Shown in pieces: positions 1 through 64,000 of a stretch of DNA of 64,000 nucleotides (position 1 is its first letter; each line of letters starts with the position of its first letter). The translations under genes and the position numbers were made by a program. Source of the DNA: Cymbomonas tetramitiformis. Lineage: Eukaryota; Chlorophyta; Pyramimonadophyceae; Pyramimonadales; Pyramimonadaceae. The notes under the pieces were generated by a model that saw nothing but the letters and a program-made list of their open reading frames with translations, was not told the DNA's origin and did no database searches. The stretch spans positions 1 through 64,000 of the forward strand of contig LGRX02029303.1 of the NCBI GenBank assembly GCA_001247695.2, given 5' to 3'.

Positions 1-1
1 A

Positions 2-3000
2 AATGAAACAAATCACCACAGCGATAAAGAGAATCAAACACCCCCACCAGATGTGGGGGAGGAAGGTAGGCTGTCCCTGATGACCTGGAATATCAGAGGA
101 AGCGACCACGCGTACTATGACCTCGCCAGGAGTTGCGAAGAACACCAGCCGGACGTGCTGGTTCTCACAGAAACAAAGGCGGCGGGCCCCATGGGACCAA
201 AAAAACTCCAAGGTCTGGGTTACAGCGCCTGGCACTCAGCGCCGTGCCATGGAATCCAGCGGAGGGGGGCGGATGGTACTTCATACAGAGGGGGGGTGGT
301 CCTAGCCCTCAGACGCCCCTACGACAGGACGGACGTGCGCGCTAACCGTGAAGTCCCCAGATACGCGAAAGGGTATTTACAGCATGTAGTTATTATGCTG
401 CCAAGCGGCGTGAAGGTGCACGTGCTCGGTGTCTACAACCCTCCCCACCCGGAAGAAGCGGTGGTCAGGACGTGTATCCGCGATTACATAGCCCGAGAGG
501 CCGCAGTGGCTTCCAGGAAGGGGGAGCACATGGTGGTGGGGGGAGACTTCAACGTCGCGGAGATCCCCAGAGAGCAAGACGGGATAGAACACCGTGCATG
601 GAGAGAGATGTCTGACCGGGCGGGCCTTGCAGAGATCAGCTGCCCGCAAGGACCCACGTTTGGGGACCACAAAATCGATGGGTGGTTAGCGTCAGAAGAG
701 CTTCAGCGGATCGCTGACGAGCGGCACCCGATCGACACCAGGGCACACAGGCACTGCAGCGACCACCAAGCGGCAGTGGCGGCGGTGTCGCTGTGGAAGC
801 TTCACACGACCACACCGATAGTGGAAGAGCAGGCGAAACCCGACCCGATCACGAAATATCAATTCCCGATCTCCAAAGCCTTGCAACGCTCAATGAAGGC
901 GGCAATAGATTCGGCGCTCCAACCGAGTCTCAGGGAAAATGAATTCAAGACAGTGATCGAAAACGCGGTCGACGCGGCGGAAAGGGGAAGCCCGGACGCC
1001 AGGGAAAGAATTGATGAGGCCGGGAAGGCAGTTGATGGGGTCCTTCAGCAAGCCATGCGGGCCGTGGAGATCCCCCTCGAAACCGTCAGGTGCAAGCCCA
1101 AGGTCACCAGGGACCCCAACACAGGGGTCAGACTACCAAAAGCTAAATTCAGGAAGCGTGATAAAGCGCTGAAGGCAGCGGCGGTCCTACAGGAGATGCT
1201 TGCGATAGAAAAGGCAACAGGGGAAACCCCCAGCGCGGCACTGCTAGAGGAAGCCATGGCGGAGCCACGGGACACGGCGAAGGGCAGACCTGACACGTGT
1301 GCGGAGCCGGAAGACCCCCACTGGTGGGCGGAGTCTGAGATGCGCAGGTTCAGGCAGGAAGCCAAGTCCGTTATCAAAGACCACAAAGCCGAAACCTGGG
1401 AGACATTTGTCCAGAAATTCCGTAGTAACTACTATCGCATGAAAAAGTCAGCCCACAGGTTCGTCTTCAGAGATCGCGACGCACTCCCGAAAGGAAGAAC
1501 CTTGGGGATATGGGACAGAAACAACAAAATGGCAGTCGGGGCGGTGGCCACCGCGGAGGCCTTTTCGGGGCACATGGCCCACTCGGACCCATATTGCTTC
1601 GAACACCCCAGGACGGACCAACTGGACGAAGAGATGCCATGGCTGGCGGCGGAAGCCCCGGATAGCATGAAACCGGGGCAAAGACCGAGGAAGACGGAGC
1701 TTGGGAGCAGGCTCACTATTGAACTCTACAGACAAATTGTCAAACGGCTCCCCAATGGGAAGGCAGCCGGCCCGGATGCGGTACCAAATGAAATCCTCAA
1801 GGCTATGCCGGAAGAATTCCACGAATTTCTCTTCTCGCTCATGAGGGCGATGTGGAAAGCGGGGATAACCCCAGGCACATGGAAGTTGGGCACCTTCGTC
1901 TACCTACATAAGAAAGGGGACACCTCTGTGTTTTCCAATTACAGGCCCATAGGGCTTCTCCGCACAATTCTCAAGCTTTATACGGCAATGGTCACCGATG
2001 TTCTATCCACGTTCTGCGAGGTAAACAGTATCCACAGCCAAGAGCAGATGGGTTCTAGGAAACACAGAAGCACGATCAACCAGCTCCTTCGACTGCAGCA
2101 TGTTATCGAGGACAGCAAACTGTCCCACAGCCAACTGCATGTTCTCTACGTGGACTTCGAGAACGCCTACGGGGCGGTGGAGCATGACAGACTCCAGCAC
2201 ACCATGAAGTGCCTGGGGATCCCGGAGGACGCGGTCAGAGTGGTGGCAGACCTCTACGGGGGGGAGGCACACAGGTCACCTTTTAGGATGGCCTCAAAGA
2301 TAGAGCACCACAGCTCGGAGCCCCTCATGGTCAAAAGGGGACTAGTGCAGGGAGACTCGCTGAGCCCCCTTCTCTTTATTCTCTATTTGGAACCCCTACT
2401 ACGCTGGCTCAAGGCGGGCAACAAGGGGTATCTGCACCGCCTCACGGATTCGGACAAACCAATTCGCACTTCCTCGGCGGCATATGTGGACGATCTCGCC
2501 CTGATCGCGGAGTCGGCAACGCAACTGGCAGTGCAAGTCAGGAAGCTGGAGCTCTACTCCAACTGGAGTGGACTTCGAATCAACAAGACCAAATGCGGAA
2601 TCACGGGAACGGACGAAAAAGGGTCTCCGATCCCTGAGGAGACATACGAGGATGTCACCATGCGCACCCCCAGGGTAGGCAAGCATGGATTCCCGTACCT
2701 CCACCCGGATGACCCATACAAGTACCTTGGGATACAAGTAGCCCTCTCGGGGGACTGGACGGTCCAAAAGCAAGCCTCCTTTCTGCAGGCAAGGGAAAGG
2801 ATACAGGCGCTCCTCCACTCCCCTCTGACGAGCGGACAGCAGGAGGAAGTCCTCCGCTCGGCAATTATAGGACAGCTTAGATATGCCCTTCCCTTAGGGA
2901 TTTTTTCTACCAAGGAAATCGAGGACCTAGACGCGATTATCGGTGGGGCATACAAGCTCCTTAATGGATTGCCAAGAGGCACCGCTAATTGCTACACGGC

Positions 3001-4726
3001 ACTCCCGAAAACCTCCTACGGGCTTGGGCACACCCCACTGCTGGCCACGTACGCACAAAGTGTGGCGAGCGCCCTGCAGATGGCCACCGCCACCAGGGAA
3101 GACCTTCGAGAAAGGCCGAGAGAGGTGTTCAGGGAAAGTGAGGCCTTTCATGTCAAGCAGACCTCTCAACTTAGTGCCACCACGAGGGGGCTAGTCAGAT
3201 ATCATTACAACCGCAGACAGGGACAGGTGGACGGTACGGTCAGAACTGGGGAACTCGACAGGTGCTGCACAGCCCGGCAACTTGCGGTGCTACGTGAGCA
3301 CCAAGTCTTGCTCACAGGATCTGGACCGCTACTGGCGGACCTGATTAACACCCAGCACGGGGTCTCCAAACTTGCGAACGCGGTTCGGAAGCCCTTCCCG
3401 AGTGCGCTCGAAGGCAGACACAGAACGGTCGTTGACCAGGACACGGGTGAGGAGAGCGTGAAGATCTATTCAGTCAATGACCAGGAGGAAATTCCGCTTA
3501 GTCTGACCACGCTGCTGCCTCTACTCCCTTTCGTGGAGGAGGGGTTTTATGTGGCGAAGGGGGGCACCCGTGCGTGCAGCCTCAGAGAAGCAAAAACAAA
3601 AGTCCCCGCCAGGTTTCAAGGGCGCATGCGAACCTTCATGCTCATGCTGTACCCATATATATGCGAAGCGCTCGCTGACAAGCCCAACGACACGCGATTC
3701 TGGGACAACCCGAAAAACCTCACCCTCAAACCCCAGTTTATGCCGTCCAAAGAGGCACACAACGCTCTAGGGTTCCAAAGGTTGGCAGAACCCCAGTCGA
3801 CCGAAGGGGAAGAACTAACCACTTGGGAAGAGGGCTTCCACCCCCCTCAATCCAAATGGGGCCCGCGATCGCTGTGGCACGCAGGAAGAAGAGGACCCCC
3901 CACGACCTCCATGCAAGCCAAAAACGCCTTAAAACAAATGGCGACAGGCTATTGCGCCAAGGACGAAGAAGACCACGAAGACGCCTTTAAATGCCACGAT
4001 ATTGGAGTCAGACCCACCCTGCTTGAGGACCCGGGGGGTAGAGTCATGATAATGGACTCCGTAGGCGTGAGACCCAAAGCGAAAAAATTCCTCTCAGACC
4101 TGCGACACGCAGCCAGAGCTGGAGCAAGACTCACCGAGAAGGAGGCGATGGACAGCAGGAGGGCGATGAGGAGAAACCGCCCTGAGGGGTCCCATGCGGA
4201 CAGCCTCCTGAAGGGGGGAGGAAGAAGAGGAAACGAGCCCCGGGGGGAGGGCACCCCCAGGCACAGGACGGAAGGGGTCTTCTCGGACACCAGAGGCAGG
4301 GAGGCGTGGCTTAGCTCCATACAAGTGGAAACCCACAGCCTCTGCACGACGGGCTTGGACACAGTGTCGATGCACCAAACGAAACTCGCGGACGCCCTCA
4401 ACGGAACCGAGTTCGAACAGTCGGAACAATATGAGGCGCAGATGCGCAACACGATGGAAACGGTCCGGGACGAGGGATTTTCCTTTGTCCTGACTTGCGA
4501 CGGCAGCCACTGGAATGTGCTCCTATTCGGGAAAAATGAGGACACCAGTGTTTCAATCTACCTCTATGACCCAATGGGGGGGGGAAGACACGCGCCTACT
4601 GACGGCGCTGAGACAGTGGGCAGGACCGCCGGGATGGCCGCCGGTCAACGTAACGGTCTCCAACATGGGGGTCGCACACCAACGAGACGGATACCAATGC
4701 GGCGTCTGGGTGTGCTACATGATTGA
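2..4726 (+). CDS. Dualen polyprotein, N-terminal part: APE endonuclease, reverse transcriptase, first half of Ulp1-like protease
   Basis: The frame is already open at base 2, so the protein starts upstream of the window; the GTG at 53 is not a credible start. The APE (exonuclease III-like) domain spans about nt 75-790, with LMTWNIRG, VLTETKA, VVGGDFNVAE, HKIDGWL and CSDHQAAV, all catalytic motifs present. The RT spans about nt 1740-2640 with GPDAVPNE, YVDFENAYGAVEHDRL, LVQGDSLSPLLF and AYVDDLALIAES (the YVDD active site). A long uncharacterised linker follows. A C48/Ulp1-like protease then begins, with His in GSHWNVLL (about 4509) and Asp in YLYDPMGG (about 4568). The frame is lost at G9 (4576-4584) and the rest of the protease lies in the next frame. 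The last 45 or so residues before the stop at 4726 are therefore out-of-frame sequence. Confidence 0.9.
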   Translation, partial: NETNHHSDKENQTPPPDVGEEGRLSLMTWNIRGSDHAYYDLARSCEEHQPDVLVLTETKAAGPMGPKKLQGLGYSAWHSAPCHGIQRRGADGTSYRGGVVLALRRPYDRTDVRANREVPRYAKGYLQHVVIMLPSGVKVHVLGVYNPPHPEEAVVRTCIRDYIAREAAVASRKGEHMVVGGDFNVAEIPREQDGIEHRAWREMSDRAGLAEISCPQGPTFGDHKIDGWLASEELQRIADERHPIDTRAHRHCSDHQAAVAAVSLWKLHTTTPIVEEQAKPDPITKYQFPISKALQRSMKAAIDSALQPSLRENEFKTVIENAVDAAERGSPDARERIDEAGKAVDGVLQQAMRAVEIPLETVRCKPKVTRDPNTGVRLPKAKFRKRDKALKAAAVLQEMLAIEKATGETPSAALLEEAMAEPRDTAKGRPDTCAEPEDPHWWAESEMRRFRQEAKSVIKDHKAETWETFVQKFRSNYYRMKKSAHRFVFRDRDALPKGRTLGIWDRNNKMAVGAVATAEAFSGHMAHSDPYCFEHPRTDQLDEEMPWLAAEAPDSMKPGQRPRKTELGSRLTIELYRQIVKRLPNGKAAGPDAVPNEILKAMPEEFHEFLFSLMRAMWKAGITPGTWKLGTFVYLHKKGDTSVFSNYRPIGLLRTILKLYTAMVTDVLSTFCEVNSIHSQEQMGSRKHRSTINQLLRLQHVIEDSKLSHSQLHVLYVDFENAYGAVEHDRLQHTMKCLGIPEDAVRVVADLYGGEAHRSPFRMASKIEHHSSEPLMVKRGLVQGDSLSPLLFILYLEPLLRWLKAGNKGYLHRLTDSDKPIRTSSAAYVDDLALIAESATQLAVQVRKLELYSNWSGLRINKTKCGITGTDEKGSPIPEETYEDVTMRTPRVGKHGFPYLHPDDPYKYLGIQVALSGDWTVQKQASFLQARERIQALLHSPLTSGQQEEVLRSAIIGQLRYALPLGIFSTKEIEDLDAIIGGAYKLLNGLPRGTANCYTALPKTSYGLGHTPLLATYAQSVASALQMATATREDLRERPREVFRESEAFHVKQTSQLSATTRGLVRYHYNRRQGQVDGTVRTGELDRCCTARQLAVLREHQVLLTGSGPLLADLINTQHGVSKLANAVRKPFPSALEGRHRTVVDQDTGEESVKIYSVNDQEEIPLSLTTLLPLLPFVEEGFYVAKGGTRACSLREAKTKVPARFQGRMRTFMLMLYPYICEALADKPNDTRFWDNPKNLTLKPQFMPSKEAHNALGFQRLAEPQSTEGEELTTWEEGFHPPQSKWGPRSLWHAGRRGPPTTSMQAKNALKQMATGYCAKDEEDHEDAFKCHDIGVRPTLLEDPGGRVMIMDSVGVRPKAKKFLSDLRHAARAGARLTEKEAMDSRRAMRRNRPEGSHADSLLKGGGRRGNEPRGEGTPRHRTEGVFSDTRGREAWLSSIQVETHSLCTTGLDTVSMHQTKLADALNGTEFEQSEQYEAQMRNTMETVRDEGFSFVLTCDGSHWNVLLFGKNEDTSVSIYLYDPMGGGRHAPTDGAETVGRTAGMAAGQRNGLQHGGRTPTRRIPMRRLGVLHD

Positions 4727-7700
4727 CAAGTGGCAGGAATGGAATAGGTCCACCACAGGAGAGAAGTGGGAGTCCTGGATCGGGCTGCATGGGCCCCCGG
4801 TGGGCGGAGAAGCTACGACCTCCAAGGGATACAGGAAAGCCATGAGAGGCCCAATCATGGCGCGCATAGGAGAATTAGAACAACGGGAGCGCCACCACGT
4901 GTTCCACGGGGAGGGAGAGATTCATGACCCAATCTCCTTCGAGGAGGTGGATGACGAAATCCAGGAAGAGGCAAGCGCGGGGCCAATGCAAGTCAGGAGG
5001 AGCCCGACCAGGCAGACCCAGGCAAACACGATGCCAGAAACCCCCAGGCACGCCCGGGAGCTCCCGAAGGTCGGTGAGAAAAGGACCAGGCAGATCATAC
5101 AAAGCCCCCAGGCCACAATGGAAAGCGAGGAGATCAGACCCAGGCCGAACCCGCCTGCGCAGACACCCCAGAGGGAAACAAGCCCCCACCGGGTCACAGT
5201 TAGCCTGGAAGATGGCAGAGGCACGAAATGGAAAGGGACCGCGGCGCAGATCATGATGCTGAGGACATGGGTCCTCGCTCAATTGTCCAAAGGAGATGTC
5301 AGGACGGGGGGGTTGTTCCAGCATGCGGCCAAAATCGGATTCTCGAGAGACGCGGTTAGGCTGATGGCCACGCACCTCGTAAGCAGTGAACAGGTCGCAT
5401 GGGCAACGCACCCCCCTGTTAATGACTGCCGGAGCAGGAACAGGTGGTGGAGGATAGACACCATGGAGCTCTCGGTAGGCGCTGGCCCGACGGTTGCCAA
5501 TGATCCGGAAGTGCTCGAAGAAACGGAGGAGGAACCCCAGGCCGTTGAGGCGTCCGAGAACACCACAATCCTAGCGGCTAGGACGCACTGGGGAAGCAGG
5601 GAATACCTGCTTGGGCCAATTCGCCCACAAGGGGAGACATGGGTCGAAGAGGACACACTGCTGACAGGAGGAATTGCGGGAATGAACCCGAGCCGAGCCG
5701 AACGAGAGACCGATACGTTCCACAACAAGGAGCGGGAAGCACAGCAGGCTCGGAGACACACAGAAAGAGAACCGCTGTCAGGAGCTCCCACGAGGCATGC
5801 CCACTACTGGCCGGGGGTCACCGAGCTCAACATAGACACTGAACCCTTTAACCCAGACTGGGACGCAGCACCCTCGGGCAAGTGCACGCTCACGACAGAG
5901 ACAGGCAGGCACCACGTGTTCGCGCACGACGAGCGTGGCAAGATGGTAGGCGCCCTCAAAGAAGAGGTACTCGATAGGCTCTACGACAGATATGTGGCCG
6001 CGGCGGGCACGGACAGCGCAGATCAGACCCATACAAGGGCGGGGGAAGAGCGACGGCGGTCCTTCGAGGAGCGGGAGCCACAGCTGGGCACAGTCCACGG
6101 ATTCGCCACAGAAGTAGTCCTCCTGCTCAAAAGATATTCCTGCGAGGAGGAGGAGGAAGTCAAGAAAACTGCACTGCAAAATCACTGGACGCTCCCTCCA
6201 GAAATTATGCAAGCGCTCCAGGAGGCCTTCGGGATCCAGGCGGAGATATTCGCGTCGCCGCTCAACGTACACAGCCACACGGCGACATACTGCTCCAAGT
6301 TCGACAGGGACAAGATTTTCGGATCCAAAGGGTCTGCATGGGACACCCGATGGGGAGAACTGGGCGCCTTCGAGTTCAATCCGGAGTACACAGCGGCAGA
6401 CCTAGACAAAGCGCTTCAGGAGGCCCTGATGTCCACCATGGCGAAAACCCCGGTACTGGGGGTAGGAATTTACCCGGCCTGGACGAGAACGCCAGCCAAG
6501 GCATACTGCAGGAGGTATGGAGATACTAGGATACATGAATTTGGGGTGATCCCAAGAAAAAGCTTTACGTTCCTTCCCCCAGACCACTGGGGAGGCACCA
6601 CAGTATCAGGCGTCACGAAGAAGGACTACAGCAACTGGGGAGTTAGGATCCTGGTTGTTGCCAACGCAGAGGGATGGCAAAAATTCTGCCCGGACCCAGA
6701 AGGGGCAGCGGAACTAGTCGGGAAGGCCCTGCAGCGCAGCACGTACTGCACGGTCCGTAAGTACCACACGATTCGGAACCTCAGGCCGGCCAACCCGAGG
6801 GTCCCCACCTCGGACGCAGTGTCAGACATGGCGGCGGTCAAAAACGCGATGGAGAACACTAGTCAATACGACATGATCTTCGACCCTCACCCGATGAGAA
6901 AATGGGAAATACCGAGCATGTCGCGCAGACAGGGATGGGGGAACGAAGGGGGTGAGGTCCCCAAGGAAGACCGCACCCCGGAGGCGGCGAGGGCCATGAG
7001 ACAAACATGGCGCGACAGGGGACTCGCCGAGGTCACGATCACGGAGTACCATGCGGCGAACACGGCATGGCCTTTGGACAAGATCAAAGAGGACTCGAGG
7101 GCCAGATGGCTAAAAGCAATGGAGCGCACTCCCATGCTCTTCAGCAGACAAGACAGGGACAGGGGACACACGGAAGTAAAGGAGAAGTTCCCCACGTGTC
7201 CCATTAAGCACAAAACCGGACGTTCCAGAACCCTAGAGGAAATCAACAAAGCCTGGGATGCAACCTCGTTCCTCTATACGGATGGATCGCGACTGGACCC
7301 AGAGGAAGAAGGGGGGTTACATAGAGTGGGAGCGGCCTACTGGGACCCCAGAGGGGATGAAAACCCCAGAACTTGGAGGGGCACGTGGTCGACGGGTGGA
7401 CACCTCACCATCAACAGGGCGGAACTCCTGGCGATCCACGCGGCACTCAGGGCCAGAGAATGCACAACACCGGGAGAGATAGCAATCTGCACGGACAGCC
7501 TCTGCAGTATGTACCAAATACTCAACATGTTATCCAGACCCCACACGATGGAGGGCCACAGACACAGGGATTTGCTTGAGGATATACTCTCCCTGGTAGA
7601 ACAGCATAACAGCCAGGGAACGAAGGTCTCACTCAGGAAGGTCAAAAGCCACACGGGGGTAAAGGGCAACGACAAGGCAGATGAGGCGGCCAAACAGGCA

Positions 7701-9434
7701 GCAGAAAACCAGGAGGGCACCACCCAAATTGACCCATGGGACAACAGAACCATGTACACGCTCGTAGCCAATGCCCGAGATGGTGAATCGATGAGGCCCC
7801 TGCAAGGGGAGGGGGCGGTGGAAAGGTATGTGGCAGGAAGGATTGCACTAAAATCGACACAACACAGGTCAGTGAGAAAATGGCTACAGCCCCCGAGCAG
7901 CCCGTGGGAAGAATGGGGAACACCCGGCAGGGGAAATCGGGAGGGAGCCATCCCAGTAGAGGGCTCTATGACAAAGAACCCCACGACCGGCGCCCCAGGG
8001 CCAGCCCAAGGCCCCGACCGGGGCCGACAGAACGTGGAAATGGGGACACCAGGGGAGAATCTCCAGGAGCCGATGCTCCTGGAGGAACTCCAGCACGCTT
8101 CCTGGAGCCAGGACGACCCGCCGGAGCGACGGGAGCCGGGCGACCAGGAACAGGAACACCCGCGGGATCAAGTGACCACTCAGGACGAGTGGGACCTACT
8201 CTGGGAATTCGATGAGACGCGGGGGCCGCCTCTGGACATGGGCGAGAGGGGGGCCATGAACTCGCCAGACAGAGAGATGATGCAAGCGATCGAGGAGGCA
8301 GAACGTGAGGACCCAATTGACGGTCTGTGCCGCTCGATGATGGAGATGGACCTGGGAGAGTCGGAACTCCAGAACCTGACGGACGTTCCACAACAAGCGA
8401 TAGACGCCTACCAGGAGGCGGCCCCAGAGAGAAAAAGAAAGAGAAACAGGGACCGGGAGGCCATGCACCGGAGAAACGGAGACAGGGCCGCCACAAGCCA
8501 CGCAGACGCTGCCGCAGTCGAGACACACATGGGAAGAAGATTGGAGGAGCCCCCGCGGGAAATTCTCCAGGACAAGTCGATACCAGGAATATCCAATCAC
8601 TTCTGGAAGGTTACTCCACCGACGCTCAGGTCCCTGATTCTAAGGTGCCGGTTTGGGGTCCTCATGACGACTGCCAGAAAGCACCTCATATGGCCGAACA
8701 AATATCCGGTCCCGGACTGCGCCCTCTGCGGGAGGAGGGACACTCCGGCACACAGGCTGGCTGGATGCAAAGACGAGACCAGCATGAACATGGCCACAGC
8801 CAGGCACAACGAAGTGGCAAGGACCCTTTACGAAGCGATCAGGAAGGGACGAACGGGCGCCAGTCCGATCTGGATCGCGCACCACGCTGGGCTAGACGGG
8901 ACTAACAAATGTACCCGCCCGATACCGGACTTCGTACTCAGAAGGGGTCAGTGCCGTAGGGACGGAAGGGACCACCCGGGGGCGAAGGACCCCCCGGACG
9001 ACATACCACACTTTGTAGATATTGTCATGATCAAGGGTGCAGAGGACGTCAGGGACGCCCCCCCAGGCAGGCCGGAAAACACCCACAGGGAGGATGTGGG
9101 AGAAATCCACCTCATAGAGGTGGCCTTCACGTGGGACACTCGCTGGTATGTGTCCCTTCACGATAAACTCAACAAGTATGAGCCCCTTATGGAACTACTC
9201 AGATCCAAAGGATATAAAGTGTTCTTTCACCCGATGGTTTTCGGAACCACGGGGTCGGTATATGAACACAACGCAAGGGCTCTCACGCAACACCTAGGCT
9301 TCAACAAGAAGGAAGCGGAAGCCCTCCTCAAGAAAATCAGTAGCATCGCGGTGGAATGGGCTGCCAAGATGTTGATTTCACACAGCAGGTCGGAGAAGGA
9401 GAAGGCTCTAAAAAACAGTAAAAAGCCGCCTTGA
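4515..9434 (+). CDS. Dualen polyprotein, C-terminal part: end of Ulp1-like protease, RNase H, zinc finger, RLE nuclease
   Basis: This frame continues the polyprotein after the G9 run; the ATG at 4515 is probably not a real start. It supplies the protease Gln/Cys (GYQCGVWVCYM, about 4690). A long acidic and hydrophilic linker follows. RNase H1 lies at about nt 7260-7720: LYTDGS, NRAELLAI, CTDSL, KSHTGVKGNDKADE, with all four acidic residues and the His present. Another linker leads to a zinc finger, CALCGRRDTPAHRLAGC (C-x2-C-x7-H-x4-C), at about 8718. An RLE-like PD-(D/E)xK region spans about 8915-9270, with PIPDFVL, HFVDIVMI, HLIEVAFTWD and KLNKYEPL. The product ends at TGA 9432-9434. The C-terminal 180 residues match the truncated copy at 33368-34417, which supports a real 3' coding end. 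Confidence 0.88.
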   Translation: MCSYSGKMRTPVFQSTSMTQWGGEDTRLLTALRQWAGPPGWPPVNVTVSNMGVAHQRDGYQCGVWVCYMIDKWQEWNRSTTGEKWESWIGLHGPPVGGEATTSKGYRKAMRGPIMARIGELEQRERHHVFHGEGEIHDPISFEEVDDEIQEEASAGPMQVRRSPTRQTQANTMPETPRHARELPKVGEKRTRQIIQSPQATMESEEIRPRPNPPAQTPQRETSPHRVTVSLEDGRGTKWKGTAAQIMMLRTWVLAQLSKGDVRTGGLFQHAAKIGFSRDAVRLMATHLVSSEQVAWATHPPVNDCRSRNRWWRIDTMELSVGAGPTVANDPEVLEETEEEPQAVEASENTTILAARTHWGSREYLLGPIRPQGETWVEEDTLLTGGIAGMNPSRAERETDTFHNKEREAQQARRHTEREPLSGAPTRHAHYWPGVTELNIDTEPFNPDWDAAPSGKCTLTTETGRHHVFAHDERGKMVGALKEEVLDRLYDRYVAAAGTDSADQTHTRAGEERRRSFEEREPQLGTVHGFATEVVLLLKRYSCEEEEEVKKTALQNHWTLPPEIMQALQEAFGIQAEIFASPLNVHSHTATYCSKFDRDKIFGSKGSAWDTRWGELGAFEFNPEYTAADLDKALQEALMSTMAKTPVLGVGIYPAWTRTPAKAYCRRYGDTRIHEFGVIPRKSFTFLPPDHWGGTTVSGVTKKDYSNWGVRILVVANAEGWQKFCPDPEGAAELVGKALQRSTYCTVRKYHTIRNLRPANPRVPTSDAVSDMAAVKNAMENTSQYDMIFDPHPMRKWEIPSMSRRQGWGNEGGEVPKEDRTPEAARAMRQTWRDRGLAEVTITEYHAANTAWPLDKIKEDSRARWLKAMERTPMLFSRQDRDRGHTEVKEKFPTCPIKHKTGRSRTLEEINKAWDATSFLYTDGSRLDPEEEGGLHRVGAAYWDPRGDENPRTWRGTWSTGGHLTINRAELLAIHAALRARECTTPGEIAICTDSLCSMYQILNMLSRPHTMEGHRHRDLLEDILSLVEQHNSQGTKVSLRKVKSHTGVKGNDKADEAAKQAAENQEGTTQIDPWDNRTMYTLVANARDGESMRPLQGEGAVERYVAGRIALKSTQHRSVRKWLQPPSSPWEEWGTPGRGNREGAIPVEGSMTKNPTTGAPGPAQGPDRGRQNVEMGTPGENLQEPMLLEELQHASWSQDDPPERREPGDQEQEHPRDQVTTQDEWDLLWEFDETRGPPLDMGERGAMNSPDREMMQAIEEAEREDPIDGLCRSMMEMDLGESELQNLTDVPQQAIDAYQEAAPERKRKRNRDREAMHRRNGDRAATSHADAAAVETHMGRRLEEPPREILQDKSIPGISNHFWKVTPPTLRSLILRCRFGVLMTTARKHLIWPNKYPVPDCALCGRRDTPAHRLAGCKDETSMNMATARHNEVARTLYEAIRKGRTGASPIWIAHHAGLDGTNKCTRPIPDFVLRRGQCRRDGRDHPGAKDPPDDIPHFVDIVMIKGAEDVRDAPPGRPENTHREDVGEIHLIEVAFTWDTRWYVSLHDKLNKYEPLMELLRSKGYKVFFHPMVFGTTGSVYEHNARALTQHLGFNKKEAEALLKKISSIAVEWAAKMLISHSRSEKEKALKNSKKPP

Positions 9435-9508
9435 TTGTGCATGTGACTAGGGGCAGGCGTAACAGCTGTGCACCTTCAAATATCACGCTTCCAGTAGGAA
9501 GAGTCACA

Positions 9509-9537
9509 TTTTTTCTTTTTCTTTTTCTTTTTCTTTC
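9509..9537 (+). repeat. (CTTTTT)n 3' tail of the Dualen element
   Basis: The element ends in repeated CTTTTT units. The same tail, on the other strand, ends the truncated Dualen relative (33291-33310), and it also ends the 1.74-kb retroposon (38828-38846). A shared 3' microsatellite tail is typical of non-LTR elements mobilised by one reverse transcriptase. Confidence 0.75.
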
Positions 9538-9720
9538 ATCAACTCTAGTCTACCACAACGCACTATTCACGTGTGCACCAATCACAGAGGCATCCGATAG
9601 TAGACAAGGACCGGGACTTAATACGCGGCGCTTCTCCCGGCGCGAACGGGACATGTCAGACTGCATTGGCAATTCATGGATAGTCCACATTGTGTCGGAA
9701 TATCGAGTTTCTTCCCTTTG
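9538..9720 (-). repeat. Diverged copy of SINE-like family 1
   Basis: The segment begins right after the Dualen tail. It aligns by eye with the element at 15411-15881: the CTCTAGTCTACCAC end corresponds to CTCTGGCTTACTAC there, followed by a shared CAGAGGCATCCGATA block and a GGACCG-GACTTA block. A short opposite-orientation copy of the same 3' end (CTAGAGTTGATGAA) lies at 9850-9873, so the two ends form an inverted repeat. Confidence 0.55.
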
Positions 9721-9830
9721 CAGTGATTGACACCGTCCTGACGTTTTCCAAGGCTTACTGTTTGAGTGGGCGCCTCTGTTTTACATGCTGCGATCCCTTA
9801 CATGGCATGGCAGAGAGTACACACACACAC
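9721..9830 (+). repeat. Dispersed repeat family 2, copy a
   Basis: This is a roughly 100-bp unit with recurring blocks: ACCGTCCTGA, TCCAGGGC (here TCCAAGGC), CTGTTTGAGTGGGCGCC, CTGTTTTACATGCTG and GATCCCTTAC, ending in a GGCAGAGAGTACACAC-like stretch before CA-rich DNA. Other copies lie at 10695-10800 (+), 10840-10930 (-), 25109-25212 (+), 25962-26070 (-) and 26348-26460 (+). All lie in introns of the DUF3638-family gene. No coding capacity or TSD was recognised. Confidence 0.6.
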
Positions 9831-9995
9831 ATATATGCGTAGTGGTGCGTAGTGGTAAACTAGAGTTGATGAATAGTAGCGGGATGCCTGGTTGTGCATG
9901 TATTTTGTATATACCAAGGGATAAATAACAGATGGTGGTGTTTTCCTAGCATTTGGGCAATGAACGGCATTTTTAGTAGAAGTGTGTATGCGTAC

Positions 9996-10226
9996 CTGCA
10001 GAGGAAGCAGGCGGTGGTTATCATTTGTGCCAGAGAAGCCACCAGCGCGCTTAGCAGCATTGTCTGCGAGATGCCATGCATTTGCGATGAGACGTTGCGG
10101 ATATTGCATCGTTTCAATGGGCAGCACACAGTTAGACAGCCAAAAGTTGATCGTCTCCACGTTGCATCGGTAGTACTGCCACATCAACTCTTGCTGACAC
10201 GAATTGGAGATGTCGATCTTTTCCAC
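9996..10226 (-). CDS. DUF3638-family gene, exon 6 (77 codons)
   Basis: The peptide contains NVETINFWLSNCVLP, then YPQRLIANAWHL and GFSGTNDNHRLLPLQ. The INFWL/FP segment followed by GFSGTND is a very characteristic stretch of DUF3638/DUF3645 proteins, lying downstream of the YY-GLS motif. The acceptor is TTTTGCAACCAG before GTGGAAAAG and the donor is CTGCAG|GTACGC. The exon is exactly 231 nt, in phase 0 at both ends, and joins in frame to the exon ending at 11029. The next exon lies left of the window. Confidence 0.85.
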
Positions 10227-13200
10227 CTGGTTGCAAAAGCACCCATAATAGTGCGCATCAGAAAAAAAGTCGTGCTAAACGTTTTTGCACAGGCGGGCTC
10301 GTGCTAAAATGCGCAGACATATGCCGCCGGCAGGCTCATGCTATAACAAATATATACCGTGTAGCAAACAAGTTTTTTGGGTGTGTGGAAACTGTTCATT
10401 TTCACTTCTACAAACGTTCCGTAAGCGTACTACCAGCGTCCCAAGTGCTCTGGTCAGATTTGCATCTGAGCAGTTATTCTGCATATATACTTTTATTTAC
10501 GCTGACAATTTGTTATATATATGTATATATGCTTGTATACAAATGCTTATATGTATGCTTGATCGCTTGGGGACTTTGTGAACATTTACCATCAAAGGTG
10601 TCTACACACAGGTGTGCCCACTCATCACATTTGTGGAAATGAACGGGATATCATCCTTCCATGTTTGTGTTTAGTTGAAATTTTATATATTTTATCCCCC
10701 CGCGGTGGTTGATACCGTCCTGCTTTTCAGGGCCCTATTTTGGGTGCCCCTGTTTCACGTTGCGTGCCCGTAAGTACCGTGGCAGGGTGTATACAATACC
10801 GTGTAGCAAATAATCTATCGACGTTTGATTTCCGCATTTGTGTACTCTCCACCGCACCAGGTATGGGATCACAGTATGTAATACAGAGGCGCCCACTCAA
10901 ACAGCAGGCCCCGGAAAACGTCGGGAGTGGTTTCCACATGAAAACAGACATATGAAAAAGTACGCACTCGTGCACATACCCATGCAGTGTATACGCACGA
11001 CACCAGAAAAGCTACAACGTCCTCTCACCTTGTTGAGCGCAATACGGTCGGTCTCTCGCATACGGTCCTCGCTCAGTGCAAACCATTTGTTATAAATGGC
11101 GCGCTGGGAGTTGTCGCCAAGAGCCAGCAAGGTCTTCAAGGCGGTCTGCATTTCTAGATACGATAGCCCGTCGAAGTAATACGCCAGGCTTGTCAAGATA
11201 ATGGCGCAGTCAGGATGGCCAAACTCCGAACGATGCGAAGGCGTGTCACTCGCGCGGAAAGGCACGGCTAGTTGTTTCCGCTTTGTCTCGCCACGGTCGA
11301 TGCCGTACTCGACGCGGTGTCGCAACATCAGGCAATGCCACAGCACTCCATGCGCCAGCAGCCCGCGCAGCGCCAGCAGATCCTCCATGTACTCATCGCG
11401 CTCTAGTAACTCACGTAGACCGGCATCTTCACATGTAGCATCGCTCACAAACGGTACAATGCGTTCCGTCACCGCACTGCTCACTCTGGACAACCACCAG
11501 AAGCGGTCAGGCGGTCTAGCCAGTAGCTCTCGGATTGCAGCCTCCGACAGTGCATCCACCGCCTGCGGCAGATGCTTGCCATCCAGCAACCTCAGCTCAG
11601 GGAATGCCTCTTTGTACCGGGGGAATGAGCTTCCCCCTCCTGGGTCACCGTGCTCGTCCACCGTGGCACGGCAACCGGCTGTAACCACGGCAGGAGTCTC
11701 CCGCCGCTTGCAGACTCCCTGCTTCGCCAGGATGCCGGCTATTTGCAGGGGGTTGCGATGAATCATGAGCAGCAGAGCGTGTGCCGCTCCCCATCGTGTT
11801 GGCCCCGACGGGAGCGCCATCGGCGTTCCTAGGGCGTATACGAGCTGATACTTATGTCGCATCAACTCGTCGGACTCGTCGAAGAGGTCAATGACCGGCA
11901 GTGCCTCCATCGCAGCAAGCTGATTCCTCACAGCCGAGCGCTCTGCTAGACCCTCCTTGGCGTCACCAGCGGTGCCCTCGTCATGTGATGGTGCTGCGTG
12001 CTGCTGCACGGTCAACTCGAGGCGTTTCAGTTGCAGTGACAGTCGGTGCTCCGGGGCCATGACTAGCACTCCACCAATCTCCCGGCAGTGTTCTACAGTG
12101 CAACACAGAGCACGCGCGTCCGCCTCTTTCAGATCCACGTCGCGATCAAACGGCAAGAGGAAGAGGCGTAAATTGAAGGCGCTACTGCCGCACAAATGGC
12201 GGTGCAGAAAGTCATACGCCTCGTGGATGAGCGCCGATAAAAAGTACATGCGGAGCGTTGCGCCCTGCTGCTGCTCGCCTGCGTCTCGCCGCTGCCGTTG
12301 TTTGCTGAAATGGTGCAATGCGAGCATGGGCAGTATCACTCGCGTCTTACCCTCGCCCATGTTGAGCTGCACCACCGCGTGAGGATGGTCAATGAGATGC
12401 TGTGCTACAGCATATTGCGCAGGCCGGATCTGCAGCCGCCCCTCTGCCTCAAACCCGAGCCACTCCGGGTGCTCTGCAGGCTCCCACGTGCGCTTCGTCT
12501 GCAGCTCGCGCACCATCACCGACTCGGACATTGCCCCCGCTGCTTCGAATACCAGCAGTCGTTGCAGCTTGTCCTCCAGCACACATAGCTGCAGCCACGT
12601 CCGGATGGCCTCCTGCAGCTGCCCCTGTGCAGCTGCAGACAACAATGGATTGTGCATAGCGACCAGTGGAAGATCCCACGCCATGCGCGCCAGTTCAATG
12701 CGGCTGGCAGCAGCAGGGAAATCGTTGGCTAGGCGCCGGAAGCGCAAGCCAGAGGCTCGCCAGTCCGCCTCAGGTAAGTGCTCTAGGTTGCTCCTCAAAT
12801 ATTCCTCGACAGCCACGCGGGCCTGCAGTGTCTCTGTCCGCCACCTAAGCAGGAGGGTGCGAACCGGGGTGCCGTCCGGGCTTTCGCGCAGTACCGCTTG
12901 CGGCAGAGCGTGCCATGCTCTCCAGCTGCTCTCCAGCTCATCGGTCATCTCCGCATGGATTACGCGTGCGTCGCTCTGCCCCATTGCACCATCTGCATCA
13001 ATAGAACATGGTCAACAATACACGCAGCTCAGTATACCAATGATACAGTGCATGTCGTAACGGCACATTGTGCATCCCAATACTAGAGTGCGTGCATGCT
13101 ACGATCGTGATCATATTTAGCTGACTGTAAATTAATCGGTATCATCGCTACATCTGGACTGCAGTGTGCATGACGTATATAGCGGGAATCTGGACAGGCT

Positions 13201-16200
13201 TTGTTGTATCCCGGTAAACACAATGCCACGAGCAACGAGTGGGACGTGTCTCGCACGAGCGAAGTCGGCAACTATTTGATCCAGCGGTCTCAAATTAATA
13301 GGGCACCGGATCACCGCGGAATTTCGGTCACAATTTTCAAGCTCGAATAAGGTGCCGGATCGACGAGGAATTCCTACGAGTCATTATTAGCGGGCTCTGA
13401 GGGGGTACCTTCTTTAGAGTTTATATCGAAATTTATATACTTCGTACACGTAAGTGGCGTGGCAGGTCACAGGGTGTATACAAAAACATATACTTCGTAC
13501 ACAAACAAGAACACCGATGAATTTTTGATTCGGTTGTATCTCATCTCATCTTGACAGTCTCATCTCATCTCACCTCATTTCATATCATCTTCCAGTTTCT
13601 CACCAACCCTTCCTCCTTCTCTTCCCCGCGGCTGAGTGGACGTCTTTCCAGGCTGTCAGGTGCTAGACTGCTGATGCTAGAAAACATCTACCTTTTTCAT
13701 ATTTATCTATTTATTCACTTCTCAAGGTCAATCCTGTGCTGCCCACTGCTGGGCTCGGGCCCGTCACTCCCACTATTATCAACGCCCGCCACTCCCGCCA
13801 TCAACGCCCGCCACTCCCGCCATCAACGCCCGTCACTCCCGTCACGCCCGTCACTCCCGCCATCAACGCCCGTCACTCCCGCCATCAACGCCCGTCACTC
13901 CTGCCATCAACGCCCGTCACTCCCGCCATCAACGCCCGTCACTCCCGCCATCAACGCCCGTCACTCCCGCCATTATCAACGCCCGTCACTCCCGCCGTCA
14001 ACGCCTGTCACTCCCGCCATCAACGCCGTCACTCCCGCCATCAACGCCTGGCTGGGTTGTCCTACTAGCTTGCCCTGCCTTGACGACCAATGCCACCTGC
14101 AGCTGGGTGGCTATAGTGGCGGCCGCAATGCTCACCATGCCACCTGAGCTGCAGTCAGGGCTGTCACTGGGCGTGGCCCCGCCGAGGCCACTGGCAGCTT
14201 CCTCAGCTCCGCCGCCCACTCTAGCACCAACCAGAGCTGCTGATGAGCCCCCCGAGGTCGCGGATGTGCCCACTTGATTGGCCCCCTCTACCACGGGCCC
14301 AGCTTCCAGCTCTCTACCTCAAGCTGCACACCCTCCATTGCCAGTAATACTATCTTGTCTCCTGCCGCACCTTCGCCAGCAGTAGCCCTAGCTGCTCTAC
14401 ATATGTCTACTATCAATAAGACTGCCATATTACCGGTAATTTGGAAATGGCGGTGGGTAATACCAGGTAATTTACCGGTAATACTTTCCATGGTATTACC
14501 AAAGTATTACCGTCTGCACGAAACTACCCAACTTTTGCCTCAGGGCTCTAAATTTGTTTTTTTCAATTTCTATGGATAGGAAGTGATCATATAAATTGTT
14601 TGGATGTGTGTTATATTGCATGCTAAGCCATGAGATCACGTGATAATAAAGCGATATAGTTTACAGAGAAGTGCAGACATAGTGGATTTCAAAAAAATAG
14701 GGTACAATAAGTTTTAGAGTACAATTTGATCAGGTTGGAAGAATGTAACAGAGGCACATATAAGAATATCTGAATACACAAAATACATGTTTGGGAATGG
14801 TATCTTGTAACAAAATCAAATACGAAGAGTATACTAATTCACTGCAGAAGAGCTTCTAGTCTAAGCCAACTTAAGCCTTGCGGATGTAACTGATTGCAAT
14901 TCACGAGAGTATCAATATCAGCATATTGGTCCAAAGATAATTTCGAACCTCGAACCCCTTCACACCACAATATATCATAGTTGTGGCGACCTCGCCTGGG
15001 AGCGTACTTCAACACTTTGCCCAGCGGCTCCCAACCTTCCCTCTCTCGGCGTGCTTTTGAATTGTGATCGCCGCCGATCTGGTCATCGGCTGGTAAAATC
15101 GACGGTAATTTTTTATTGAATTGGTAATTTACCATGGTAATACCGGATTACCATGGTAATTACCATGGTAATACCGGATTACCATGGTAATTACCATGGT
15201 AATCCTTAAGTATGGGAGGTAATTCGATTGTGGGGGTTGGTAATACCAGGTAATTTACCGGTAATTACCCTCCCGGTAATTACCAAGAAAAATTACCCGG
15301 CAGCCTTAACTATCAAATGCCTCTGTGTCTGATACACAAGCATGGTGCATTGCAGTAAACCATAAATTGATGGATCATAGTAGCTGCTCTACATAGCTAT
15401 GCCTCACAATTTAATTACACTCTGGCTTACTACAAAGCGACTGGCTTGCACCAAGCAACAGAGGCATCCGATATTACACGGACCGCGACTTACATGTACA
15501 CCGGGCGATGCTACCGGTGCACACACGCGACGCTTTACCCGGCGCGGGCGGGGCATGCAAGGCTGCAATGACGATTTACGGATGCGAAGTTGTATGGCAC
15601 TGAGATTAATGTATGCGTACTATAATGCACGCAACGTGAAATTGTGGTGACGAGGCGCACCAGGTATATAATGGCGCAAAATGCAATAGGTTCTCGACCG
15701 TATCTGAAACTCGTACCAAATATCACTGAAATAAGTTACCGATAACTATGCTTATATGTATAAACGTATATAATATGTTGCAATGTCTTGGTATCTGGCT
15801 GTATATGTGCACAATATGTAACAAATTTATCCCGAGCGGCACTTTGGACTCCGCTAGTTAGCTTACACACAAACAATACTCTGCCTCACAATGCCACCGT
15901 GCGTGCTATCTTCCAACACTCTGCTGCGTGTTGTTCACACTGCCCGTGAGACCTGTGTGCCACGGCAGTGTGCCGATTGCTCTCTCATCCATAGCCACAA
16001 TGTCTGCTTTCATCCCAGGCATCCAGTGCTTGCGTGCGCTTTGCTGGGGATGGTTTTTGTAGTTAGGGTTTGAACTGTTTTTACTGTTCGCTTTCGTTGG
16101 TACGTCATTCGACTATCTGGAGGACGTGGCTACCGTGACACATTTTTTACATTGCCGTTGGGACGACGCCGACGCTTGGGCTCGGGAGACTGGAGGCCGA

Positions 16201-19200
16201 CGACTGGAAATGGTGGAGGGGACTGGAGCGCCGAGAGCGTCAAGAGCGAAGACGTCGTCGGCTGAAGTAATTCCAGAATCACGCCGGTGGTGAAGCATGG
16301 ACTGCTTCTGGGATTACTGAGGTGTCGTTGTGTTATCCACAGGTAAAAAAACATCGTGACGTGTACTTATTTGTGATTTTATTTGCTGGTTATTTTCCGC
16401 TTCACTGCCAGCGATCTTTATAGCTTCCCTTGATGTGACGGCTGGCGTCAATGTATGGAAGACTTGCGGTGAGGTGATGAAGACAATCGAGACGGAGAAA
16501 TGCAGTAAGTTGGCTGCGTTTTATTCGGAGATTTTTTGCGGTTTTCTTTGAGGATTTTTGTGAAGCAGGCAGAGTTCGATGAAAAGGACGCGAGAATTGT
16601 GGTAACACTGGTGGAGAGACGTACAGATGGCAGTGGGCAGTTGGAAACAGTGGGCACCTAGAGGGGGACCTAGTTAGTTTGTATGATCCGTGCCGTTTGC
16701 GAAACGTGATTGGCAGCACGTATAAAATTACTGTGGACAGACAAGAATGACATGGGCTAGGAACGTGGAATCTCTGTCTTGTTATACGGTTAAGTGGGAA
16801 AACTTACTGATCATATTTTAAACATAGCTACTCCTCAGTCATGGTCTCCCGCTCTCTCTCATCCCAGAATTCTCGCTGGAAAAAAATCGCTGCTTCCCCG
16901 GCGGCTCACGAGCTCGTTGCTCTCAAGATTCTCGGCGCACCACTGCTGCGCTCTCGGCTGCTCCTCAGCTCGCTCGCTGACGGCCCATTGGGACCAATTT
17001 GTTGCCATCCCACGACCTCGAAATCCACCTCCTCGCGCGCACTGAGCAGATCAACATGTGCCGATGGCGCGCTATGCACAACAACTTGCGCCTTTTGCAA
17101 CCGACACACACCACACTGCTAGGATCTCTATCTAGGCCAAAGTACGGACACTGTGTACAACGAAAAACTATCTGTGCGGTCTGGTACCTCGATCACCGGC
17201 ATCTGTGCCGAGCTAGACTTGTGCTGATTAGAAGGAAGTATTCCGACGTTTTGTAATCCGACAAGTCTCTAGCACGACTCAGACGCTCTGAATCGCTGGT
17301 ACCACTCCATGCCATTTCCTCCCCGCGCAACACCCCAATGTGTCGTGAAACAGCTCCAGCGGGGTCATACGTGACTGTGTTCGGGTCATATAGTAGAGGT
17401 CGTCTTTGCGCTGCAATAACCGCAACTATTGCGCGCAATTTGGAATCGTCACAATCATTCAAGAAGTGCTAATGGATGTTAAGCACTCATCAGCCAGACC
17501 TGAGTGACCATAGCTCAGTGGTAGAGCATTCTTTTGACGATACATTCATGCAAGCAAGGGTCCAGGGTTCGATTCCTGCTGTTCACGTCGAAAGAAAAGA
17601 AGACGTGTATGTCGAAAAGAAGCTCGTCGACAAGCAAGGAGCACACAATTGTATACGTATAGGTGTAGAATCACCATGCATACCGATATAGTGTCGTAGT
17701 CTATTTTGCTGATGACCACCACCACCGCGGGAGGTGAAATTGGGTGCGTGCATACTTTGCCTACCATACTTTATCATAATTAGGGGTTGGATGTTTCTTG
17801 GCGGCTTATGCCATAATCAAAATTCTCTATGTATGTACATATAGGGCTTATAGACTCATCTCGGCATGCACATACAGTATGACATATGCACTACGTAATA
17901 AGGTCCAAAATACAGCTATTACATAATTCAACAAAACATCGGCCACCCAGTTATACTAGAAGCTCTTACTATTTTGCCAACATCAGTCGTGTAGACAATT
18001 GCCAAGATGGTGTTGCTCTGTGACGAGTCCGCGAGTTGTGGTCATTTATTTATTTACAAGTAAGCATGGATTTCACTAGCACACTCGGATGCCGTCATCA
18101 TCAGGAAAAAAATAAAAAAAGTGATTTATGGCTCCAGGCTGTGCGCACCGCAGTGTAGTGGAAAATAAAAACATGAAAAATAAAAAATAAGATAAAAAAT
18201 AAAAAGGTGATTTATGGCTCCAGGCTGTGCGCACCGCAGTGTAGTGGAAAATAAAAACATGAAAAATAAAAAATAAGATAAAAAATAAAAAGGTGATTTA
18301 TGGCTCCAGGCTGTGCGCACCGCAGTGTAGTGGAAAGTAAAAAAATAAAAAATAAAAAATAAAAAATAAAATAAAAATAAAAAGGTGATTTATGGCTCCA
18401 GGCTGTGCGCACCGCAGTGTAGTGGAAACTCAGGAACCGTCGTCACGTCTGCTGAGGTGTGCTGTCCCGCATCAGATGCCTCGGAGCCGCATACCCCCCT
18501 AAAGAGTACCAAGGCGCCGAGCGCTGACTCAATTCTGTCAATGAACTCTTTATGCACCGGGGGACGCCTGGCAGCAGCTCGGCCAGGCCCTGGTGTCACC
18601 AGTCGTCCGGGAGGTGAGAATGCGGCGCTTTGCCGGCCGAGGATCTGGCGCTCCTCCTCCGCGGTGAGCCAACAGCGCACACTCCCCTCCCCAGCGCTGC
18701 GCTTCCGCATGTATTCCGCCCCAAGAGTCGACAATTGGTCCGAGGAGCAGAGACGTTCGCGCCCGGCCTCCGCTGCCTGAGGCGTCGTGAAGGGTAGGAA
18801 AGTCAGCCGACTGGCGTTGCACGCCAGCTCGTGGCACAACAAGGGAAGCGCCGCCGATACAGAGGCAGGACGCGCCAAGGTGATGGCGATCTCCCGGAGC
18901 TGGTCGCGCTCCCGCTGAGAGTGCGGACGGTTTCCCCAGCACTGCCGCAACAGCTCGATGGCAATCTCAGCCCCGGTGCGTCCGGTGTCGCCGTCACGGG
19001 GCTCGGGCAGGCCGCACGACGTGGCGGTGTAGAGTGCTGCCAGCTGGAGGCGGTCGGACACATTTGCTGCCTGTAGGTTGCCAAAGCGCGGATGCACGTC
19101 GTACACACACCCCTGGCGTTCATCCCCGCACGTCCCCACCTTGGCAATCCACACCTCTGGTGGCGGTCCGACAGATGATGTTCCGGATGCGTTATCTGAA

Positions 19201-22200
19201 GCTCCCTGGGCGCCGGCTTTGACTACCATCCCCTGTGGCACCAACAGCTTGACATCGGCCTCGGTGACACCTGGCTTCGTGCGCTCCAGCACGAGGTACT
19301 GCTGAAAGCCGAGAAGGGTGTCGGGCAGCTGCTGACACACAGCCAATTGATATCCGTCGTGGTTGCAGGAGGCTAAGATCCCGTCACGAAGCACGAATGA
19401 GAGATTGTACCGTGGAAGCTCAATCCGGAACACATGAGGCTTTAGATTGGGTATTGCCCCCACCGGGCTACTCACTCTGCCATCGTCAGGCTGGGTGTGG
19501 AAATGGATGAAGTCCGCTGGCTCGAAGCTACTCAAAATGTCCACAACCTTGGACGTGTGGAGCACCAGCTTGTCGACGAGGCTCTGCTGGGCGACGTCCC
19601 CCTCGCCATCGTGTTGTGCAGGTCGTGGCAGCAGCTTTGACCAGTGCCGAGAGGTCAGATGAGGGGGCACGACCATGCATGCAAGACTGCCGGAGATGAA
19701 TGCGCGGTGGTCGGTGGAAGGCATGCGCTGTCCGTCTTGGCATTCCCTAACAACACCGCTTGGGGGTGCAGCAGAGTGTGCGGATGTACGAGTTCCCGCG
19801 CCTGACAATATCTGAGACCGGCATGTGCCCTGCGGATCATAGGCGTCCAGTATGCCGATGTAATGCACGGCGTGGTCCATGAAGTGTACCGGGCGAAAAA
19901 CTACGACACCTGCCGTGCGGCAGTACCAGTGGCTGTAGAGAGCGCGCAGACGCAAAGGGAGCTGAGAGCCCCATTGCATCACCCCCTCGGGAGTGCCGTC
20001 AAGGAGATCGGACGCGAGGTTGCCATGATCTGTGTCAATTTCTGTGATGGCGAGCCGCCCTTCACAGTGAAGAAAGGTGTAGAGACGGCCGGCAATCGGC
20101 TGCGTCGTCCGACAAACCCCATCACCCGCCTTGGTTACTTGAAAGTTGCGGGTACCGAAGGTGCGCTGATAAAGTGCATGGTTCAGGATGCCGCTGTCGA
20201 GCTGATGTGGCGGGGATCCGTCAAATAGCACAGCTCCTGTCAACGCATTGCATGTGTAGAGGTGCCCTCCAGATGTAACGGCCTCGTAGCACATGGTCGT
20301 TGGTGACGAATTCATCAGCGGATAATGCGACAGCCGATGATGCGACAGCCGGTGCCAAACTAGCCCCTCTGGTGTGCAGTGAAATATGGCCTTGACTGCT
20401 GTTGTGAGTGCAGTGGAATCGAGCAGCTTGATCAGCTCGAGATGCTTCGTCACCATCACATTGTGACATGCTCGCGCCAGTTTTAATGTTTGACCCTCCT
20501 CCATGTGGCTCTCCCCCAACGCGCGCCCATTGTGAGCCAGGGTGGCAAACCTCAACATAGCGGCCGCGTCCGCTGCGTCGATCTGCAGATTTTGATAGCA
20601 CAGCAGAGCGTGCATGTCGAATATGCACTGCTTCGCATGCAGCGCTGCTTCAGCAGCCGGTGTTGTGGCGGCGGAGATCTGCTCGTCCAGCGCATTGCGC
20701 CACGACTGCAGCATTGCCACAAAGCGTCGTGTGACGGCGCCGCACGGTTTCGACCACGCCGAAAAGTAGCTTGCCAGCTCACTCAGAAGACGCACTGCTG
20801 CTTGGTGCCTCGGGGCCTGCGCGAGCTCCGATGCGAGATCATCCAGCTCATCGCGCATCACGGGTAACAGTGTGCCGGCGGTACAGTCTGTGCGCCACAC
20901 CGGCATGGGGGCGGCTGTGTCCGAGAGTTCCCCGAGCTGATACACCGCCATGCGCACCAGCTCGTGCAATGCGGGATGGCCAAGGGGTAGCAACCGGTCG
21001 TGCAGAGCTGCACACAGCTTACGCAGCTGCTGCAAGGGGTACGCGCGTAGCGCCCCAATAGTGAGGTATTGCGACTTGGTCAGGTTATAGGGCCTCTTGG
21101 CCTGGTCTGCAATTGCAATATTGCCTCGATCGGGCGCTGTGCGCGCGCCCCGCTGTGGCATGGCCCACTGCAGATCACGATGCTCTTGCGGCAGCCGCTC
21201 GGTGTAGTAGAGCGTCATCACCTCTGCAGGCACATCTGCGAATGGGTTAAAGTAGTCCAATGACGGGGAGAAGGCGTCCAGCGAAAAGCCGCCACCACTC
21301 CATCCCATGCAACGGTGCGCCATGAGATCGTCGGGATGCCACACGCCTTGAGATGGCGAAGTGCACATGTCGACGTGGGAAGGGCCTACGTTCTCGGGGA
21401 CGGCGCCGTGCGATAGCAGCAGGACCTTCCCCTGGCTCCCATTTGCTGCCACCAGCGGCGATTTGTGATACTGGCTGCTGTGATGTGTATTATAATATGT
21501 TGCCCAGCATGTTGCAGGCTGCGGACTGATCACGTATTGGTGTATGTCAATTCTATCACCGGCTTCTTGAGACGGCCTGTGACACGTCATGCGGGGCAGG
21601 AGCACTTGCTGTGCCGTGAAGCTCGCTCTCGATAGTAGACGTAACAGTGGCGGCATGTGCAGGAAAAACAGAACTTCCAAGGCTGAGGACTCGGCAGCCG
21701 GCAGCGGCTGATACACCGGTGGCGGAGCCTTTTCAGCTTTCTTGAGGGAGGACTTTGCTTGGAAAATCGTTTGCCTGCTTGCCTCTGCATTTGCCTTGGC
21801 ACGATGTAGTATCTGCAGTTGGGTTTGGACCTTAGCATCCGCTGCAAGGTAGGCAGCACTTTTTCGACGAAGACGATGATCGCCTACTTCTTTGTATGCC
21901 GGAACTACTAAATCCCTGGCGGCTGTTGCCTCAGTCACTTCTTGGCTTGCCTTGTGTACTGCAGCATCTACTTTCGCTTTTGATATCTCGAGCTCGTCAA
22001 TATGTTCTCGCCAGCGCGCCGCGCTAGCTTGCTTGCGCTGCACCTCTTCGAAGTGGCCCTGCTGGCGTGATGACGCGTCCTCCTGTTCCTGCTGCCAGAG
22101 CAGCTGCAGGGTGCGGTCGCTGCGTGCAAAGTCGACTGCCATCGCGAACGTCCCCTTACCACCAGCATCACGCATCGAGAACACAGGCGGCTTATCCCGC

Positions 22201-25200
22201 TGTTGAGTGCTGCAGAAGCGGAGATATGTGCACACTCTCAGTGCAGCGTCCATTGCCTGCTTCTCTCCTAGCACCAGATATTGCAGGTCCTCCCATCTCA
22301 GGGCCACCGCATACTCCTCAACCACGCGATGCGCTTTACAGGTGGCGGCGTGAATGATGCAGAAGGCAATCCAGGTCACCAGCGTCTCCCGACTGCGAAG
22401 CTCCACCTCCATGCGCACATGATGACTCTGATGGCCTGGTGACGAAAGAACTTCGTGGAGCACCAGCCGGTACTGTTCGACAAGGCCATCGAGTGCTTCC
22501 ATCTGGGATGTGTCATCGATACAGGAAGAGGAGGAGGAGGACGACGACGACGTAATATGGTCGATATTCCCCAACGGGGTCAGCTCAAGCTGGAACAATG
22601 TCTGCTCGATACGGTGCAGCACCAGTTGAGCTGCATGCGGATCTTTACCGGTGCGTAGCTTGCGATCTCGAGTCCATGTGAGGAGATCTGCGAACCTTGC
22701 ATTATTGCCACCGGTGCCATTGCCACCAATGCCGCAAAGGGCAACAGGCAGCCATTCTATGCGATCCCAAGCTTGCTGCCTGAGGGTGGCGATGTCAGCA
22801 CCCGACCCTGCGGGCACCAAGCCAGGTGGAAGAAACACGGTTGGATCATGATGCATTGTACGCAGATGTTGCAAGGATGGAAATACGAAGTTGCTAGCGG
22901 CATCTCGGCCGCATCCAGCCAATAACTCGTCTAAGCGATTGCGCACTAGTGTGCACCGTGTTTCACAGGGCACGATATGCTTGCAGCCATCATCCGCAAG
23001 TTGTGCCAGTTGCCGTGCTGCCGACTGGAATATCTTCATACACGCGTTTAAATGGTGCACCTTGATGATAGCGATAGGGAGCGATTCCAAGATATCTAGC
23101 TGTCGTTCCAATAACTCTACATCGAGCAATGCCGTGAATGTTCGAAACAACAGGCTGCAGGACTGCTGGTGTGCTGGTGTTGTCTCGGCATCGTGTTCAA
23201 GCACCGCCTGCAACGATGCAAACCTGCCAGTAACGATGTTGTGATACATATGAAAACGAACACCAGTATAGTAGGATGATTATCATCAGTAGCTTGCAAC
23301 GCGTACTCTCACATATTGTTACAGAACTATATGCACACATTGCAGTGCAACGCAAAACAGTGATATATGACGAAAGTGATATATGCTATGACGAAAGTTT
23401 GCTAATTTTATGAAATGCGAGGATAAAACACGGAAGTATAGTGTGTCGCGTCACTAAGGTGCCACAGCATGCATGCCCAGAGGTAGAATACTCACTCATC
23501 AGCCATGCACATGAACACTATCGCTTTGTAGTAAGCTAGAGTGTAATTAAATGAACACTATACTCTTATGATTGAGAATGCTGTGATATGCATATTTTAC
23601 TTTTTCGTTTTTTGCCCATTGAAAGTGTGCAGATACAGTGAAGCGGTATGGTTCATCTTGCAAAGTGACTGTGAAGTGACCCAGGTCCGTGGACACACAT
23701 AAAGGGTGTATGTACTATATAGTCTGCTGTCAACACATACAAGCCAGTATTGACGCCGAGCGTAAGCAAGAAAATTGGCGCCAATTCCCAGCTCAGGGAG
23801 CATATGCATTCAATTCCCAGGATGTCAGTAGTGGTGATCAGCACGACTTGCATGACGATGTGTGTTTTCTATATACCGTCAGGTGTGGATAGACTGTTGC
23901 CACAGATCACACTCGAGTGCCACTTTGAGGATTTGTTTTTAAAAGGCGTGCATTGCCTAGACGTCGATTTGTCAGCACGTGCATTGTGCGTTGTGCGTAC
24001 GCGGATCACCTCTTACTTCGTATTAGCATGTTACTGGTACTGATGTGTTTCACCCTGTGAATTGCTTTATGTGTGGCCGTGTATAACCCACTCGTGCCGG
24101 CACATGAGTCGTTTTTTTTCTCACGGCGCGGTCTGATTTAATTATTGAATGCCTCGATTGCTTGGTACAAATCATACAATGCGTGGTGGTAAGCCAGAGT
24201 GAATGTCACATATGTATGTATCTTCTACTGACGTGACACATCCTGCGCATTCTCATCCCAGTAGGCATGATATACTGCACTTGGGAAAATATCACATTAT
24301 ATATAGGTCATGGCACGCACGTGACTACGACTGTCTTTAAAACGCCGATACACCAATGCTGGGAGCTGGAGTTCCAATATGCACATAAAGTAAGGAAAAA
24401 CCGTTGGAGCCGCGGAACTGCAAATATAGTCTGTGGCTTTTGGCAGTTTGCTGGAGGTTGTAACCGAACGTGGTGCTGTGGGACGGTGCACTGTCTAACG
24501 TAAGAATGCCCGAACAAGTTCGACGCTACACGTGAGATTGGGTTCACGTCTACTGTCGCGAGAATATAGCAAGGTGTCTTACGTGAAAATGCCTGAAACA
24601 CTTTTACAATAGACGCGAGACGCGGACGGTGGGAATCTTTTTGACGATGAGCACACGGCAAGCTGAACACGTCATAATTATGTGAGTTAAGCCAGAGTTG
24701 ATGTTTGAAATACATATACAACATTGTGTAGTAAAGGATATTGCGGGACAATCATGGGTGTTTCCGATTCTTCTACTGTTGTTACCAATCCATCTTCTGA
24801 CCGTCCGTCTTGGTGGCTCGATGTATAAGAGCCTTCGGCGTCAGTTTGCATTTCAATTTCAACAAGAGTTCTGTAAGCGTACCCTCAGAGTCCCAAGTTC
24901 TGAGAGAGTGTGCATATTGGATATATTATATCAGTATACTTGATATACTTTTGCTAGATTTACTCTTGTGGTAGCGTAAGGACTGCCTTGACCTCGACCT
25001 TCGAGTTTTGTGTGTGATTGGAAGCTGTTGAGGTGTGCCCACTTGCCAATTGTTTTGAGATCATCGGGACCTCATCTAGCCTTGCATATTTGTCGGATAT
25101 ATTTCTTATCCCCCCATGGTGGCTGTTACCATCCTGATGTGTTCCAGGGCCTGCTCTGATGTGGGTGCCCCTGTGGTAGTGTTGTGACCCGTGCGTGGCA

Positions 25201-28200
25201 CTCCAGGGAGTAAACAAAACATTGTGCAGCAATGAATGGATGGACGTATATGTCATCATACCAAGAGTGTGAAGCGCACTAGAGACCATACAGTGCTTCT
25301 TGCAATACCGCCGGTGTGCAGCCCAACGTCCGTAAATCCGCCAAGAGGAGCCGACTTTGTGGCTGGAGCGTCGCCTGCTACTGCGTTGCGGGCATCTCGC
25401 ACGAGAGCGAGTATGAACGACGGCGTCTTCTGGTGGCCTTGCTTGTTGTTGGCTGCACTCCGCTTTCCGCCGGTCACATGCTGCTGGGCTTGACATTTCT
25501 GGAACTCGACTGCCTCCAGACAGCCAGGAAATTCGTCAGCCGGCACCGATCCAGCATAAACGACACTGTGGCCGTTACACTTTGCCACGTGTTGCGCGCT
25601 GCCACTATCTCCCCTGATCACCGATGTGCCGCCCATTCAATCCGACAACACAGCAGTGCGTAGTTTCTTACGCACGAGCATGCACACACACCACACAGTT
25701 ATGTTGCTCCGCTGCACACACTGCCTTACTTTACGAGCTCATTGCTTTGAAACGCTTGTTGCTGTCTTGAAATCCGCCCACCACTTCTAGTAAAAGCAGA
25801 TTATCACCGAAACTGTATATTGACGTGATTGTTTGAATTGTTTACGATATCAGAACTGTATGCATAGTAACAAACCTATATGCGATCTCATTTTGATAAC
25901 AACCGTTCCTTGAGCTCGACCCCCCTCCCCTCATATAGATGTAAATACAAATATGTGTGTGTGTACTCTCTGCCACACCAGGTAACGGATCATAGTATGT
26001 AAAACAGAGGCGCTTACTCAAACAGTAGGCCCCAGAAAACATCTGGACGGCATCAATCACTGCAAAGGGAAAGAACTATATATACCGACACGGTGCAGGA
26101 TAGATTATGTCCCCAAAATTCTCTATGCAAGTGAACAACGAAATGTTCACACCTCGCACCTTGAACTACACTTGTTAAATTCGAAGTAGTCAACACTCCA
26201 ACGTTAATCAATCAAATATTAACACACACACACACACACGTGTGTGTGACTGTGTGTGTGTGTGTGTGTGTGTGACAGAGAGTACACACACATATATATA
26301 TGCGGGACACTCTCTGACTCTACATTAGGTTGAATTTTATGTGTTTTTCCCCCTCGCAGTCGTTGCTACCGTCCTAAAATTTCCCAGGGCACTTTTTAAG
26401 TTGGTGCCCCTACCTGTTTTGCGTGTTGTGTGATCCCGTGCACGGTACGACAGGGAGAATACACATACGTGTATATACCTATATATCTTATGCTACATGC
26501 ACAACAGTGTGCACACGCTGTTGCAGTGAACGGCATGTCAGCCGATCATATCCAGTAGCACAAGCGCATGTTGCACTGTAAAATATAGCATACAATGTCT
26601 CCGTCAACATTCAAACCCACTATCACATTACTGCACACCACTCATTGATCGGTAGCGATTGCGTGTTATTGCCAGCGAGTAAGACTGCCATGTGGGATAC
26701 ACTTATCAGATGTAACAAGAAAACACCTACGCCGCTATGCATATACCCGCCTTCGAGCTCAGACCATCCACACCTGTGTATCGTGAAGGTCCACCCATCC
26801 AGGCATATCACGTACATATGTACATTATCAGCATAGTGACACCCCACATGGCCACACACTGCAAAGATAGAGCAGCCGTAGTCTGGAAACCATGTGATGG
26901 TATGCCTGCGCTTCCCGGCGATGATGTCCACAGCTCCCAGGAGACGTCGAACATCCGCATCCGTCCAGCCGAGAAGACTAGTTTGCTGCGCGTGCATAAA
27001 ATACACTTGATACTTCAATTGCTTCAACAACTAGCACGGTGCATGTGATCATGACTGATGCACACCATAAGCGCACCTACGTTCTCCGATTATATTCGTG
27101 CCTTTCAAACATTCACAACGAATCTGCGACAATAAGATACAATCTTCTATGCTGCGTAGCTTATTCAGCAGACATTGCATACATCCTCCATATCAGAGTT
27201 GCGCAGGATTGGTACGATTAACAGGGGCACTTCTTTTTCCTCAGTGCAAATCTGACTCATTTCAGGAACATTAGGGAATTTTCTTGATTGCGGAGGAAAT
27301 GTGACATGTTCCCGGAACAGGTAAACTAGTACCTTTCCCAGGAACATTACCTTTCCCAGGAACATTACTTTTCCCCGGAACATTACTTTTCCCAGGAACA
27401 TTACTTTCCCCAGAACCTTACTTTTCCCAGGAACATTACATTTCCCCGGAACATTACTTTTCCCAGGAATATCACTTTCCCCAGGAACATTACTTGTTCC
27501 CGCAACAAAACACCGCCAATTTGTTCCTGGAACAAGCAGTAACTTGGGCCAAAAAGGCGTTGGTTTTTTTTTCCGGGAACAAGTCAATTTTGCTCCGGAA
27601 GAACATGTAGCACACCCACTTACGCAGTATGTTTCAATATACCATATAGACCATATATGGAATATATATAGACTATATGAATACATACACACACGCACAC
27701 ATACACACCGGTGCATGATTTTCCCCAACTTTTCTACGACATATAATAAGCTTGCCTTGACACAGGTGCCGGCGACTATATATGGGACATTCTTCGTTTT
27801 TGTATTAGGTGTAGCGGATCTAGCAAGTCGAAAGCCCGCCTGCTGACTTCATCACAGAGGTGTTTGCGATATTTAGAATGGGGTGGAATGGGCTCGTGAT
27901 TGCCCGCATGTGCCGTATACACATAAATATACAACGAAGTGAAACAGCATCGACATGAAGCAACATCGTCTACTTGTTATTCCCATTATTCTCATTCAGT
28001 ATAGCACATGGATGCGCAGTGCATCTGCAACCTCCAAGCAATTGCATGTATCAGATTGTAGTACGCCAGAGTGTAATTTAATGTATCAGATGCAATGAAA
28101 AACGAATCGACCGACATGTATGCTATGATACCTGTCACATACAACTCTTATACAATTACGAGATACCTACATGGTTGGGTGTGTGTGAATGTGCGCGTGC

Positions 28201-28760
28201 GTGCATTCGTGTGCACACACGGAACTATGCATCCGCTCACGGCAATTATTTTAGGTCTAGCCCGTATGCATTGAAACGGTCGCGCATACACCAGCCATCG
28301 GCATGAAATACAGAACGAGTAAACGCTCAAATGACCGTGTGTCATCTCTCGTTATCGTCTAACACTCGAGATTCACCCTGTACATTACCACGCATGCAAC
28401 ACACACGCCTGATACAAACCAAGCTGCACTAACTCAAAGTCCTCAAACTGGTAGCGCCATGCGCTGCTGCGTCAAAACGATAATAATACTCCGACTATGC
28501 ACAATTACGCACGAGTCATGCCAACACGACATTATCACAAACAGACGGTTTTTAATTGGTTGCGTACTCTCCGTGGTTGCACTCACCGTTGATATGCGCG
28601 TTAGGTTGACATAAAATCGTGATATAATGTCGCACAACTTGTAAACACCTTCTCTGCTCTGCAGATCGCTAGCAGGCAGATGGTCGAACCCGTACATACT
28701 CGATAATACGTCTCGTTCCTCACACCAAACGTCGTCGTGAAGTGCGCGATGTACAGCCAT
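9996..28760 (-). CDS. DUF3638/DUF3645-family giant protein gene (six exons threaded, 3' end beyond window)
   Basis: Proposed exons in order: 28760-28587, 26985-26774, 25613-25262, 23207-18413, 12992-11029, 10226-9996. All junctions are GT-AG and the phases agree at every join (0, 2, 0, 1, 0). This gives about 2,570 codons, and family members of about 3,000 residues are common in fungi, plants and oomycetes. The last three exons are secure. The first three rest on phase, splice sites and modest family resemblance. A donor at 9995 (CTGCAG|GTACGC) shows that the gene continues to the left, past the Dualen insertion. The function of the family is unproven. Database entries often call members ubiquitinyl hydrolases. 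The GEGKT and DESD motifs suggest a SecA/helicase-like ATPase core. Confidence 0.7.
10695..10800 (+). repeat. Dispersed repeat family 2, copy b
   Basis: It starts with CCCCCCGCGGTGGTTGATAC, then CCGTCCTG and TTCAGGGCCCTATTTTGGG, and ends with GGCAGGGTGTATAC. It forms an inverted pair with the minus-strand copy at 10840-10930. Confidence 0.6.
10840..10930 (-). repeat. Dispersed repeat family 2, copy c
   Basis: The plus strand reads GTGTACTCTCCACCGCACC, then AGTATGTAATACAGAGGCGC, then CAGCAGGCCCCGGAAAACGT. This is the reverse complement of the family 2 unit. It lies 40 bp from copy b in opposite orientation, giving a potential hairpin inside the intron between exons 5 and 6. Confidence 0.6.
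11029..12992 (-). CDS. DUF3638-family gene, exon 5: DUF3638 and DUF3645 core
   Basis: The exon opens with the family's typical EMTDELESSWRAWH. It then carries AQHLIDHPHAVVQLNMGEGK followed by TRVILPMLAL, a Walker A-like ATPase loop at about 12350. LFDESDELMRHKYQLVYALG, an Asp-Glu box reminiscent of SecA/DEAD proteins, lies at about 11870. EFGHPDCAIILTSLAYYFDG followed by LSYLEM is the DUF3645 signature, at about 11180. The acceptor is TTCTATTGATGCAG at 12993 and the donor AACAAG|GTGAGAGG follows 11029. The 654 codons are uninterrupted with no broken motif, so the exon looks functional. The ATG at 12984 lies just inside the exon and is not the true start, because the phase-1 join to the exon ending at 18413 reads through (G + AT). 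Confidence 0.88.
12993..13760. other. Intron sequence, first part: no gene seen
   Basis: This is the right part of the intron between exons 4 and 5. A (CATCT)n-like stretch lies at 13540-13590. A fragment at 13440-13500 (GTGGCGTGGCAGGTC, GGGTGTATACA) resembles the end of dispersed family 2. I recognise nothing else. Confidence 0.5.
13761..14065. repeat. 22-bp minisatellite
   Basis: About 13 head-to-tail copies of a 22-bp unit contain GTCACTCCCGCCATCAA, with a few shortened or substituted units. Open frames across it (for example 13551-14147) are by-products of the repeat. Confidence 0.9.
14430..14512. repeat. GGTAATTTACCGGTAAT palindromic-word repeat, left cluster
   Basis: Clustered words such as TTACCGGTAAT, TAATACCAGGTAATTTACCG and CCATGGTATTACC are self-complementary or nearly so. 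A matching cluster lies at 15117-15300, and the sequence GGTAATACCAGGTAATTTAC occurs in both, so the intervening 600 bp may be one repeat-bounded element. Confidence 0.7.
15117..15300. repeat. ATTACCATGGTAAT / TTACCGGTAAT palindromic-word repeat, right cluster
   Basis: Tandem and overlapping copies of TTACCATGGTAATACCGGAT are followed by GGTAATACCAGGTAATTTAC, which is shared with 14430-14512. NcoI-type CCATGG and ACCGGT palindromes dominate. Nothing coding was seen. Confidence 0.75.
15400..15892 (-). mobile_element. SINE-like retroposon family 1, complete copy with 11-bp TSD
   Basis: Direct repeats TGCCTCACAAT at 15400-15410 and 15882-15892 flank 471 bp. On the minus strand the element ends with AAGCCAGAGTGTAATTAA. 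The same 3' end appears as tiny insertions at 23522-23550 and 28057-28080, each with its own 11-bp duplication, so the orientation is clear. No clear tRNA A/B boxes were seen at the 5' end (near 15881). There is no coding capacity, so the element is non-autonomous. It lies in the intron between exons 4 and 5 of the host gene. Confidence 0.75.
15893..17503. other. Intron sequence without recognised features
   Basis: This is the continuation of the 5.4-kb intron between exons 4 and 5. Its composition is mixed, with a GC-richer stretch at 16840-17120. Short open frames here lack recognisable motifs or supporting splice sites. Confidence 0.4.
17504..17586 (+). tRNA. tRNA-like sequence (possible intron-containing tRNA or tRNA relic)
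   Basis: An A box/D arm (ATAGCTCAGTGGTAGAGCA) and a B box (GGTTCGATTCC) are spaced as in a tRNA. The acceptor arms GTGACCA and TGTTCAC pair at 6 of 7 positions. A five-pair anticodon stem TTCTT/AAGGG would enclose a 22-nt loop, implying an intron of about 15 nt. The T stem is poorly paired, so a functional tRNA is doubtful. The anticodon is not safely readable (GAC is one possibility). Confidence 0.4.
18121..18430. repeat. 86-92 bp tandem repeat that duplicates the exon 4 splice donor region
   Basis: Four copies start at 18121, 18207, 18293 and 18385. Each contains GGCTCCAGGCTGTGCGCACC, then GCAGTGTAGTGGAAA, with A/T-rich spacer (AAAATAAAAA) between. The fourth copy runs into exon 4. On the minus strand the unit carries the last 16 exon bases, the proposed donor CTGCG|GTGCGC and the first intron bases. 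The true junction is thus followed by three near-identical donor sites. Confidence 0.85.
18413..23207 (-). CDS. DUF3638-family gene, exon 4 (about 1,598 codons)
   Basis: This very long exon encodes the region before the ATPase core. It includes a helical or coiled-coil stretch near 21890-22060 (EEVQRKQASAARWREHIDEL), an acidic/serine tract near 22520-22560 (Ser run then CIDD), and FNPFADVPAEVMTLYYTERL near 21230. It also has LRAYPLQQLRKLCAALHDRL near 21020, and the later RNALDEQIS and CIFDMHALLCYQNLQIDAAD near 20600-20700. The overall make-up resembles the middle of DUF3638 proteins. The acceptor GCATCGTTGCAG precedes 23207 in phase 0, and the donor CTGCG|GTGCGC follows 18413 in phase 1, matching exon 5. 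The ATG at 23249 lies in the intron side of this model. The reading frame is intact throughout. Confidence 0.8.
23511..23561 (+). mobile_element. 29-bp footprint of SINE-like family 1 with 11-bp TSD
   Basis: ATGAACACTAT at 23511-23521 and 23551-23561 flank 29 bp (23522-23550) that ends in AGCTAGAGTGTAATTAA, the 3' terminus of the 15.4-kb element. It is a drastically 5'-truncated retroposition event. Confidence 0.75.
23562..25108. other. Intron sequence with two family 1 3'-end traces
   Basis: GGTAAGCCAGAGTGAATG at 24188-24205 and TTAAGCCAGAGTTGATG at 24685-24702 are further traces of the family 1 terminus, without clear TSDs. No gene was seen. Confidence 0.4.
25109..25212 (+). repeat. Dispersed repeat family 2, copy d
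   Basis: ATGGTGGCTGTTACCATCCT, TTCCAGGGCCTGCTCTGAT, GTGGGTGCCCCTGTGG and GTGACCCGTGCGTGGCAC follow the family 2 block order. Confidence 0.6.
25262..25613 (-). CDS. DUF3638-family gene, probable exon 3
   Basis: A GC-rich 352-nt stretch is open on the minus strand, with acceptor GTGATCAG before 25613 and donor CTCTTG|GTATGA after 25262. Joined to exon 4 it reads ARSTVWSLVRFTLL then AVLEHD, resembling the RS-x-W-x-x-R-x-x-L segment in the N-terminal region of fungal DUF3638 proteins. Phase agrees with both neighbours. The evidence is indirect and homology has not been tested. Confidence 0.5.
25614..25961. other. Intron sequence, nothing recognised
   Basis: This lies between proposed exons 3 and 2. 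No motifs were recognised. Confidence 0.35.
25962..26070 (-). repeat. Dispersed repeat family 2, copy e
   Basis: GTGTACTCTCTGCCACACCA, AGTATGTAAAACAGAGGCGC, CAGTAGGCCCCAGAAAACAT and CATCAATCACTGC form a good reverse-complement copy. It faces the plus-strand copy at 26348-26460. Confidence 0.65.
26221..26277. repeat. (CA)n then (GT)n dinucleotide repeat
   Basis: A CA run at about 26222-26239 is followed directly by TGTG runs, so the tract is self-complementary overall. Confidence 0.9.
26348..26460 (+). repeat. Dispersed repeat family 2, copy f
   Basis: CCCCCTCGCAGTCGTTGCTA, CCGTCCT, TTTCCCAGGGCAC, GGTGCCCC and GTGATCCCGTGCACGG, ending in GACAGGGAGAATACAC, follow the family block order. Confidence 0.6.
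26774..26985 (-). CDS. DUF3638-family gene, tentative exon 2
   Basis: A 212-nt open stretch begins after the acceptor CACGCGCAG and ends at CACAG|GTGTGG. It would encode QTSLLGWTDADVRRLLG, then VDIIAGKRRHTITWFPDYGC and later VICLDGWTFTIH. Phase agrees with exons 1 and 3, but no family motif was recognised. Confidence 0.35.
27297..27605. repeat. 18-19 bp tandem array of TTCCCNGGAACATTACTT units
   Basis: Repeated TTTCCCAGGAACATTACTT and TTTCCCCGGAACATTACTT units are centred on near-palindromes TTCCCNGGAA. Later units are diverged. The minus-strand open frame (GKVMFLGKVMF repeats) is a repeat artefact. Confidence 0.85.
27606..28045. other. Sequence without a recognised gene
   Basis: A/T- and CA-rich DNA between the tandem array and the SINE footprint, inside the proposed first intron of the DUF3638-family gene. 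Confidence 0.4.
28046..28091 (+). mobile_element. 24-bp footprint of SINE-like family 1 with 11-bp TSD
   Basis: ATGTATCAGAT at 28046-28056 and 28081-28091 flank 24 bp (28057-28080) ending in CGCCAGAGTGTAATTTA. This is an independent second case of the insertion seen at 23511-23561. Confidence 0.75.
28587..28760 (-). CDS. Tentative first coding exon of the DUF3638-family gene
   Basis: An ATG at 28760 opens 58 codons (MAVHRALHDDVWCEERDVLS..., later VYKLCDIISRFYVNLTRIST) ending at a consensus donor, CAACG|GTGAGT. Phase 0 fits exon 2. It could belong to another gene. There is no homology evidence. Confidence 0.4.
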
Positions 28761-28892
28761 GTCGGTGACGCGTTAGGAGATACGTGACTAATTTAGCAAC
28801 TAGCAAGCAAATCGATGGGGGCAGTGCTCAAACAAAGAATTTCGCCCGACGCTTTCGCACGTCGGCGTACCCTACAGATCGCCAACCCTTGG

Positions 28893-29905
28893 GAAAGCTT
28901 TCCATAGGCATGGAAACGGGTGAAAACCCTATGGAAAAGCCCTATGGAAAAGGGAAAATGGATACTGGAGGTTATCTCGAAAACAAAAAATTTGAGTTTC
29001 CATCCCTATACTCACCCTTGGGAAGGTTTTCATTATTTTCCAGGGCATTCCATAGGGTGATTGTGCTTTCCATAGGGTTTTCCAAGGCATTCCATAGGGA
29101 TGATTGTGGCGTCCATACCTATGGAACGTTTTCCATAGGGATGGAAGGAATCGTATGGAAAACCCCTATGGAATTACGTCTTTATTGACCGAGAATACGC
29201 AGAATGAATTGTATATTTCCATAGGTATACTGTCCCTATGGGGGCCCTATGGAAAGCCCTATGGAATTACGTTGATATTCCCGAGAATACGCAGAGTGAA
29301 TTATACGTTTCCATAGGCCTACCATACCTATGGCATCCCTATGGAAGGCCCTATGGAATTACGACTTTATTCCCGAGAATACGCAGGGCGAATTGTACAT
29401 TTCCATAGGTGTACTATCGCTATGCCCGCCCTATGGAAAACCTTGTGGAAAACTCATAGTATACGCTAAGTTTCCATAGGTGCGCTATCCGTACGCCCGC
29501 CCTACGCCCGCCCTTGGACATGCCTATGGAAAGCGTATGGGAAAGTTATATTTTCCATAGGGCTTTCCATCGGCCCCCTATGCCTATAGCCGCCCTATGG
29601 AAGGGTTTACATTTTCCATAGGGTTTTCCATAGTCCTGGTTATGCCTATAGTCGTCCTATGGAAATGTTTACTTTTCCATAGGGTGATTATACGGCCTTC
29701 CATGCCTATGGAACGTCCTTTTCCATAGGCATACAGCCCTATAGAAACCCTATGGAAACTCCAAAAGGGGGTATCCCTATGGAAATACCCTATGGAAAAC
29801 TTTCCAAGCCTTTGGAAAATATTTCCGGATTTTCCCGAGCGTTCCCAAGGGCGGGCATAGGGAGGGCACAGGGATGACATGCCTATGGAAAGCTTTCCCA
29901 AGGGT
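28893..29905. repeat. 1-kb island of TTTCCATAGGG / CCCTATGGAAA words in both orientations
   Basis: Dozens of CCTATGGAAA and its reverse complement TTTCCATAGG occur every 10-40 bp, mostly kept exactly while the DNA between them varies. Within 29160-29430 a longer unit of roughly 90-100 bp (ATGGAATTACG... GAGAATACGCAG... TTTCCATAGG) repeats three times. The mixed orientations allow extensive foldback. No gene was seen. Confidence 0.9.
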
Positions 29906-30798
29906 TGCAGATCTGTAGGGGTAGCACATCGCTAAGAGCGCGATAGGTACGCTTCATCAATTCATGTGTGCGTGGTTCGGTAACGATACCGACCACCAAC
30001 CCGCATGCTCACAATTCAGCGTAACCGACGGTTGATGATTGTATGGATGCGATTCAGCTACATTACCCCGCCGGACAACGGTCACGTGTACGCAGGGGCT
30101 CGTCACCAGCACGCATGCATACTACAGTACGGATGCGTGTCTTTCCCCTTTTACGTCTTCTGGTCGTCCCCCTGGAATAACGACGCTTCGCCGAATTCGT
30201 TATCAGCTACGGCACATCGATGCTTGCAACTTCGTAACAGTATACGATAATATATACATCATATACACTTGGATTACTACACTATGCTTGCAGTAATGAA
30301 TATTCATTTAATTATATCTCACGCGATGTTAATGTCGTATAACGTCGAGCGGCATGTGACGCCATGAGAGGATGACTGTGCATTCTCACTTCGCAACGAA
30401 ACAATGAACGTAGACAAGTGGATACCACACATACATATTACAGGCCACCTGCACGCCTATAAATATAGTCAAGTTAGTGGACACCGCACATACATATTGC
30501 AGACAACAATATTAACGAGCAATTGGATCTGCGCCCCTAACATATGGTCATATGGTCATATGGTATATTCACCTATTACACGTTCGTTTGGATGTATTCA
30601 ATTATTGCAGACTACCTACCAGAGGCACTGCCGTTCATTCTTTGCATATCTGATATCACGTGGAATGCTGTGCTATATACGATGCCAAAATGTTGTACAT
30701 TACGACTCATCAAATAAAATATACAATACGTCTCTGACTCCGTTTGTCTATCATAAGACCCGTAGTACATGGACGGATCCACCACCGTTGGATGCAAT
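29906..30798. other. Sequence without a recognised gene
   Basis: A/T-rich with scattered short direct repeats (CATATGGT at 30540-30565). A 247-codon open frame crossing 30404-31147 is antisense to the tRNA-like sequence and has no motif. Confidence 0.4.
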
Positions 30799-30869
30799 GC
30801 TCCAAGCCGGTTTCGATCCGGTGACCTCATGGTTGTCGCCCATTTGCTCTACCACTAAGCTATCGGAGC
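30799..30869 (-). tRNA. tRNA-like gene, apparent anticodon GAC (Val) with atypical C33
   Basis: A 71-nt cloverleaf fits: acceptor GCTCCGA with TTGGAGC (7 pairs, one G-T), D arm GCTTAGTGGTAGAGC, anticodon arm ATGG/CCAT around GCGACAA, and T arm CCGG-ATCGAAA-CCGG. Loop position 33 is C, not the nearly universal U. The T loop ATCGAAA resembles that of initiator tRNAs. These oddities suggest a tRNA pseudogene or SINE head rather than a working tRNA. Confidence 0.5.
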
Positions 30870-31159
30870 TTCTTTTATATACAAGCTCGATCCTCTTGTG
30901 GTACGTGTACAGTTCTGATAATTATGCGGATCGAAGATCAACTGTGACATCGATCGATGACGCACCAACATCGCGACTGTCATCTGCCATCTTTCGATCC
31001 CTAACAAAAGCACTGTCGCACACATGCAAATGGAACACCCTTAAAACGAAACGCACACTAATTTTGTTTCATCCGAGAACAAATTCGTTTCATTCGTTTC
31101 ATACCACAACGTCATCATTCCCATGTAACACGTCAGGTCGTCTGTAAATTGTTCATGTG

Positions 31160-31345
31160 TTCGATATGAGCCATCATGCTGATATGTTAAATATGGAACA
31201 TATGGTTAATGTTTTAAATATGGAACATATGTTAATGTGTTACATATGGAACATATGGAACATATGGAACATATTCAATGTGTTGAATACGGAACATAAT
31301 GTTGTTGTGTTAAATATGGAACATGTTGTTGATGTGTTACATAAT
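31160..31345. repeat. AATATGGAACATATG tandem-like repeat
   Basis: Repeated TAAATATGGAACATATG and ATGTGTTACATATGGAACAT words contain the CATATG palindrome, at roughly 24-33 bp spacing. Confidence 0.8.
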
Positions 31346-32089
31346 GAACACATTGAACGGGCATCGGGGACTCTGCGGATGTGTGCATGGGCTTTTCTTT
31401 GATTTCGGGGTCATGCCCCTCTCCCTTTGGGGGTGGGGGGACTCGAACATCGTGGTGTTTTGTTTGAGGACGATTTGGTGGGTGCCGCTGGGGCACTGGA
31501 GGTTTCTTTGGCCCCGCGTTTGGGACCACCCCCCCGTAGCCCTTGATTTAGGATTTTCGGTTATTTCAACTGATTTGCCTTCGGGGTCGGGTATCCTCCC
31601 CTCGGCGGAGGGGCTTGAGGTTCGTGGCAGCTTGACAGGGGATGTTTCTTCTGGTGCTCATCAAGCACCGTCTGTTTCTTTGATCCCTTGTTCAGGGCCA
31701 CCTTCCGAAACCCTGACTTCATCAGGGTGTTCGGTGATTTCTGATGAACCTGCCCGTGCCCCTTCTCTGAGAGGGTTAATGCAGGTTCCTTTTTCAGGTT
31801 TGACTGAGTTTTGTTGAAGCTCTCTCCTGGTGCTAAACGGTAGGGGACCACTGTTCCTACCGTTCGAGCAATTTCCCCCTGTGTTGGCGCTAAGAGACCC
31901 TGGGATGGTCCTCCTCGGGCCCCAAGTCCTCATCATTTTATGATTGCTTGGGACTCTACTTGCCGGCCCTGTCACGATTCTTCATTCGTGCATCCGGACC
32001 CTGTTTTGGGCTGTTGTCCTGCCCCGGTCACCGATTCGGTCCGATGACCTCCTCTGCTGAAGGGGCTTTGGTCCAGGACTTCTGTTGAC
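31346..32089. other. Possible upstream part of the decayed DIRS element
   Basis: A T/G/C-rich stretch holds a 164-codon open frame (31323-31817) with no recognised motif. It lies directly before the DIRS-like RT remnant and may derive from the same element. Confidence 0.3.
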
Positions 32090-32873
32090 TCCTTGCAGGG
32101 TGCTGGCAATTCGGTCCAGCAGTCGCAGGAGTTTGTGTCCGAGCTCCGGAATGTGGGTGCCTCTGTTCCCCTGATGGCAGAACGCGCCTACAGGATGGCT
32201 GCTGCTCTTCAGCAGGACCCCGACACTATTTTTCTGGTAAGGAGTGCTGCTTGCGGTGTGGGGTTTCCGTTCCGGGAAGTACCAGCCGACACTTTCTACA
32301 CGGTCGAAAACTACGTGGCAGATGACCATTGGTCAGCCATGCTGGATGAAACTGTTAAAGGAAAAATTGGCCGGTAATGTGGTGTCTGTTCGGATGCACT
32401 GGAAAGTGCAAGGTTTCTCGGCCGTCGGGATTGTCGAGAAGGAGAGGAATCGAGTGATTGAGTTCCGGTCAGTTTGAGATTATTCCTGGCCGGAAGATGC
32501 GAGGGTCAACGCTAGGATTGAACTTCGATAAAGAGAAATTTTCCTCTGTGAAGACTGCCTACACACTCCTCCGTCTCCGGGTACTGGATGGCAACGGTGG
32601 ACCTCACCGCAGCCTACCGCAGTGTTCCGGTGGCAGCTCAGTACTGGATGACACATGCCTTCCGGTGGGACGAGTAATACCTGATTGCGTGCCACCAGGG
32701 CCCCGTTCGGGAACTTGGCTATGCCGGGTATTTTCACTCGGGTCATTGTTCGATGGATGCAGGCACAAGGGCCCTTTATTGTTGGATATTTGGATGACTT
32801 CCTCATCGAGGACCGAAACCCTGAGTGGATGCTCCTCCTGAGGGAGCTAATTATTATTATTATTATTATTATT
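32090..32873 (+). pseudogene. Decayed DIRS/Ngaro-type reverse transcriptase
   Basis: Pieces of one RT lie in order but in different frames. NYVADDHWSAMLDETVKGKI (about 32310) and VQGFSAVGIVEKER (about 32410) come first. MATVDLTAAYRSVPVAAQYW, followed by MTHAFRWDE (motif A type, about 32590), is then cut by a stop. APFGNLAMPGIFTRVIVRWM and FIVGYLDDFLIEDRNPEW (the YLDD active site, about 32790) follow. The VDLTAAYRSVPV / FRWD pattern and the NY...DE.V...I segment are typical of tyrosine-recombinase (DIRS-group) retroelements. No recombinase or terminal repeats were found. Confidence 0.7.
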
Positions 32874-32935
32874 GGCTTCACCGTCAGACCTGGGCCGAAA
32901 CCCACGAGTGGATGCTCCTCCTGAGGGAGCTTTAA
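32850..32935. repeat. (ATT)n with flanking duplication of GAGTGGATGCTCCTCCTGAG
   Basis: GAGTGGATGCTCCTCCTGAG followed by GGAGCT occurs just before the ATT run (about 32823-32848) and again just after it (about 32907-32932). This suggests a local duplication of the RT remnant's end. Confidence 0.75.
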
Positions 32936-33124
32936 ATTTTTTTATTGGAACCATAAAGTAAGAGATACAGACTCCTACACATCAATATCAGCACGTTCGT
33001 GACGCGTTTGTGCTAGCCATTTGTAATAGCAGTTCATTAACTTTGCACTCGTTGATAGTTGATATTTGGTACGTCCAGGCCACGTGCGCATTTACAACGG
33101 AAGTACTTAGATGTGGGTATTTCA

Positions 33125-33158
<34 letters not shown>

Positions 33159-33277
33159 ATTATCAATATATTATGCCAAGAGGCAGTATATGTAGTAGGT
33201 GCATGTCACCTCACGAAAACATGTAACGGATAATGCCTTAATAACTCATCATAAGCCTGAAGATCAATATAAACCGG
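32936..33277. other. Sequence without gene, with (GT)n at 33129-33158
   Basis: Only a GT dinucleotide run was recognised. Confidence 0.5.
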
Positions 33278-34430
33278 GTCGCCGCTAATAAAAGAAAAAG
33301 AAAAAGAGACACCCTTGGTCGGGGTGTGGGGCTTTGTGAGTCCCCTTGACTCTTTCTTCTTTGTTCCTTAGTCTGGTTCCTTGTCTACTTTTGTTCTATA
33401 TAGTCTGTTTAGGCTTACTGCATATCCTGTCGCTAGGTCGTGTATTTTCCTGAGTAGGTGTAGAGCTTCCTGTTTATCGAATCCCAAATGTTTGGTCAGT
33501 ATTTTCTCCGTGTGTTCGTATATCGTTCCCGTGTTGCCGAATACCATCACGTGTAGCGTTACCTTGTAGCCATATAATTCCAGTAGCTTTACCAGCGGTG
33601 TGTATTTTGTGTACTTCGTCTTTAGTGCTTCCTCCCAACTCATTTCGTCTGTGTATGTTACCTCTATCAGGTGTATGTGGCCCGCTTCCGCCATTGCCTT
33701 TTGGTGTGTGTACCCAGGCTGCTCATTCCCCTTTTCAGTTCCCTCAAGCATTACTATGTCCACGTAGTGTGGTATGGTGTCCTTTCCGTGCTCTGGTGCC
33801 GGTGTGTTTCGTCCGTCCAGTCTGCATTGCCCCCTCGTGAGGAGGAAGTCTTCTATTGGCCTTCCGTTGTTCATTCCTTTCCCTTTTTTCCCCGCATGGG
33901 TTCTTATTACGCATCCTCCTTTCCTACCTTTGCTAATTGCTTTTGCTATCATTTTGGTGGTCTCATCCGACCTGCTTATTACCATGTTCTTTATCTCCCT
34001 CTCTGTGCATCCTCCCAGCACATGGGCTGTGCGTATGAATCCTCCCGCGTTTACTTGTCTGGGCATCCCGCAGCATTTGCATTTTTGCGGCCTTCTCCCT
34101 CCTTGCTGCTTTTTGTATGGTCCTGCTGGTAGTTTGTTCGCCCGGCATCTTAGCAGGACTGTCACGTCATGCTCGTTTAGGTATTCTGTTCCCTTCTTCC
34201 AGTATGCATTGGAGAGCTTATGCATGGCTTTATCACCTTTCAGGTGCTGCATGTATTTTTCTGGCTTTTCTCGTGTTGCTGTCAGTATTTTTTCCATCGA
34301 GGCCCTCCTCCATTCCTTCACTTGGTGTACTTCCTTTTGCGCTGCTTCCTGGTCCTGTACCATTTCCTGGAGTGCTCTCCATTCTTCCTGTGCTTCCTCC
34401 TGTTGTTGGGCCATTTCGTCGCCGCTAATA
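33278..34430 (-). mobile_element. 5'-truncated Dualen-family insertion with 13-bp TSD
   Basis: GTCGCCGCTAATA occurs at 33278-33290 and again at 34418-34430, bracketing 1,127 bp. The minus-strand 3' end is a CTTTTT-type tail (33291-33310) like that of the 9.5-kb Dualen. The coding part matches its C terminus but is clearly diverged, so it belongs to another subfamily. Truncation at the 5' side is typical of incomplete target-primed reverse transcription. Confidence 0.88.
33368..34417 (-). CDS. C-terminal fragment of a Dualen polyprotein: zinc finger and RLE
   Basis: About 350 codons end at TAA 33368-33370. The frame happens to stay open into flanking DNA up to 34573, but the element ends at 34417. 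The zinc finger CKCCG...H-x4-C (C-x2-C-x14-H-x4-C) lies upstream of the RLE region, with RGQCRLDGRN, HYVDIVMLEG, HIHLIEVTYTDEM and KYTKYTPLVKLLELYGYKV. It aligns block by block with the longer element (RGQCRRDGRD, HFVDIVMIKG, IHLIEVAFTWD). Its PD site reads IEDFLL where the other copy has IPDFVL. The fragment lacks APE, RT and RNase H, so it cannot be autonomous. Confidence 0.85.
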   Translation of the reverse strand, partial: EMAQQQEEAQEEWRALQEMVQDQEAAQKEVHQVKEWRRASMEKILTATREKPEKYMQHLKGDKAMHKLSNAYWKKGTEYLNEHDVTVLLRCRANKLPAGPYKKQQGGRRPQKCKCCGMPRQVNAGGFIRTAHVLGGCTEREIKNMVISRSDETTKMIAKAISKGRKGGCVIRTHAGKKGKGMNNGRPIEDFLLTRGQCRLDGRNTPAPEHGKDTIPHYVDIVMLEGTEKGNEQPGYTHQKAMAEAGHIHLIEVTYTDEMSWEEALKTKYTKYTPLVKLLELYGYKVTLHVMVFGNTGTIYEHTEKILTKHLGFDKQEALHLLRKIHDLATGYAVSLNRLYRTKVDKEPD

Positions 34431-34807
34431 CTTCTTAAACTACGGAGGAACAAAGCAGAAGCGATGGAGCCAGGATGAGCAGCAGGATACCAATACCACA
34501 TAGCCCATTCTCCTTGCTCTACCAACAGCGGTAGTACCCCACCCCTCAGTCGGGTAGAAAACCAAATACGCAAGCCGACTCATCAATGAAGCAAATGAAC
34601 ATGTATTTTTGCGGTCGTATAACATATATAAGGAAATACGCGCATGCCCCTCATATTCATACTACTCACTCCAACTGACAAAGGACTAAAACGGTGCTTG
34701 CACAGGATCGCTTCCAGCCACGTGTTGCTTAAAGGACACCAATGATATAACAAAACGCTAAGTTGAGGGAAATGATGGATCCAATTGATGGTTGGCACCT
34801 CACGGAA
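34431..34807. other. Sequence without a recognised gene, 3' flank of the oxygenase gene
   Basis: This is downstream of the oxygenase stop on the minus strand. No confident poly(A) signal was picked out. Confidence 0.35.
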
Positions 34808-35105
34808 TCAGGCGCTCCCACACGGAAACTTCTCAGTCCTTTTCGAGCTGACAATGAAGCCTTGCAGCGTATCTCGTTGGACCTTGTCCTTTACCTTGGG
34901 CACGCCATGCCAACTGTGCCAGCACGGGGCAAATGCCAACACCGAATTGGGGATGAAAGGCGCTCGGAAATCGATCTTCCAGTCAGGGCCCCAATTCATG
35001 TGTTTGGTGCCTGCCTTCTGAAGCTTGCCGCTACGTGACTTCATGATGGCGGTCCCCACTCCACTATGCTTTGCGGTGCCGGGAAGGTAATATAGTGTCG
35101 TCACC
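34808..35105 (-). CDS. 2OG-Fe(II) oxygenase, last exon
   Basis: It begins after the acceptor GTACTTGCAG. The first base completes the Trp codon split from the previous exon. It encodes VTTLYYLPGTAKHSG, FIPNSVLAFAPCWHSWHGV and KVQRDTLQGF, and ends at TGA 34808-34810. Confidence 0.8.
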
Positions 35106-38100
35106 CTGCAAGTACACCGTGCACCACGAAGACCAACCCGCATAATTTCATCTCCACCGAACCATGTGAGCTCCGTCGTGTAATCACAACGGCGTGTCAC
35201 CGGGCATATGCAATGCTGGTCTCGATGCAGGTTTCTTGTTGCGACATGGTTGTACGCCAGCGGTGGCGGCAACGGTGATCAACCATGGACCACCGTGTCA
35301 GTGGTTCAATCCAGGCTTTGTCACCAATGCTCAACCCCCAAAGGGCTGCCGTGCACCTGTATGCACTGACTCAGCATGGCTGGCCACCGTGCAAGGAGGT
35401 CCCCTCGATTCAGTCCACAGAATCAGAAACCTTGAAATCGGACTCAGGCCCCCCAATCCAAGCCGGAGGCTTTGAAACCTAGAACTTGCGAACTGTGCAG
35501 AGGACACTAGTAGCGTGGAAAGGAGAGCTCCTCGTTGGCTAAAGGAAAAGCCCGGAATAGGGCGCACCAACCAAGTGAGCGTGCAGCCGGGCAGTGCAGG
35601 GAGATCCAGGGTGGCCGAGGAGTCCAGCACACTCGAGTCCTGTGAAGGAGGTGCAGGGAGATCCAGGGTGGCCGAGGAGTCCAGCACACTCAAGTCCTGT
35701 GAAGGAGGTGCAGGGAGATCCAGGGTGGCCGAGAGTCCAGCACACTCGAGTCCTGTGAAGGAGGTGCAGGAGATCCAGGGTGGCCGGGGAGTGCAGCAGA
35801 CTCAAGTCCTGTGAAGGAGGTGGATAGAGATCCAGGGTGGCCGGGGAGTGCAGCAGACTCGAGTCCTGTGAAGGAGGTGGATAGAGATCCAGGGTGGCCG
35901 GGGAGTCCAGCACACTCGAGTCCTGTGAAGAAGGTGGATAGAGATCCAGGGTGGCTGGGGAGTCCAGCACACTCGAGTCCTGCGTGGGTGGTGCAGCTCT
36001 ATTTGCGCTTCTATGGCGAAAATCAGGGCTGAGTCGACTGATGTCTATAGCCAGCAAGCGCTTCCTAGAGCCTTCCTAGTTCCTTGAGCTCAGAATGGGG
36101 TGGATTGTCGCTGGGCGGACCACTTGAAGTCAGTGTCTGTATGGGGACCGATGCCGTAGCCTGAGAGATCACGGCTGAGGTCCATACGGTATGAGAAAGT
36201 GATGTTCCAGTCGTCCCCGGTGCGGTTGTACCGCTGCGCGGTGGTAGCGCCGAGGGTCTCGACCCACTGCTGCCCCAACGCCGGGCTCGCGTAGAGGTTC
36301 GTGAAGTCCGCCCAGAATTGCGTGTCTAACACCTGAGCGAGCGCCCGACCGGCCAGTGTCACGCGCACTGCTGTGACACTGCAGCCAATGGCATACTGGA
36401 CACAGCCGTGGTACTGCTCTTGGAGTATCGTGCCGAGTAGCTGCCGACGAGATTATTCACGTGGTGCTGGTCTTCGGAGAATGCAAAGCGCGTTCGCACC
36501 TTTGCAGTAGCGTCGTTGAAGTTTCCAGCACCTGGCTGAATCTTTTCCCCCTTGTTGTTCGTGAGCTTTACCAAATCAAGGTAAGGTTTGCGCGGAGTCA
36601 AAAAATGCAAAACCTTTTCAAAATCTAGATTTTGAGATACGAGCGATTTAAGTTTGTGCTTAAGTATGGCTAAGTATGGGGGGTGACCGAGCGGTATCGA
36701 CCATAACTTTTCATTAACGTGATCAATTTGATACCTGTAGTGCGCAATATGAACAGGGTGCTCTGGGCAACCTATTTATCAAATAAAATATTTTTGAAAA
36801 GTTTTTGCATTTTTGGACTCCGCGCAAACCTTACCTTGAAATACCTGCTCCGCGAGCCGCACCCCAACGTTGGCCCTTGCACCTGTCATGTTGGGGGCGT
36901 TTTTACGCAGGGACAGTTATGCCGGGAACAATGTTTGGGCGCAAGCGTGCGAAACGCAAAAGACGCAGGTGGAGTGAGGAATTAACAGGCATGAGCTCGC
37001 CTTTGTGAAAGGGTTCGCCCAAAGCCGACAGCTGAAGAGGCAGACGTGCGAGCTCGTTCACACCAATCACCTTTTGGGGTGATAACAAAGCCATAGAACG
37101 CAAAAAAGCACTTATCACTTTCCGTCGACCGGTCAACGCACGCACCTCTCTGAAAAAATGCCAGCCGCCTTATGATTTTATTATCGCGATAATTTTTATG
37201 ATAATGAGTGGCAATTTTTTCTTTTGTATGGTATTATTACTGTATTTCTGAGGAGTATTTTGACACGCGTTTCGAGACGAGTAGAGGCTCATCAGTATGG
37301 CAAAATCCGGTCGCAAAAAACAGCCGTCTGATCCGCTTCTTGTGAGCGTGGAAATCCACCTACGACAAGTTGTGAGCTGTGCCACAGCAGCACTACGCAC
37401 GTTGAGTTTGGCGAAAGGGAATTTTACCGCGCTCTCGCAGGGGGCAGCTGGTTCGCAATCCCTCTCTCAGCTTTCCGACTCACAGGTTGTCACAAGAAAT
37501 CTACTCGAAGCTGTACAGCTGCTGGATACGAAGGCGCGCGCCACAGTAACCACAGCAAGGCGCGCTTTAATCTCGAACAAGGAAAGTCATGAATCTGAGT
37601 GCGCAGCGCATCTGGGAACCAAGGATACTAGAAAGGGCCCTAGTGCGAGAACGCTGAGGCGCAAAAATCTTCGGGAATCACGCAGAGTCACACAGTCTGA
37701 TAAAAGAGACACTGAGCCAACAGACGTTCCAACATCTCGCGTGACGAAACCCTCGAAAAAACAGAGCTCAGATATTTTGGTAGAGGCTTGCGCATCTCCA
37801 ACAGACACAGGAGAACCAGTGACACCAGCCGCCACTTCATCCTTTGTGGCCTTAGGACCTTTGTCCACAGGAAGGAAAAGAGCGAAGGGCAGCACTGGTG
37901 ACAAAGGGGATCGCAAGAATCCCAAGGCAAGGAAATCGCTTACATGGAGAAAAGAGACACACAGTAAACGCTCAGAGTCAGTGCCTGCTATGGAGAAGCA
38001 GGCGTCGGGATCCCTGCAGCGTTCGACGTCACTTAGCCCTGAGGGGCGATCCATGTTCTCAGTCTACGACCGATAATTTTGCCACAGTAGAGATACTTAA

Positions 38101-39319
38101 ATCAGACACCTTACTTGCTGTGGAAAGGGCATCGTGGCGAGTCCACTTAACTCGATCCACTGATCAGGCGACTGCTTAACTGGGTGGGGCAACTCCCTCC
38201 TGTAACTGAAGTCAGAGACAGTATGTCGTTTGCGAGACTTCAAGCTTTGCTAATCCTAGGACAATATGGTGCCAAGCAGTGGAGACACTATAATCAGCCA
38301 CAATGTTTACCGTAGACAGAGCATCGCGACAAGCTCACTTCGGAACTCACGCCTTGCCAATCTCAGAACAATATTGTGCCAGCATCTCGATCGCGCCGCT
38401 TTTCCCACGAAGGTTTTTCCAGCGGCTGTATTGTGCTGTATTTGCGGTGAGAGGATCCAGAGGACCCGTGGGACCGCGGGGGACGGCTTACCCATAATCC
38501 TAAGAACCCGATCAGTCGAGGACTGCTTAGGATCCCACATAGCCTAGCCACCACTTGCAAGCCTATTCCTCAAGTGTAGTGCTGACTAAAGCCCCTGTCT
38601 GTTTAAAGTTCCTGCACCGCATTAGAACAATAACCCTGTGCCACTGCGGAGCGGGTAACTGTTTAGCTCTGCCGTCAGCTTCAGGGTTTGGGGCCTCAAC
38701 ACATCTATTCAGACCGAGTTCCTTGCTTTGCAAAAGTGTGCAGCTTGAATAGGAGATAACTTAATAGTGGTAATAGGCTAAAAGGGACGGCGCCCTATAA
38801 AAGCCCACTCAACGTTATAATTGAGTCATTTTTCTTTTTCTTTTTCTAGAACGCAAAAAAGAGAGTGAACAGGTTGGCCAACGCGAGCCCAGCTTCTCAG
38901 CGGCTGTGAGCGCAGATTCTAGTGGGTTGTGAACTTGGCTAAAGTCGCCGACCTCTTGGCTCTGAAGGCCTTGTATGGAGACGCTTTCTGGCTGGCGCGC
39001 CCATCTGGAAGCTTGTCAAGGATGCACGGATAGAAACTCGGGTGGAAAATGTCTAGCAGATCTCTCCCTCCCCATCCACAACCGCCATAATCAAAGTCCC
39101 CACACTGTTGTCATTCAAGCGCCGTCCAAAAGATTGACAGGTTTGAAAAACCGTCACGTGCCAAGATCTACTTAGGCAACACTCAAAGAAGTCAAATCTA
39201 TGGAATTCTTTGTGTTCGCCTTTCCACGCACCGCGAATGAAGACATGTGGGAACGGTTCCATCTCAACCCGCGCGGTCTTCACTTTGTTCAAGGTGTATT
39301 CGAAGAGCTTCGAGTCCAT
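34808..39319 (-). CDS. 2OG-Fe(II) oxygenase gene, four exons
   Basis: Proposed exons: 39319-39232, 36531-36415, 36367-36121, 35105-34808, giving about 249 residues. Phases agree at all joins (1, 1, 2). The protein starts near MEPFPHVFIR, a typical N-terminal strand of this family. It carries the iron-binding HxD in GYGIGPHTDTDFK, then W-VTTLYYLP, PFIPNSVLAFA, the distal His in WHSWHGVPK, and an Arg (VQRDTL) that would hold 2-oxoglutarate. All catalytic residues are present. Such enzymes resemble prolyl-hydroxylase-like proteins of algae, cyanobacteria and phages; the substrate is unknown. Intron 1 (2.7 kb) contains a MITE and a retroposon, and intron 3 a 57-bp tandem array. Confidence 0.75.
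35586..35995. repeat. 57-bp tandem repeat, seven copies, in oxygenase intron 3
   Basis: AGATCCAGGGTGGCC recurs at 35602, 35659, 35716, 35771, 35828, 35885 and 35942. Because 57 is a multiple of three, both strands show long but meaningless open frames. Confidence 0.9.
36121..36367 (-). CDS. 2OG-Fe(II) oxygenase, exon 3 with the HxD motif
   Basis: It encodes RVTLAGRALAQVLDTQFWAD, ALGQQWVETLG, WNITFSYRMDLSRDLSGYG and then GPHTDTDFK. The donor is AAGTG|GTCCGC. The short intron before it (about 47 nt, acceptor TCACAGCAG) is inferred from phase. Confidence 0.78.
36415..36531 (-). CDS. 2OG-Fe(II) oxygenase, exon 2
   Basis: It begins after ATTCAGCCAG and encodes AGNFNDATAKVRTRFAFSED followed by QHHVNNLVG. 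It ends at AGAGCA|GTACCA. Phase 1 matches on both sides. Confidence 0.65.
36576..36839. mobile_element. 264-bp MITE with about 48-bp terminal inverted repeats
   Basis: The left end TCAAGGTAAGGTTTGCGCGG (then AGTC, AAAAATGCAAAA, CTTTTCAAAA) is matched on the opposite strand at the right end, with few differences. The centre has no coding capacity. A target-site duplication is not clear beyond AA. It sits in oxygenase intron 1, just upstream of exon 2. Confidence 0.8.
37094..38861 (+). mobile_element. 1.74-kb non-LTR retroposon with 15-bp TSD and CTTTTT tail
   Basis: TAGAACGCAAAAAAG is present at 37094-37108 and 38847-38861. The bracketed 1,738 bp end in CATTTTTCTTTTTCTTTTTC, the same kind of tail as the Dualen elements here. 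It holds one ORF (37297-38076) but no RT or endonuclease. This suggests a non-autonomous partner mobilised by Dualen-type machinery. Confidence 0.8.
37297..38076 (+). CDS. Basic unrecognised protein of the CTTTTT-tailed retroposon
   Basis: The 259-residue ORF starts at an ATG and ends at TAA. It is Lys/Arg/Ser/Thr-rich. A helical segment near residues 60-95 (NLLEAVQLLDTKARATVTTA) is reminiscent of the alpha-helical part of some retroelement Gag/ORF1 proteins. It is followed by a charged, repetitive C terminus (RTLRRKNLRESRRVTQSDKR, GRKRAKGSTGDKGDRK). No zinc knuckle, RT or nuclease motif was found. A nucleic-acid-binding ORF1-like role is an inference from its basic nature and its place in a retroposon. 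Confidence 0.6.
   Translation: MAKSGRKKQPSDPLLVSVEIHLRQVVSCATAALRTLSLAKGNFTALSQGAAGSQSLSQLSDSQVVTRNLLEAVQLLDTKARATVTTARRALISNKESHESECAAHLGTKDTRKGPSARTLRRKNLRESRRVTQSDKRDTEPTDVPTSRVTKPSKKQSSDILVEACASPTDTGEPVTPAATSSFVALGPLSTGRKRAKGSTGDKGDRKNPKARKSLTWRKETHSKRSESVPAMEKQASGSLQRSTSLSPEGRSMFSVYDR
39232..39319 (-). CDS. 2OG-Fe(II) oxygenase, first coding exon
   Basis: MDSKLFEYTLNKVKTARVEM is followed by EPFPHVFIR. The donor is ATTCGCG|GTGCGT. The frame is open further upstream (to 39439), so an earlier start is possible. Confidence 0.6.
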
Positions 39320-39690
39320 CTTACAGTTCACACGCGCCTCACTGGGACATATTAGGTAGGCCGTCGCACAAAGCACGATCCTAAGAATAGTGTTCCGGAG
39401 CAACATGGAAGTTATTCCTGCAAAGTCGAGTGAAGGCATCTATGGCTTTGAATCTCAACTCTGGCCATCGGCGGTCAGCTCGTCCAACAGCGGTCAGAAA
39501 CTATGAATCGTCTGGCACGATATCCTAATTTAAATATGTCGGCAAATACATCTACCGTAGACTCGAATGCGTGTCACTGTAGAGCATTCCTAAAACGGGT
39601 TGGAGATTGTTGGTTTCTGCCTTGTTTGGATTTTGCAAACCCTATCAGGACCCTACGCCTAGTAGAGCTATGTGTCATACAATGGGTACT
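39320..39690. other. 5' side of the oxygenase gene; no separate gene seen
   Basis: Short open frames only. If the promoter is here I could not recognise its elements. Confidence 0.35.
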
Positions 39691-39865
39691 GTCATGTCAT
39701 GTCATGTCATGTCATGTCATGTCATGTCATGTCATGTCATGTCATGTCATGTCATGTCATGTCATGTCATGTCATGTCATGTCATGTCATATCATATCAT
39801 GTCATGTCATGTCATATCATATCATGTCATGTCATGTCATGTCATGGCATGGCATGTCATGGCAT
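39691..39865. repeat. (GTCAT)n pentanucleotide microsatellite
   Basis: About 35 units of GTCAT run with a few ATCAT and GGCAT variants toward the right end. It is followed by a duplicated TTTGATCCAAATT motif (39888-39911). Confidence 0.95.
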
Positions 39866-39911
39866 GCCATGTCATCCATTTGATCCAAATTGGATCCATT
39901 TGATCCAAATT

Positions 39912-40837
39912 AATATGTTCTTGTAGGCCAAGCTCAAAGCTTCAACTTGCCTTAATCTGTCTGCCCCGGTTGCCCCTGCTGCCTCGACATGCAAAGCGGC
40001 AGGTGCGCCGTTCCTTAAGTTAGGGTGTGCAACAGGGGCACACCACTGAACAACTATTCTAAAGCCCCGACTCCTAGGTTCAAGTCGGGCCGATATTCGT
40101 ACTCTTGAGCTCTCAAGTGCAGGGTTGTTAGTTGCCCCATTGAGATGGCGTGAGACCAGAGGAGAGGTAGGAGAGCAGGCGGAGACCCCGGACGAGCCCT
40201 TGCACATCGCGGAGGTGCTCGTTGAGCCCACCGCCGAGGTACAGATTCGAGATTGTTGGAGCGTAAGGTAGCGCCCATATAAACGTATGTACACTACATG
40301 AACGATATCGCAAATTATGTATCTGCGCGCCAGGGGCTGCGGATGTGCGTCGATATCACACATCACACACACACTAGTCGGGGCACCTTTGCCTTTGTTC
40401 ACCGATAATGCGTGCCTTCACTTTCTTTCTGCCATGCACCTCCGCCTTCCTTCTGAAATAGTGTGCACCTACGTATTTTTTCGACGATAATGCGCACCTC
40501 AGCCTGTCTGCCCATAAGGCTAAGCCCAACTCGTCTGCCCATAACGTAAGCCCAGCACCCGGCTCGTCTGCCCATAAGGCACACCTTCACTTTGCTAGTT
40601 GCCATGCGTGCATTCCTACACAAAAGTGTTTGATGTGCACTATGAATGTCATTTTGTGCACGTCGTTTCACCGTTGACGAGGTGCGCATGTCATTTCACC
40701 GTTGACCACGCGTGCGCTTGGCTCTCAGCTTGGAATGTGATGAGCTTCCATTGCATGCTGTGGCCACAATTCCCTGCATCACCGGATTATGATCATGGAT
40801 GCCACCACATGTAGTGATCATGTTCCTCGAACACATG
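39912..40837. other. Unassigned sequence with a short CGTCTGCCCATAAGGC repeat
   Basis: CGTCTGCCCATAA-type units occur three times at 40507-40580. A hairpin-like CCCGACTCCTAGGTTCAAGT followed by CGGG at 40064-40087 resembles a tRNA T arm, but I found no matching A box. No gene was recognised. Confidence 0.4.
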
Positions 40838-40878
40838 TAAAACCCTAAACCCTAAACCCTAAACCCTAAACCCTAAAT
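40838..40878. repeat. Interstitial (CCCTAAA)n telomere-type tract
   Basis: Five perfect CCCTAAA units (TTTAGGG on the other strand) are set in non-telomeric DNA. This is the plant/green-algal type of telomere repeat, also used by some alveolates. Confidence 0.9.
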
Positions 40879-42470
40879 ATGGAAAAATAGTCCAACGGGC
40901 TGAGTGTGGGGGGGCCGATCGTAGGCGAACTCAAAGCTTATATCGCACAGCCGAGGATTACCTCCATCTCGTGCGGCAGGTGGGCTCCTTTGCCCCCTTC
41001 GATGTTGGTGCAAGGGAGAAGGACACTACGTCGCCGGGTGAACGATTGTAGTTAAACTGTGCCTAATATTTTGGGCACTGTTCATCCTTCTGCAAACTTG
41101 ATTGTCGTATGTGATATTTGCTTGACTAGCTAACCAGGAGGCCATCCATGATGCGGCAAGTGATGTTGCTCAGCAACGCTCAAAATAATTCGAACTTCGA
41201 CCATGATAGCCCCATCCGCACGTCACGCAAGACGCCCACACTGTACATTGCAGCTTTTCGATCGGCCGAGAACACAAATCTGGGAAAGGCCTCATCCATC
41301 TTTGTCAGGAACGCTGATGGTGGTGGGTTGAGGAAGCGGCTCAAACAGGCTCTGGCGCGCGACATTCGCTCCGTGCATCAACGTTCCACTTGCTCCAGGG
41401 AAGGAGTGGAAAACAACTGCACAAGCCCAACAACAAAAAGAGTCCCCGTACAACATGGTGGCACCGGCATCTCCGAGGGCGCAAAACCGGTGTTCCATGT
41501 AGTATTAGAACAAATCGATATTAGCTATGAGATGCTTCCAGGGCCGGTCGTGCATATCATCGGTGCAGCACTTACCACGTCAAGCGAACCGACAATATGA
41601 ACACACCAAGCGAATTCCCGGCTACCTTTAATGCGTTTGAGCTTTGAGCGGTAATGATGTGGGTGCCAGTAGGCGCTACAGAACACTCACAGTGTTAGTG
41701 GGTGTGCATATTGCACACTACTGCAAGTTCGAACTGGAAGGCCAATCGCGGAAAATACCACCCGGTATATAGATATATATATGTAGTAGGGAATGAGGGG
41801 AATCCCAACGATGACCATGGCCCGCATTACCCCCTATATACCCCCCCCAAGAAAAAACAAAAAACGACACCCCAACACGGGAATGGTAGGGTTTCGTGAC
41901 ATTTGCGTTATATACCCTTCCCGAACAGATAATAAACACGTTGACGGTTCCAAATTATGATACATATATTCGGCATTATTTCCCAACGATGGGCAATAGG
42001 TTGTGGATGTGCAATATGCGTCAACCCACCTCAATTTCGATCAACAATAAAATGATTATGTTCTGCATATTTGCTTGGCGCCTTCGTGTGATAAACGGTG
42101 ATAACAGTAACCTGAACTTATTACTATGTTTTATTGATGTATTAAGAATAAACATGATACTACGAATTTTAAGTTAAACATTTAAGAGCACTACTTTCAA
42201 GTGGCATGAATGAGGCTAGCCAGGCCACAGATGCCGGTTGTGTACCAAGTGCTCGAGCAGGGGTCGGGATTTTACCGATGCCGAGAGAGCCTAGCTCACC
42301 GGACTGCCCCCTCACTTTTGCGGACTCCTCAAGGCTCAAGCTTAAACGGCGCCCTCGCGTCGGGTCTGCCCGCTCGTCTTCATCAAACAAGAGATGGAGC
42401 TTGAACGATTTGACAATTTCAAAATTGCCGTTTCGGTTTGCGCATAACATACAAGCTAATTGCGGAATTA
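40879..42470. other. Unassigned sequence left of the gypsy element
   Basis: It contains a 150-codon open frame (41148-41600) and an 89-codon frame (42206-42475), neither with a recognised motif. An A/T-rich stretch follows 41750. The gypsy element is inserted at its right edge. Confidence 0.35.
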
Positions 42471-42475
42471 TTTAA

Positions 42476-42899
42476 TGTGCTAGGAGGACAAGCGCAACAG
42501 ATATAGCAAGCACAGAAAATAAGATAAGCAAAAATAGCTAAGTATAAAATACAGTGGAGTACTTAGTACGGAGTACAGTACTCAGATGACAGATGATGAC
42601 ATATGACAGTCCGAATTACTATAGTAATAGTAGTAGTCGGTGCTCCGGATGGAGCTCCGATAAAGCATATGCTAGAGAGCTTTCGGGCTGAATTCCGAAC
42701 AGACAGTGTTTCCGAGTGGTAAAAAGTATATAGCCGACTGTGCTTGCATATATTGCATAACTTGTTTCCAGTGATTGCCTGGTGTATTAGAAGTAATTTA
42801 GACAGTATCGATTGCATACCTGTTCTAGTGTCTTGCCTTGTTAGGGCTGAGTAATTATAGAGTAGCGAATAGAATAAGTTGAGAGTGTAGACTCCCACA
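42476..42899 (+). repeat. 5' LTR (424 bp)
   Basis: It starts TGTGCTAGGAGG and ends ACTCCCACA, with TG...CA ends. A TATAAAATA box at 42544 and CGATAAAGC at 42657 are candidate promoter and polyadenylation signals. Confidence 0.95.
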
Positions 42900-42903
42900 A
42901 AAT

Positions 42904-42921
42904 GGTACCCAGTTCGCTGGT
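42904..42921 (+). promoter_or_regulatory. Probable tRNA primer-binding site
   Basis: TGGTACCCAGTTCGCTGG lies four bases after the 5' LTR. It starts with TGG, complementary to a tRNA CCA end. The priming tRNA species was not identified. Confidence 0.6.
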
Positions 42922-43180
42922 GCCTGCGGATGCGCTTCCCTCTTGCGTTGTAATTCTGATGTTTTTCCGTTTGATCTTCCTTGTTTGATCGTCGCCCTTG
43001 TCTTGATCTTGCGTTGCGCTTTCCTTTTGGTTGCTTGCGTCTGGAATTGTCGGGCTGCTGGGTGGATGGGATTGCGTGTGGGCTTTCAGGTGCGCTCCGC
43101 ACTTTTGTGTCCTTCTTGAGCGGTGATTTCGCGTCGCGCCAGGTGCGATTGTGCGTGATTGCCTTGCTTGGTTAGCTAGG

Positions 43181-43524
43181 TGCATAAGGAGTGTCAGCCA
43201 CAGTGCGACTCCTCACAGCAGCCGGTGATTTTTGAAACCACTCCAGTTTGCGGACGATTGCACGCCTCTGCGGCGGAAGCGCTGGCCAATTTTTCTAAAA
43301 TTGGTTGGTATATCGTTTGCTTTTTGGAGATTGTTCGGATTTCACCCCCTAGTTGCATAAGGAGTGTCAGCCGCAGTGCGACTCCTCACAGCGCAGCCGG
43401 TGATTTTTGAAACAGCTCCGGTTTGCGGACGATTGCACGCCTCTGCGGCGGAAGCGCTGGCCAATTTTTCTACAATTGGTTGGTATATCGTTTGCTTTTT
43501 GGAGGTTGTTCGAATTTCACTCCC
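43181..43524 (+). repeat. 173-bp direct duplication in the gypsy leader
   Basis: TGCATAAGGAGTGTCAGCC begins copies at 43181 and 43354, and the two are over 90 percent alike by eye. It lies in the untranslated leader before gag. A role in packaging or translation is possible but untested. Confidence 0.9.
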
Positions 43525-43706
43525 TTGTGGCTTGGGCTTGCGAGCGGATTAGTCTTGCGTGCCTTGCGGGAATTGCTGAGCCTGTTGGGCCGGTTTTGGT
43601 GCGAATTCGTTGCGTTTTTCGCTTCAAATTTGTTCCGAATTCCTGTGGTGCGGCTGCTTCTCCTGCCTAGATTGCACGAAGCATACTCGTAACGCATAAT
43701 CTAGAA

Positions 43707-46700
43707 ATGCTATATTCAGATGATGAGATTTTCGGCGGTCGGCCGGGATGCGCGCCTGCGGCGGCGGGATCTCGGTTGGCCGGCGGGAATTTCGGGCTGG
43801 GCGCGTCCTCACGGGCGCGTTCGGGGGGCCGGTCGTTCCGGGGCCCGGGCTCTGTGGAGTTCTGGGGTGCTGTGGGGCGGTCGGAGGGTCGGGATTGGCG
43901 TCCCGGCCAGGGGGGGGGAGGTGTGCGGCGCTCTCTGGAGAGCCAGTACAAGACCCCCGAGCCTCTGACACCTCCTCCGGGGCTGTCAGAGGTGCCTCCT
44001 GAAGACCAACGGTCCGCAGTGCCTGCACAAGGAGCGAGCCGTAAGTACTCCGCGGGCCGGGGGCGCTTGCCAGCAGTACCTGCACCCCTTAGAGGCCGGA
44101 CAGCCGCAGGGGGTACGCAAGGGGTACGCCGCGGGCACCCGGCGCGGGAGGATCGCGAGCGAGCCGGTTCGAACCGGGCGCTCAGAGGTCCGGCAGGAGC
44201 CCCGGAGCTGGAGATAGGAGTAGCTCCGTCAGCCTCCATGCTCGAGTCAGGGCCGGAGCCGACGCGCGTGGAGCGCCAGGAGCGCTTCTCAGGGGCCCAC
44301 TTGGCTACGGTGCGCGCGCGGGAGTCCGACCACCGGTCCCTGATCGGTTTGGAGTCCAGCGACTCCGGGTCGGAAGAGGAGCGCGTGCGTCGGGCCCTCG
44401 CGTCCGAACCAAGGATACCAGCCACGCGGCTCGAGTGGGTAGAGGCGCCACCGGGCTTTGAGTGTCCCTCAAATGGCGCGCTGGTTGTCTACGGAATCGA
44501 GCAGCAGACTTCCTCATCGGTTGAGGGGAGTAAGCTGTCGGTCCAGGCCTTGGCATGGCACCCGAAGGTGCAGAGTGCACCCCCAGCAGGCTCAGAGACC
44601 GCTAAGCCTGACCTTGAGAGGCGGGTGAAAGCGTTCCTGGGTAGGCAGCGGCAGTCCCAGCTGGCAACAATCCTCGGCGAATGGAACGCCGCAGTTGTAC
44701 TGGCGGCGCAACGCCGGGAGCGTGGCACTCTCGCAGCCAGCCGGAGGGAAGCTCTGTTGCTGACCCATGCATGGAGTGACTGGGCTGAGAACGCGAAGCA
44801 ATTCGTGCGGCTGAAGCACTTTCACGCCGGGGTGCGTCAGCGTCAAGTCCGCGCGTTCTTCTCGGCCTGGCAGCGGCATCGAGAGTCGGTCCAAGGGAAG
44901 AAGGTTCGATGGGGGGAAGTTCAGGGGGTCCTGGACCATCGGAAGGAGCGTCTGATGCGAAGCAGTTGGAGCACTTGGCAGAGCCACCTAAAGGCGTCCA
45001 AGTGCGACAAAGCTAAGCCTCGGGCGAGTCCTGAAGAGGCGAGCCGGTGGCTAGACGTCCGCCGAGGACTGCGCTACCTGGGTCGGGACCAGGAAGTGAC
45101 TGGTATCGTGTGGTTTCAGCACGACGACCACGGTCTGAGTGCTTCGGGCTCCTACCAGCTGGAGTTGTACCAGCAGCCCTTGGCGGAGACCAAAAAGGTG
45201 TTACAACAAAAGAGAACTGATCCTTTCAACTCGTTGGAAAGGACCAGTTTCAGAGCTTTTGTTGTGAACATCAACCGTCCAGGTCAGCTGGTAGGACGCG
45301 GCGTGAGCCTTCGGGACGTTAGGAACGCTGTTCGGGTCGCCGTCCAGAGCTCGCGCCGTCGGCCCCCGAAGGACCCTCCCACTCCTCCCACGGACAAGCG
45401 CTGGGCTAACCGGTTCGCGTTGTTGTCGTCATCTGACGAGGAACCGGTAGAACTCAACGTGGGGCCTCGGGAGGTTCCGAGGATGGCGCGGGTCGCCACG
45501 CGCCGGAAACCGACCAGGTCGCGCCGTAAGTCCTCGGAGGACCCGTTGTCATCGGAGAGCACTCCCCCGACAACGGATCGAGACTCCCGCATGGAGGTGC
45601 CCACAGAAGCACTCCTCCGGGCTACTACCGCAAGGAAGAAGGGAAAGAGGGTTCCGAGAAAGCCCTCCTCGAGCCCAGACGCCTCCTCCTCCTCAAGCGA
45701 GAACTCTGCTCGTACGAGCGAGTCCTCGCTTGTCTCATCTCTCAGCAGCAGTGACCGTAAGGAGCTGCAAGACTTGAGGGAGGAGCTGCGCAAGGAGTCT
45801 CAGGGGCGCGCAGCGGCGGCTGAATCTCTGGCCGAGAGAATGGCTGAGCAGCTCCGGGAGAGTCAGCGGGTTTCCGACGAGCGTCGGGCTGCAGAACAGG
45901 CAGCGGCAGAGGAGCGCCAAGCTCAGCTGACCCGACAGCTGCAGGAGAGCCAAAAGTTGGCCGAGGAGCGCCAAACCCAGCTGAGCCTTCAGATGCGTGA
46001 GAGCCAGAGAGTCCTCGAGGAGAGACTTGCGTCGGAGGCGCTTGCTGTAGAGGAGAGCCGCGTAGCTATCCAGCGGGCTGCTGATGAGCGTATCGCTCAC
46101 GAGCTAGCCGCGCAGGAGCAACGAGCTCTTGACCAGCAAGCCGCCGAAGCACGCAAGCAGGCCGAATCCGATCAGCTTGAGGAGAGGTTGCAGGCTGCGG
46201 TGGCCGCCCAGATTCAGAAGCTGGTGTTAGCCCAATCTTCTCCTTCAGGGCCGGTCGAGTCAGGTGTGTCGATTCCGAGTCCGGAAGCAGAGACGCCGTC
46301 ATCCGGGACGCACCGTGGCTTGGTCGAGACGGCTTCGGCCACCACCTGTGACGTCAGGGGGCTGTCGGCGCCCACTCCCGTGAAGGTGCAGCAACCGCAC
46401 GCCTGGGACATGGTCTCTCTCCCGGTGCGAGTCTGCCAAGCCATCCGGGAGAGGGTGGTGGAGCACGGTAGCGGGGGTGTGGACGCCCAGTTCCTGTTCT
46501 ATAAGGTAGCTCGCGAATACCGCGAGGCGGGTCAGGCGGACGAGCACGGGCCTGCGGCTTGCCGCATCCGTAATGTTGCACGGGCGACGGTCAGGACTGG
46601 CGAGCGAGTCCTCACCTCTCAGGTGGTCATGGGCTTCAGTGAGTCGTGGAGCTCTGACATCCCGGGAGGGGAGTGCTCCCGGTGCGGGTGCAGTAGCACG

Positions 46701-48200
46701 GAGAGCAGTGTCAGGTTTTGGGCCTGTCAGGTGACCCATAAGGTCAGTCCGATACCCTTCCCCAAGCCCCAGTACTTGCCGTTGTGCGGGTTCTGTACGG
46801 CGGATGTGTGGCCCCACGCGCTCGACAACTTCCCGGTGGTGTCACCTCCTCCTCAAGGGGGGGGGGTGGTCATAGCCTCGTCGGAAGTTGGCATCCCCGA
46901 AGGCTCCGGAGGGTCCGGCAGCCCTAGCGACCCTAGCGGTCCAAGGGGACCTGGAGGATCCGGCGGAGGACCCAGCGGTCCAAGCGACCCTGACGGTCCC
47001 AGGGGGTCTGGCGGCGGGTCCAGTGGAGGGCCCGGTGGACCCGGAGAACCCGGCGGGCCCAGCGACCCGGGTGATCTCGGGGGCCAAGGGGACGACGCGG
47101 ACGAGAGTGGTAGCTATTGGAGCGCCGCGAGTTCGGCTCGGTCTCGTGGTGGGTCCTCACACCGCAGAACGGAACAGGACGCCCTCAAGTGGGCCCTCAA
47201 GATGATAAGCGAGACGGTGGACCGGTATGATACCGCCGTGGAGGGGTCCGGCCACGCGTTCGGACCGCTCATCCGGTTCGTGCGTCAAGTTAGGGAGCTG
47301 CTGGATTTAGAGCCGGTGCGCTACGCCATGATGATGACGCGCCTTGGGCCGTCGGCGAGTGGAGAGAGCGGCCAGCCGGTGCTGACGACCCACAGCTTGA
47401 TGTCGGAGGTAGCTAGGCATTGTTTCTCGGCAATGGGCTCGGAGCGCCGGGAGCTCCAATCCATACTGGCAGCATCTCGGGAGAGAAGGGACCTCACTCT
47501 GGACGTGATGGTAGCCCCGTTGGCACGGTTGGTGGTACCTGACCGAGCTGAGATGGCTGCTCTGGGACCGTTCTTGCGCCGAGTGCGGCAGAGTCAGGAT
47601 CGTCATTCCCGTACGGTCCGGGAGTTCTGGGACGGGGTGCATCTCGCGCATGACATAGTGAGCATGTTAGCTAGCCACGGTCTCACCACTTCTATACCGG
47701 AGGAAGAGATTTTGGATATCTTCCTCACAGGGCTGACGCCGGATTTGAGAAATAGAGTATCTCTCATCGCCGAAAGGCAAAGCTCCTCGGTTCTGTCATT
47801 GGACAGAAAGAACCGCCAGGACCGGGATCGGCTGCTCGCTTGGGCGATAGAGGCCGAACGGGAGCTGCGTCAGAGTTCGGAGAGACGGTCGTCCCTGCAG
47901 CTGCTGGCTCATGTGGAGGTGACGGAGGAAGTGATGGCCCTAGCAGCGTCGGCTAACACTCCAACACCTACAGGACAGCGCCTCGGGTCTCCGGAGTACG
48001 AGGGGTGTCGTCTGTGCAAAAGCCTGGAACACTACGCCCGTGATTGCCCGCAGCGGGCAGAAAGACCCAAGGAGTGGGCTAAGTGTATCATGGAAGAGGC
48101 GATCGCGATGATAGGGGACCCGGAGGAAGCTCTCGCGGCCATAGGGATGGATTTTGTCCCGGAGGACGTCTCCCAGCCCGAGGCGTCCTCCACGCAGTAA
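43707..48200 (+). CDS. Giant gypsy Gag (about 1,497 residues)
   Basis: The ATG at 43707 opens a frame to TAA 48198-48200. The N-terminal third is Arg/Gly/Pro-rich. Tryptophan-spaced helical repeats follow at about 44640-44990 (LLLTHAWSDWAENAKQF, RAFFSAWQRHRESV, RSSWSTWQSHLKASK), resembling Sfi1-type repeats. Then comes a long Glu/Gln/Arg coiled coil at about 45770-46210, a collagen-like Gly/Pro/Ser tract at about 46900-47090, and a capsid-like helical domain at about 47170-47890. A single CCHC zinc knuckle, CRLCKSLEHYARDC (C-x2-C-x4-H-x4-C), lies at about 48008. Only the last two parts are usual for gypsy Gag; the protein is three to four times the usual size. Confidence 0.85.
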   Translation: MLYSDDEIFGGRPGCAPAAAGSRLAGGNFGLGASSRARSGGRSFRGPGSVEFWGAVGRSEGRDWRPGQGGGGVRRSLESQYKTPEPLTPPPGLSEVPPEDQRSAVPAQGASRKYSAGRGRLPAVPAPLRGRTAAGGTQGVRRGHPAREDRERAGSNRALRGPAGAPELEIGVAPSASMLESGPEPTRVERQERFSGAHLATVRARESDHRSLIGLESSDSGSEEERVRRALASEPRIPATRLEWVEAPPGFECPSNGALVVYGIEQQTSSSVEGSKLSVQALAWHPKVQSAPPAGSETAKPDLERRVKAFLGRQRQSQLATILGEWNAAVVLAAQRRERGTLAASRREALLLTHAWSDWAENAKQFVRLKHFHAGVRQRQVRAFFSAWQRHRESVQGKKVRWGEVQGVLDHRKERLMRSSWSTWQSHLKASKCDKAKPRASPEEASRWLDVRRGLRYLGRDQEVTGIVWFQHDDHGLSASGSYQLELYQQPLAETKKVLQQKRTDPFNSLERTSFRAFVVNINRPGQLVGRGVSLRDVRNAVRVAVQSSRRRPPKDPPTPPTDKRWANRFALLSSSDEEPVELNVGPREVPRMARVATRRKPTRSRRKSSEDPLSSESTPPTTDRDSRMEVPTEALLRATTARKKGKRVPRKPSSSPDASSSSSENSARTSESSLVSSLSSSDRKELQDLREELRKESQGRAAAAESLAERMAEQLRESQRVSDERRAAEQAAAEERQAQLTRQLQESQKLAEERQTQLSLQMRESQRVLEERLASEALAVEESRVAIQRAADERIAHELAAQEQRALDQQAAEARKQAESDQLEERLQAAVAAQIQKLVLAQSSPSGPVESGVSIPSPEAETPSSGTHRGLVETASATTCDVRGLSAPTPVKVQQPHAWDMVSLPVRVCQAIRERVVEHGSGGVDAQFLFYKVAREYREAGQADEHGPAACRIRNVARATVRTGERVLTSQVVMGFSESWSSDIPGGECSRCGCSSTESSVRFWACQVTHKVSPIPFPKPQYLPLCGFCTADVWPHALDNFPVVSPPPQGGGVVIASSEVGIPEGSGGSGSPSDPSGPRGPGGSGGGPSGPSDPDGPRGSGGGSSGGPGGPGEPGGPSDPGDLGGQGDDADESGSYWSAASSARSRGGSSHRRTEQDALKWALKMISETVDRYDTAVEGSGHAFGPLIRFVRQVRELLDLEPVRYAMMMTRLGPSASGESGQPVLTTHSLMSEVARHCFSAMGSERRELQSILAASRERRDLTLDVMVAPLARLVVPDRAEMAALGPFLRRVRQSQDRHSRTVREFWDGVHLAHDIVSMLASHGLTTSIPEEEILDIFLTGLTPDLRNRVSLIAERQSSSVLSLDRKNRQDRDRLLAWAIEAERELRQSSERRSSLQLLAHVEVTEEVMALAASANTPTPTGQRLGSPEYEGCRLCKSLEHYARDCPQRAERPKEWAKCIMEEAIAMIGDPEEALAAIGMDFVPEDVSQPEASSTQ

Positions 48201-51200
48201 GGGGCGTGAGCCCCGAAGCAGCGGGGCAACAGGGGCACGGAAGCCCCGGACCTGTGCCTTGCAAGGTGCAGGAGTTGCGCGATAGGTGGAGGAGGTGTCG
48301 AAAGCACCTCAGTGGCAGTGCTAGGAACCACCTGCGGGAAAGAACTCGAGCGGGGAAGCCAGAAGGCGACCTCGAGGATTTGTGCATGATGGCGGCCACC
48401 CGTACGGAGCTCTCTCAAGAACTTCCGGAAAGGAGGTGCGTTGAAGAACGCGTCAAGCTGGAGCAGGCTGCCTACCGAAAGGCGGCCAACGCGCCTGTTT
48501 GTACTACGGCGCAGCGCTTAGAGGCGGGAGTGGCCGTTAGACTTAAGCCACACGCCTCTGGAGTAGTTGTCAGGCTCCAGCCAGCCACTGGCAGCACGGT
48601 TGAGACATGTGCTGCTTACCGTCAGCATCTGGAGAACCAAGGGACGGACGTTGCCAGTGTCCGGAGGCATTGGAAGTACCGGAAGCAGCGCGAGCCCCAA
48701 CGTCAAGTCAGACAGCTGCTGAGGGTGCAGCGAGCAGACGGACGCTTGCGTCCGACCATCCGAGCGCTGGAGCGACACGTGGCGGAGGGGGCCAACTTGG
48801 CAACCGGCTCGCGTAAGTTGGAACTTTGGAGAGCAGGACGTAGGAGGCGTTCCCGACAGAACTCCCTGGTGTCTAAGGCTCTGGAGGAGAGCGCAACCCG
48901 GAGTGGCCTGGAGGAGTGCAGGAAGTGTCTGGAGCGTCTGAAGCGAGTCCGGGAATACAACCGACGACGCCGTGAGGTCTTGGACCGGGAGGCGGGTCGG
49001 CCTGTTCAAGTAGCGCGAACTCGGAACGAGAAACCGAAGTCGGAAAAGGTCCCAGGCCCCAGTCGACCTTGGTTGACTAGGGGCAAGGCCCGCTTGGCGT
49101 CGGGACGCAGCCGGAGAGCCTGGCTCTCGGGGGAAGGCAAATTGCGCCGTACTACCGACTTGGAGGCTCAATATAAGCGAGAAGACAGGCCAGTCCCGCT
49201 CACCGAGATCGAGCGCCGGGCGGACTTCCATGCCTTTGTGCAGGAGAGCAGAAGTCAGGAGCAGCGTGAGTTCCTCGAAAAATGCGAGTTTTCCCATCGG
49301 GACGAGCAAGTTAGGGGGCGCATCGCTGCCAAGCGTGCGGCGGCGACTATACAAGTAGCTGTGTATCCGCCGGACTACCAGGATCCGGGAGTGGTCCGAC
49401 AGGCGGTTTTTACCGGCCTCTTGGCTGATGCGTGTACGTGGCCTCTGCCGGATTCAGACTCGGACTCGGAAACTCCGATTGCAGATCTGGGTTGTATTAT
49501 GCAGAATGGCGACGTGAGTCCGGGTTGGTGTGAGTCTTTGGCGGCAATGTCTTCGCTGAGAAACGCCCCTAGAGGGTTTAGCAGACACAGTAAGAAGCCG
49601 ACGTTGTTGTTGTTTTGGGCGTGGATCGGGGGCGTTCGGGTCAAGGTGTTGGTGGACTCAGGGGCGTCCACCAATATCATCGCCGCGGACACCGTTCGTC
49701 GCCTCAAGGGATTGCAGCCGGTGCGCCACGAGCAGGCGATGCGAGTCAGAGTTGCTGACGGCCGGACTTATGACGCTAATTCGTGCGTACGGCCCCGCCT
49801 TCAGGCGGAGACGTCGAAGGGGACGTACGGCCAGCAGGTCGAGCTCCGAGTAATGCCCATAGACTTAAAGGTGGACGTTATTTTGGGTGGGCCATGGCTG
49901 GCGGACCTCTCCCCAGTCACCTTGGACTATAAGAACTGGGGGTCGGTTCGCTTTAGCAAGGGCAAGGAGGAGGTTGTCATCACCGGTTGTTCGCCCGGGT
50001 CTCCGGAGCCGAACCGAGCTAAGGACTCGGCCATGGCCCTGGTGCAGGGAGTGATTCTGAGTCAGCGTCGTGCCCGGCGGGACCTACGGGCCCTTCGTGC
50101 AAAGGAGGAGTGTGCGTTTGTCGTCTACCTAGCTCCGGACGGGTCGTTTGGGGCGACAGCGTTCGACAGTGGGGGGAGAGATTCGGGCGAGGACTCGCCA
50201 AACGACGTCGTAGCGGGTCTCGCCTCGGAACCTTCTTCCGACGGCGAAACGGTCTCGGACGACCCGAACGGTGCCCTGGCAGAATCCCCCTCGGAGTCTA
50301 CCTCCGCGCCGGAGCCGTCCTTGCATCCGTTGGCTTCGGACACTGGCTCGGATAGCGACGGGTTCTGGGCGGAGTACCCAAGGGACAACAACGGGTCCGG
50401 AGCAGGGTCTTCGGGGACCGAAGGTAGCCAGCACTTAGAGCGGGTAGCAGCGCTGGCTGCGGATGTCCGTCCGGCGGGGTTCGTGGGTGCTGTCGAGGAG
50501 GACAGTTCGACCGACCCCCTAAGCTTCTTTGCCAGCAAGCGGGAAGCGAACGGGGCGTTTGCGCTGTTGCCGGCGGCCGTGCGTAGACAGGCCATAGAGG
50601 ATCATGCCGCGGGCAAGCCAGCTACGTGGCACGCTCAGGCGGCTGCTGCGCTGCGGCAGGGGCGACAGTTGGTGGCAGAGGGACGCCCGCGGGTGAAACG
50701 GAGGCAAGTGCGCTGGAGCGACCAAGTGGCCGCAGTTGCACCCCCAGTGGAGAGGGAGCCTACTAAGGCTCAGGCGGCAGATGCCGCACCAGCCGTACCC
50801 TCGGTACCGGTCCTAGAGCCACGAGAGGATGAGATAGACGAGTCAGTGTCGCCAGAAATGTGGCAACAGCTTAGGGATTTGGAAAAGGAGTTTGAGGATG
50901 TGATTTGCACAGAGTTGCCGGAATCGGTCCAGGCCAGGGAGTACAAGGCTAGTGTCCGTCTGAGACCGGACTGGCAAGGGAACCCGCTGTATCGCAAGGG
51001 GTATAAGTTGTCCCAGGAAGGGTTGCGCCAGTTGCGTCTGCAACTAGACGAGCTCCTAGCCAAAGGGTACATGCGACCCTCAGCTTCCCCTTGGGGGTGC
51101 CCGGTGTTGATGGTGCCTAAGCCTAGTAACCCTAAAGAGCTGCGTCTGGTCATTGATTATAGGCAGATCAACGAGATCACAGTCAAGGACAAGTATCCTT

Positions 51201-52927
51201 TGCCCGACGTCCAGAGTCTGCTAGACGACCTCCAGGGAGCAACGGTCTTCTCCACGATGGACGCGCTATGGGGATTCTGGCAGATACCCATGAGTGCGGA
51301 TGACGTGGAGAAGACAGCCATGACCACTCACTTCGGAGCGTATGAGTGGTTAGTCATGCCCATGGGATTGTCTAATTCCCCGAGCACGTGGCAAAGGATG
51401 ATGACCCAGTACCTGGGGCACCTCCCCTTCTGTAGGGTCTTCGTCGACGATATCATGATCTTCAGCGCGGACGATCCCGGAGAAGGGGGTGCCCCTGGCA
51501 GAAATGCCCATCAGGTACACTTGGATCACCTGCGTCAAGTGCTGGAGGCGTGTCGGAAAAACTCGGTCTATCTCAAGAAGTCCAAGGTGAAGTTGTGTAA
51601 GCGAGCAGTCCGTTTCTTAGGGCATGTAGTGGATCGGGATGGATGCCGTCCTCAACAGGATAAGGTAGCGTCGGTGCGCGATTGGCCGGATCTAGAAACG
51701 GTCACCCATGTACGGCAGTTCTTGGGTATGTGCGGGTTTTACCGGCGATACATCCAGAACTTTGCCGACCTGGCGTACCCGCTGACCCGACTCACCAAAT
51801 CCGGTGTGGAGTGGGCGTGGGGGAAGGAAGAAAAAGCAGCATTCAACCGTTTGAAAGCAGCTCTGATCTCTTCCCCAACTCTAGCACTCCCTGACCAAAG
51901 GGGAGCCGCGGACGGATCTAGGCCTTTTTGTGTGCAGACAGATGCCAGCGGAGTCGCCCTAGGAGGAGTACTCATGCAGGATTTTGGGCAGGGCTTGCAG
52001 CCGATAGCCTTCGAGAGTCGGCAGTTTTCGAGTGCAGAGCAGAACTATCACGCAGGAGAGCGGGAGTTGTGTGCGATACACCATTGCACCGCAATCACCT
52101 GGAGGCACTATTTGATCTTCACATCCTTTAAGCTTATTGGAGATCACAAACCCCTGCAGTGGCTATTCGCTCCGGCACGCGAACTCAGCCGACGGCAAGC
52201 CCGCTGGTACGAGGACTTAGTAGAGGTAGGCGTGCATCAGATGGAACACGTCCCAGGGTGGTGTCTGGTGGTACCGGATGCCCAGTCCCGACGGCCCGAC
52301 TATAAGGAGTTGTCGGCTAGGGAAGGGTTGAAGGAGAAGGGTATCGTCGACCGTTCTACGGACGGCCCTCGAGTCTCGAAGCGTACCGACGTCCCTAGTA
52401 AGGAGATCCCAGAGAAAGTCGACGAGGACGAAGACCCGGCTTCCGTCTTAGACGCCGTCTTTGAGTACAGTGACTCAGAAGACGAGTCAGTGCCACCCAC
52501 CAGTCCCCCAGTTGTGATCGGAGAACTTACCCACCTGAATGGGCTTACTTGGGTAGAAACCCCGGATCTCTGGTCAGACGCTGCAGATACATTGAGGGTA
52601 GGAGAGAAGGCTCTCGAGGACGCAGAGTCACTGGCTGCTGTCACTAGGTCCGCCCAAGTCAGGGAAAGAGAGTCGGCTACCCCGGTCGGCCATCACAGCA
52701 ATCAGGCAACCGGCTCCCACTACGATCGAGTGGTGGACCGGCAGGACTGGAGACTAATTAAGGAACGCTTCGATGAGATAGTTGCTCAGTACGGTCCGTT
52801 CGACGTTGACGCTTGGTGTGACTCCATGGGGGTTAACCGGCAAGTTGAACACTTTTGGACTGACTGCTTGAAGGAGCAGTGGCGCGGGAACCGGGAAGCA
52901 CGTGTGGTGCAATCCGCCGTACACTAA
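48083..52927 (+). CDS. Gypsy Pol, part 1: protease, RT, RNase H, start of Dam-like domain
   Basis: The frame overlaps gag by at least 118 nt in the -1 frame, so Pol is presumably made by frameshifting. A long basic linker precedes the aspartic protease (VKVLVDSGASTNIIA, DVILGGPWL; about 49640-49900). The RT is at about 50950-51640 with SASPWGCPVLMVPK, YPLPDVQSLLDDL, FSTMDALWGFWQIPM and FVDDIM. RNase H is at about 51930-52290 with FCVQTDASGVALGG and GDHKPLQWL. A further acidic linker leads to DRQDWRLIKERFDEIVAQYG followed by PFDVDAW (about 52740-52815), the N-terminal part of a phage-type Dam methyltransferase. The frame is lost near 52901 and the last 10 residues are not real. Confidence 0.9.
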   Translation: MYHGRGDRDDRGPGGSSRGHRDGFCPGGRLPARGVLHAVRGVSPEAAGQQGHGSPGPVPCKVQELRDRWRRCRKHLSGSARNHLRERTRAGKPEGDLEDLCMMAATRTELSQELPERRCVEERVKLEQAAYRKAANAPVCTTAQRLEAGVAVRLKPHASGVVVRLQPATGSTVETCAAYRQHLENQGTDVASVRRHWKYRKQREPQRQVRQLLRVQRADGRLRPTIRALERHVAEGANLATGSRKLELWRAGRRRRSRQNSLVSKALEESATRSGLEECRKCLERLKRVREYNRRRREVLDREAGRPVQVARTRNEKPKSEKVPGPSRPWLTRGKARLASGRSRRAWLSGEGKLRRTTDLEAQYKREDRPVPLTEIERRADFHAFVQESRSQEQREFLEKCEFSHRDEQVRGRIAAKRAAATIQVAVYPPDYQDPGVVRQAVFTGLLADACTWPLPDSDSDSETPIADLGCIMQNGDVSPGWCESLAAMSSLRNAPRGFSRHSKKPTLLLFWAWIGGVRVKVLVDSGASTNIIAADTVRRLKGLQPVRHEQAMRVRVADGRTYDANSCVRPRLQAETSKGTYGQQVELRVMPIDLKVDVILGGPWLADLSPVTLDYKNWGSVRFSKGKEEVVITGCSPGSPEPNRAKDSAMALVQGVILSQRRARRDLRALRAKEECAFVVYLAPDGSFGATAFDSGGRDSGEDSPNDVVAGLASEPSSDGETVSDDPNGALAESPSESTSAPEPSLHPLASDTGSDSDGFWAEYPRDNNGSGAGSSGTEGSQHLERVAALAADVRPAGFVGAVEEDSSTDPLSFFASKREANGAFALLPAAVRRQAIEDHAAGKPATWHAQAAAALRQGRQLVAEGRPRVKRRQVRWSDQVAAVAPPVEREPTKAQAADAAPAVPSVPVLEPREDEIDESVSPEMWQQLRDLEKEFEDVICTELPESVQAREYKASVRLRPDWQGNPLYRKGYKLSQEGLRQLRLQLDELLAKGYMRPSASPWGCPVLMVPKPSNPKELRLVIDYRQINEITVKDKYPLPDVQSLLDDLQGATVFSTMDALWGFWQIPMSADDVEKTAMTTHFGAYEWLVMPMGLSNSPSTWQRMMTQYLGHLPFCRVFVDDIMIFSADDPGEGGAPGRNAHQVHLDHLRQVLEACRKNSVYLKKSKVKLCKRAVRFLGHVVDRDGCRPQQDKVASVRDWPDLETVTHVRQFLGMCGFYRRYIQNFADLAYPLTRLTKSGVEWAWGKEEKAAFNRLKAALISSPTLALPDQRGAADGSRPFCVQTDASGVALGGVLMQDFGQGLQPIAFESRQFSSAEQNYHAGERELCAIHHCTAITWRHYLIFTSFKLIGDHKPLQWLFAPARELSRRQARWYEDLVEVGVHQMEHVPGWCLVVPDAQSRRPDYKELSAREGLKEKGIVDRSTDGPRVSKRTDVPSKEIPEKVDEDEDPASVLDAVFEYSDSEDESVPPTSPPVVIGELTHLNGLTWVETPDLWSDAADTLRVGEKALEDAESLAAVTRSAQVRERESATPVGHHSNQATGSHYDRVVDRQDWRLIKERFDEIVAQYGPFDVDAWCDSMGVNRQVEHFWTDCLKEQWRGNREARVVQSAVH

Positions 52928-54950
52928 GGATTCGGACTTGATAGAAAGAATCCTGAGACACTTCCTTGCCGAATGGCGAGCCGACCCAGAGAACACCTCT
53001 GCTATGTTCCTCCTGCCGGACTATGACGCCCCCTGGAGGCGTTTAATCCACCCCAAGTACGGTCTCCACCCAGTTAGAGTCTTCGACGCTAGGGATGAGA
53101 AAGGACGTCCTAACCACTTGTTCGAGTCACCCGATGGAGGTCGACCGCCCTTGCGATGGCCGGTTATCTTGGTCTGGGCCCCAGCCGCTAGTCGGTCCAG
53201 GCCGCGTGCTCCGCCAGTACGCAAGTCCGCCAAAGATGGTCAGGACACCGAGGAACCGCTTGTCACCTCAGGTGTTGCAGCTAAGGCCAGGTCAGCTTTA
53301 GGGCCCCTCAAGGCAGACCAGTTTGTGCGAGCCTTACAGGCGGAGTATGACAGAAGTCCGTACCTCAGCTCGCTGAGAGAGGAATTGGCAGCAGCACCCC
53401 ATCAACGGACAGACACCTTTCGTATGGTAGATAACATGATCTGGAGGGTGGCAGAGGGTAGATATCAGCTGGTGTTGTCTCAGGACTCGCCCCTCAGGGA
53501 GCTAGTGATGCGCGAGGCCCACGAGTCACCGGCAGCAGGACACACCGGGAGGGACAAGACGTTAGACAGGGTTAACCGCCGGTTTTGGTGGCCGCGTATG
53601 AGTAGGGACGTCACTGAGTGGTGCAAGTCGTGTCCCGTGTGTCAGCAGACCCGGCCCCGCAACGGCTATCCCGACGGCCAGTTGAACCCGCTGCAAGTGC
53701 CAGTCCGGTTATGGCAAGTGGTGAGTATTGACTTTGTCACCGGCCTTCCGCGTACAGAAAGAGGCTACGACGCCTTTGCCACATTTACGGATAAGTTGTC
53801 CAAAATGGTGCACGTCGTCCCTATGTTGTACGCGGATAGTTCGGCGGCCCAAGTCGCGCGCATGTATTTCGATCAGATATGGCGCCTCCATGGGGCCCCT
53901 ATGAAGATCGTGTGTGACCGGGACTCCCGGTTCCGGGATGAGATGCATCTGGAGTTGCACCGGTTGATGGGGGTCCAAGTGGCCTCCACCACTCCTTATC
54001 ACCCCCAAGGGGACGGACAGGCGGAGCACACTAATCACACGGTCGAACGGATGCTGCGCGCCTATGTCGACGCGAACCAGCAGGATTGGGATCTGTGGTG
54101 CACCCCGGTTGAGTTTGCCATTAATGACTCTCGGTCTGCGGTCACGGGCTTTACCCCGTTTGAGCTGATGTATGGCCACGCTCCGGCCTCCCAGCTGGAC
54201 TTCTTCGTAGAAGCAGCATTGGCGTCCCGCGGAGGCCGCGCTAAGGGGGGGAGGGGTGTAGCAGTCAAAAAGGGTACAGCCCACGAGACGGCTCGCCAGT
54301 TTGTGCGCCAATTACAGTTGGCCAGGGAGAAGTTGTTACTGGCCCAGCAACAGCAAATAGCACAGTATGACGCGCGTCACCGAGCTAGGAGCTACGCTAT
54401 AGGCGACGAGGTCTGGGTCGACGCAACGCACCTCACTCAGCCAGGGGACCGGGGCCTACACAAGAAGTTGCTCAAAAAGCGCTTAGGGCCCCTCAGGGTG
54501 TTAGAAGCGTTCCACAGCGACCGGCAGATGGCCCTCCCACCTAGTGAACGCGGAGCGCCGTCCGCCTACCGACTGCAAACACCAAAGCAGTGGAAGGTGC
54601 ACGATGTCTTCACAGTGGACCGGCTTTCCCCAGTGGAGTCCAGTAGCCGTTTTGTGGAAAGGGCAAAGGAAATCCCTCCCCCTCCGGTGCACGTCAGCGG
54701 TCGCAAGGAGACCCACGTGGAGTGTATTGAGAGGTCACGCACCCGACAGCACAAGGGTAGAAGGTGGACAGAGTACCTAGTTAAGTGGACGGGTATGCCT
54801 CGTAGCGAGAACGAATGGAAGACGAGGGAAGATCTCGAGTGGGATGGTGCGGGCAGGCCAGGGGTGCCCAATAGAGCGTTAGTGGAATTCGAAAAAGTGG
54901 AGGCAAAGAGAGTGCAGCGAGAGAAGTTACGCGTCCAACAGCAACAGTAG
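52902..54950 (+). CDS. Gypsy Pol, part 2: Dam-like catalytic motif, integrase, chromodomain-like segment
   Basis: It reads on from part 1 after a frame break. VWCNPPYTKD (about 52902-52931) is the NPPY catalytic motif of N6-adenine methyltransferases, followed by FLLPDYDAPWRRL and LRWPVILVWAP, as in phage Dam proteins. The integrase starts with an HHCC finger (REAHESPAAGHTGRDK...CKSCPVC; about 53510-53645). Its catalytic D, D and E lie in VVSIDFVTGLP (about 53730), IVCDRDSRF (about 53915) and GDGQAEHTNHTVERM (about 54030). HVECIERSRT...YLVKWTGMPRSENEW (about 54712-54830) is a chromodomain-like tail that may guide integration to chromatin. The frame ends in QQQQ and TAG at 54948-54950. Confidence 0.9.
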   Translation: MWCNPPYTKDSDLIERILRHFLAEWRADPENTSAMFLLPDYDAPWRRLIHPKYGLHPVRVFDARDEKGRPNHLFESPDGGRPPLRWPVILVWAPAASRSRPRAPPVRKSAKDGQDTEEPLVTSGVAAKARSALGPLKADQFVRALQAEYDRSPYLSSLREELAAAPHQRTDTFRMVDNMIWRVAEGRYQLVLSQDSPLRELVMREAHESPAAGHTGRDKTLDRVNRRFWWPRMSRDVTEWCKSCPVCQQTRPRNGYPDGQLNPLQVPVRLWQVVSIDFVTGLPRTERGYDAFATFTDKLSKMVHVVPMLYADSSAAQVARMYFDQIWRLHGAPMKIVCDRDSRFRDEMHLELHRLMGVQVASTTPYHPQGDGQAEHTNHTVERMLRAYVDANQQDWDLWCTPVEFAINDSRSAVTGFTPFELMYGHAPASQLDFFVEAALASRGGRAKGGRGVAVKKGTAHETARQFVRQLQLAREKLLLAQQQQIAQYDARHRARSYAIGDEVWVDATHLTQPGDRGLHKKLLKKRLGPLRVLEAFHSDRQMALPPSERGAPSAYRLQTPKQWKVHDVFTVDRLSPVESSSRFVERAKEIPPPPVHVSGRKETHVECIERSRTRQHKGRRWTEYLVKWTGMPRSENEWKTREDLEWDGAGRPGVPNRALVEFEKVEAKRVQREKLRVQQQQ

Positions 54951-55991
54951 ACGGCAGTAGGAGCCGCAATTCGGACTACTTTGTCAGAAGAACTGTCGGT
55001 AGATGGCTCCTTGCCGTGGGTGCCGGAGGAGCGGTTTGACGAGGAAGTAGGTACTGGTACCTTCGCGCGAGTGTCTACCACCTACACCGGACCCGGGAGT
55101 AGCACGGCAAAACTAGAAGTGGAACCAACAGACCGGCTCAAGATACTCGTGTTGTTTAGCGGAACGGGATCTGTCGAAAGGCAATTCACCAAGCAATTTC
55201 CGGGTAGCGAAGTGGTTGCTGTAGACATTCAGCCCAGATGGAATCCTACTCATTGTGAGGATATCATGCGATGGGATTACAGACAGTTCAGACCCGGCCA
55301 CTTTGATGTGATTTGGGCCAGTCCACCGTGCACTGAGTACAGTCAGGCAAAGACAGTAGGGGTCCGGGACCTGAGCGTTGCTGATCGTCGAGTCCGTAGG
55401 ACACTAGCCATTATCCAGTATTTGGGACCCCATGCGTACTTCATTGAGAACCCGCAGGGGAGGGCGCCGTACGGACTGCACTCGCGCCGATGCATGAGGA
55501 ATCTTCCACCTCCTCACCTCGCCACGTACTGTAGGTACGGTGCGCCGTTTAGGAAACCGACGCATATCTGGACCAACATGCAGTTGCGTTCGCCCCTCCT
55601 AGTGTGCGATACGACGACTCCCTGCGAGTTCTTCCGCCAGCACGGAAAGCATGAGAAGGTTGCGCAAGGAGGGACAGCCTTGAGAGTCGGAGGAGAGTCT
55701 GTGAAAGGGATGGGCGCGAGAGAAAACCTGTACAGCATCCCAGCGCGCCTGCTTCGACAACTGTTTCAAGACTTGCCCGTGACTGCAGAGGTGTGTCATT
55801 ATATGTCTATGTTGTTGGATAGGGAAGGTTCGGATGAGAGTGACGAGCCCCCTGAAGAGAAGAGTGACCTTGACGAACGCGAATGCGCCCTCGAATTAGA
55901 CGAACCGATAGCACTCGCCGGAGCACGATGCGATGCGCCAACGGCCCAGGAAGGGGGTTGGGAATCCGATGCGAGTGGGGTCAGTGACTGA
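54951..55991 (+). CDS. C5 cytosine DNA methyltransferase encoded by the gypsy element
   Basis: This is open in the same frame as Pol, immediately after a single TAG, to TGA 55989-55991. Motif I LVLFSGTGSVERQF is at about 55147. The catalytic motif IV ASPPCTEYSQAK, with the nucleophilic Cys, is at about 55318. Motif VI YFIENPQGRAPYG is at about 55440, then CRYGAPFRKPTHIWTN. An acidic C-terminal tail (SDESDEPPEEKSDLDE) follows. It would methylate cytosine at carbon 5. There is no ATG before motif I (the first in-frame ATG is at about 55266), so it is probably made as a Pol extension by stop readthrough, or by non-AUG or spliced initiation. Retrotransposon-encoded C5 methyltransferases are known from a few algae and dinoflagellates. 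Confidence 0.88.
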   Translation, partial: TAVGAAIRTTLSEELSVDGSLPWVPEERFDEEVGTGTFARVSTTYTGPGSSTAKLEVEPTDRLKILVLFSGTGSVERQFTKQFPGSEVVAVDIQPRWNPTHCEDIMRWDYRQFRPGHFDVIWASPPCTEYSQAKTVGVRDLSVADRRVRRTLAIIQYLGPHAYFIENPQGRAPYGLHSRRCMRNLPPPHLATYCRYGAPFRKPTHIWTNMQLRSPLLVCDTTTPCEFFRQHGKHEKVAQGGTALRVGGESVKGMGARENLYSIPARLLRQLFQDLPVTAEVCHYMSMLLDREGSDESDEPPEEKSDLDERECALELDEPIALAGARCDAPTAQEGGWESDASGVSD

Positions 55992-56036
55992 CGGTGCAGG
56001 ACAGGTTGAGCCATGCCTCCGATGCTTGTTTAAGGG

Positions 56037-56350
56037 AGCATTGGCTCCAGCCTCGGTACGACCAGGCGGCAGGTTGAAACCTGGGTAATCCATTCATGAG
56101 AGCATTGGCTCTAGTTCGGCGGTGCCGGGCAGCAGGTGGAAACCTGGGTAATCCATTCAGGGGAGCATTGGCTCTAGTTCGGCAGTGCCGGGCGGCAGGT
56201 TGAAACCTGGGTAAACTATTTCACGAAAGCATTGGCTCCGGCCTCGGTGCAGCCAGGCAACAGGTGGAAACCTGTATAATCCATTCAGCAAGAGCAGTGG
56301 CTCTAGCCTCGGCGTGACCGGGCGGCAGTTGGAGCACTGGGTAAAAGCTC
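56037..56350 (+). repeat. Five tandem copies of a 64-bp unit in the gypsy 3' non-coding region
   Basis: AGCATTGGCTC(C/T)AG recurs at 56037, 56101, 56164, 56228 and 56293 (AGCAGTGG in the last). Each is followed by GGCGGCAGGTTGAAACCTGG-like sequence, which contains the inverted pair AGGTT/AACCT. A second small repeat, GGGCAGGCGTCCCAAGAACC, occurs twice at 56352-56397, with a variant at 56527. Confidence 0.9.
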
Positions 56351-56651
56351 TGGGCAGGCGTCCCAAGAACCGCTGGGCAGGCGTCCCAAGAACCGCCAGG
56401 TAATTGGCAAACCTATTGTCATCCCTGTACTGTGCGTGTATGCTATACTTTGAGGTTTCGATACCTTGTGTGTCTGGAAGTGTACATGTGAATCCAGGCA
56501 CCAGGAGCAGGGTCCTGGGAATCCCCGGGCAGGCGCCCCGAGAACCGCCGGGTTTGACAGGCCTAAAAACTGTCAGGATGAGCCATTTATGGTCATCGGG
56601 ACCGCCGTAGGTTCCAGGCGGCCCATGTGGTCAGCGAGGACGTGACCTTCC

Positions 56652-56663
56652 CTAAGGGGGAGT
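56652..56663 (+). promoter_or_regulatory. Polypurine tract
   Basis: AAGGGGGAGT sits directly before the 3' LTR start (TGTGATAGG). It is the expected plus-strand primer site. Confidence 0.8.
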
Positions 56664-57087
56664 TGTGATAGGAGGACAAGCGCAACAGATATAGCAAGCA
56701 CAGAAAATAAGATAAGCAAAAATAGCTAAGTATAAAATACAGTGGAGTACTTAGTACGGAGTACAGTACTCAGATGACAGATGATGACATATGACAGTCC
56801 GAATTACTATAGTAATAGTAGTAGTCGGTGCTCCGGATGGAGCTCCGATAAAGCATATGCTAGAGAGCTTTCGGGCTGAATTCCGAACAGACAGTGTTTC
56901 CGAGTGGTAAAAAGTATATAGCCGACTGTGCTTGCATATATTGCATAACTTGTTTCCAGTGATCGCCTGGTGTATTAGAAGTAATTTAGACAGTATCGAT
57001 TGCATACCTGTTCTAGTGTCTTGCCTTGTTAGGGCTGAGTAATTATAGAGTAGCGAATAGAATAAGTTGAGAGTGTAGACTCCCACA
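56664..57087 (+). repeat. 3' LTR (424 bp)
   Basis: Same length as the 5' LTR, with two visible substitutions. Followed by the TSD TTTAA. Confidence 0.95.
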
Positions 57088-57092
57088 TTTAA

Positions 57093-57599
57093 CACGATTG
57101 TTTAATCCATGGTCGGGGCGGACTAAAAGTATCGCCGACTAAAAATGTGATCAAATTTGGGTGAAAATGGCCCATAAATTTCAAAAAAATCGCTTGGTGG
57201 GGCTGAACTGGCCCAAAAATTTCGGCCCGGTTTGGCTGCAACACCCCAAAATTTTCGCTCGGCGAAAATTCGAAGAAGATGACTAAAAATTCTCGCCGAA
57301 ATAATAACCCCCCCCCTCCCCGACTAAATAATTGTGTCAGCGAAATAATACCCCCTCCTGACTTTCCGCACTCTTATTTTATTTACCATACTGTAACATC
57401 GCATATGCCATGCCACCCACTAGCTCGCTCGACTGCACGTGGCACTCTTTCCCAAGCCCGAGACAGACGTGAAAGGCCAACATGAACATCAACAGTACTT
57501 AAAACGGAAATTGGTGATAAATTCAGTTGAGGTAGAGAACCAACCAGTTCCCATACTTGAGCCAGTTCTCATTCCTGAGAAATCATCAGCAGCATTAAA
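57093..57599. other. Sequence right of the gypsy element, no gene seen
   Basis: It contains GACTAAAA-type repeats and a C-run (57307-57318). This was contiguous with 42475 before the insertion. Confidence 0.4.
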
Positions 57600-58733
57600 T
57601 TGCTGAACCTGAAACAAGGCGTTGCTGCATCCGAATTGCCGATGGCGTACACCTCTACGCAAGCATATAACGACTGCCTATCCCTTTGGGGAGCAGCAGC
57701 GCGACGAGAAGGTTGCATCCCTGGGGGTGCACACCCTGTAGTTGATACTATTCCGAAACCCCACGCTATCACCCGCCGCACTTTCTTTTACGACTTCGCG
57801 TGTCCAACTACTACCCGCCCTGTCCGTAGCTTGCGTCCAGGCCTGGTAGTAGATGACGACGTCAACGACTATCACTCCGACCTTGAAGTCGGGGAGGAGG
57901 ACTGCTATGACCATTCTGCGGATAGTGATATTTGTATTCCGCGAACCACAACGCTGAGTGAGTGGTTCCCAGTTTTTGAGGATGACTTCCTTGCGACGCA
58001 CAACGCTGCCGCCCGACGAGGGGATGCTTTCGATTGTCTGCCGGGCTCCAGCTGGACAGCACGTGAACCTCCTCGTGGACACCTCGAGGAAGGGGGAAAC
58101 GATTTAGAGACCGAACAACCTCACGATTCTGATGAAGAGTGGTCGTTGTGCTCTGAGCTCGATGAATATCGTGAGGACGATAACGTTACCCCACCAGAAG
58201 ACTTTCCCGCCTTTCTGAAAGTGGGCTTTCCAGCGCTTGGCCGCATCTCACAACATGCTTGTTCGTACGCGGAAGCCGTTGCAAGCACTTCATTGGAGTT
58301 TGACATTTTGGATGACAACCAGTCTGAAACCTCGTCGGTCTGGTCCTCTTTCTCTGCGCCCCTTACGGCCGGCCGAACTGCCAGGCAGCCGGAAGAGTCA
58401 ACTACGAAGCCAAAACTTGCTGCTGTTGAAGAGGCGGGGGAGTTATCATGCTTCGATGACTACGAAGCGCAAAAGAGTTTTGGGGCTAGGGGCTTCAGCA
58501 ACAAAGTCCGGGGATCTGTACAGCGACAGGCCACTCGTGCAAAGCGGCTTGAGGCCAACGCTGCTCACGTGAATCGGCAGCTTGCTCAAGCTCCTTGGCA
58601 GCTTGCTGCTACGCCAGTTTCTAGAGCGGCGGATCAAGGCACTCAGAGGCGAACACGAGCCACAAACTTCCAACGAGCCCTTACGCGTCCAAATGTCAAC
58701 ACAGCTCGAACGCAAGTATCAAGGCTACGTTAG
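57600..58733 (+). CDS. Unrecognised acidic protein, possibly with a spliced zinc-finger tail
   Basis: The 377-residue ORF is rich in Asp/Glu and Ser in its middle (DDDVNDYHSDLEVGEEDCYD) and Arg/Gln/Ala-rich at its end (RQATRAKRLEANAAHVNRQL). Its reported start codon is not ATG; the first ATG gives MAYTSTQAYNDCLSLWG (about 57642). In another frame, 58582-58842, a natural-looking peptide contains CKLCERKEADSGAPCTLC, a possible C-x2-C...C-x2-C finger. It could be joined through the acceptor CAACACAG at 58697-58704. No family was recognised. It may belong to a mobile element. Confidence 0.45.
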   Translation: MLNLKQGVAASELPMAYTSTQAYNDCLSLWGAAARREGCIPGGAHPVVDTIPKPHAITRRTFFYDFACPTTTRPVRSLRPGLVVDDDVNDYHSDLEVGEEDCYDHSADSDICIPRTTTLSEWFPVFEDDFLATHNAAARRGDAFDCLPGSSWTAREPPRGHLEEGGNDLETEQPHDSDEEWSLCSELDEYREDDNVTPPEDFPAFLKVGFPALGRISQHACSYAEAVASTSLEFDILDDNQSETSSVWSSFSAPLTAGRTARQPEESTTKPKLAAVEEAGELSCFDDYEAQKSFGARGFSNKVRGSVQRQATRAKRLEANAAHVNRQLAQAPWQLAATPVSRAADQGTQRRTRATNFQRALTRPNVNTARTQVSRLR

Positions 58734-58869
58734 GTCACGTGAACATCTGCAACGGACTCGAGTACGCTGTAAGCTGTGTGAGCGTAAGGAAGCAGATTCT
58801 GGAGCACCTTGCACGCTTTGTATTGTGCCAACGATGTTGTAGTGTTTGTACTGAAACTTAAATAGCACC

Positions 58870-59575
58870 GTGAAAATATTAAACTGCTCCACGCTGCACA
58901 GACCGTCGCGCAAAGAATGGGTGAATGGGTGAATGGGCGAATGGGGAAATGGGTATTTCACCCAGTGAAAATACAAAACGGTCCTCGAATTATTTTCATG
59001 TGAAAATTCAACAACGCGTCCCTCTTCCGGAATATCGCCGCACCCCCCCTCCCTGACAAGTGAAATTCCACAACGGGCCCCGAAAATACTGAAAATACAC
59101 TTTGGTCTACTTTTCGTAAAAAATGCAACGTCACCTCCCCGATAAAGTGAAAATGCAAATCAGTTGAAAAACAACAACTGAAAATACAATGACGCGTCCT
59201 TCTTCCGGAATATCACCGCACCCCCCGCCCCAACAAGTGAAATTACACAACGGGCCCCGGAAATACTGAAAATACACTTTGGTCTCCTTTTGGTAAAAAA
59301 TGCACCGAGACGTATCGTCCCTGCTCAAGTCCAAATCCAATTCAGGTGACAAACAACAAGTGAAAATACAATGACGCGTCCTTCTTCCGGAATATCCCCG
59401 CACCCCCCTCCCCGACAAGTGAACTTACACAACGGGCCCCAAAAACACTGAAAATACACTTTGGTATCCTTTTCTGAAAAATTGCACCGAGACGTATCGT
59501 CCCCGCTAAAGTCAAAATGCAATTCAGGTGAAAAACTACAAGTGATAATACTACGACGCGTCTCTCTTCAAAAAT
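58870..59575. repeat. About 181-bp tandem repeat, just over three copies
   Basis: GTGAAAATACAA-type starts lie at about 59000, 59179, 59360 and 59542 (last one partial). Shared blocks include TCTTCCGGAATATC, CACAACGGGCCCC and CTGAAAATACACTTTGGT. A (GAATGGGT)n stretch precedes it at 58916-58955. Confidence 0.88.
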
Positions 59576-60043
59576 GTTGGTATTTTTTAATACTGCAACC
59601 GTGCATGTTTACAAAACTGCATAAATATAAGTGAAAATACAAGTTCCCATTTTGCCTGGCAAAAGAATACAACTAGGACTCTATTCGACATCGATGACAA
59701 CACAACCACAGCCCAGAAATAACGGACACGAATCAACCATCAAAAGATTATATAACAGGGACCTCCCCCGTCATCGATGACAGTGCAACCGTTTTTGTTA
59801 TAGGAATAACACGGCGACCAAGATTACTTCCCCCGTCATCGATGACAGGAAATACCAAAGAAGTTATACTTCAGATTCACTTCTATTTATTTGTCAGAAA
59901 ACACTTTTAGCCGAAGTTACTTTCCCCGTCATCGATGACAGCACATACCTAAAAAAGTTAAACTTCAGGTTCCCTTCTATTTATTTGTGAAAGTACAATT
60001 TTCTCTTCACCTAACTGAACAAATAACAGGTCGAGTCTAACAC

Positions 60044-60162
60044 TTATCCCTCAAGTGACATGCCCGCCAGACTTGAAGATATCATCAACATCGTCTGACA
60101 AAAGGTCTCTTGTTGGATCTCCATGCCAAAGAACGCACGTCTGGCGTGTAAGGCTCCAATTC
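60044..60162 (-). CDS. Methyltransferase, last exon
   Basis: After GGGGAGCACAG it reads GIGALHARRAFFGMEIQQET and ends at TAA 60044-60046. An AATAAA signal on the minus strand lies near 59979-59984. Confidence 0.7.
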
Positions 60163-63100
60163 CTGTGCTCCCCGTATACACAAACTTCGACTACACTCAG
60201 GATATTTGACAACCGTCATCGATGACAACCGTCATCGATGACAAAGTTTCCAGCAGGCGCACATGCCGAACAATAAGAATGACTGAACTTTGGAAAACAC
60301 AATACGTCTAGCCGACATTGCAAACGGGAACTTGTTCCACATGCAAACTCCTTTCATCACAATACAAGCCGGCACGCAACTCGATTAGCAAAGCAGAACA
60401 TACCGGTTCCCATGAACGGATCCATCACGAGCTGCCCTGGCAAGTACGTGTACCGCTGCACAAGCATATTCATCATATTTGGGTCTTTCTGTCCGTAAAC
60501 CAAAGCCTTTCCAGAATACTCACACTTTGCTTGCTTAAACGCAAGGCAGCCAGTCAGTGAGCAGTTATGTTTCACCGTGGTTGATGACACCGTCTGCTTG
60601 AAAGCCTTGTTCATACGTGTGAACTCATCGTCAAGCAGGTCCTCAGCTACCATGAAATCCTCCCGCACCTTCTCGTCATCGTCGCCCGGCGCCACATCTT
60701 CTCCACGCTCCTCCCGAACGCTTTCCTTCACCGTGTTTAACAAGTTGCGCAGCAACGTTGCCTTCTCCTCGTTCGACGGGCAAGTCAGGATGTTCCCGGT
60801 AAACGAAGTCGACAGGACGTCGTACTTGTACTTACGGGTGAGAATGTATTTGTGACGATCTGAAACTTGAGGTGTAAAGAAAGCTTTCCAATCACACACG
60901 AGTTTAGACGGCGTTCTTGCCAGGCATGTGTACCAGATTCCAGAGGAGCACGGAGTATTGCTCCTAACCTCAGCAAGCCTCAGCTGGGAAAATGTAATGC
61001 AACCTGCAGACAGTGCAAACAACTTCGTCATCGATGACGAAAAATACTGAACAAAATATTTCAAACACGAAATAACTAAGTAAATATGAGTCTCATATTG
61101 TCATCGATGACGATATTTTCAGATATGCTATACTACCGAAATAATACAGAAGACATCATACCGGGAAGGTTCACAAAACCACTGAGATTGCAGTTCTTCG
61201 ATTCTTCTTCTATTTCTTGAAGCACTTCAAGTGTGCCCATCACCGTGAACACGGTGTCTCCGTCCGGCCCGCCTAGGTCCACAGCTTTCTCGTACTTGTC
61301 CATGCTACCATTGTTATCGGCCACTGAACCAAAGATTGCCTTCGTTGCCACCTTCCAGTCGATGTCAGTTGGGTACCCGGCTTTTTCACTGCTTCCCCAA
61401 GGAACGTCCGTGATGATCGCGGCCACACCAACCCCCTCAAAGAACACAGACAGCAGCTGCTTCGTTGCTTTCACCGCGTCACAACACGCCAATGTCACCG
61501 CGGGTACTCCCGCGTAAGTGAGAATCTCACTCTGAAAAACCCAGCACTTGGTCTGCTCAGCACCGATGGCGACCACGGTCGCTTTGTAGTAGATAAGGTG
61601 TAAGGCCTTGGACATCTTTTCTTGACAAGATACATAGATGTCACTACGACTGTAGCCAATAGGCTTTCCCTCCAACGGGTTAGCAACCAGGAACTCCAGG
61701 AACTCAATCTCCTTCACTCCAGGCTTTCGGGCGTCCCACGTAGAACCATCTCGCTTCGTCAGCTTCTTTTCCGTCTTGAAGTTGAGGTTTTTGTCATCAC
61801 CGCTCAGTGCTTCGTAACATTTCACTGGGTCCCACGGGCTACCGTAAAAGAAACCCGGCTGGTTTGGAACCTCGGGTGATTGTTTGGGGGCCTGAAACAA
61901 AAATATTCTTTTTAAGAAAGTCTTCATCAATGTTAACAAAAGCAACTGCTAAAACTTTACATTATATGTTCAACAACTCACCGGTGTTGCGTGCCGTGAT
62001 TCTGAAGCTTCTGGAATGGGCGCCAGTATAGGTGGCAACTCAGGTAGTACGGATTCTTTCTCAGGCGTCCCCCCCATCTCTAGCTTCTGCTGGACTGATT
62101 CCAACTCCGCCGCAAGAGATAACCTCCGCTCCTTCTTCTTCTTACGCTCCGTGGTCAGTACTTCGATCTCGTCCTTTTTCCTCTTCAACTCTGCCCTTAC
62201 TGCAACTCCGGTCTCGTCCTCTAAGTTCATCTCTTGGACGTTGTCGATCACGTATTTCTGCATTACCTTATTTAACTTCTTCACGGTCTTCTTTGCTTCT
62301 TCGTGCTCATCAGCTGCCTGCTTTGCCTCTGCGATGAGAATAAAGCTTTCTGCGAGGAGAACAAAGTTTGATCAAAGTTTGTTCAGTCTTGATTAGTAAA
62401 TGTAAGTCATGTGTGAACGTGAAAAAACTTAAAAAAGCATCGTAACGTACTGCCTAAACTTCGTCATCGATGACGAAAAACTTCGTCATCGATGACGGAA
62501 AACAAACAAGTTTCTTGTGACCAGGTGTTTTTCTGAAAGTTCCACGTACCAGCAATGGTCTCTGGCTTATACAAGGTGCTCAAGTCAAAGTTTACGTGTG
62601 CCGGCTGCGAAGTGTCCTCGTTGGCAGGTTGTTGCCCCCCTTCAGCGTCGTTGTCGCCTTCCAACCAGGCTTTCAATTGTGCGTCTGAGTTAGCTGCTGA
62701 GGGCTCCTCATGTTGAGACTCAGCCACGTTCTCTCCAGAGACTGCATCTTTTGCATGCTTTTCAACCTCCTTCGCAGGTTTAACATGAACTTTGACGGCC
62801 TCCAAGTCCATGTCCTCCACTTCGTCGTCCTTGTAGAAAACAGCGGTTTTGAACTTCCCCTCCACGAAAGCAAGTGCCTTTTTTTATTTCGTCCTCTTTC
62901 AGTCGGCAAGCGACTGGGCTGGAAGGCAATGGGCTTTTGTCAACCGGAAATAAAAAGCTGTCTTGGCTGCGAGACACACCTTTTTCGTTAGCTATAAATA
63001 ATAACAGCTTGCAATGAGCACTCAAGCACATTGATCAAAGAAAGCACACTGTTAAAAGGAAAAGAAGAAGGTAAAATAACCTTACCATCCTTTAAGGACT

Positions 63101-63860
63101 CCAGCCATGAACTCGTCTGCTTTTTCTTGGTTGAAAGTAACACCAGTTTCTTTCACGAGCTCTTCAAGTCTTGCCGTTATCTTTTCCCTCATTCTAAGGG
63201 TTGTGCAGAAGTCAGTAAAGCCTCTTGCTGACTTAATGACCGGCGTGTGATCCTTCATGCTTTGTGTCTGCAGCCAGTGTCCTTTTTCAGAATCTTCTCC
63301 GTGCTTGAAGTAGGTCACGTTCTTGCACACAGCCTGAAAGGCTTTCACCTGACAAGTTACCACAACATGCCATGCTTTAAGTTCTACCTGTTCTGCATGC
63401 CGAAACCGGGAATACATGAACGCAGTTGTCATCGATGTCAACAATACTTGAAACGGAAACAAATATAAGGTAAGGAATATTTTTCTTGCGCCAGTTATAC
63501 CTTGTTTTCCAGCGACAAATCCCCAAGCTCCTTGTTTGAATACAAACTAGCAAACCCGAAAGGACTGTGACTTCCAAGCTCCTCGCGGTTCTTCTCAACC
63601 AAATCAAGCAGTCGCTGGTCCTCACTTAAAAGTTTGTGAACGGAGATGAGCTTCTTGAAAAAGGTTTGGTTGTAGTCTTCGTCGAGCGTGCCGTAACGAG
63701 CAACCATTGCAGGTCCAGAGAGCTTCGATTCCTTTGGCCAGGCTTTCAAAAGCCGATCAAAATACATGAACTTAGAAAAAAAATTATAAGCCTTCACCCC
63801 CTTCTCGTTCGTCACAAAACGCGAGCCCGCAAGGAAGTTGATCTCCAGTGGCGTGATGTC
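60044..63860 (-). CDS. Beta-class N4-cytosine/N6-adenine methyltransferase gene, seven exons (5' end outside window)
   Basis: Proposed exons: 63860-63501, 63387-63086, 62918-62550, 62328-61982, 61891-61162, 61003-60404, 60162-60044. All introns are GT-AG and phases agree, apart from one base in an A7 run in exon 3. The catalytic motif IV IITDVPWGSS (about 61395-61415) precedes the AdoMet motif I VMDPFMGTG, whose glycines are split by the last intron. After splicing it reads into ALHARRAFFGMEI, the usual acidic strand-2 segment. Motif IV before motif I defines the beta class, and DVPW resembles the DPPW of N6-adenine enzymes. The substrate (DNA or RNA) is unknown. An acceptor at 63861 shows that at least one more exon lies upstream. 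Confidence 0.75.
60404..61003 (-). CDS. Methyltransferase, exon 6 with AdoMet motif I
   Basis: It begins after CTGTCTGCAG with CITFSQLRLAEVRS. It contains NCSLTGCLAFKQAKCEYSGK and YTYLPGQLVMDPFMGT, and ends at the donor AACCG|GTATGT. The middle carries a charged, low-complexity insertion (EERGEDVAPGDDDEKVRED). Confidence 0.8.
61162..61891 (-). CDS. Methyltransferase, exon 5 with motif IV
   Basis: The acceptor is TTTTTGTTTCAG. It starts APKQSPEVPNQPGFFYGSPW. It contains VAAIITDVPWGSSEKAGYP and TVFTVMGTLEVLQEIEEE, and ends at TTCCCG|GTATGA in phase 1, which matches exon 6. Confidence 0.82.
61982..62328 (-). CDS. Methyltransferase, exon 4 (coiled coil)
   Basis: The sequence is Lys/Glu-rich and helical (EAKQAADEHEEAKKTVKKLN, LTTERKKKKERRLSLAAELE). 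The donor ACACCG|GTGAGT is consensus. The start could instead be 24 nt upstream, at 62352, in the same phase. Confidence 0.7.
62550..62918 (-). CDS. Methyltransferase, exon 3 with a one-base frame break
   Basis: CRLKEDEIKK in one frame is followed after an A7 run (62881-62890 region) by ALAFVEGKFKTAVFYKDDEV in the next. One extra A explains the shift. The rest is acidic, ending in DLSTLYKPETIA before GCTG|GTACGT. Either an assembly error or a disabling mutation. Confidence 0.65.
63086..63387 (-). CDS. Methyltransferase, exon 2
   Basis: It begins VELKAWHVVVTCQVKAFQAV and ends KADEFMAGVLKG before GGATG|GTAAGG. The acceptor GCAGAACAG is phase 0, matching exon 1. No named domain was recognised. 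Confidence 0.7.
63501..63860 (-). CDS. Methyltransferase, first exon seen in the window
   Basis: After the acceptor GGTTTTTTCTGAG it reads DITPLEINFLAGSRFVTNEK. It continues YFDRLLKAWPKESKLSGPAM and ends LGDLSLENK before AAG|GTATAA. The N-terminal exons lie beyond the right edge. Confidence 0.72.
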
Positions 63861-64000
63861 CTCAGAAAAAACCTGGCAAGAGCATTCAGGCTCAGAAAAA
63901 TATTGTCATCGATGACAAAAATATTTCTAAACGTGTCTCAGTGGCGTAATGTTCTCAGAAAAAACCTGGCACATTCATTCAGGCTCAGAAAAATATTGTC
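63841..64000. repeat. 94-bp tandem duplication of an exon acceptor region
   Basis: AGTGGCGTGATGTCCTCAGA at 63847, followed by AAAAACCTGGCA...ATTCAGGCTCAGAAAAATAT and TGTC, recurs at 63941 with AGTGGCGTAATGTTCTCAGA. The unit carries the first exon bases, the 3' splice site and part of the intron including the palindrome. Confidence 0.85.

Follow-up and report, generated by a model that had tools for sequence, protein, structure and literature searches.

Within the window, as we call the whole 64,000-nucleotide stretch of DNA that was analysed from the Cymbomonas tetramitiformis assembly, positions 42476-57087 are occupied by a single young Ty3/gypsy element (Table 1). The order protease, reverse transcriptase (RT), RNase H and DDE integrase was found in the Pfam matches of the window, with the rve core of the integrase below its cut-off. 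The element has two ordinary direct long terminal repeats (LTRs) and lacks a DIRS-like repeat arrangement, and no tyrosine recombinase was found among its Pfam matches, where the H2C2 and rve domains are present. TGGTA following AAA, located 3' of the 5' LTR in this element and in its sister family, is a candidate primer-binding site. The predicted chromodomain at the C-terminus of the integrase places the element among the chromoviruses. The original prediction had recognized one gypsy element and its domain order, both of which are borne out; the LTRs, the target-site duplication, the chromodomain, the frame change in the Dam module and the in-frame TAG were unmentioned there. Owing to that frame change and to the TAG before the C5 module, the window copy in its present state cannot encode the complete protein; it is a recently inserted, damaged member of its family.

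Table 1. Features of the Ty3/gypsy element in the window and the evidence for each.
Feature	Position	Strand	Evidence
5' target-site duplication, TTTAA	42471..42475	.	flanks read directly
5' LTR, 424 nt, TG...CA	42476..42899	+	self-comparison: 99.5% identity with 3' LTR, 2 mismatches
gag-type open frame, 1509 aa, C-terminal CCHC zinc knuckle	43671..48200	+	zf-CCHC E 0.0045, 17.5 bits, below cut-off 20.8
pol open frame: protease, RT, RNase H, first half of Dam	48083..52927	+	118-nt overlap with gag, different frame
Reverse transcriptase domain	51113..51628	+	Pfam RVT_1 8.8e-29
RNase H domain	51917..52222	+	Pfam RT_RNaseH 1.9e-28
Dam first half, FDVDA motif	52730..52888	+	in-frame sister: 80% aa identity, 51 codons
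Dam second half, WCNPPY and FLLPDYDAPW, frame differs from first half	52896..53190	+	sister: 96% aa identity, 92 codons
Integrase, H2C2 zinc-binding and rve core	53487..54005	+	Integrase_H2C2 5.6e-24; rve 9.9e-6, 26.2 bits, below cut-off 32.6
Chromodomain	54714..54839	+	Pfam Chromo 3.4e-7, 30.5 bits against cut-off 25.1
In-frame TAG between chromodomain and C5	54948..54950	+	same place open in sister frame
C5 cytosine-methyltransferase domain, FSGTGS / PPCTEYS / ENP	55128..55799	+	profiles, alignment, predicted fold
5 tandem copies, 63-65 nt unit, between C5 and 3' LTR	56053..56353	+	unit repeated in tandem
Purine run directly 5' of 3' LTR, likely polypurine tract	56654..56662	+	direct reading
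3' LTR, 424 nt	56664..57087	+	self-comparison
3' target-site duplication, TTTAA	57088..57092	.	flanks read directly

The adenine (Dam) module of the window copy is interrupted by a short insertion that changes the frame, with one part at the end of ORF 48083-52927 and the other at the start of ORF 52872-54950. On the window alone the Pfam Dam profile stays below its cut-off for the first half (E 0.095) and gives no match for the second, which by itself has a weak match to phrog_111 (3.6e-4). A profile test confined to the window would therefore have failed for Dam, and it is the in-frame relatives that decide. The in-frame sister copy L007 matches Pfam Dam (PF05869) at 3.6e-9, with 36.9 bits against a cut-off of 28.1, and phrog_111, a DNA methyltransferase family, at 2.9e-12; the PF05869 cut-off was also passed by six of six related proteins and by all 150 of the genome places scored among 7257 candidates. 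The adenine methyltransferase proposed between RNase H and integrase, at 52.7-53.2 kb, thus has its profile matches, weak in the window and above the cut-off in the sister. NPP is invariant in the 12 rows of the Dam alignment, and P0006, outside that alignment, has SPPY. The nearest phage matches of the module are annotated as DNA adenine methyltransferases. A comparison of the Dam alignment with solved-structure sequences yielded no match at E 0.1.

The C5 ORF (54951-55991) matches phrog_757 at 5.4e-17 and Pfam DNA_methylase (PF00145) at E 4e-4, its 20.3 bits lying just under the cut-off of 22, in agreement with the cytosine enzyme predicted after the integrase. Among related elements, P0013 exceeds this cut-off (25.1 bits), P0141 and P0142 fall below it (20.1 and 17.3), and P0139 has no PF00145 match at E 0.01. 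PPC and ENP, which we take to be motifs IV and VI of C5 methyltransferases, are invariant in 36 of 36 C5 alignment rows, the window included. Against solved-structure sequences C5 also gave no match at E 0.1. The nearest C5 sequences outside retroelements, among the matches listed, are short viral or phage-type proteins. Viral contigs searched with the window C5 protein alone returned no match; searched with the C5 alignment, they returned at least 596 relatives among the 600 pattern matches listed, and relatives of both modules occur in viral and phage records. In the C5 tree, which contains no reference eukaryotic DNMTs, one group of 67 (SH-aLRT 96) takes in two Cymbomonas rows and all 33 long-upstream rows, a label that means 90 aa or more ahead of the domain and thus describes upstream length, not retroelement domains. 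As 32 short rows also lie inside this group, a single capture of C5 is unproven by the tree.

A sister family with 80% DNA identity to the window element encodes the whole protein in one frame of 2753-2757 aa in four of four copies, which were picked for long frames. In one of its copies (L021) the motifs of RT, Dam and C5 follow one another in that order, and another, on C3347, has 428-nt LTRs with two mismatches and GGAAA flanks on both sides. Of the 117 listed C5 places, 11 have open frames of 2750 aa or more; these 117 were scored out of 8001 candidates, with a query that differs from that of the Dam search. Of the 40 Dam places examined, 30 are followed by C5, and the distance between them is constant (1751-1767 nt in 13 places). 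The domain order is kept in three further lineages, whose Dam identity to the sister is 52-58%, and in a metagenome protein (P0010). Both domains stand in one protein in those three lineages and in P0004, and one of the three (C3710) has Dam and C5 in a single frame in genome DNA. A lack of the Dam domain in other copies, which the original prediction had named as a refutation, is not what is seen: sister copies and further families keep both domains. A C5 match was found in 8 of 16 Dam-bearing related proteins, that of P0140 being a 55-aa piece. Five others (P0008, P0009, P0011, P0012 and P0144) have nothing matching the region after the integrase, and in P0003, P0007 and P0143 this region was matched but no C5 was seen. 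No supported conflict was found among the trees of integrase, Dam and C5; in the Dam tree the deepest ingroup split lacks support.

Changes fall in excess at third codon positions in both modules, strongest in Dam of the two (23/32 and 43/51 changes in Dam; 102/159 in C5). By third-position share, C5 (64%) is less conserved than integrase (81%), and the linkers stand at 55-59%. The dN/dS values are 0.03 for Dam (C10850 compared with the sister) and 0.06 for C5, with dS saturated. From these codon patterns, Dam and C5 both look conserved under purifying selection. The CpG observed/expected ratio is 0.91 in the element and 0.75-0.96 elsewhere in the window; CpG is undepleted, so that the element bears no imprint of lasting CpG methylation, and CpG and GATC counts in the window gave no signal.

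C5 enzymes have already been published from gypsy, LINE and DIRS elements, and DIRS elements are also on record as carriers of Dam. Our literature search found no element with both methyltransferases and no Dam in a gypsy pol, consistent with the original prediction, to which no described family with both was known; an Entomophthora paper listed for Ty3 and Dam contained nothing on such an element. Among the closest parallels, Klebsormidium nitens, an alga of the green lineage, has KnitGypsy-Dnmt3 (de Mendoza et al. 2018, PMC5890265, in its available sections), also a Ty3/gypsy pol with a C5 enzyme that is under purifying selection. However, it carries a Dnmt3-clade enzyme and DIRS-like repeats, with an adenine module unmentioned in those sections, whereas the Cymbomonas element has ordinary LTRs, a chromodomain, Dam and a C5 whose nearest non-retroelement relatives, among the matches listed, are viral or phage-type. 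SymbioDIRS-Dnmt3 and SymbioLINE-Dnmt of Symbiodinium are likewise retroelement cytosine methyltransferases of marine algae, but belong to different element classes, and an adenine module is unreported for them in the same sections (PMC5890265). DIRS elements with Dam share with the Cymbomonas element RT, RNase H and then PF05869, as far as the accessible text describes them (PMC3783388, PMC5890265). According to the same part of PMC3783388, they use a tyrosine recombinase for integration and are without protease and DDE integrase, in contrast to the Cymbomonas element with its protease, DDE integrase, chromodomain, LTRs and additional C5.

In Cymbomonas itself, the available text of two reports describes Chlamyvir-related chromovirus gypsy elements (PMC10675990) and repeats present more than 10,000 times with a chromodomain, RNase H and a cytosine methyltransferase (PMC5741210). 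Very likely these are the same as, or sisters of, the elements described here, as high-copy scaffolds. An adenine methyltransferase is unmentioned in the accessible parts of both reports, which do not state the domains as one element, and the main text of PMC10675990 contains no word starting with 'methyl'.

Predicted structures give both modules methyltransferase folds. The C5 model (pLDDT 88.7) retrieved DNMT3B (6kdp, E 4.9e-10) and M.HaeIII (5.8e-8) in Foldseek; its top rows are DNMT3, a likeness of fold and not a phylogenetic placement. The adenine-module model matches CAPAM, Erm and Dam.

The domain order, its occurrence in many copies and several lineages, the purifying selection and the methyltransferase folds are established. 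On this basis we tentatively favor, at somewhat under an even chance, a chromovirus family in which two methyltransferase modules of phage origin belong regularly to pol and methylate the element's own nucleic acid. The Dam-type N6-adenine module and the C5 module would be carried in the particle alongside RT and integrase, and their target would most likely be newly made cDNA or a copy that has just integrated, together with the chromatin selected by the chromodomain. That cDNA is the target of such enzymes in retroelements was proposed by de Mendoza et al. in 2018 (PMC5890265, in its available sections). Such marks could make new copies resemble host DNA, or could fix the state of the chromatin where the element inserts. 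The original prediction had suggested that an element writing both 6mA and 5mC might mark its copies, hide from or recruit host silencing, or protect its cDNA. Weighing against the favored reading are the structural nearness of the adenine module to an RNA enzyme, the undepleted CpG, the weaker conservation of C5 than of integrase, the unsupported deepest split of the Dam tree and the tail of P0143, which lacks the C5 catalytic motifs.

As the nearest fold of the adenine module is the RNA cap enzyme CAPAM/PCIF1, with the DNA enzyme Dam of E. coli behind it, its substrate could be DNA or RNA, and a live if unlikely rival is that it acts on the element's RNA, perhaps on the cap-adjacent adenosine as CAPAM/PCIF1 does, to stabilize it, favor its translation or hide it, with C5 acting on DNA. 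However, the substrate cannot be read from a shared fold, the sequence profiles and closest phage matches name DNA adenine methyltransferases, and a profile comparison showed no relation between the Dam profile and a PCIF1-like ORF elsewhere in the window (E 0.099, probability 0.6%). Rather improbable is a combined scheme in which one polyprotein modifies both nucleic acids, the CAPAM-like module marking RNA (e.g., beside the cap), C5 marking the cDNA or new copy, and the chromodomain picking the site.

It is a shade more doubtful that one or both modules are now non-catalytic and kept for nucleic-acid binding or structure. In P0143, a distantly related gypsy protein with Dam, the C-terminal tail lacks the catalytic motifs PPC and ENP; its alignment with the C5 profile is colinear but weak (probability 29%, pairwise E 5.8e-4), and as a degenerate C5 it is a weak candidate. 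The invariance of PPC and ENP in the C5 rows, and of NPP in the 12 Dam rows with the SPPY of P0006 left out, argues against this explanation. Self/non-self marking, with the modules shielding the host or the DNA of the element, e.g., against giant viruses or Polinton-like viruses in the same alga, has less chance still. Such a role was proposed generally for retroelement methylases (PMC6338049, available part), many endogenous DNA viruses reside in Cymbomonas (PMC10675990, available part), and both modules have viral and phage relatives, but no restriction-type partner is found among the element's Pfam domains. Finally, chance adjacency or misassembly of a phage, bacterial or other-element Dam or C5 next to an ordinary gypsy, suggested by the two Dam frames, the stop before C5 and the indel errors possible because the published assembly is a nanopore and short-read hybrid (PMC10675990, accessible text), is refuted at the family level by sister copies with single frames through Dam, integrase and C5, by the constant spacing and by the order repeated in other lineages and in the metagenome protein.

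Were the marking of both RNA and DNA true, the family would consist of retroelements equipped with an epitranscriptomic as well as an epigenetic disguise of their own, made from two captured phage-type enzymes. On the favored reading of two modules methylating the element's own nucleic acid, phage-type enzymes would have been recruited twice into one eukaryotic mobile element, and Dam would sit in a gypsy pol rather than in a DIRS element. Known retroelements that bear a single DNA methyltransferase raise the question of why such an enzyme is retained. A high-copy family that keeps two chemically different methyltransferases across lineages this divergent in Dam allows the question to be put to the test in a single culturable alga, for which nanopore reads exist (PMC10675990, in its available text) that could reveal marks on young copies, their flanks and their transcripts.

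The Ty3/gypsy chromovirus copy in the window encodes, by its open frames and Pfam matches, a gag-type protein, protease, reverse transcriptase (RT), RNase H, an adenine-type Dam domain (PF05869), integrase, SH3_Tf2-1, a chromodomain and a cytosine methyltransferase domain (C5), in that order. The CCHC knuckle of the gag-type protein and the rve part of the integrase (H2C2 and rve) score under the Pfam cut-off, and the gag and pol frames, which differ, overlap by 118 nt. This domain order, together with the motifs found in one frame in the related copy L021, bears out the original prediction of a gypsy element with Dam between RNase H and integrase and C5 after them.

Features of the window element and of the surrounding window
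Feature	Position (strand)	Description	Basis
Whole element	42476-57087	14,612 bp	
LTRs		424 nt each; 2 mismatches between the pair	self-comparison
Element ends and target duplication		TG..CA ends; TTTAA on either flank	flank reading
Tandem array	56053-56353	63-65 nt unit in 5 copies, between C5 frame and 3' LTR	
PCIF1_WW/RNase H frame	4494-9434 (+)	1646-aa open frame; PCIF1_WW (4.1e-20) joined to RNase H (8e-17)	
Host-like gene fragment	10897-13011 (-)	DUF3638 and DUF3645	
Pentamer run	39690-39870	long, TGTCA-type	
Short tandem arrays	13759-14027; 27312-27531		

The window copy itself is damaged: its Dam falls in two frames owing to a short insertion that in-frame relatives lack, and an in-frame TAG lies between chromodomain and C5. 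Contig C3947 carries the same split Dam frames, is 99.97% identical to the element over 6002 aligned columns and remains 98.9% identical across 4001 nt extending into the flank. It is the same insertion event, and therefore another allele or a duplicate contig that lends no independent support for a working copy. In copies on C10850 and C15682, at about 90% DNA identity to the window, both Dam motifs lie in one frame; the C15682 domain breaks further on, after these motifs.

Intact frames were found in a sister family. In a Dam-region DNA search of the genome assembly (852 Mb, 25,745 contigs), 36 of the 40 places scored, out of 1118 first-look candidates, showed 80% identity to the window copy. 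All four sister copies fetched, which were chosen for long listed frames, have single frames (2753, 2753, 2757 and 2753 aa). Direct reading of L021 gave FVDD (RT) at 1205, DVDACCDS at 1700, WCNPPY at 1732, PPCTEYS at 2534 and IENP at 2574. L021, L022 and L024 differ from each other by just 6 to 13 substitutions per 8259 nt, transitions only, which argues for recent spread of this family; the LTRs of a sister copy on C3347 (428 nt) have 2 mismatches. At 11 of the 117 listed C5 places, the best of 8001 candidates, the open frame is 2750 aa or longer.

C5 lies downstream of Dam at 30 of the 40 Dam places. At 13, in a comparison using 34 of the 117 listed C5 places, a same-strand C5 place lies 1751-1767 nt downstream; the remaining 27 were fetched, with C5 in 17 and none in 10. 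Among these 10, C10850 stops before the possible C5 position and C5370 inside the expected one, and the fetched stretches of C21265, C4042 and C10850 also lack integrase. At 29 Dam loci examined, the best Dam and C5 matches share one stop-free frame at nine (C5 broken or partial in three), are in different frames at nine, share a frame with stops at one, and lack C5 at 10, so that most sampled copies are damaged or carry assembly indels.

PF05869 scored over the cut-off at 150 of 150 genome places scored (of 7257 first-look candidates), 14 of them in frames of 2500 aa or longer. Of the 14 control genomes, E. coli alone has the family. Four scaffolds exceed 10,000x coverage in the 2015 Cymbomonas paper (PMC5741210; scaffold mode 21x), and three of these show homology to a chromodomain, RNase H and cytosine methyltransferase, which suggests hundreds of copies. 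Those scaffolds would presumably belong to the present Dam/C5 family.

Between window and sister, third positions account for 23 of 32 and 43 of 51 changes in the two halves of Dam, 137 of 170 in integrase, 208 of 265 in RT-RNase H, and 102 of 159 in C5; two linkers have 60 of 102 and 29 of 53. The dN/dS values (NG86) were 0.058 and 0.009 for the Dam pieces, 0.030 for C10850 Dam against the sister, 0.014 for integrase and 0.061 for C5; dS was undefined in three comparisons, and in the others against the sister it was close to saturation or past it. Constraint on Dam is thus about equal to that on integrase, and constraint on C5 is weaker, yet above that on the linkers.

The arrangement extends to other lineages. 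Related library proteins P0004, P0010 (from a JGI metagenome), P0013 and P0138-P0142 have the order RNase H or Dam, integrase, tail, C5; Dam identity to the sister is 85% for P0004 and 52-58% for the others. In the stretch fetched from contig C3710, which is listed with a 3110-aa open frame, the Dam and C5 motifs share a single 1107-aa frame that is 97% identical to P0142. The integrase (11 rows), Dam (11) and C5 trees (8, excluding P0140, whose C5 is a 55-aa piece) agree in their groups, without any supported conflict; at the deepest ingroup split SH-aLRT reaches 99 in the integrase tree and 100 in the C5 tree, but just 43 in the Dam tree. In the distant P0143 and P0144 (Dam identity 36-38%), Dam lies between RNase H and integrase and exceeds the Pfam cut-off; P0144 stops inside integrase. 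The P0143 tail (about residues 1735-1970) lacks PPC and ENP and gives a weak, colinear C5 profile match (probability 29%); it could be an inactivated C5 domain. C5 is also fused to a chromodomain or SH3_Tf2-1 in P0039, P0043, P0059, P0123 and others, many of them marine metagenome proteins, whose upstream part, where a Dam would lie, is truncated, and a C5 relative was found in Prorocentrum minimum.

The domain matches of the PCIF1_WW/RNase H frame suggest that the window contains another type of retroelement, one that carries an adenine-methyltransferase-type domain; the enzymes of the PCIF1 family are cap m6Am methyltransferases. The motif of this frame is NPEY, versus NPPF in PCIF1. Profile comparison of this frame with the gypsy Dam showed no relation.

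Dam is described from DIRS elements (PMC3783388; PMC5890265) and C5 from Symbiodinium DIRS and LINE and Klebsormidium gypsy elements (PMC5890265). No report of both within one element was found in the literature covered, which did not extend to subscription papers, preprints or Repbase reports. With a CpG observed/expected ratio of 0.91, against 0.75-0.96 elsewhere in the window, the element bears no trace of lasting CpG methylation. A pol with two methyltransferase modules is shown here to be conserved. Both modules would enter the nucleus together with the integrase complex, where their predicted targets would be the cDNA, the new insertion or adjacent chromatin.
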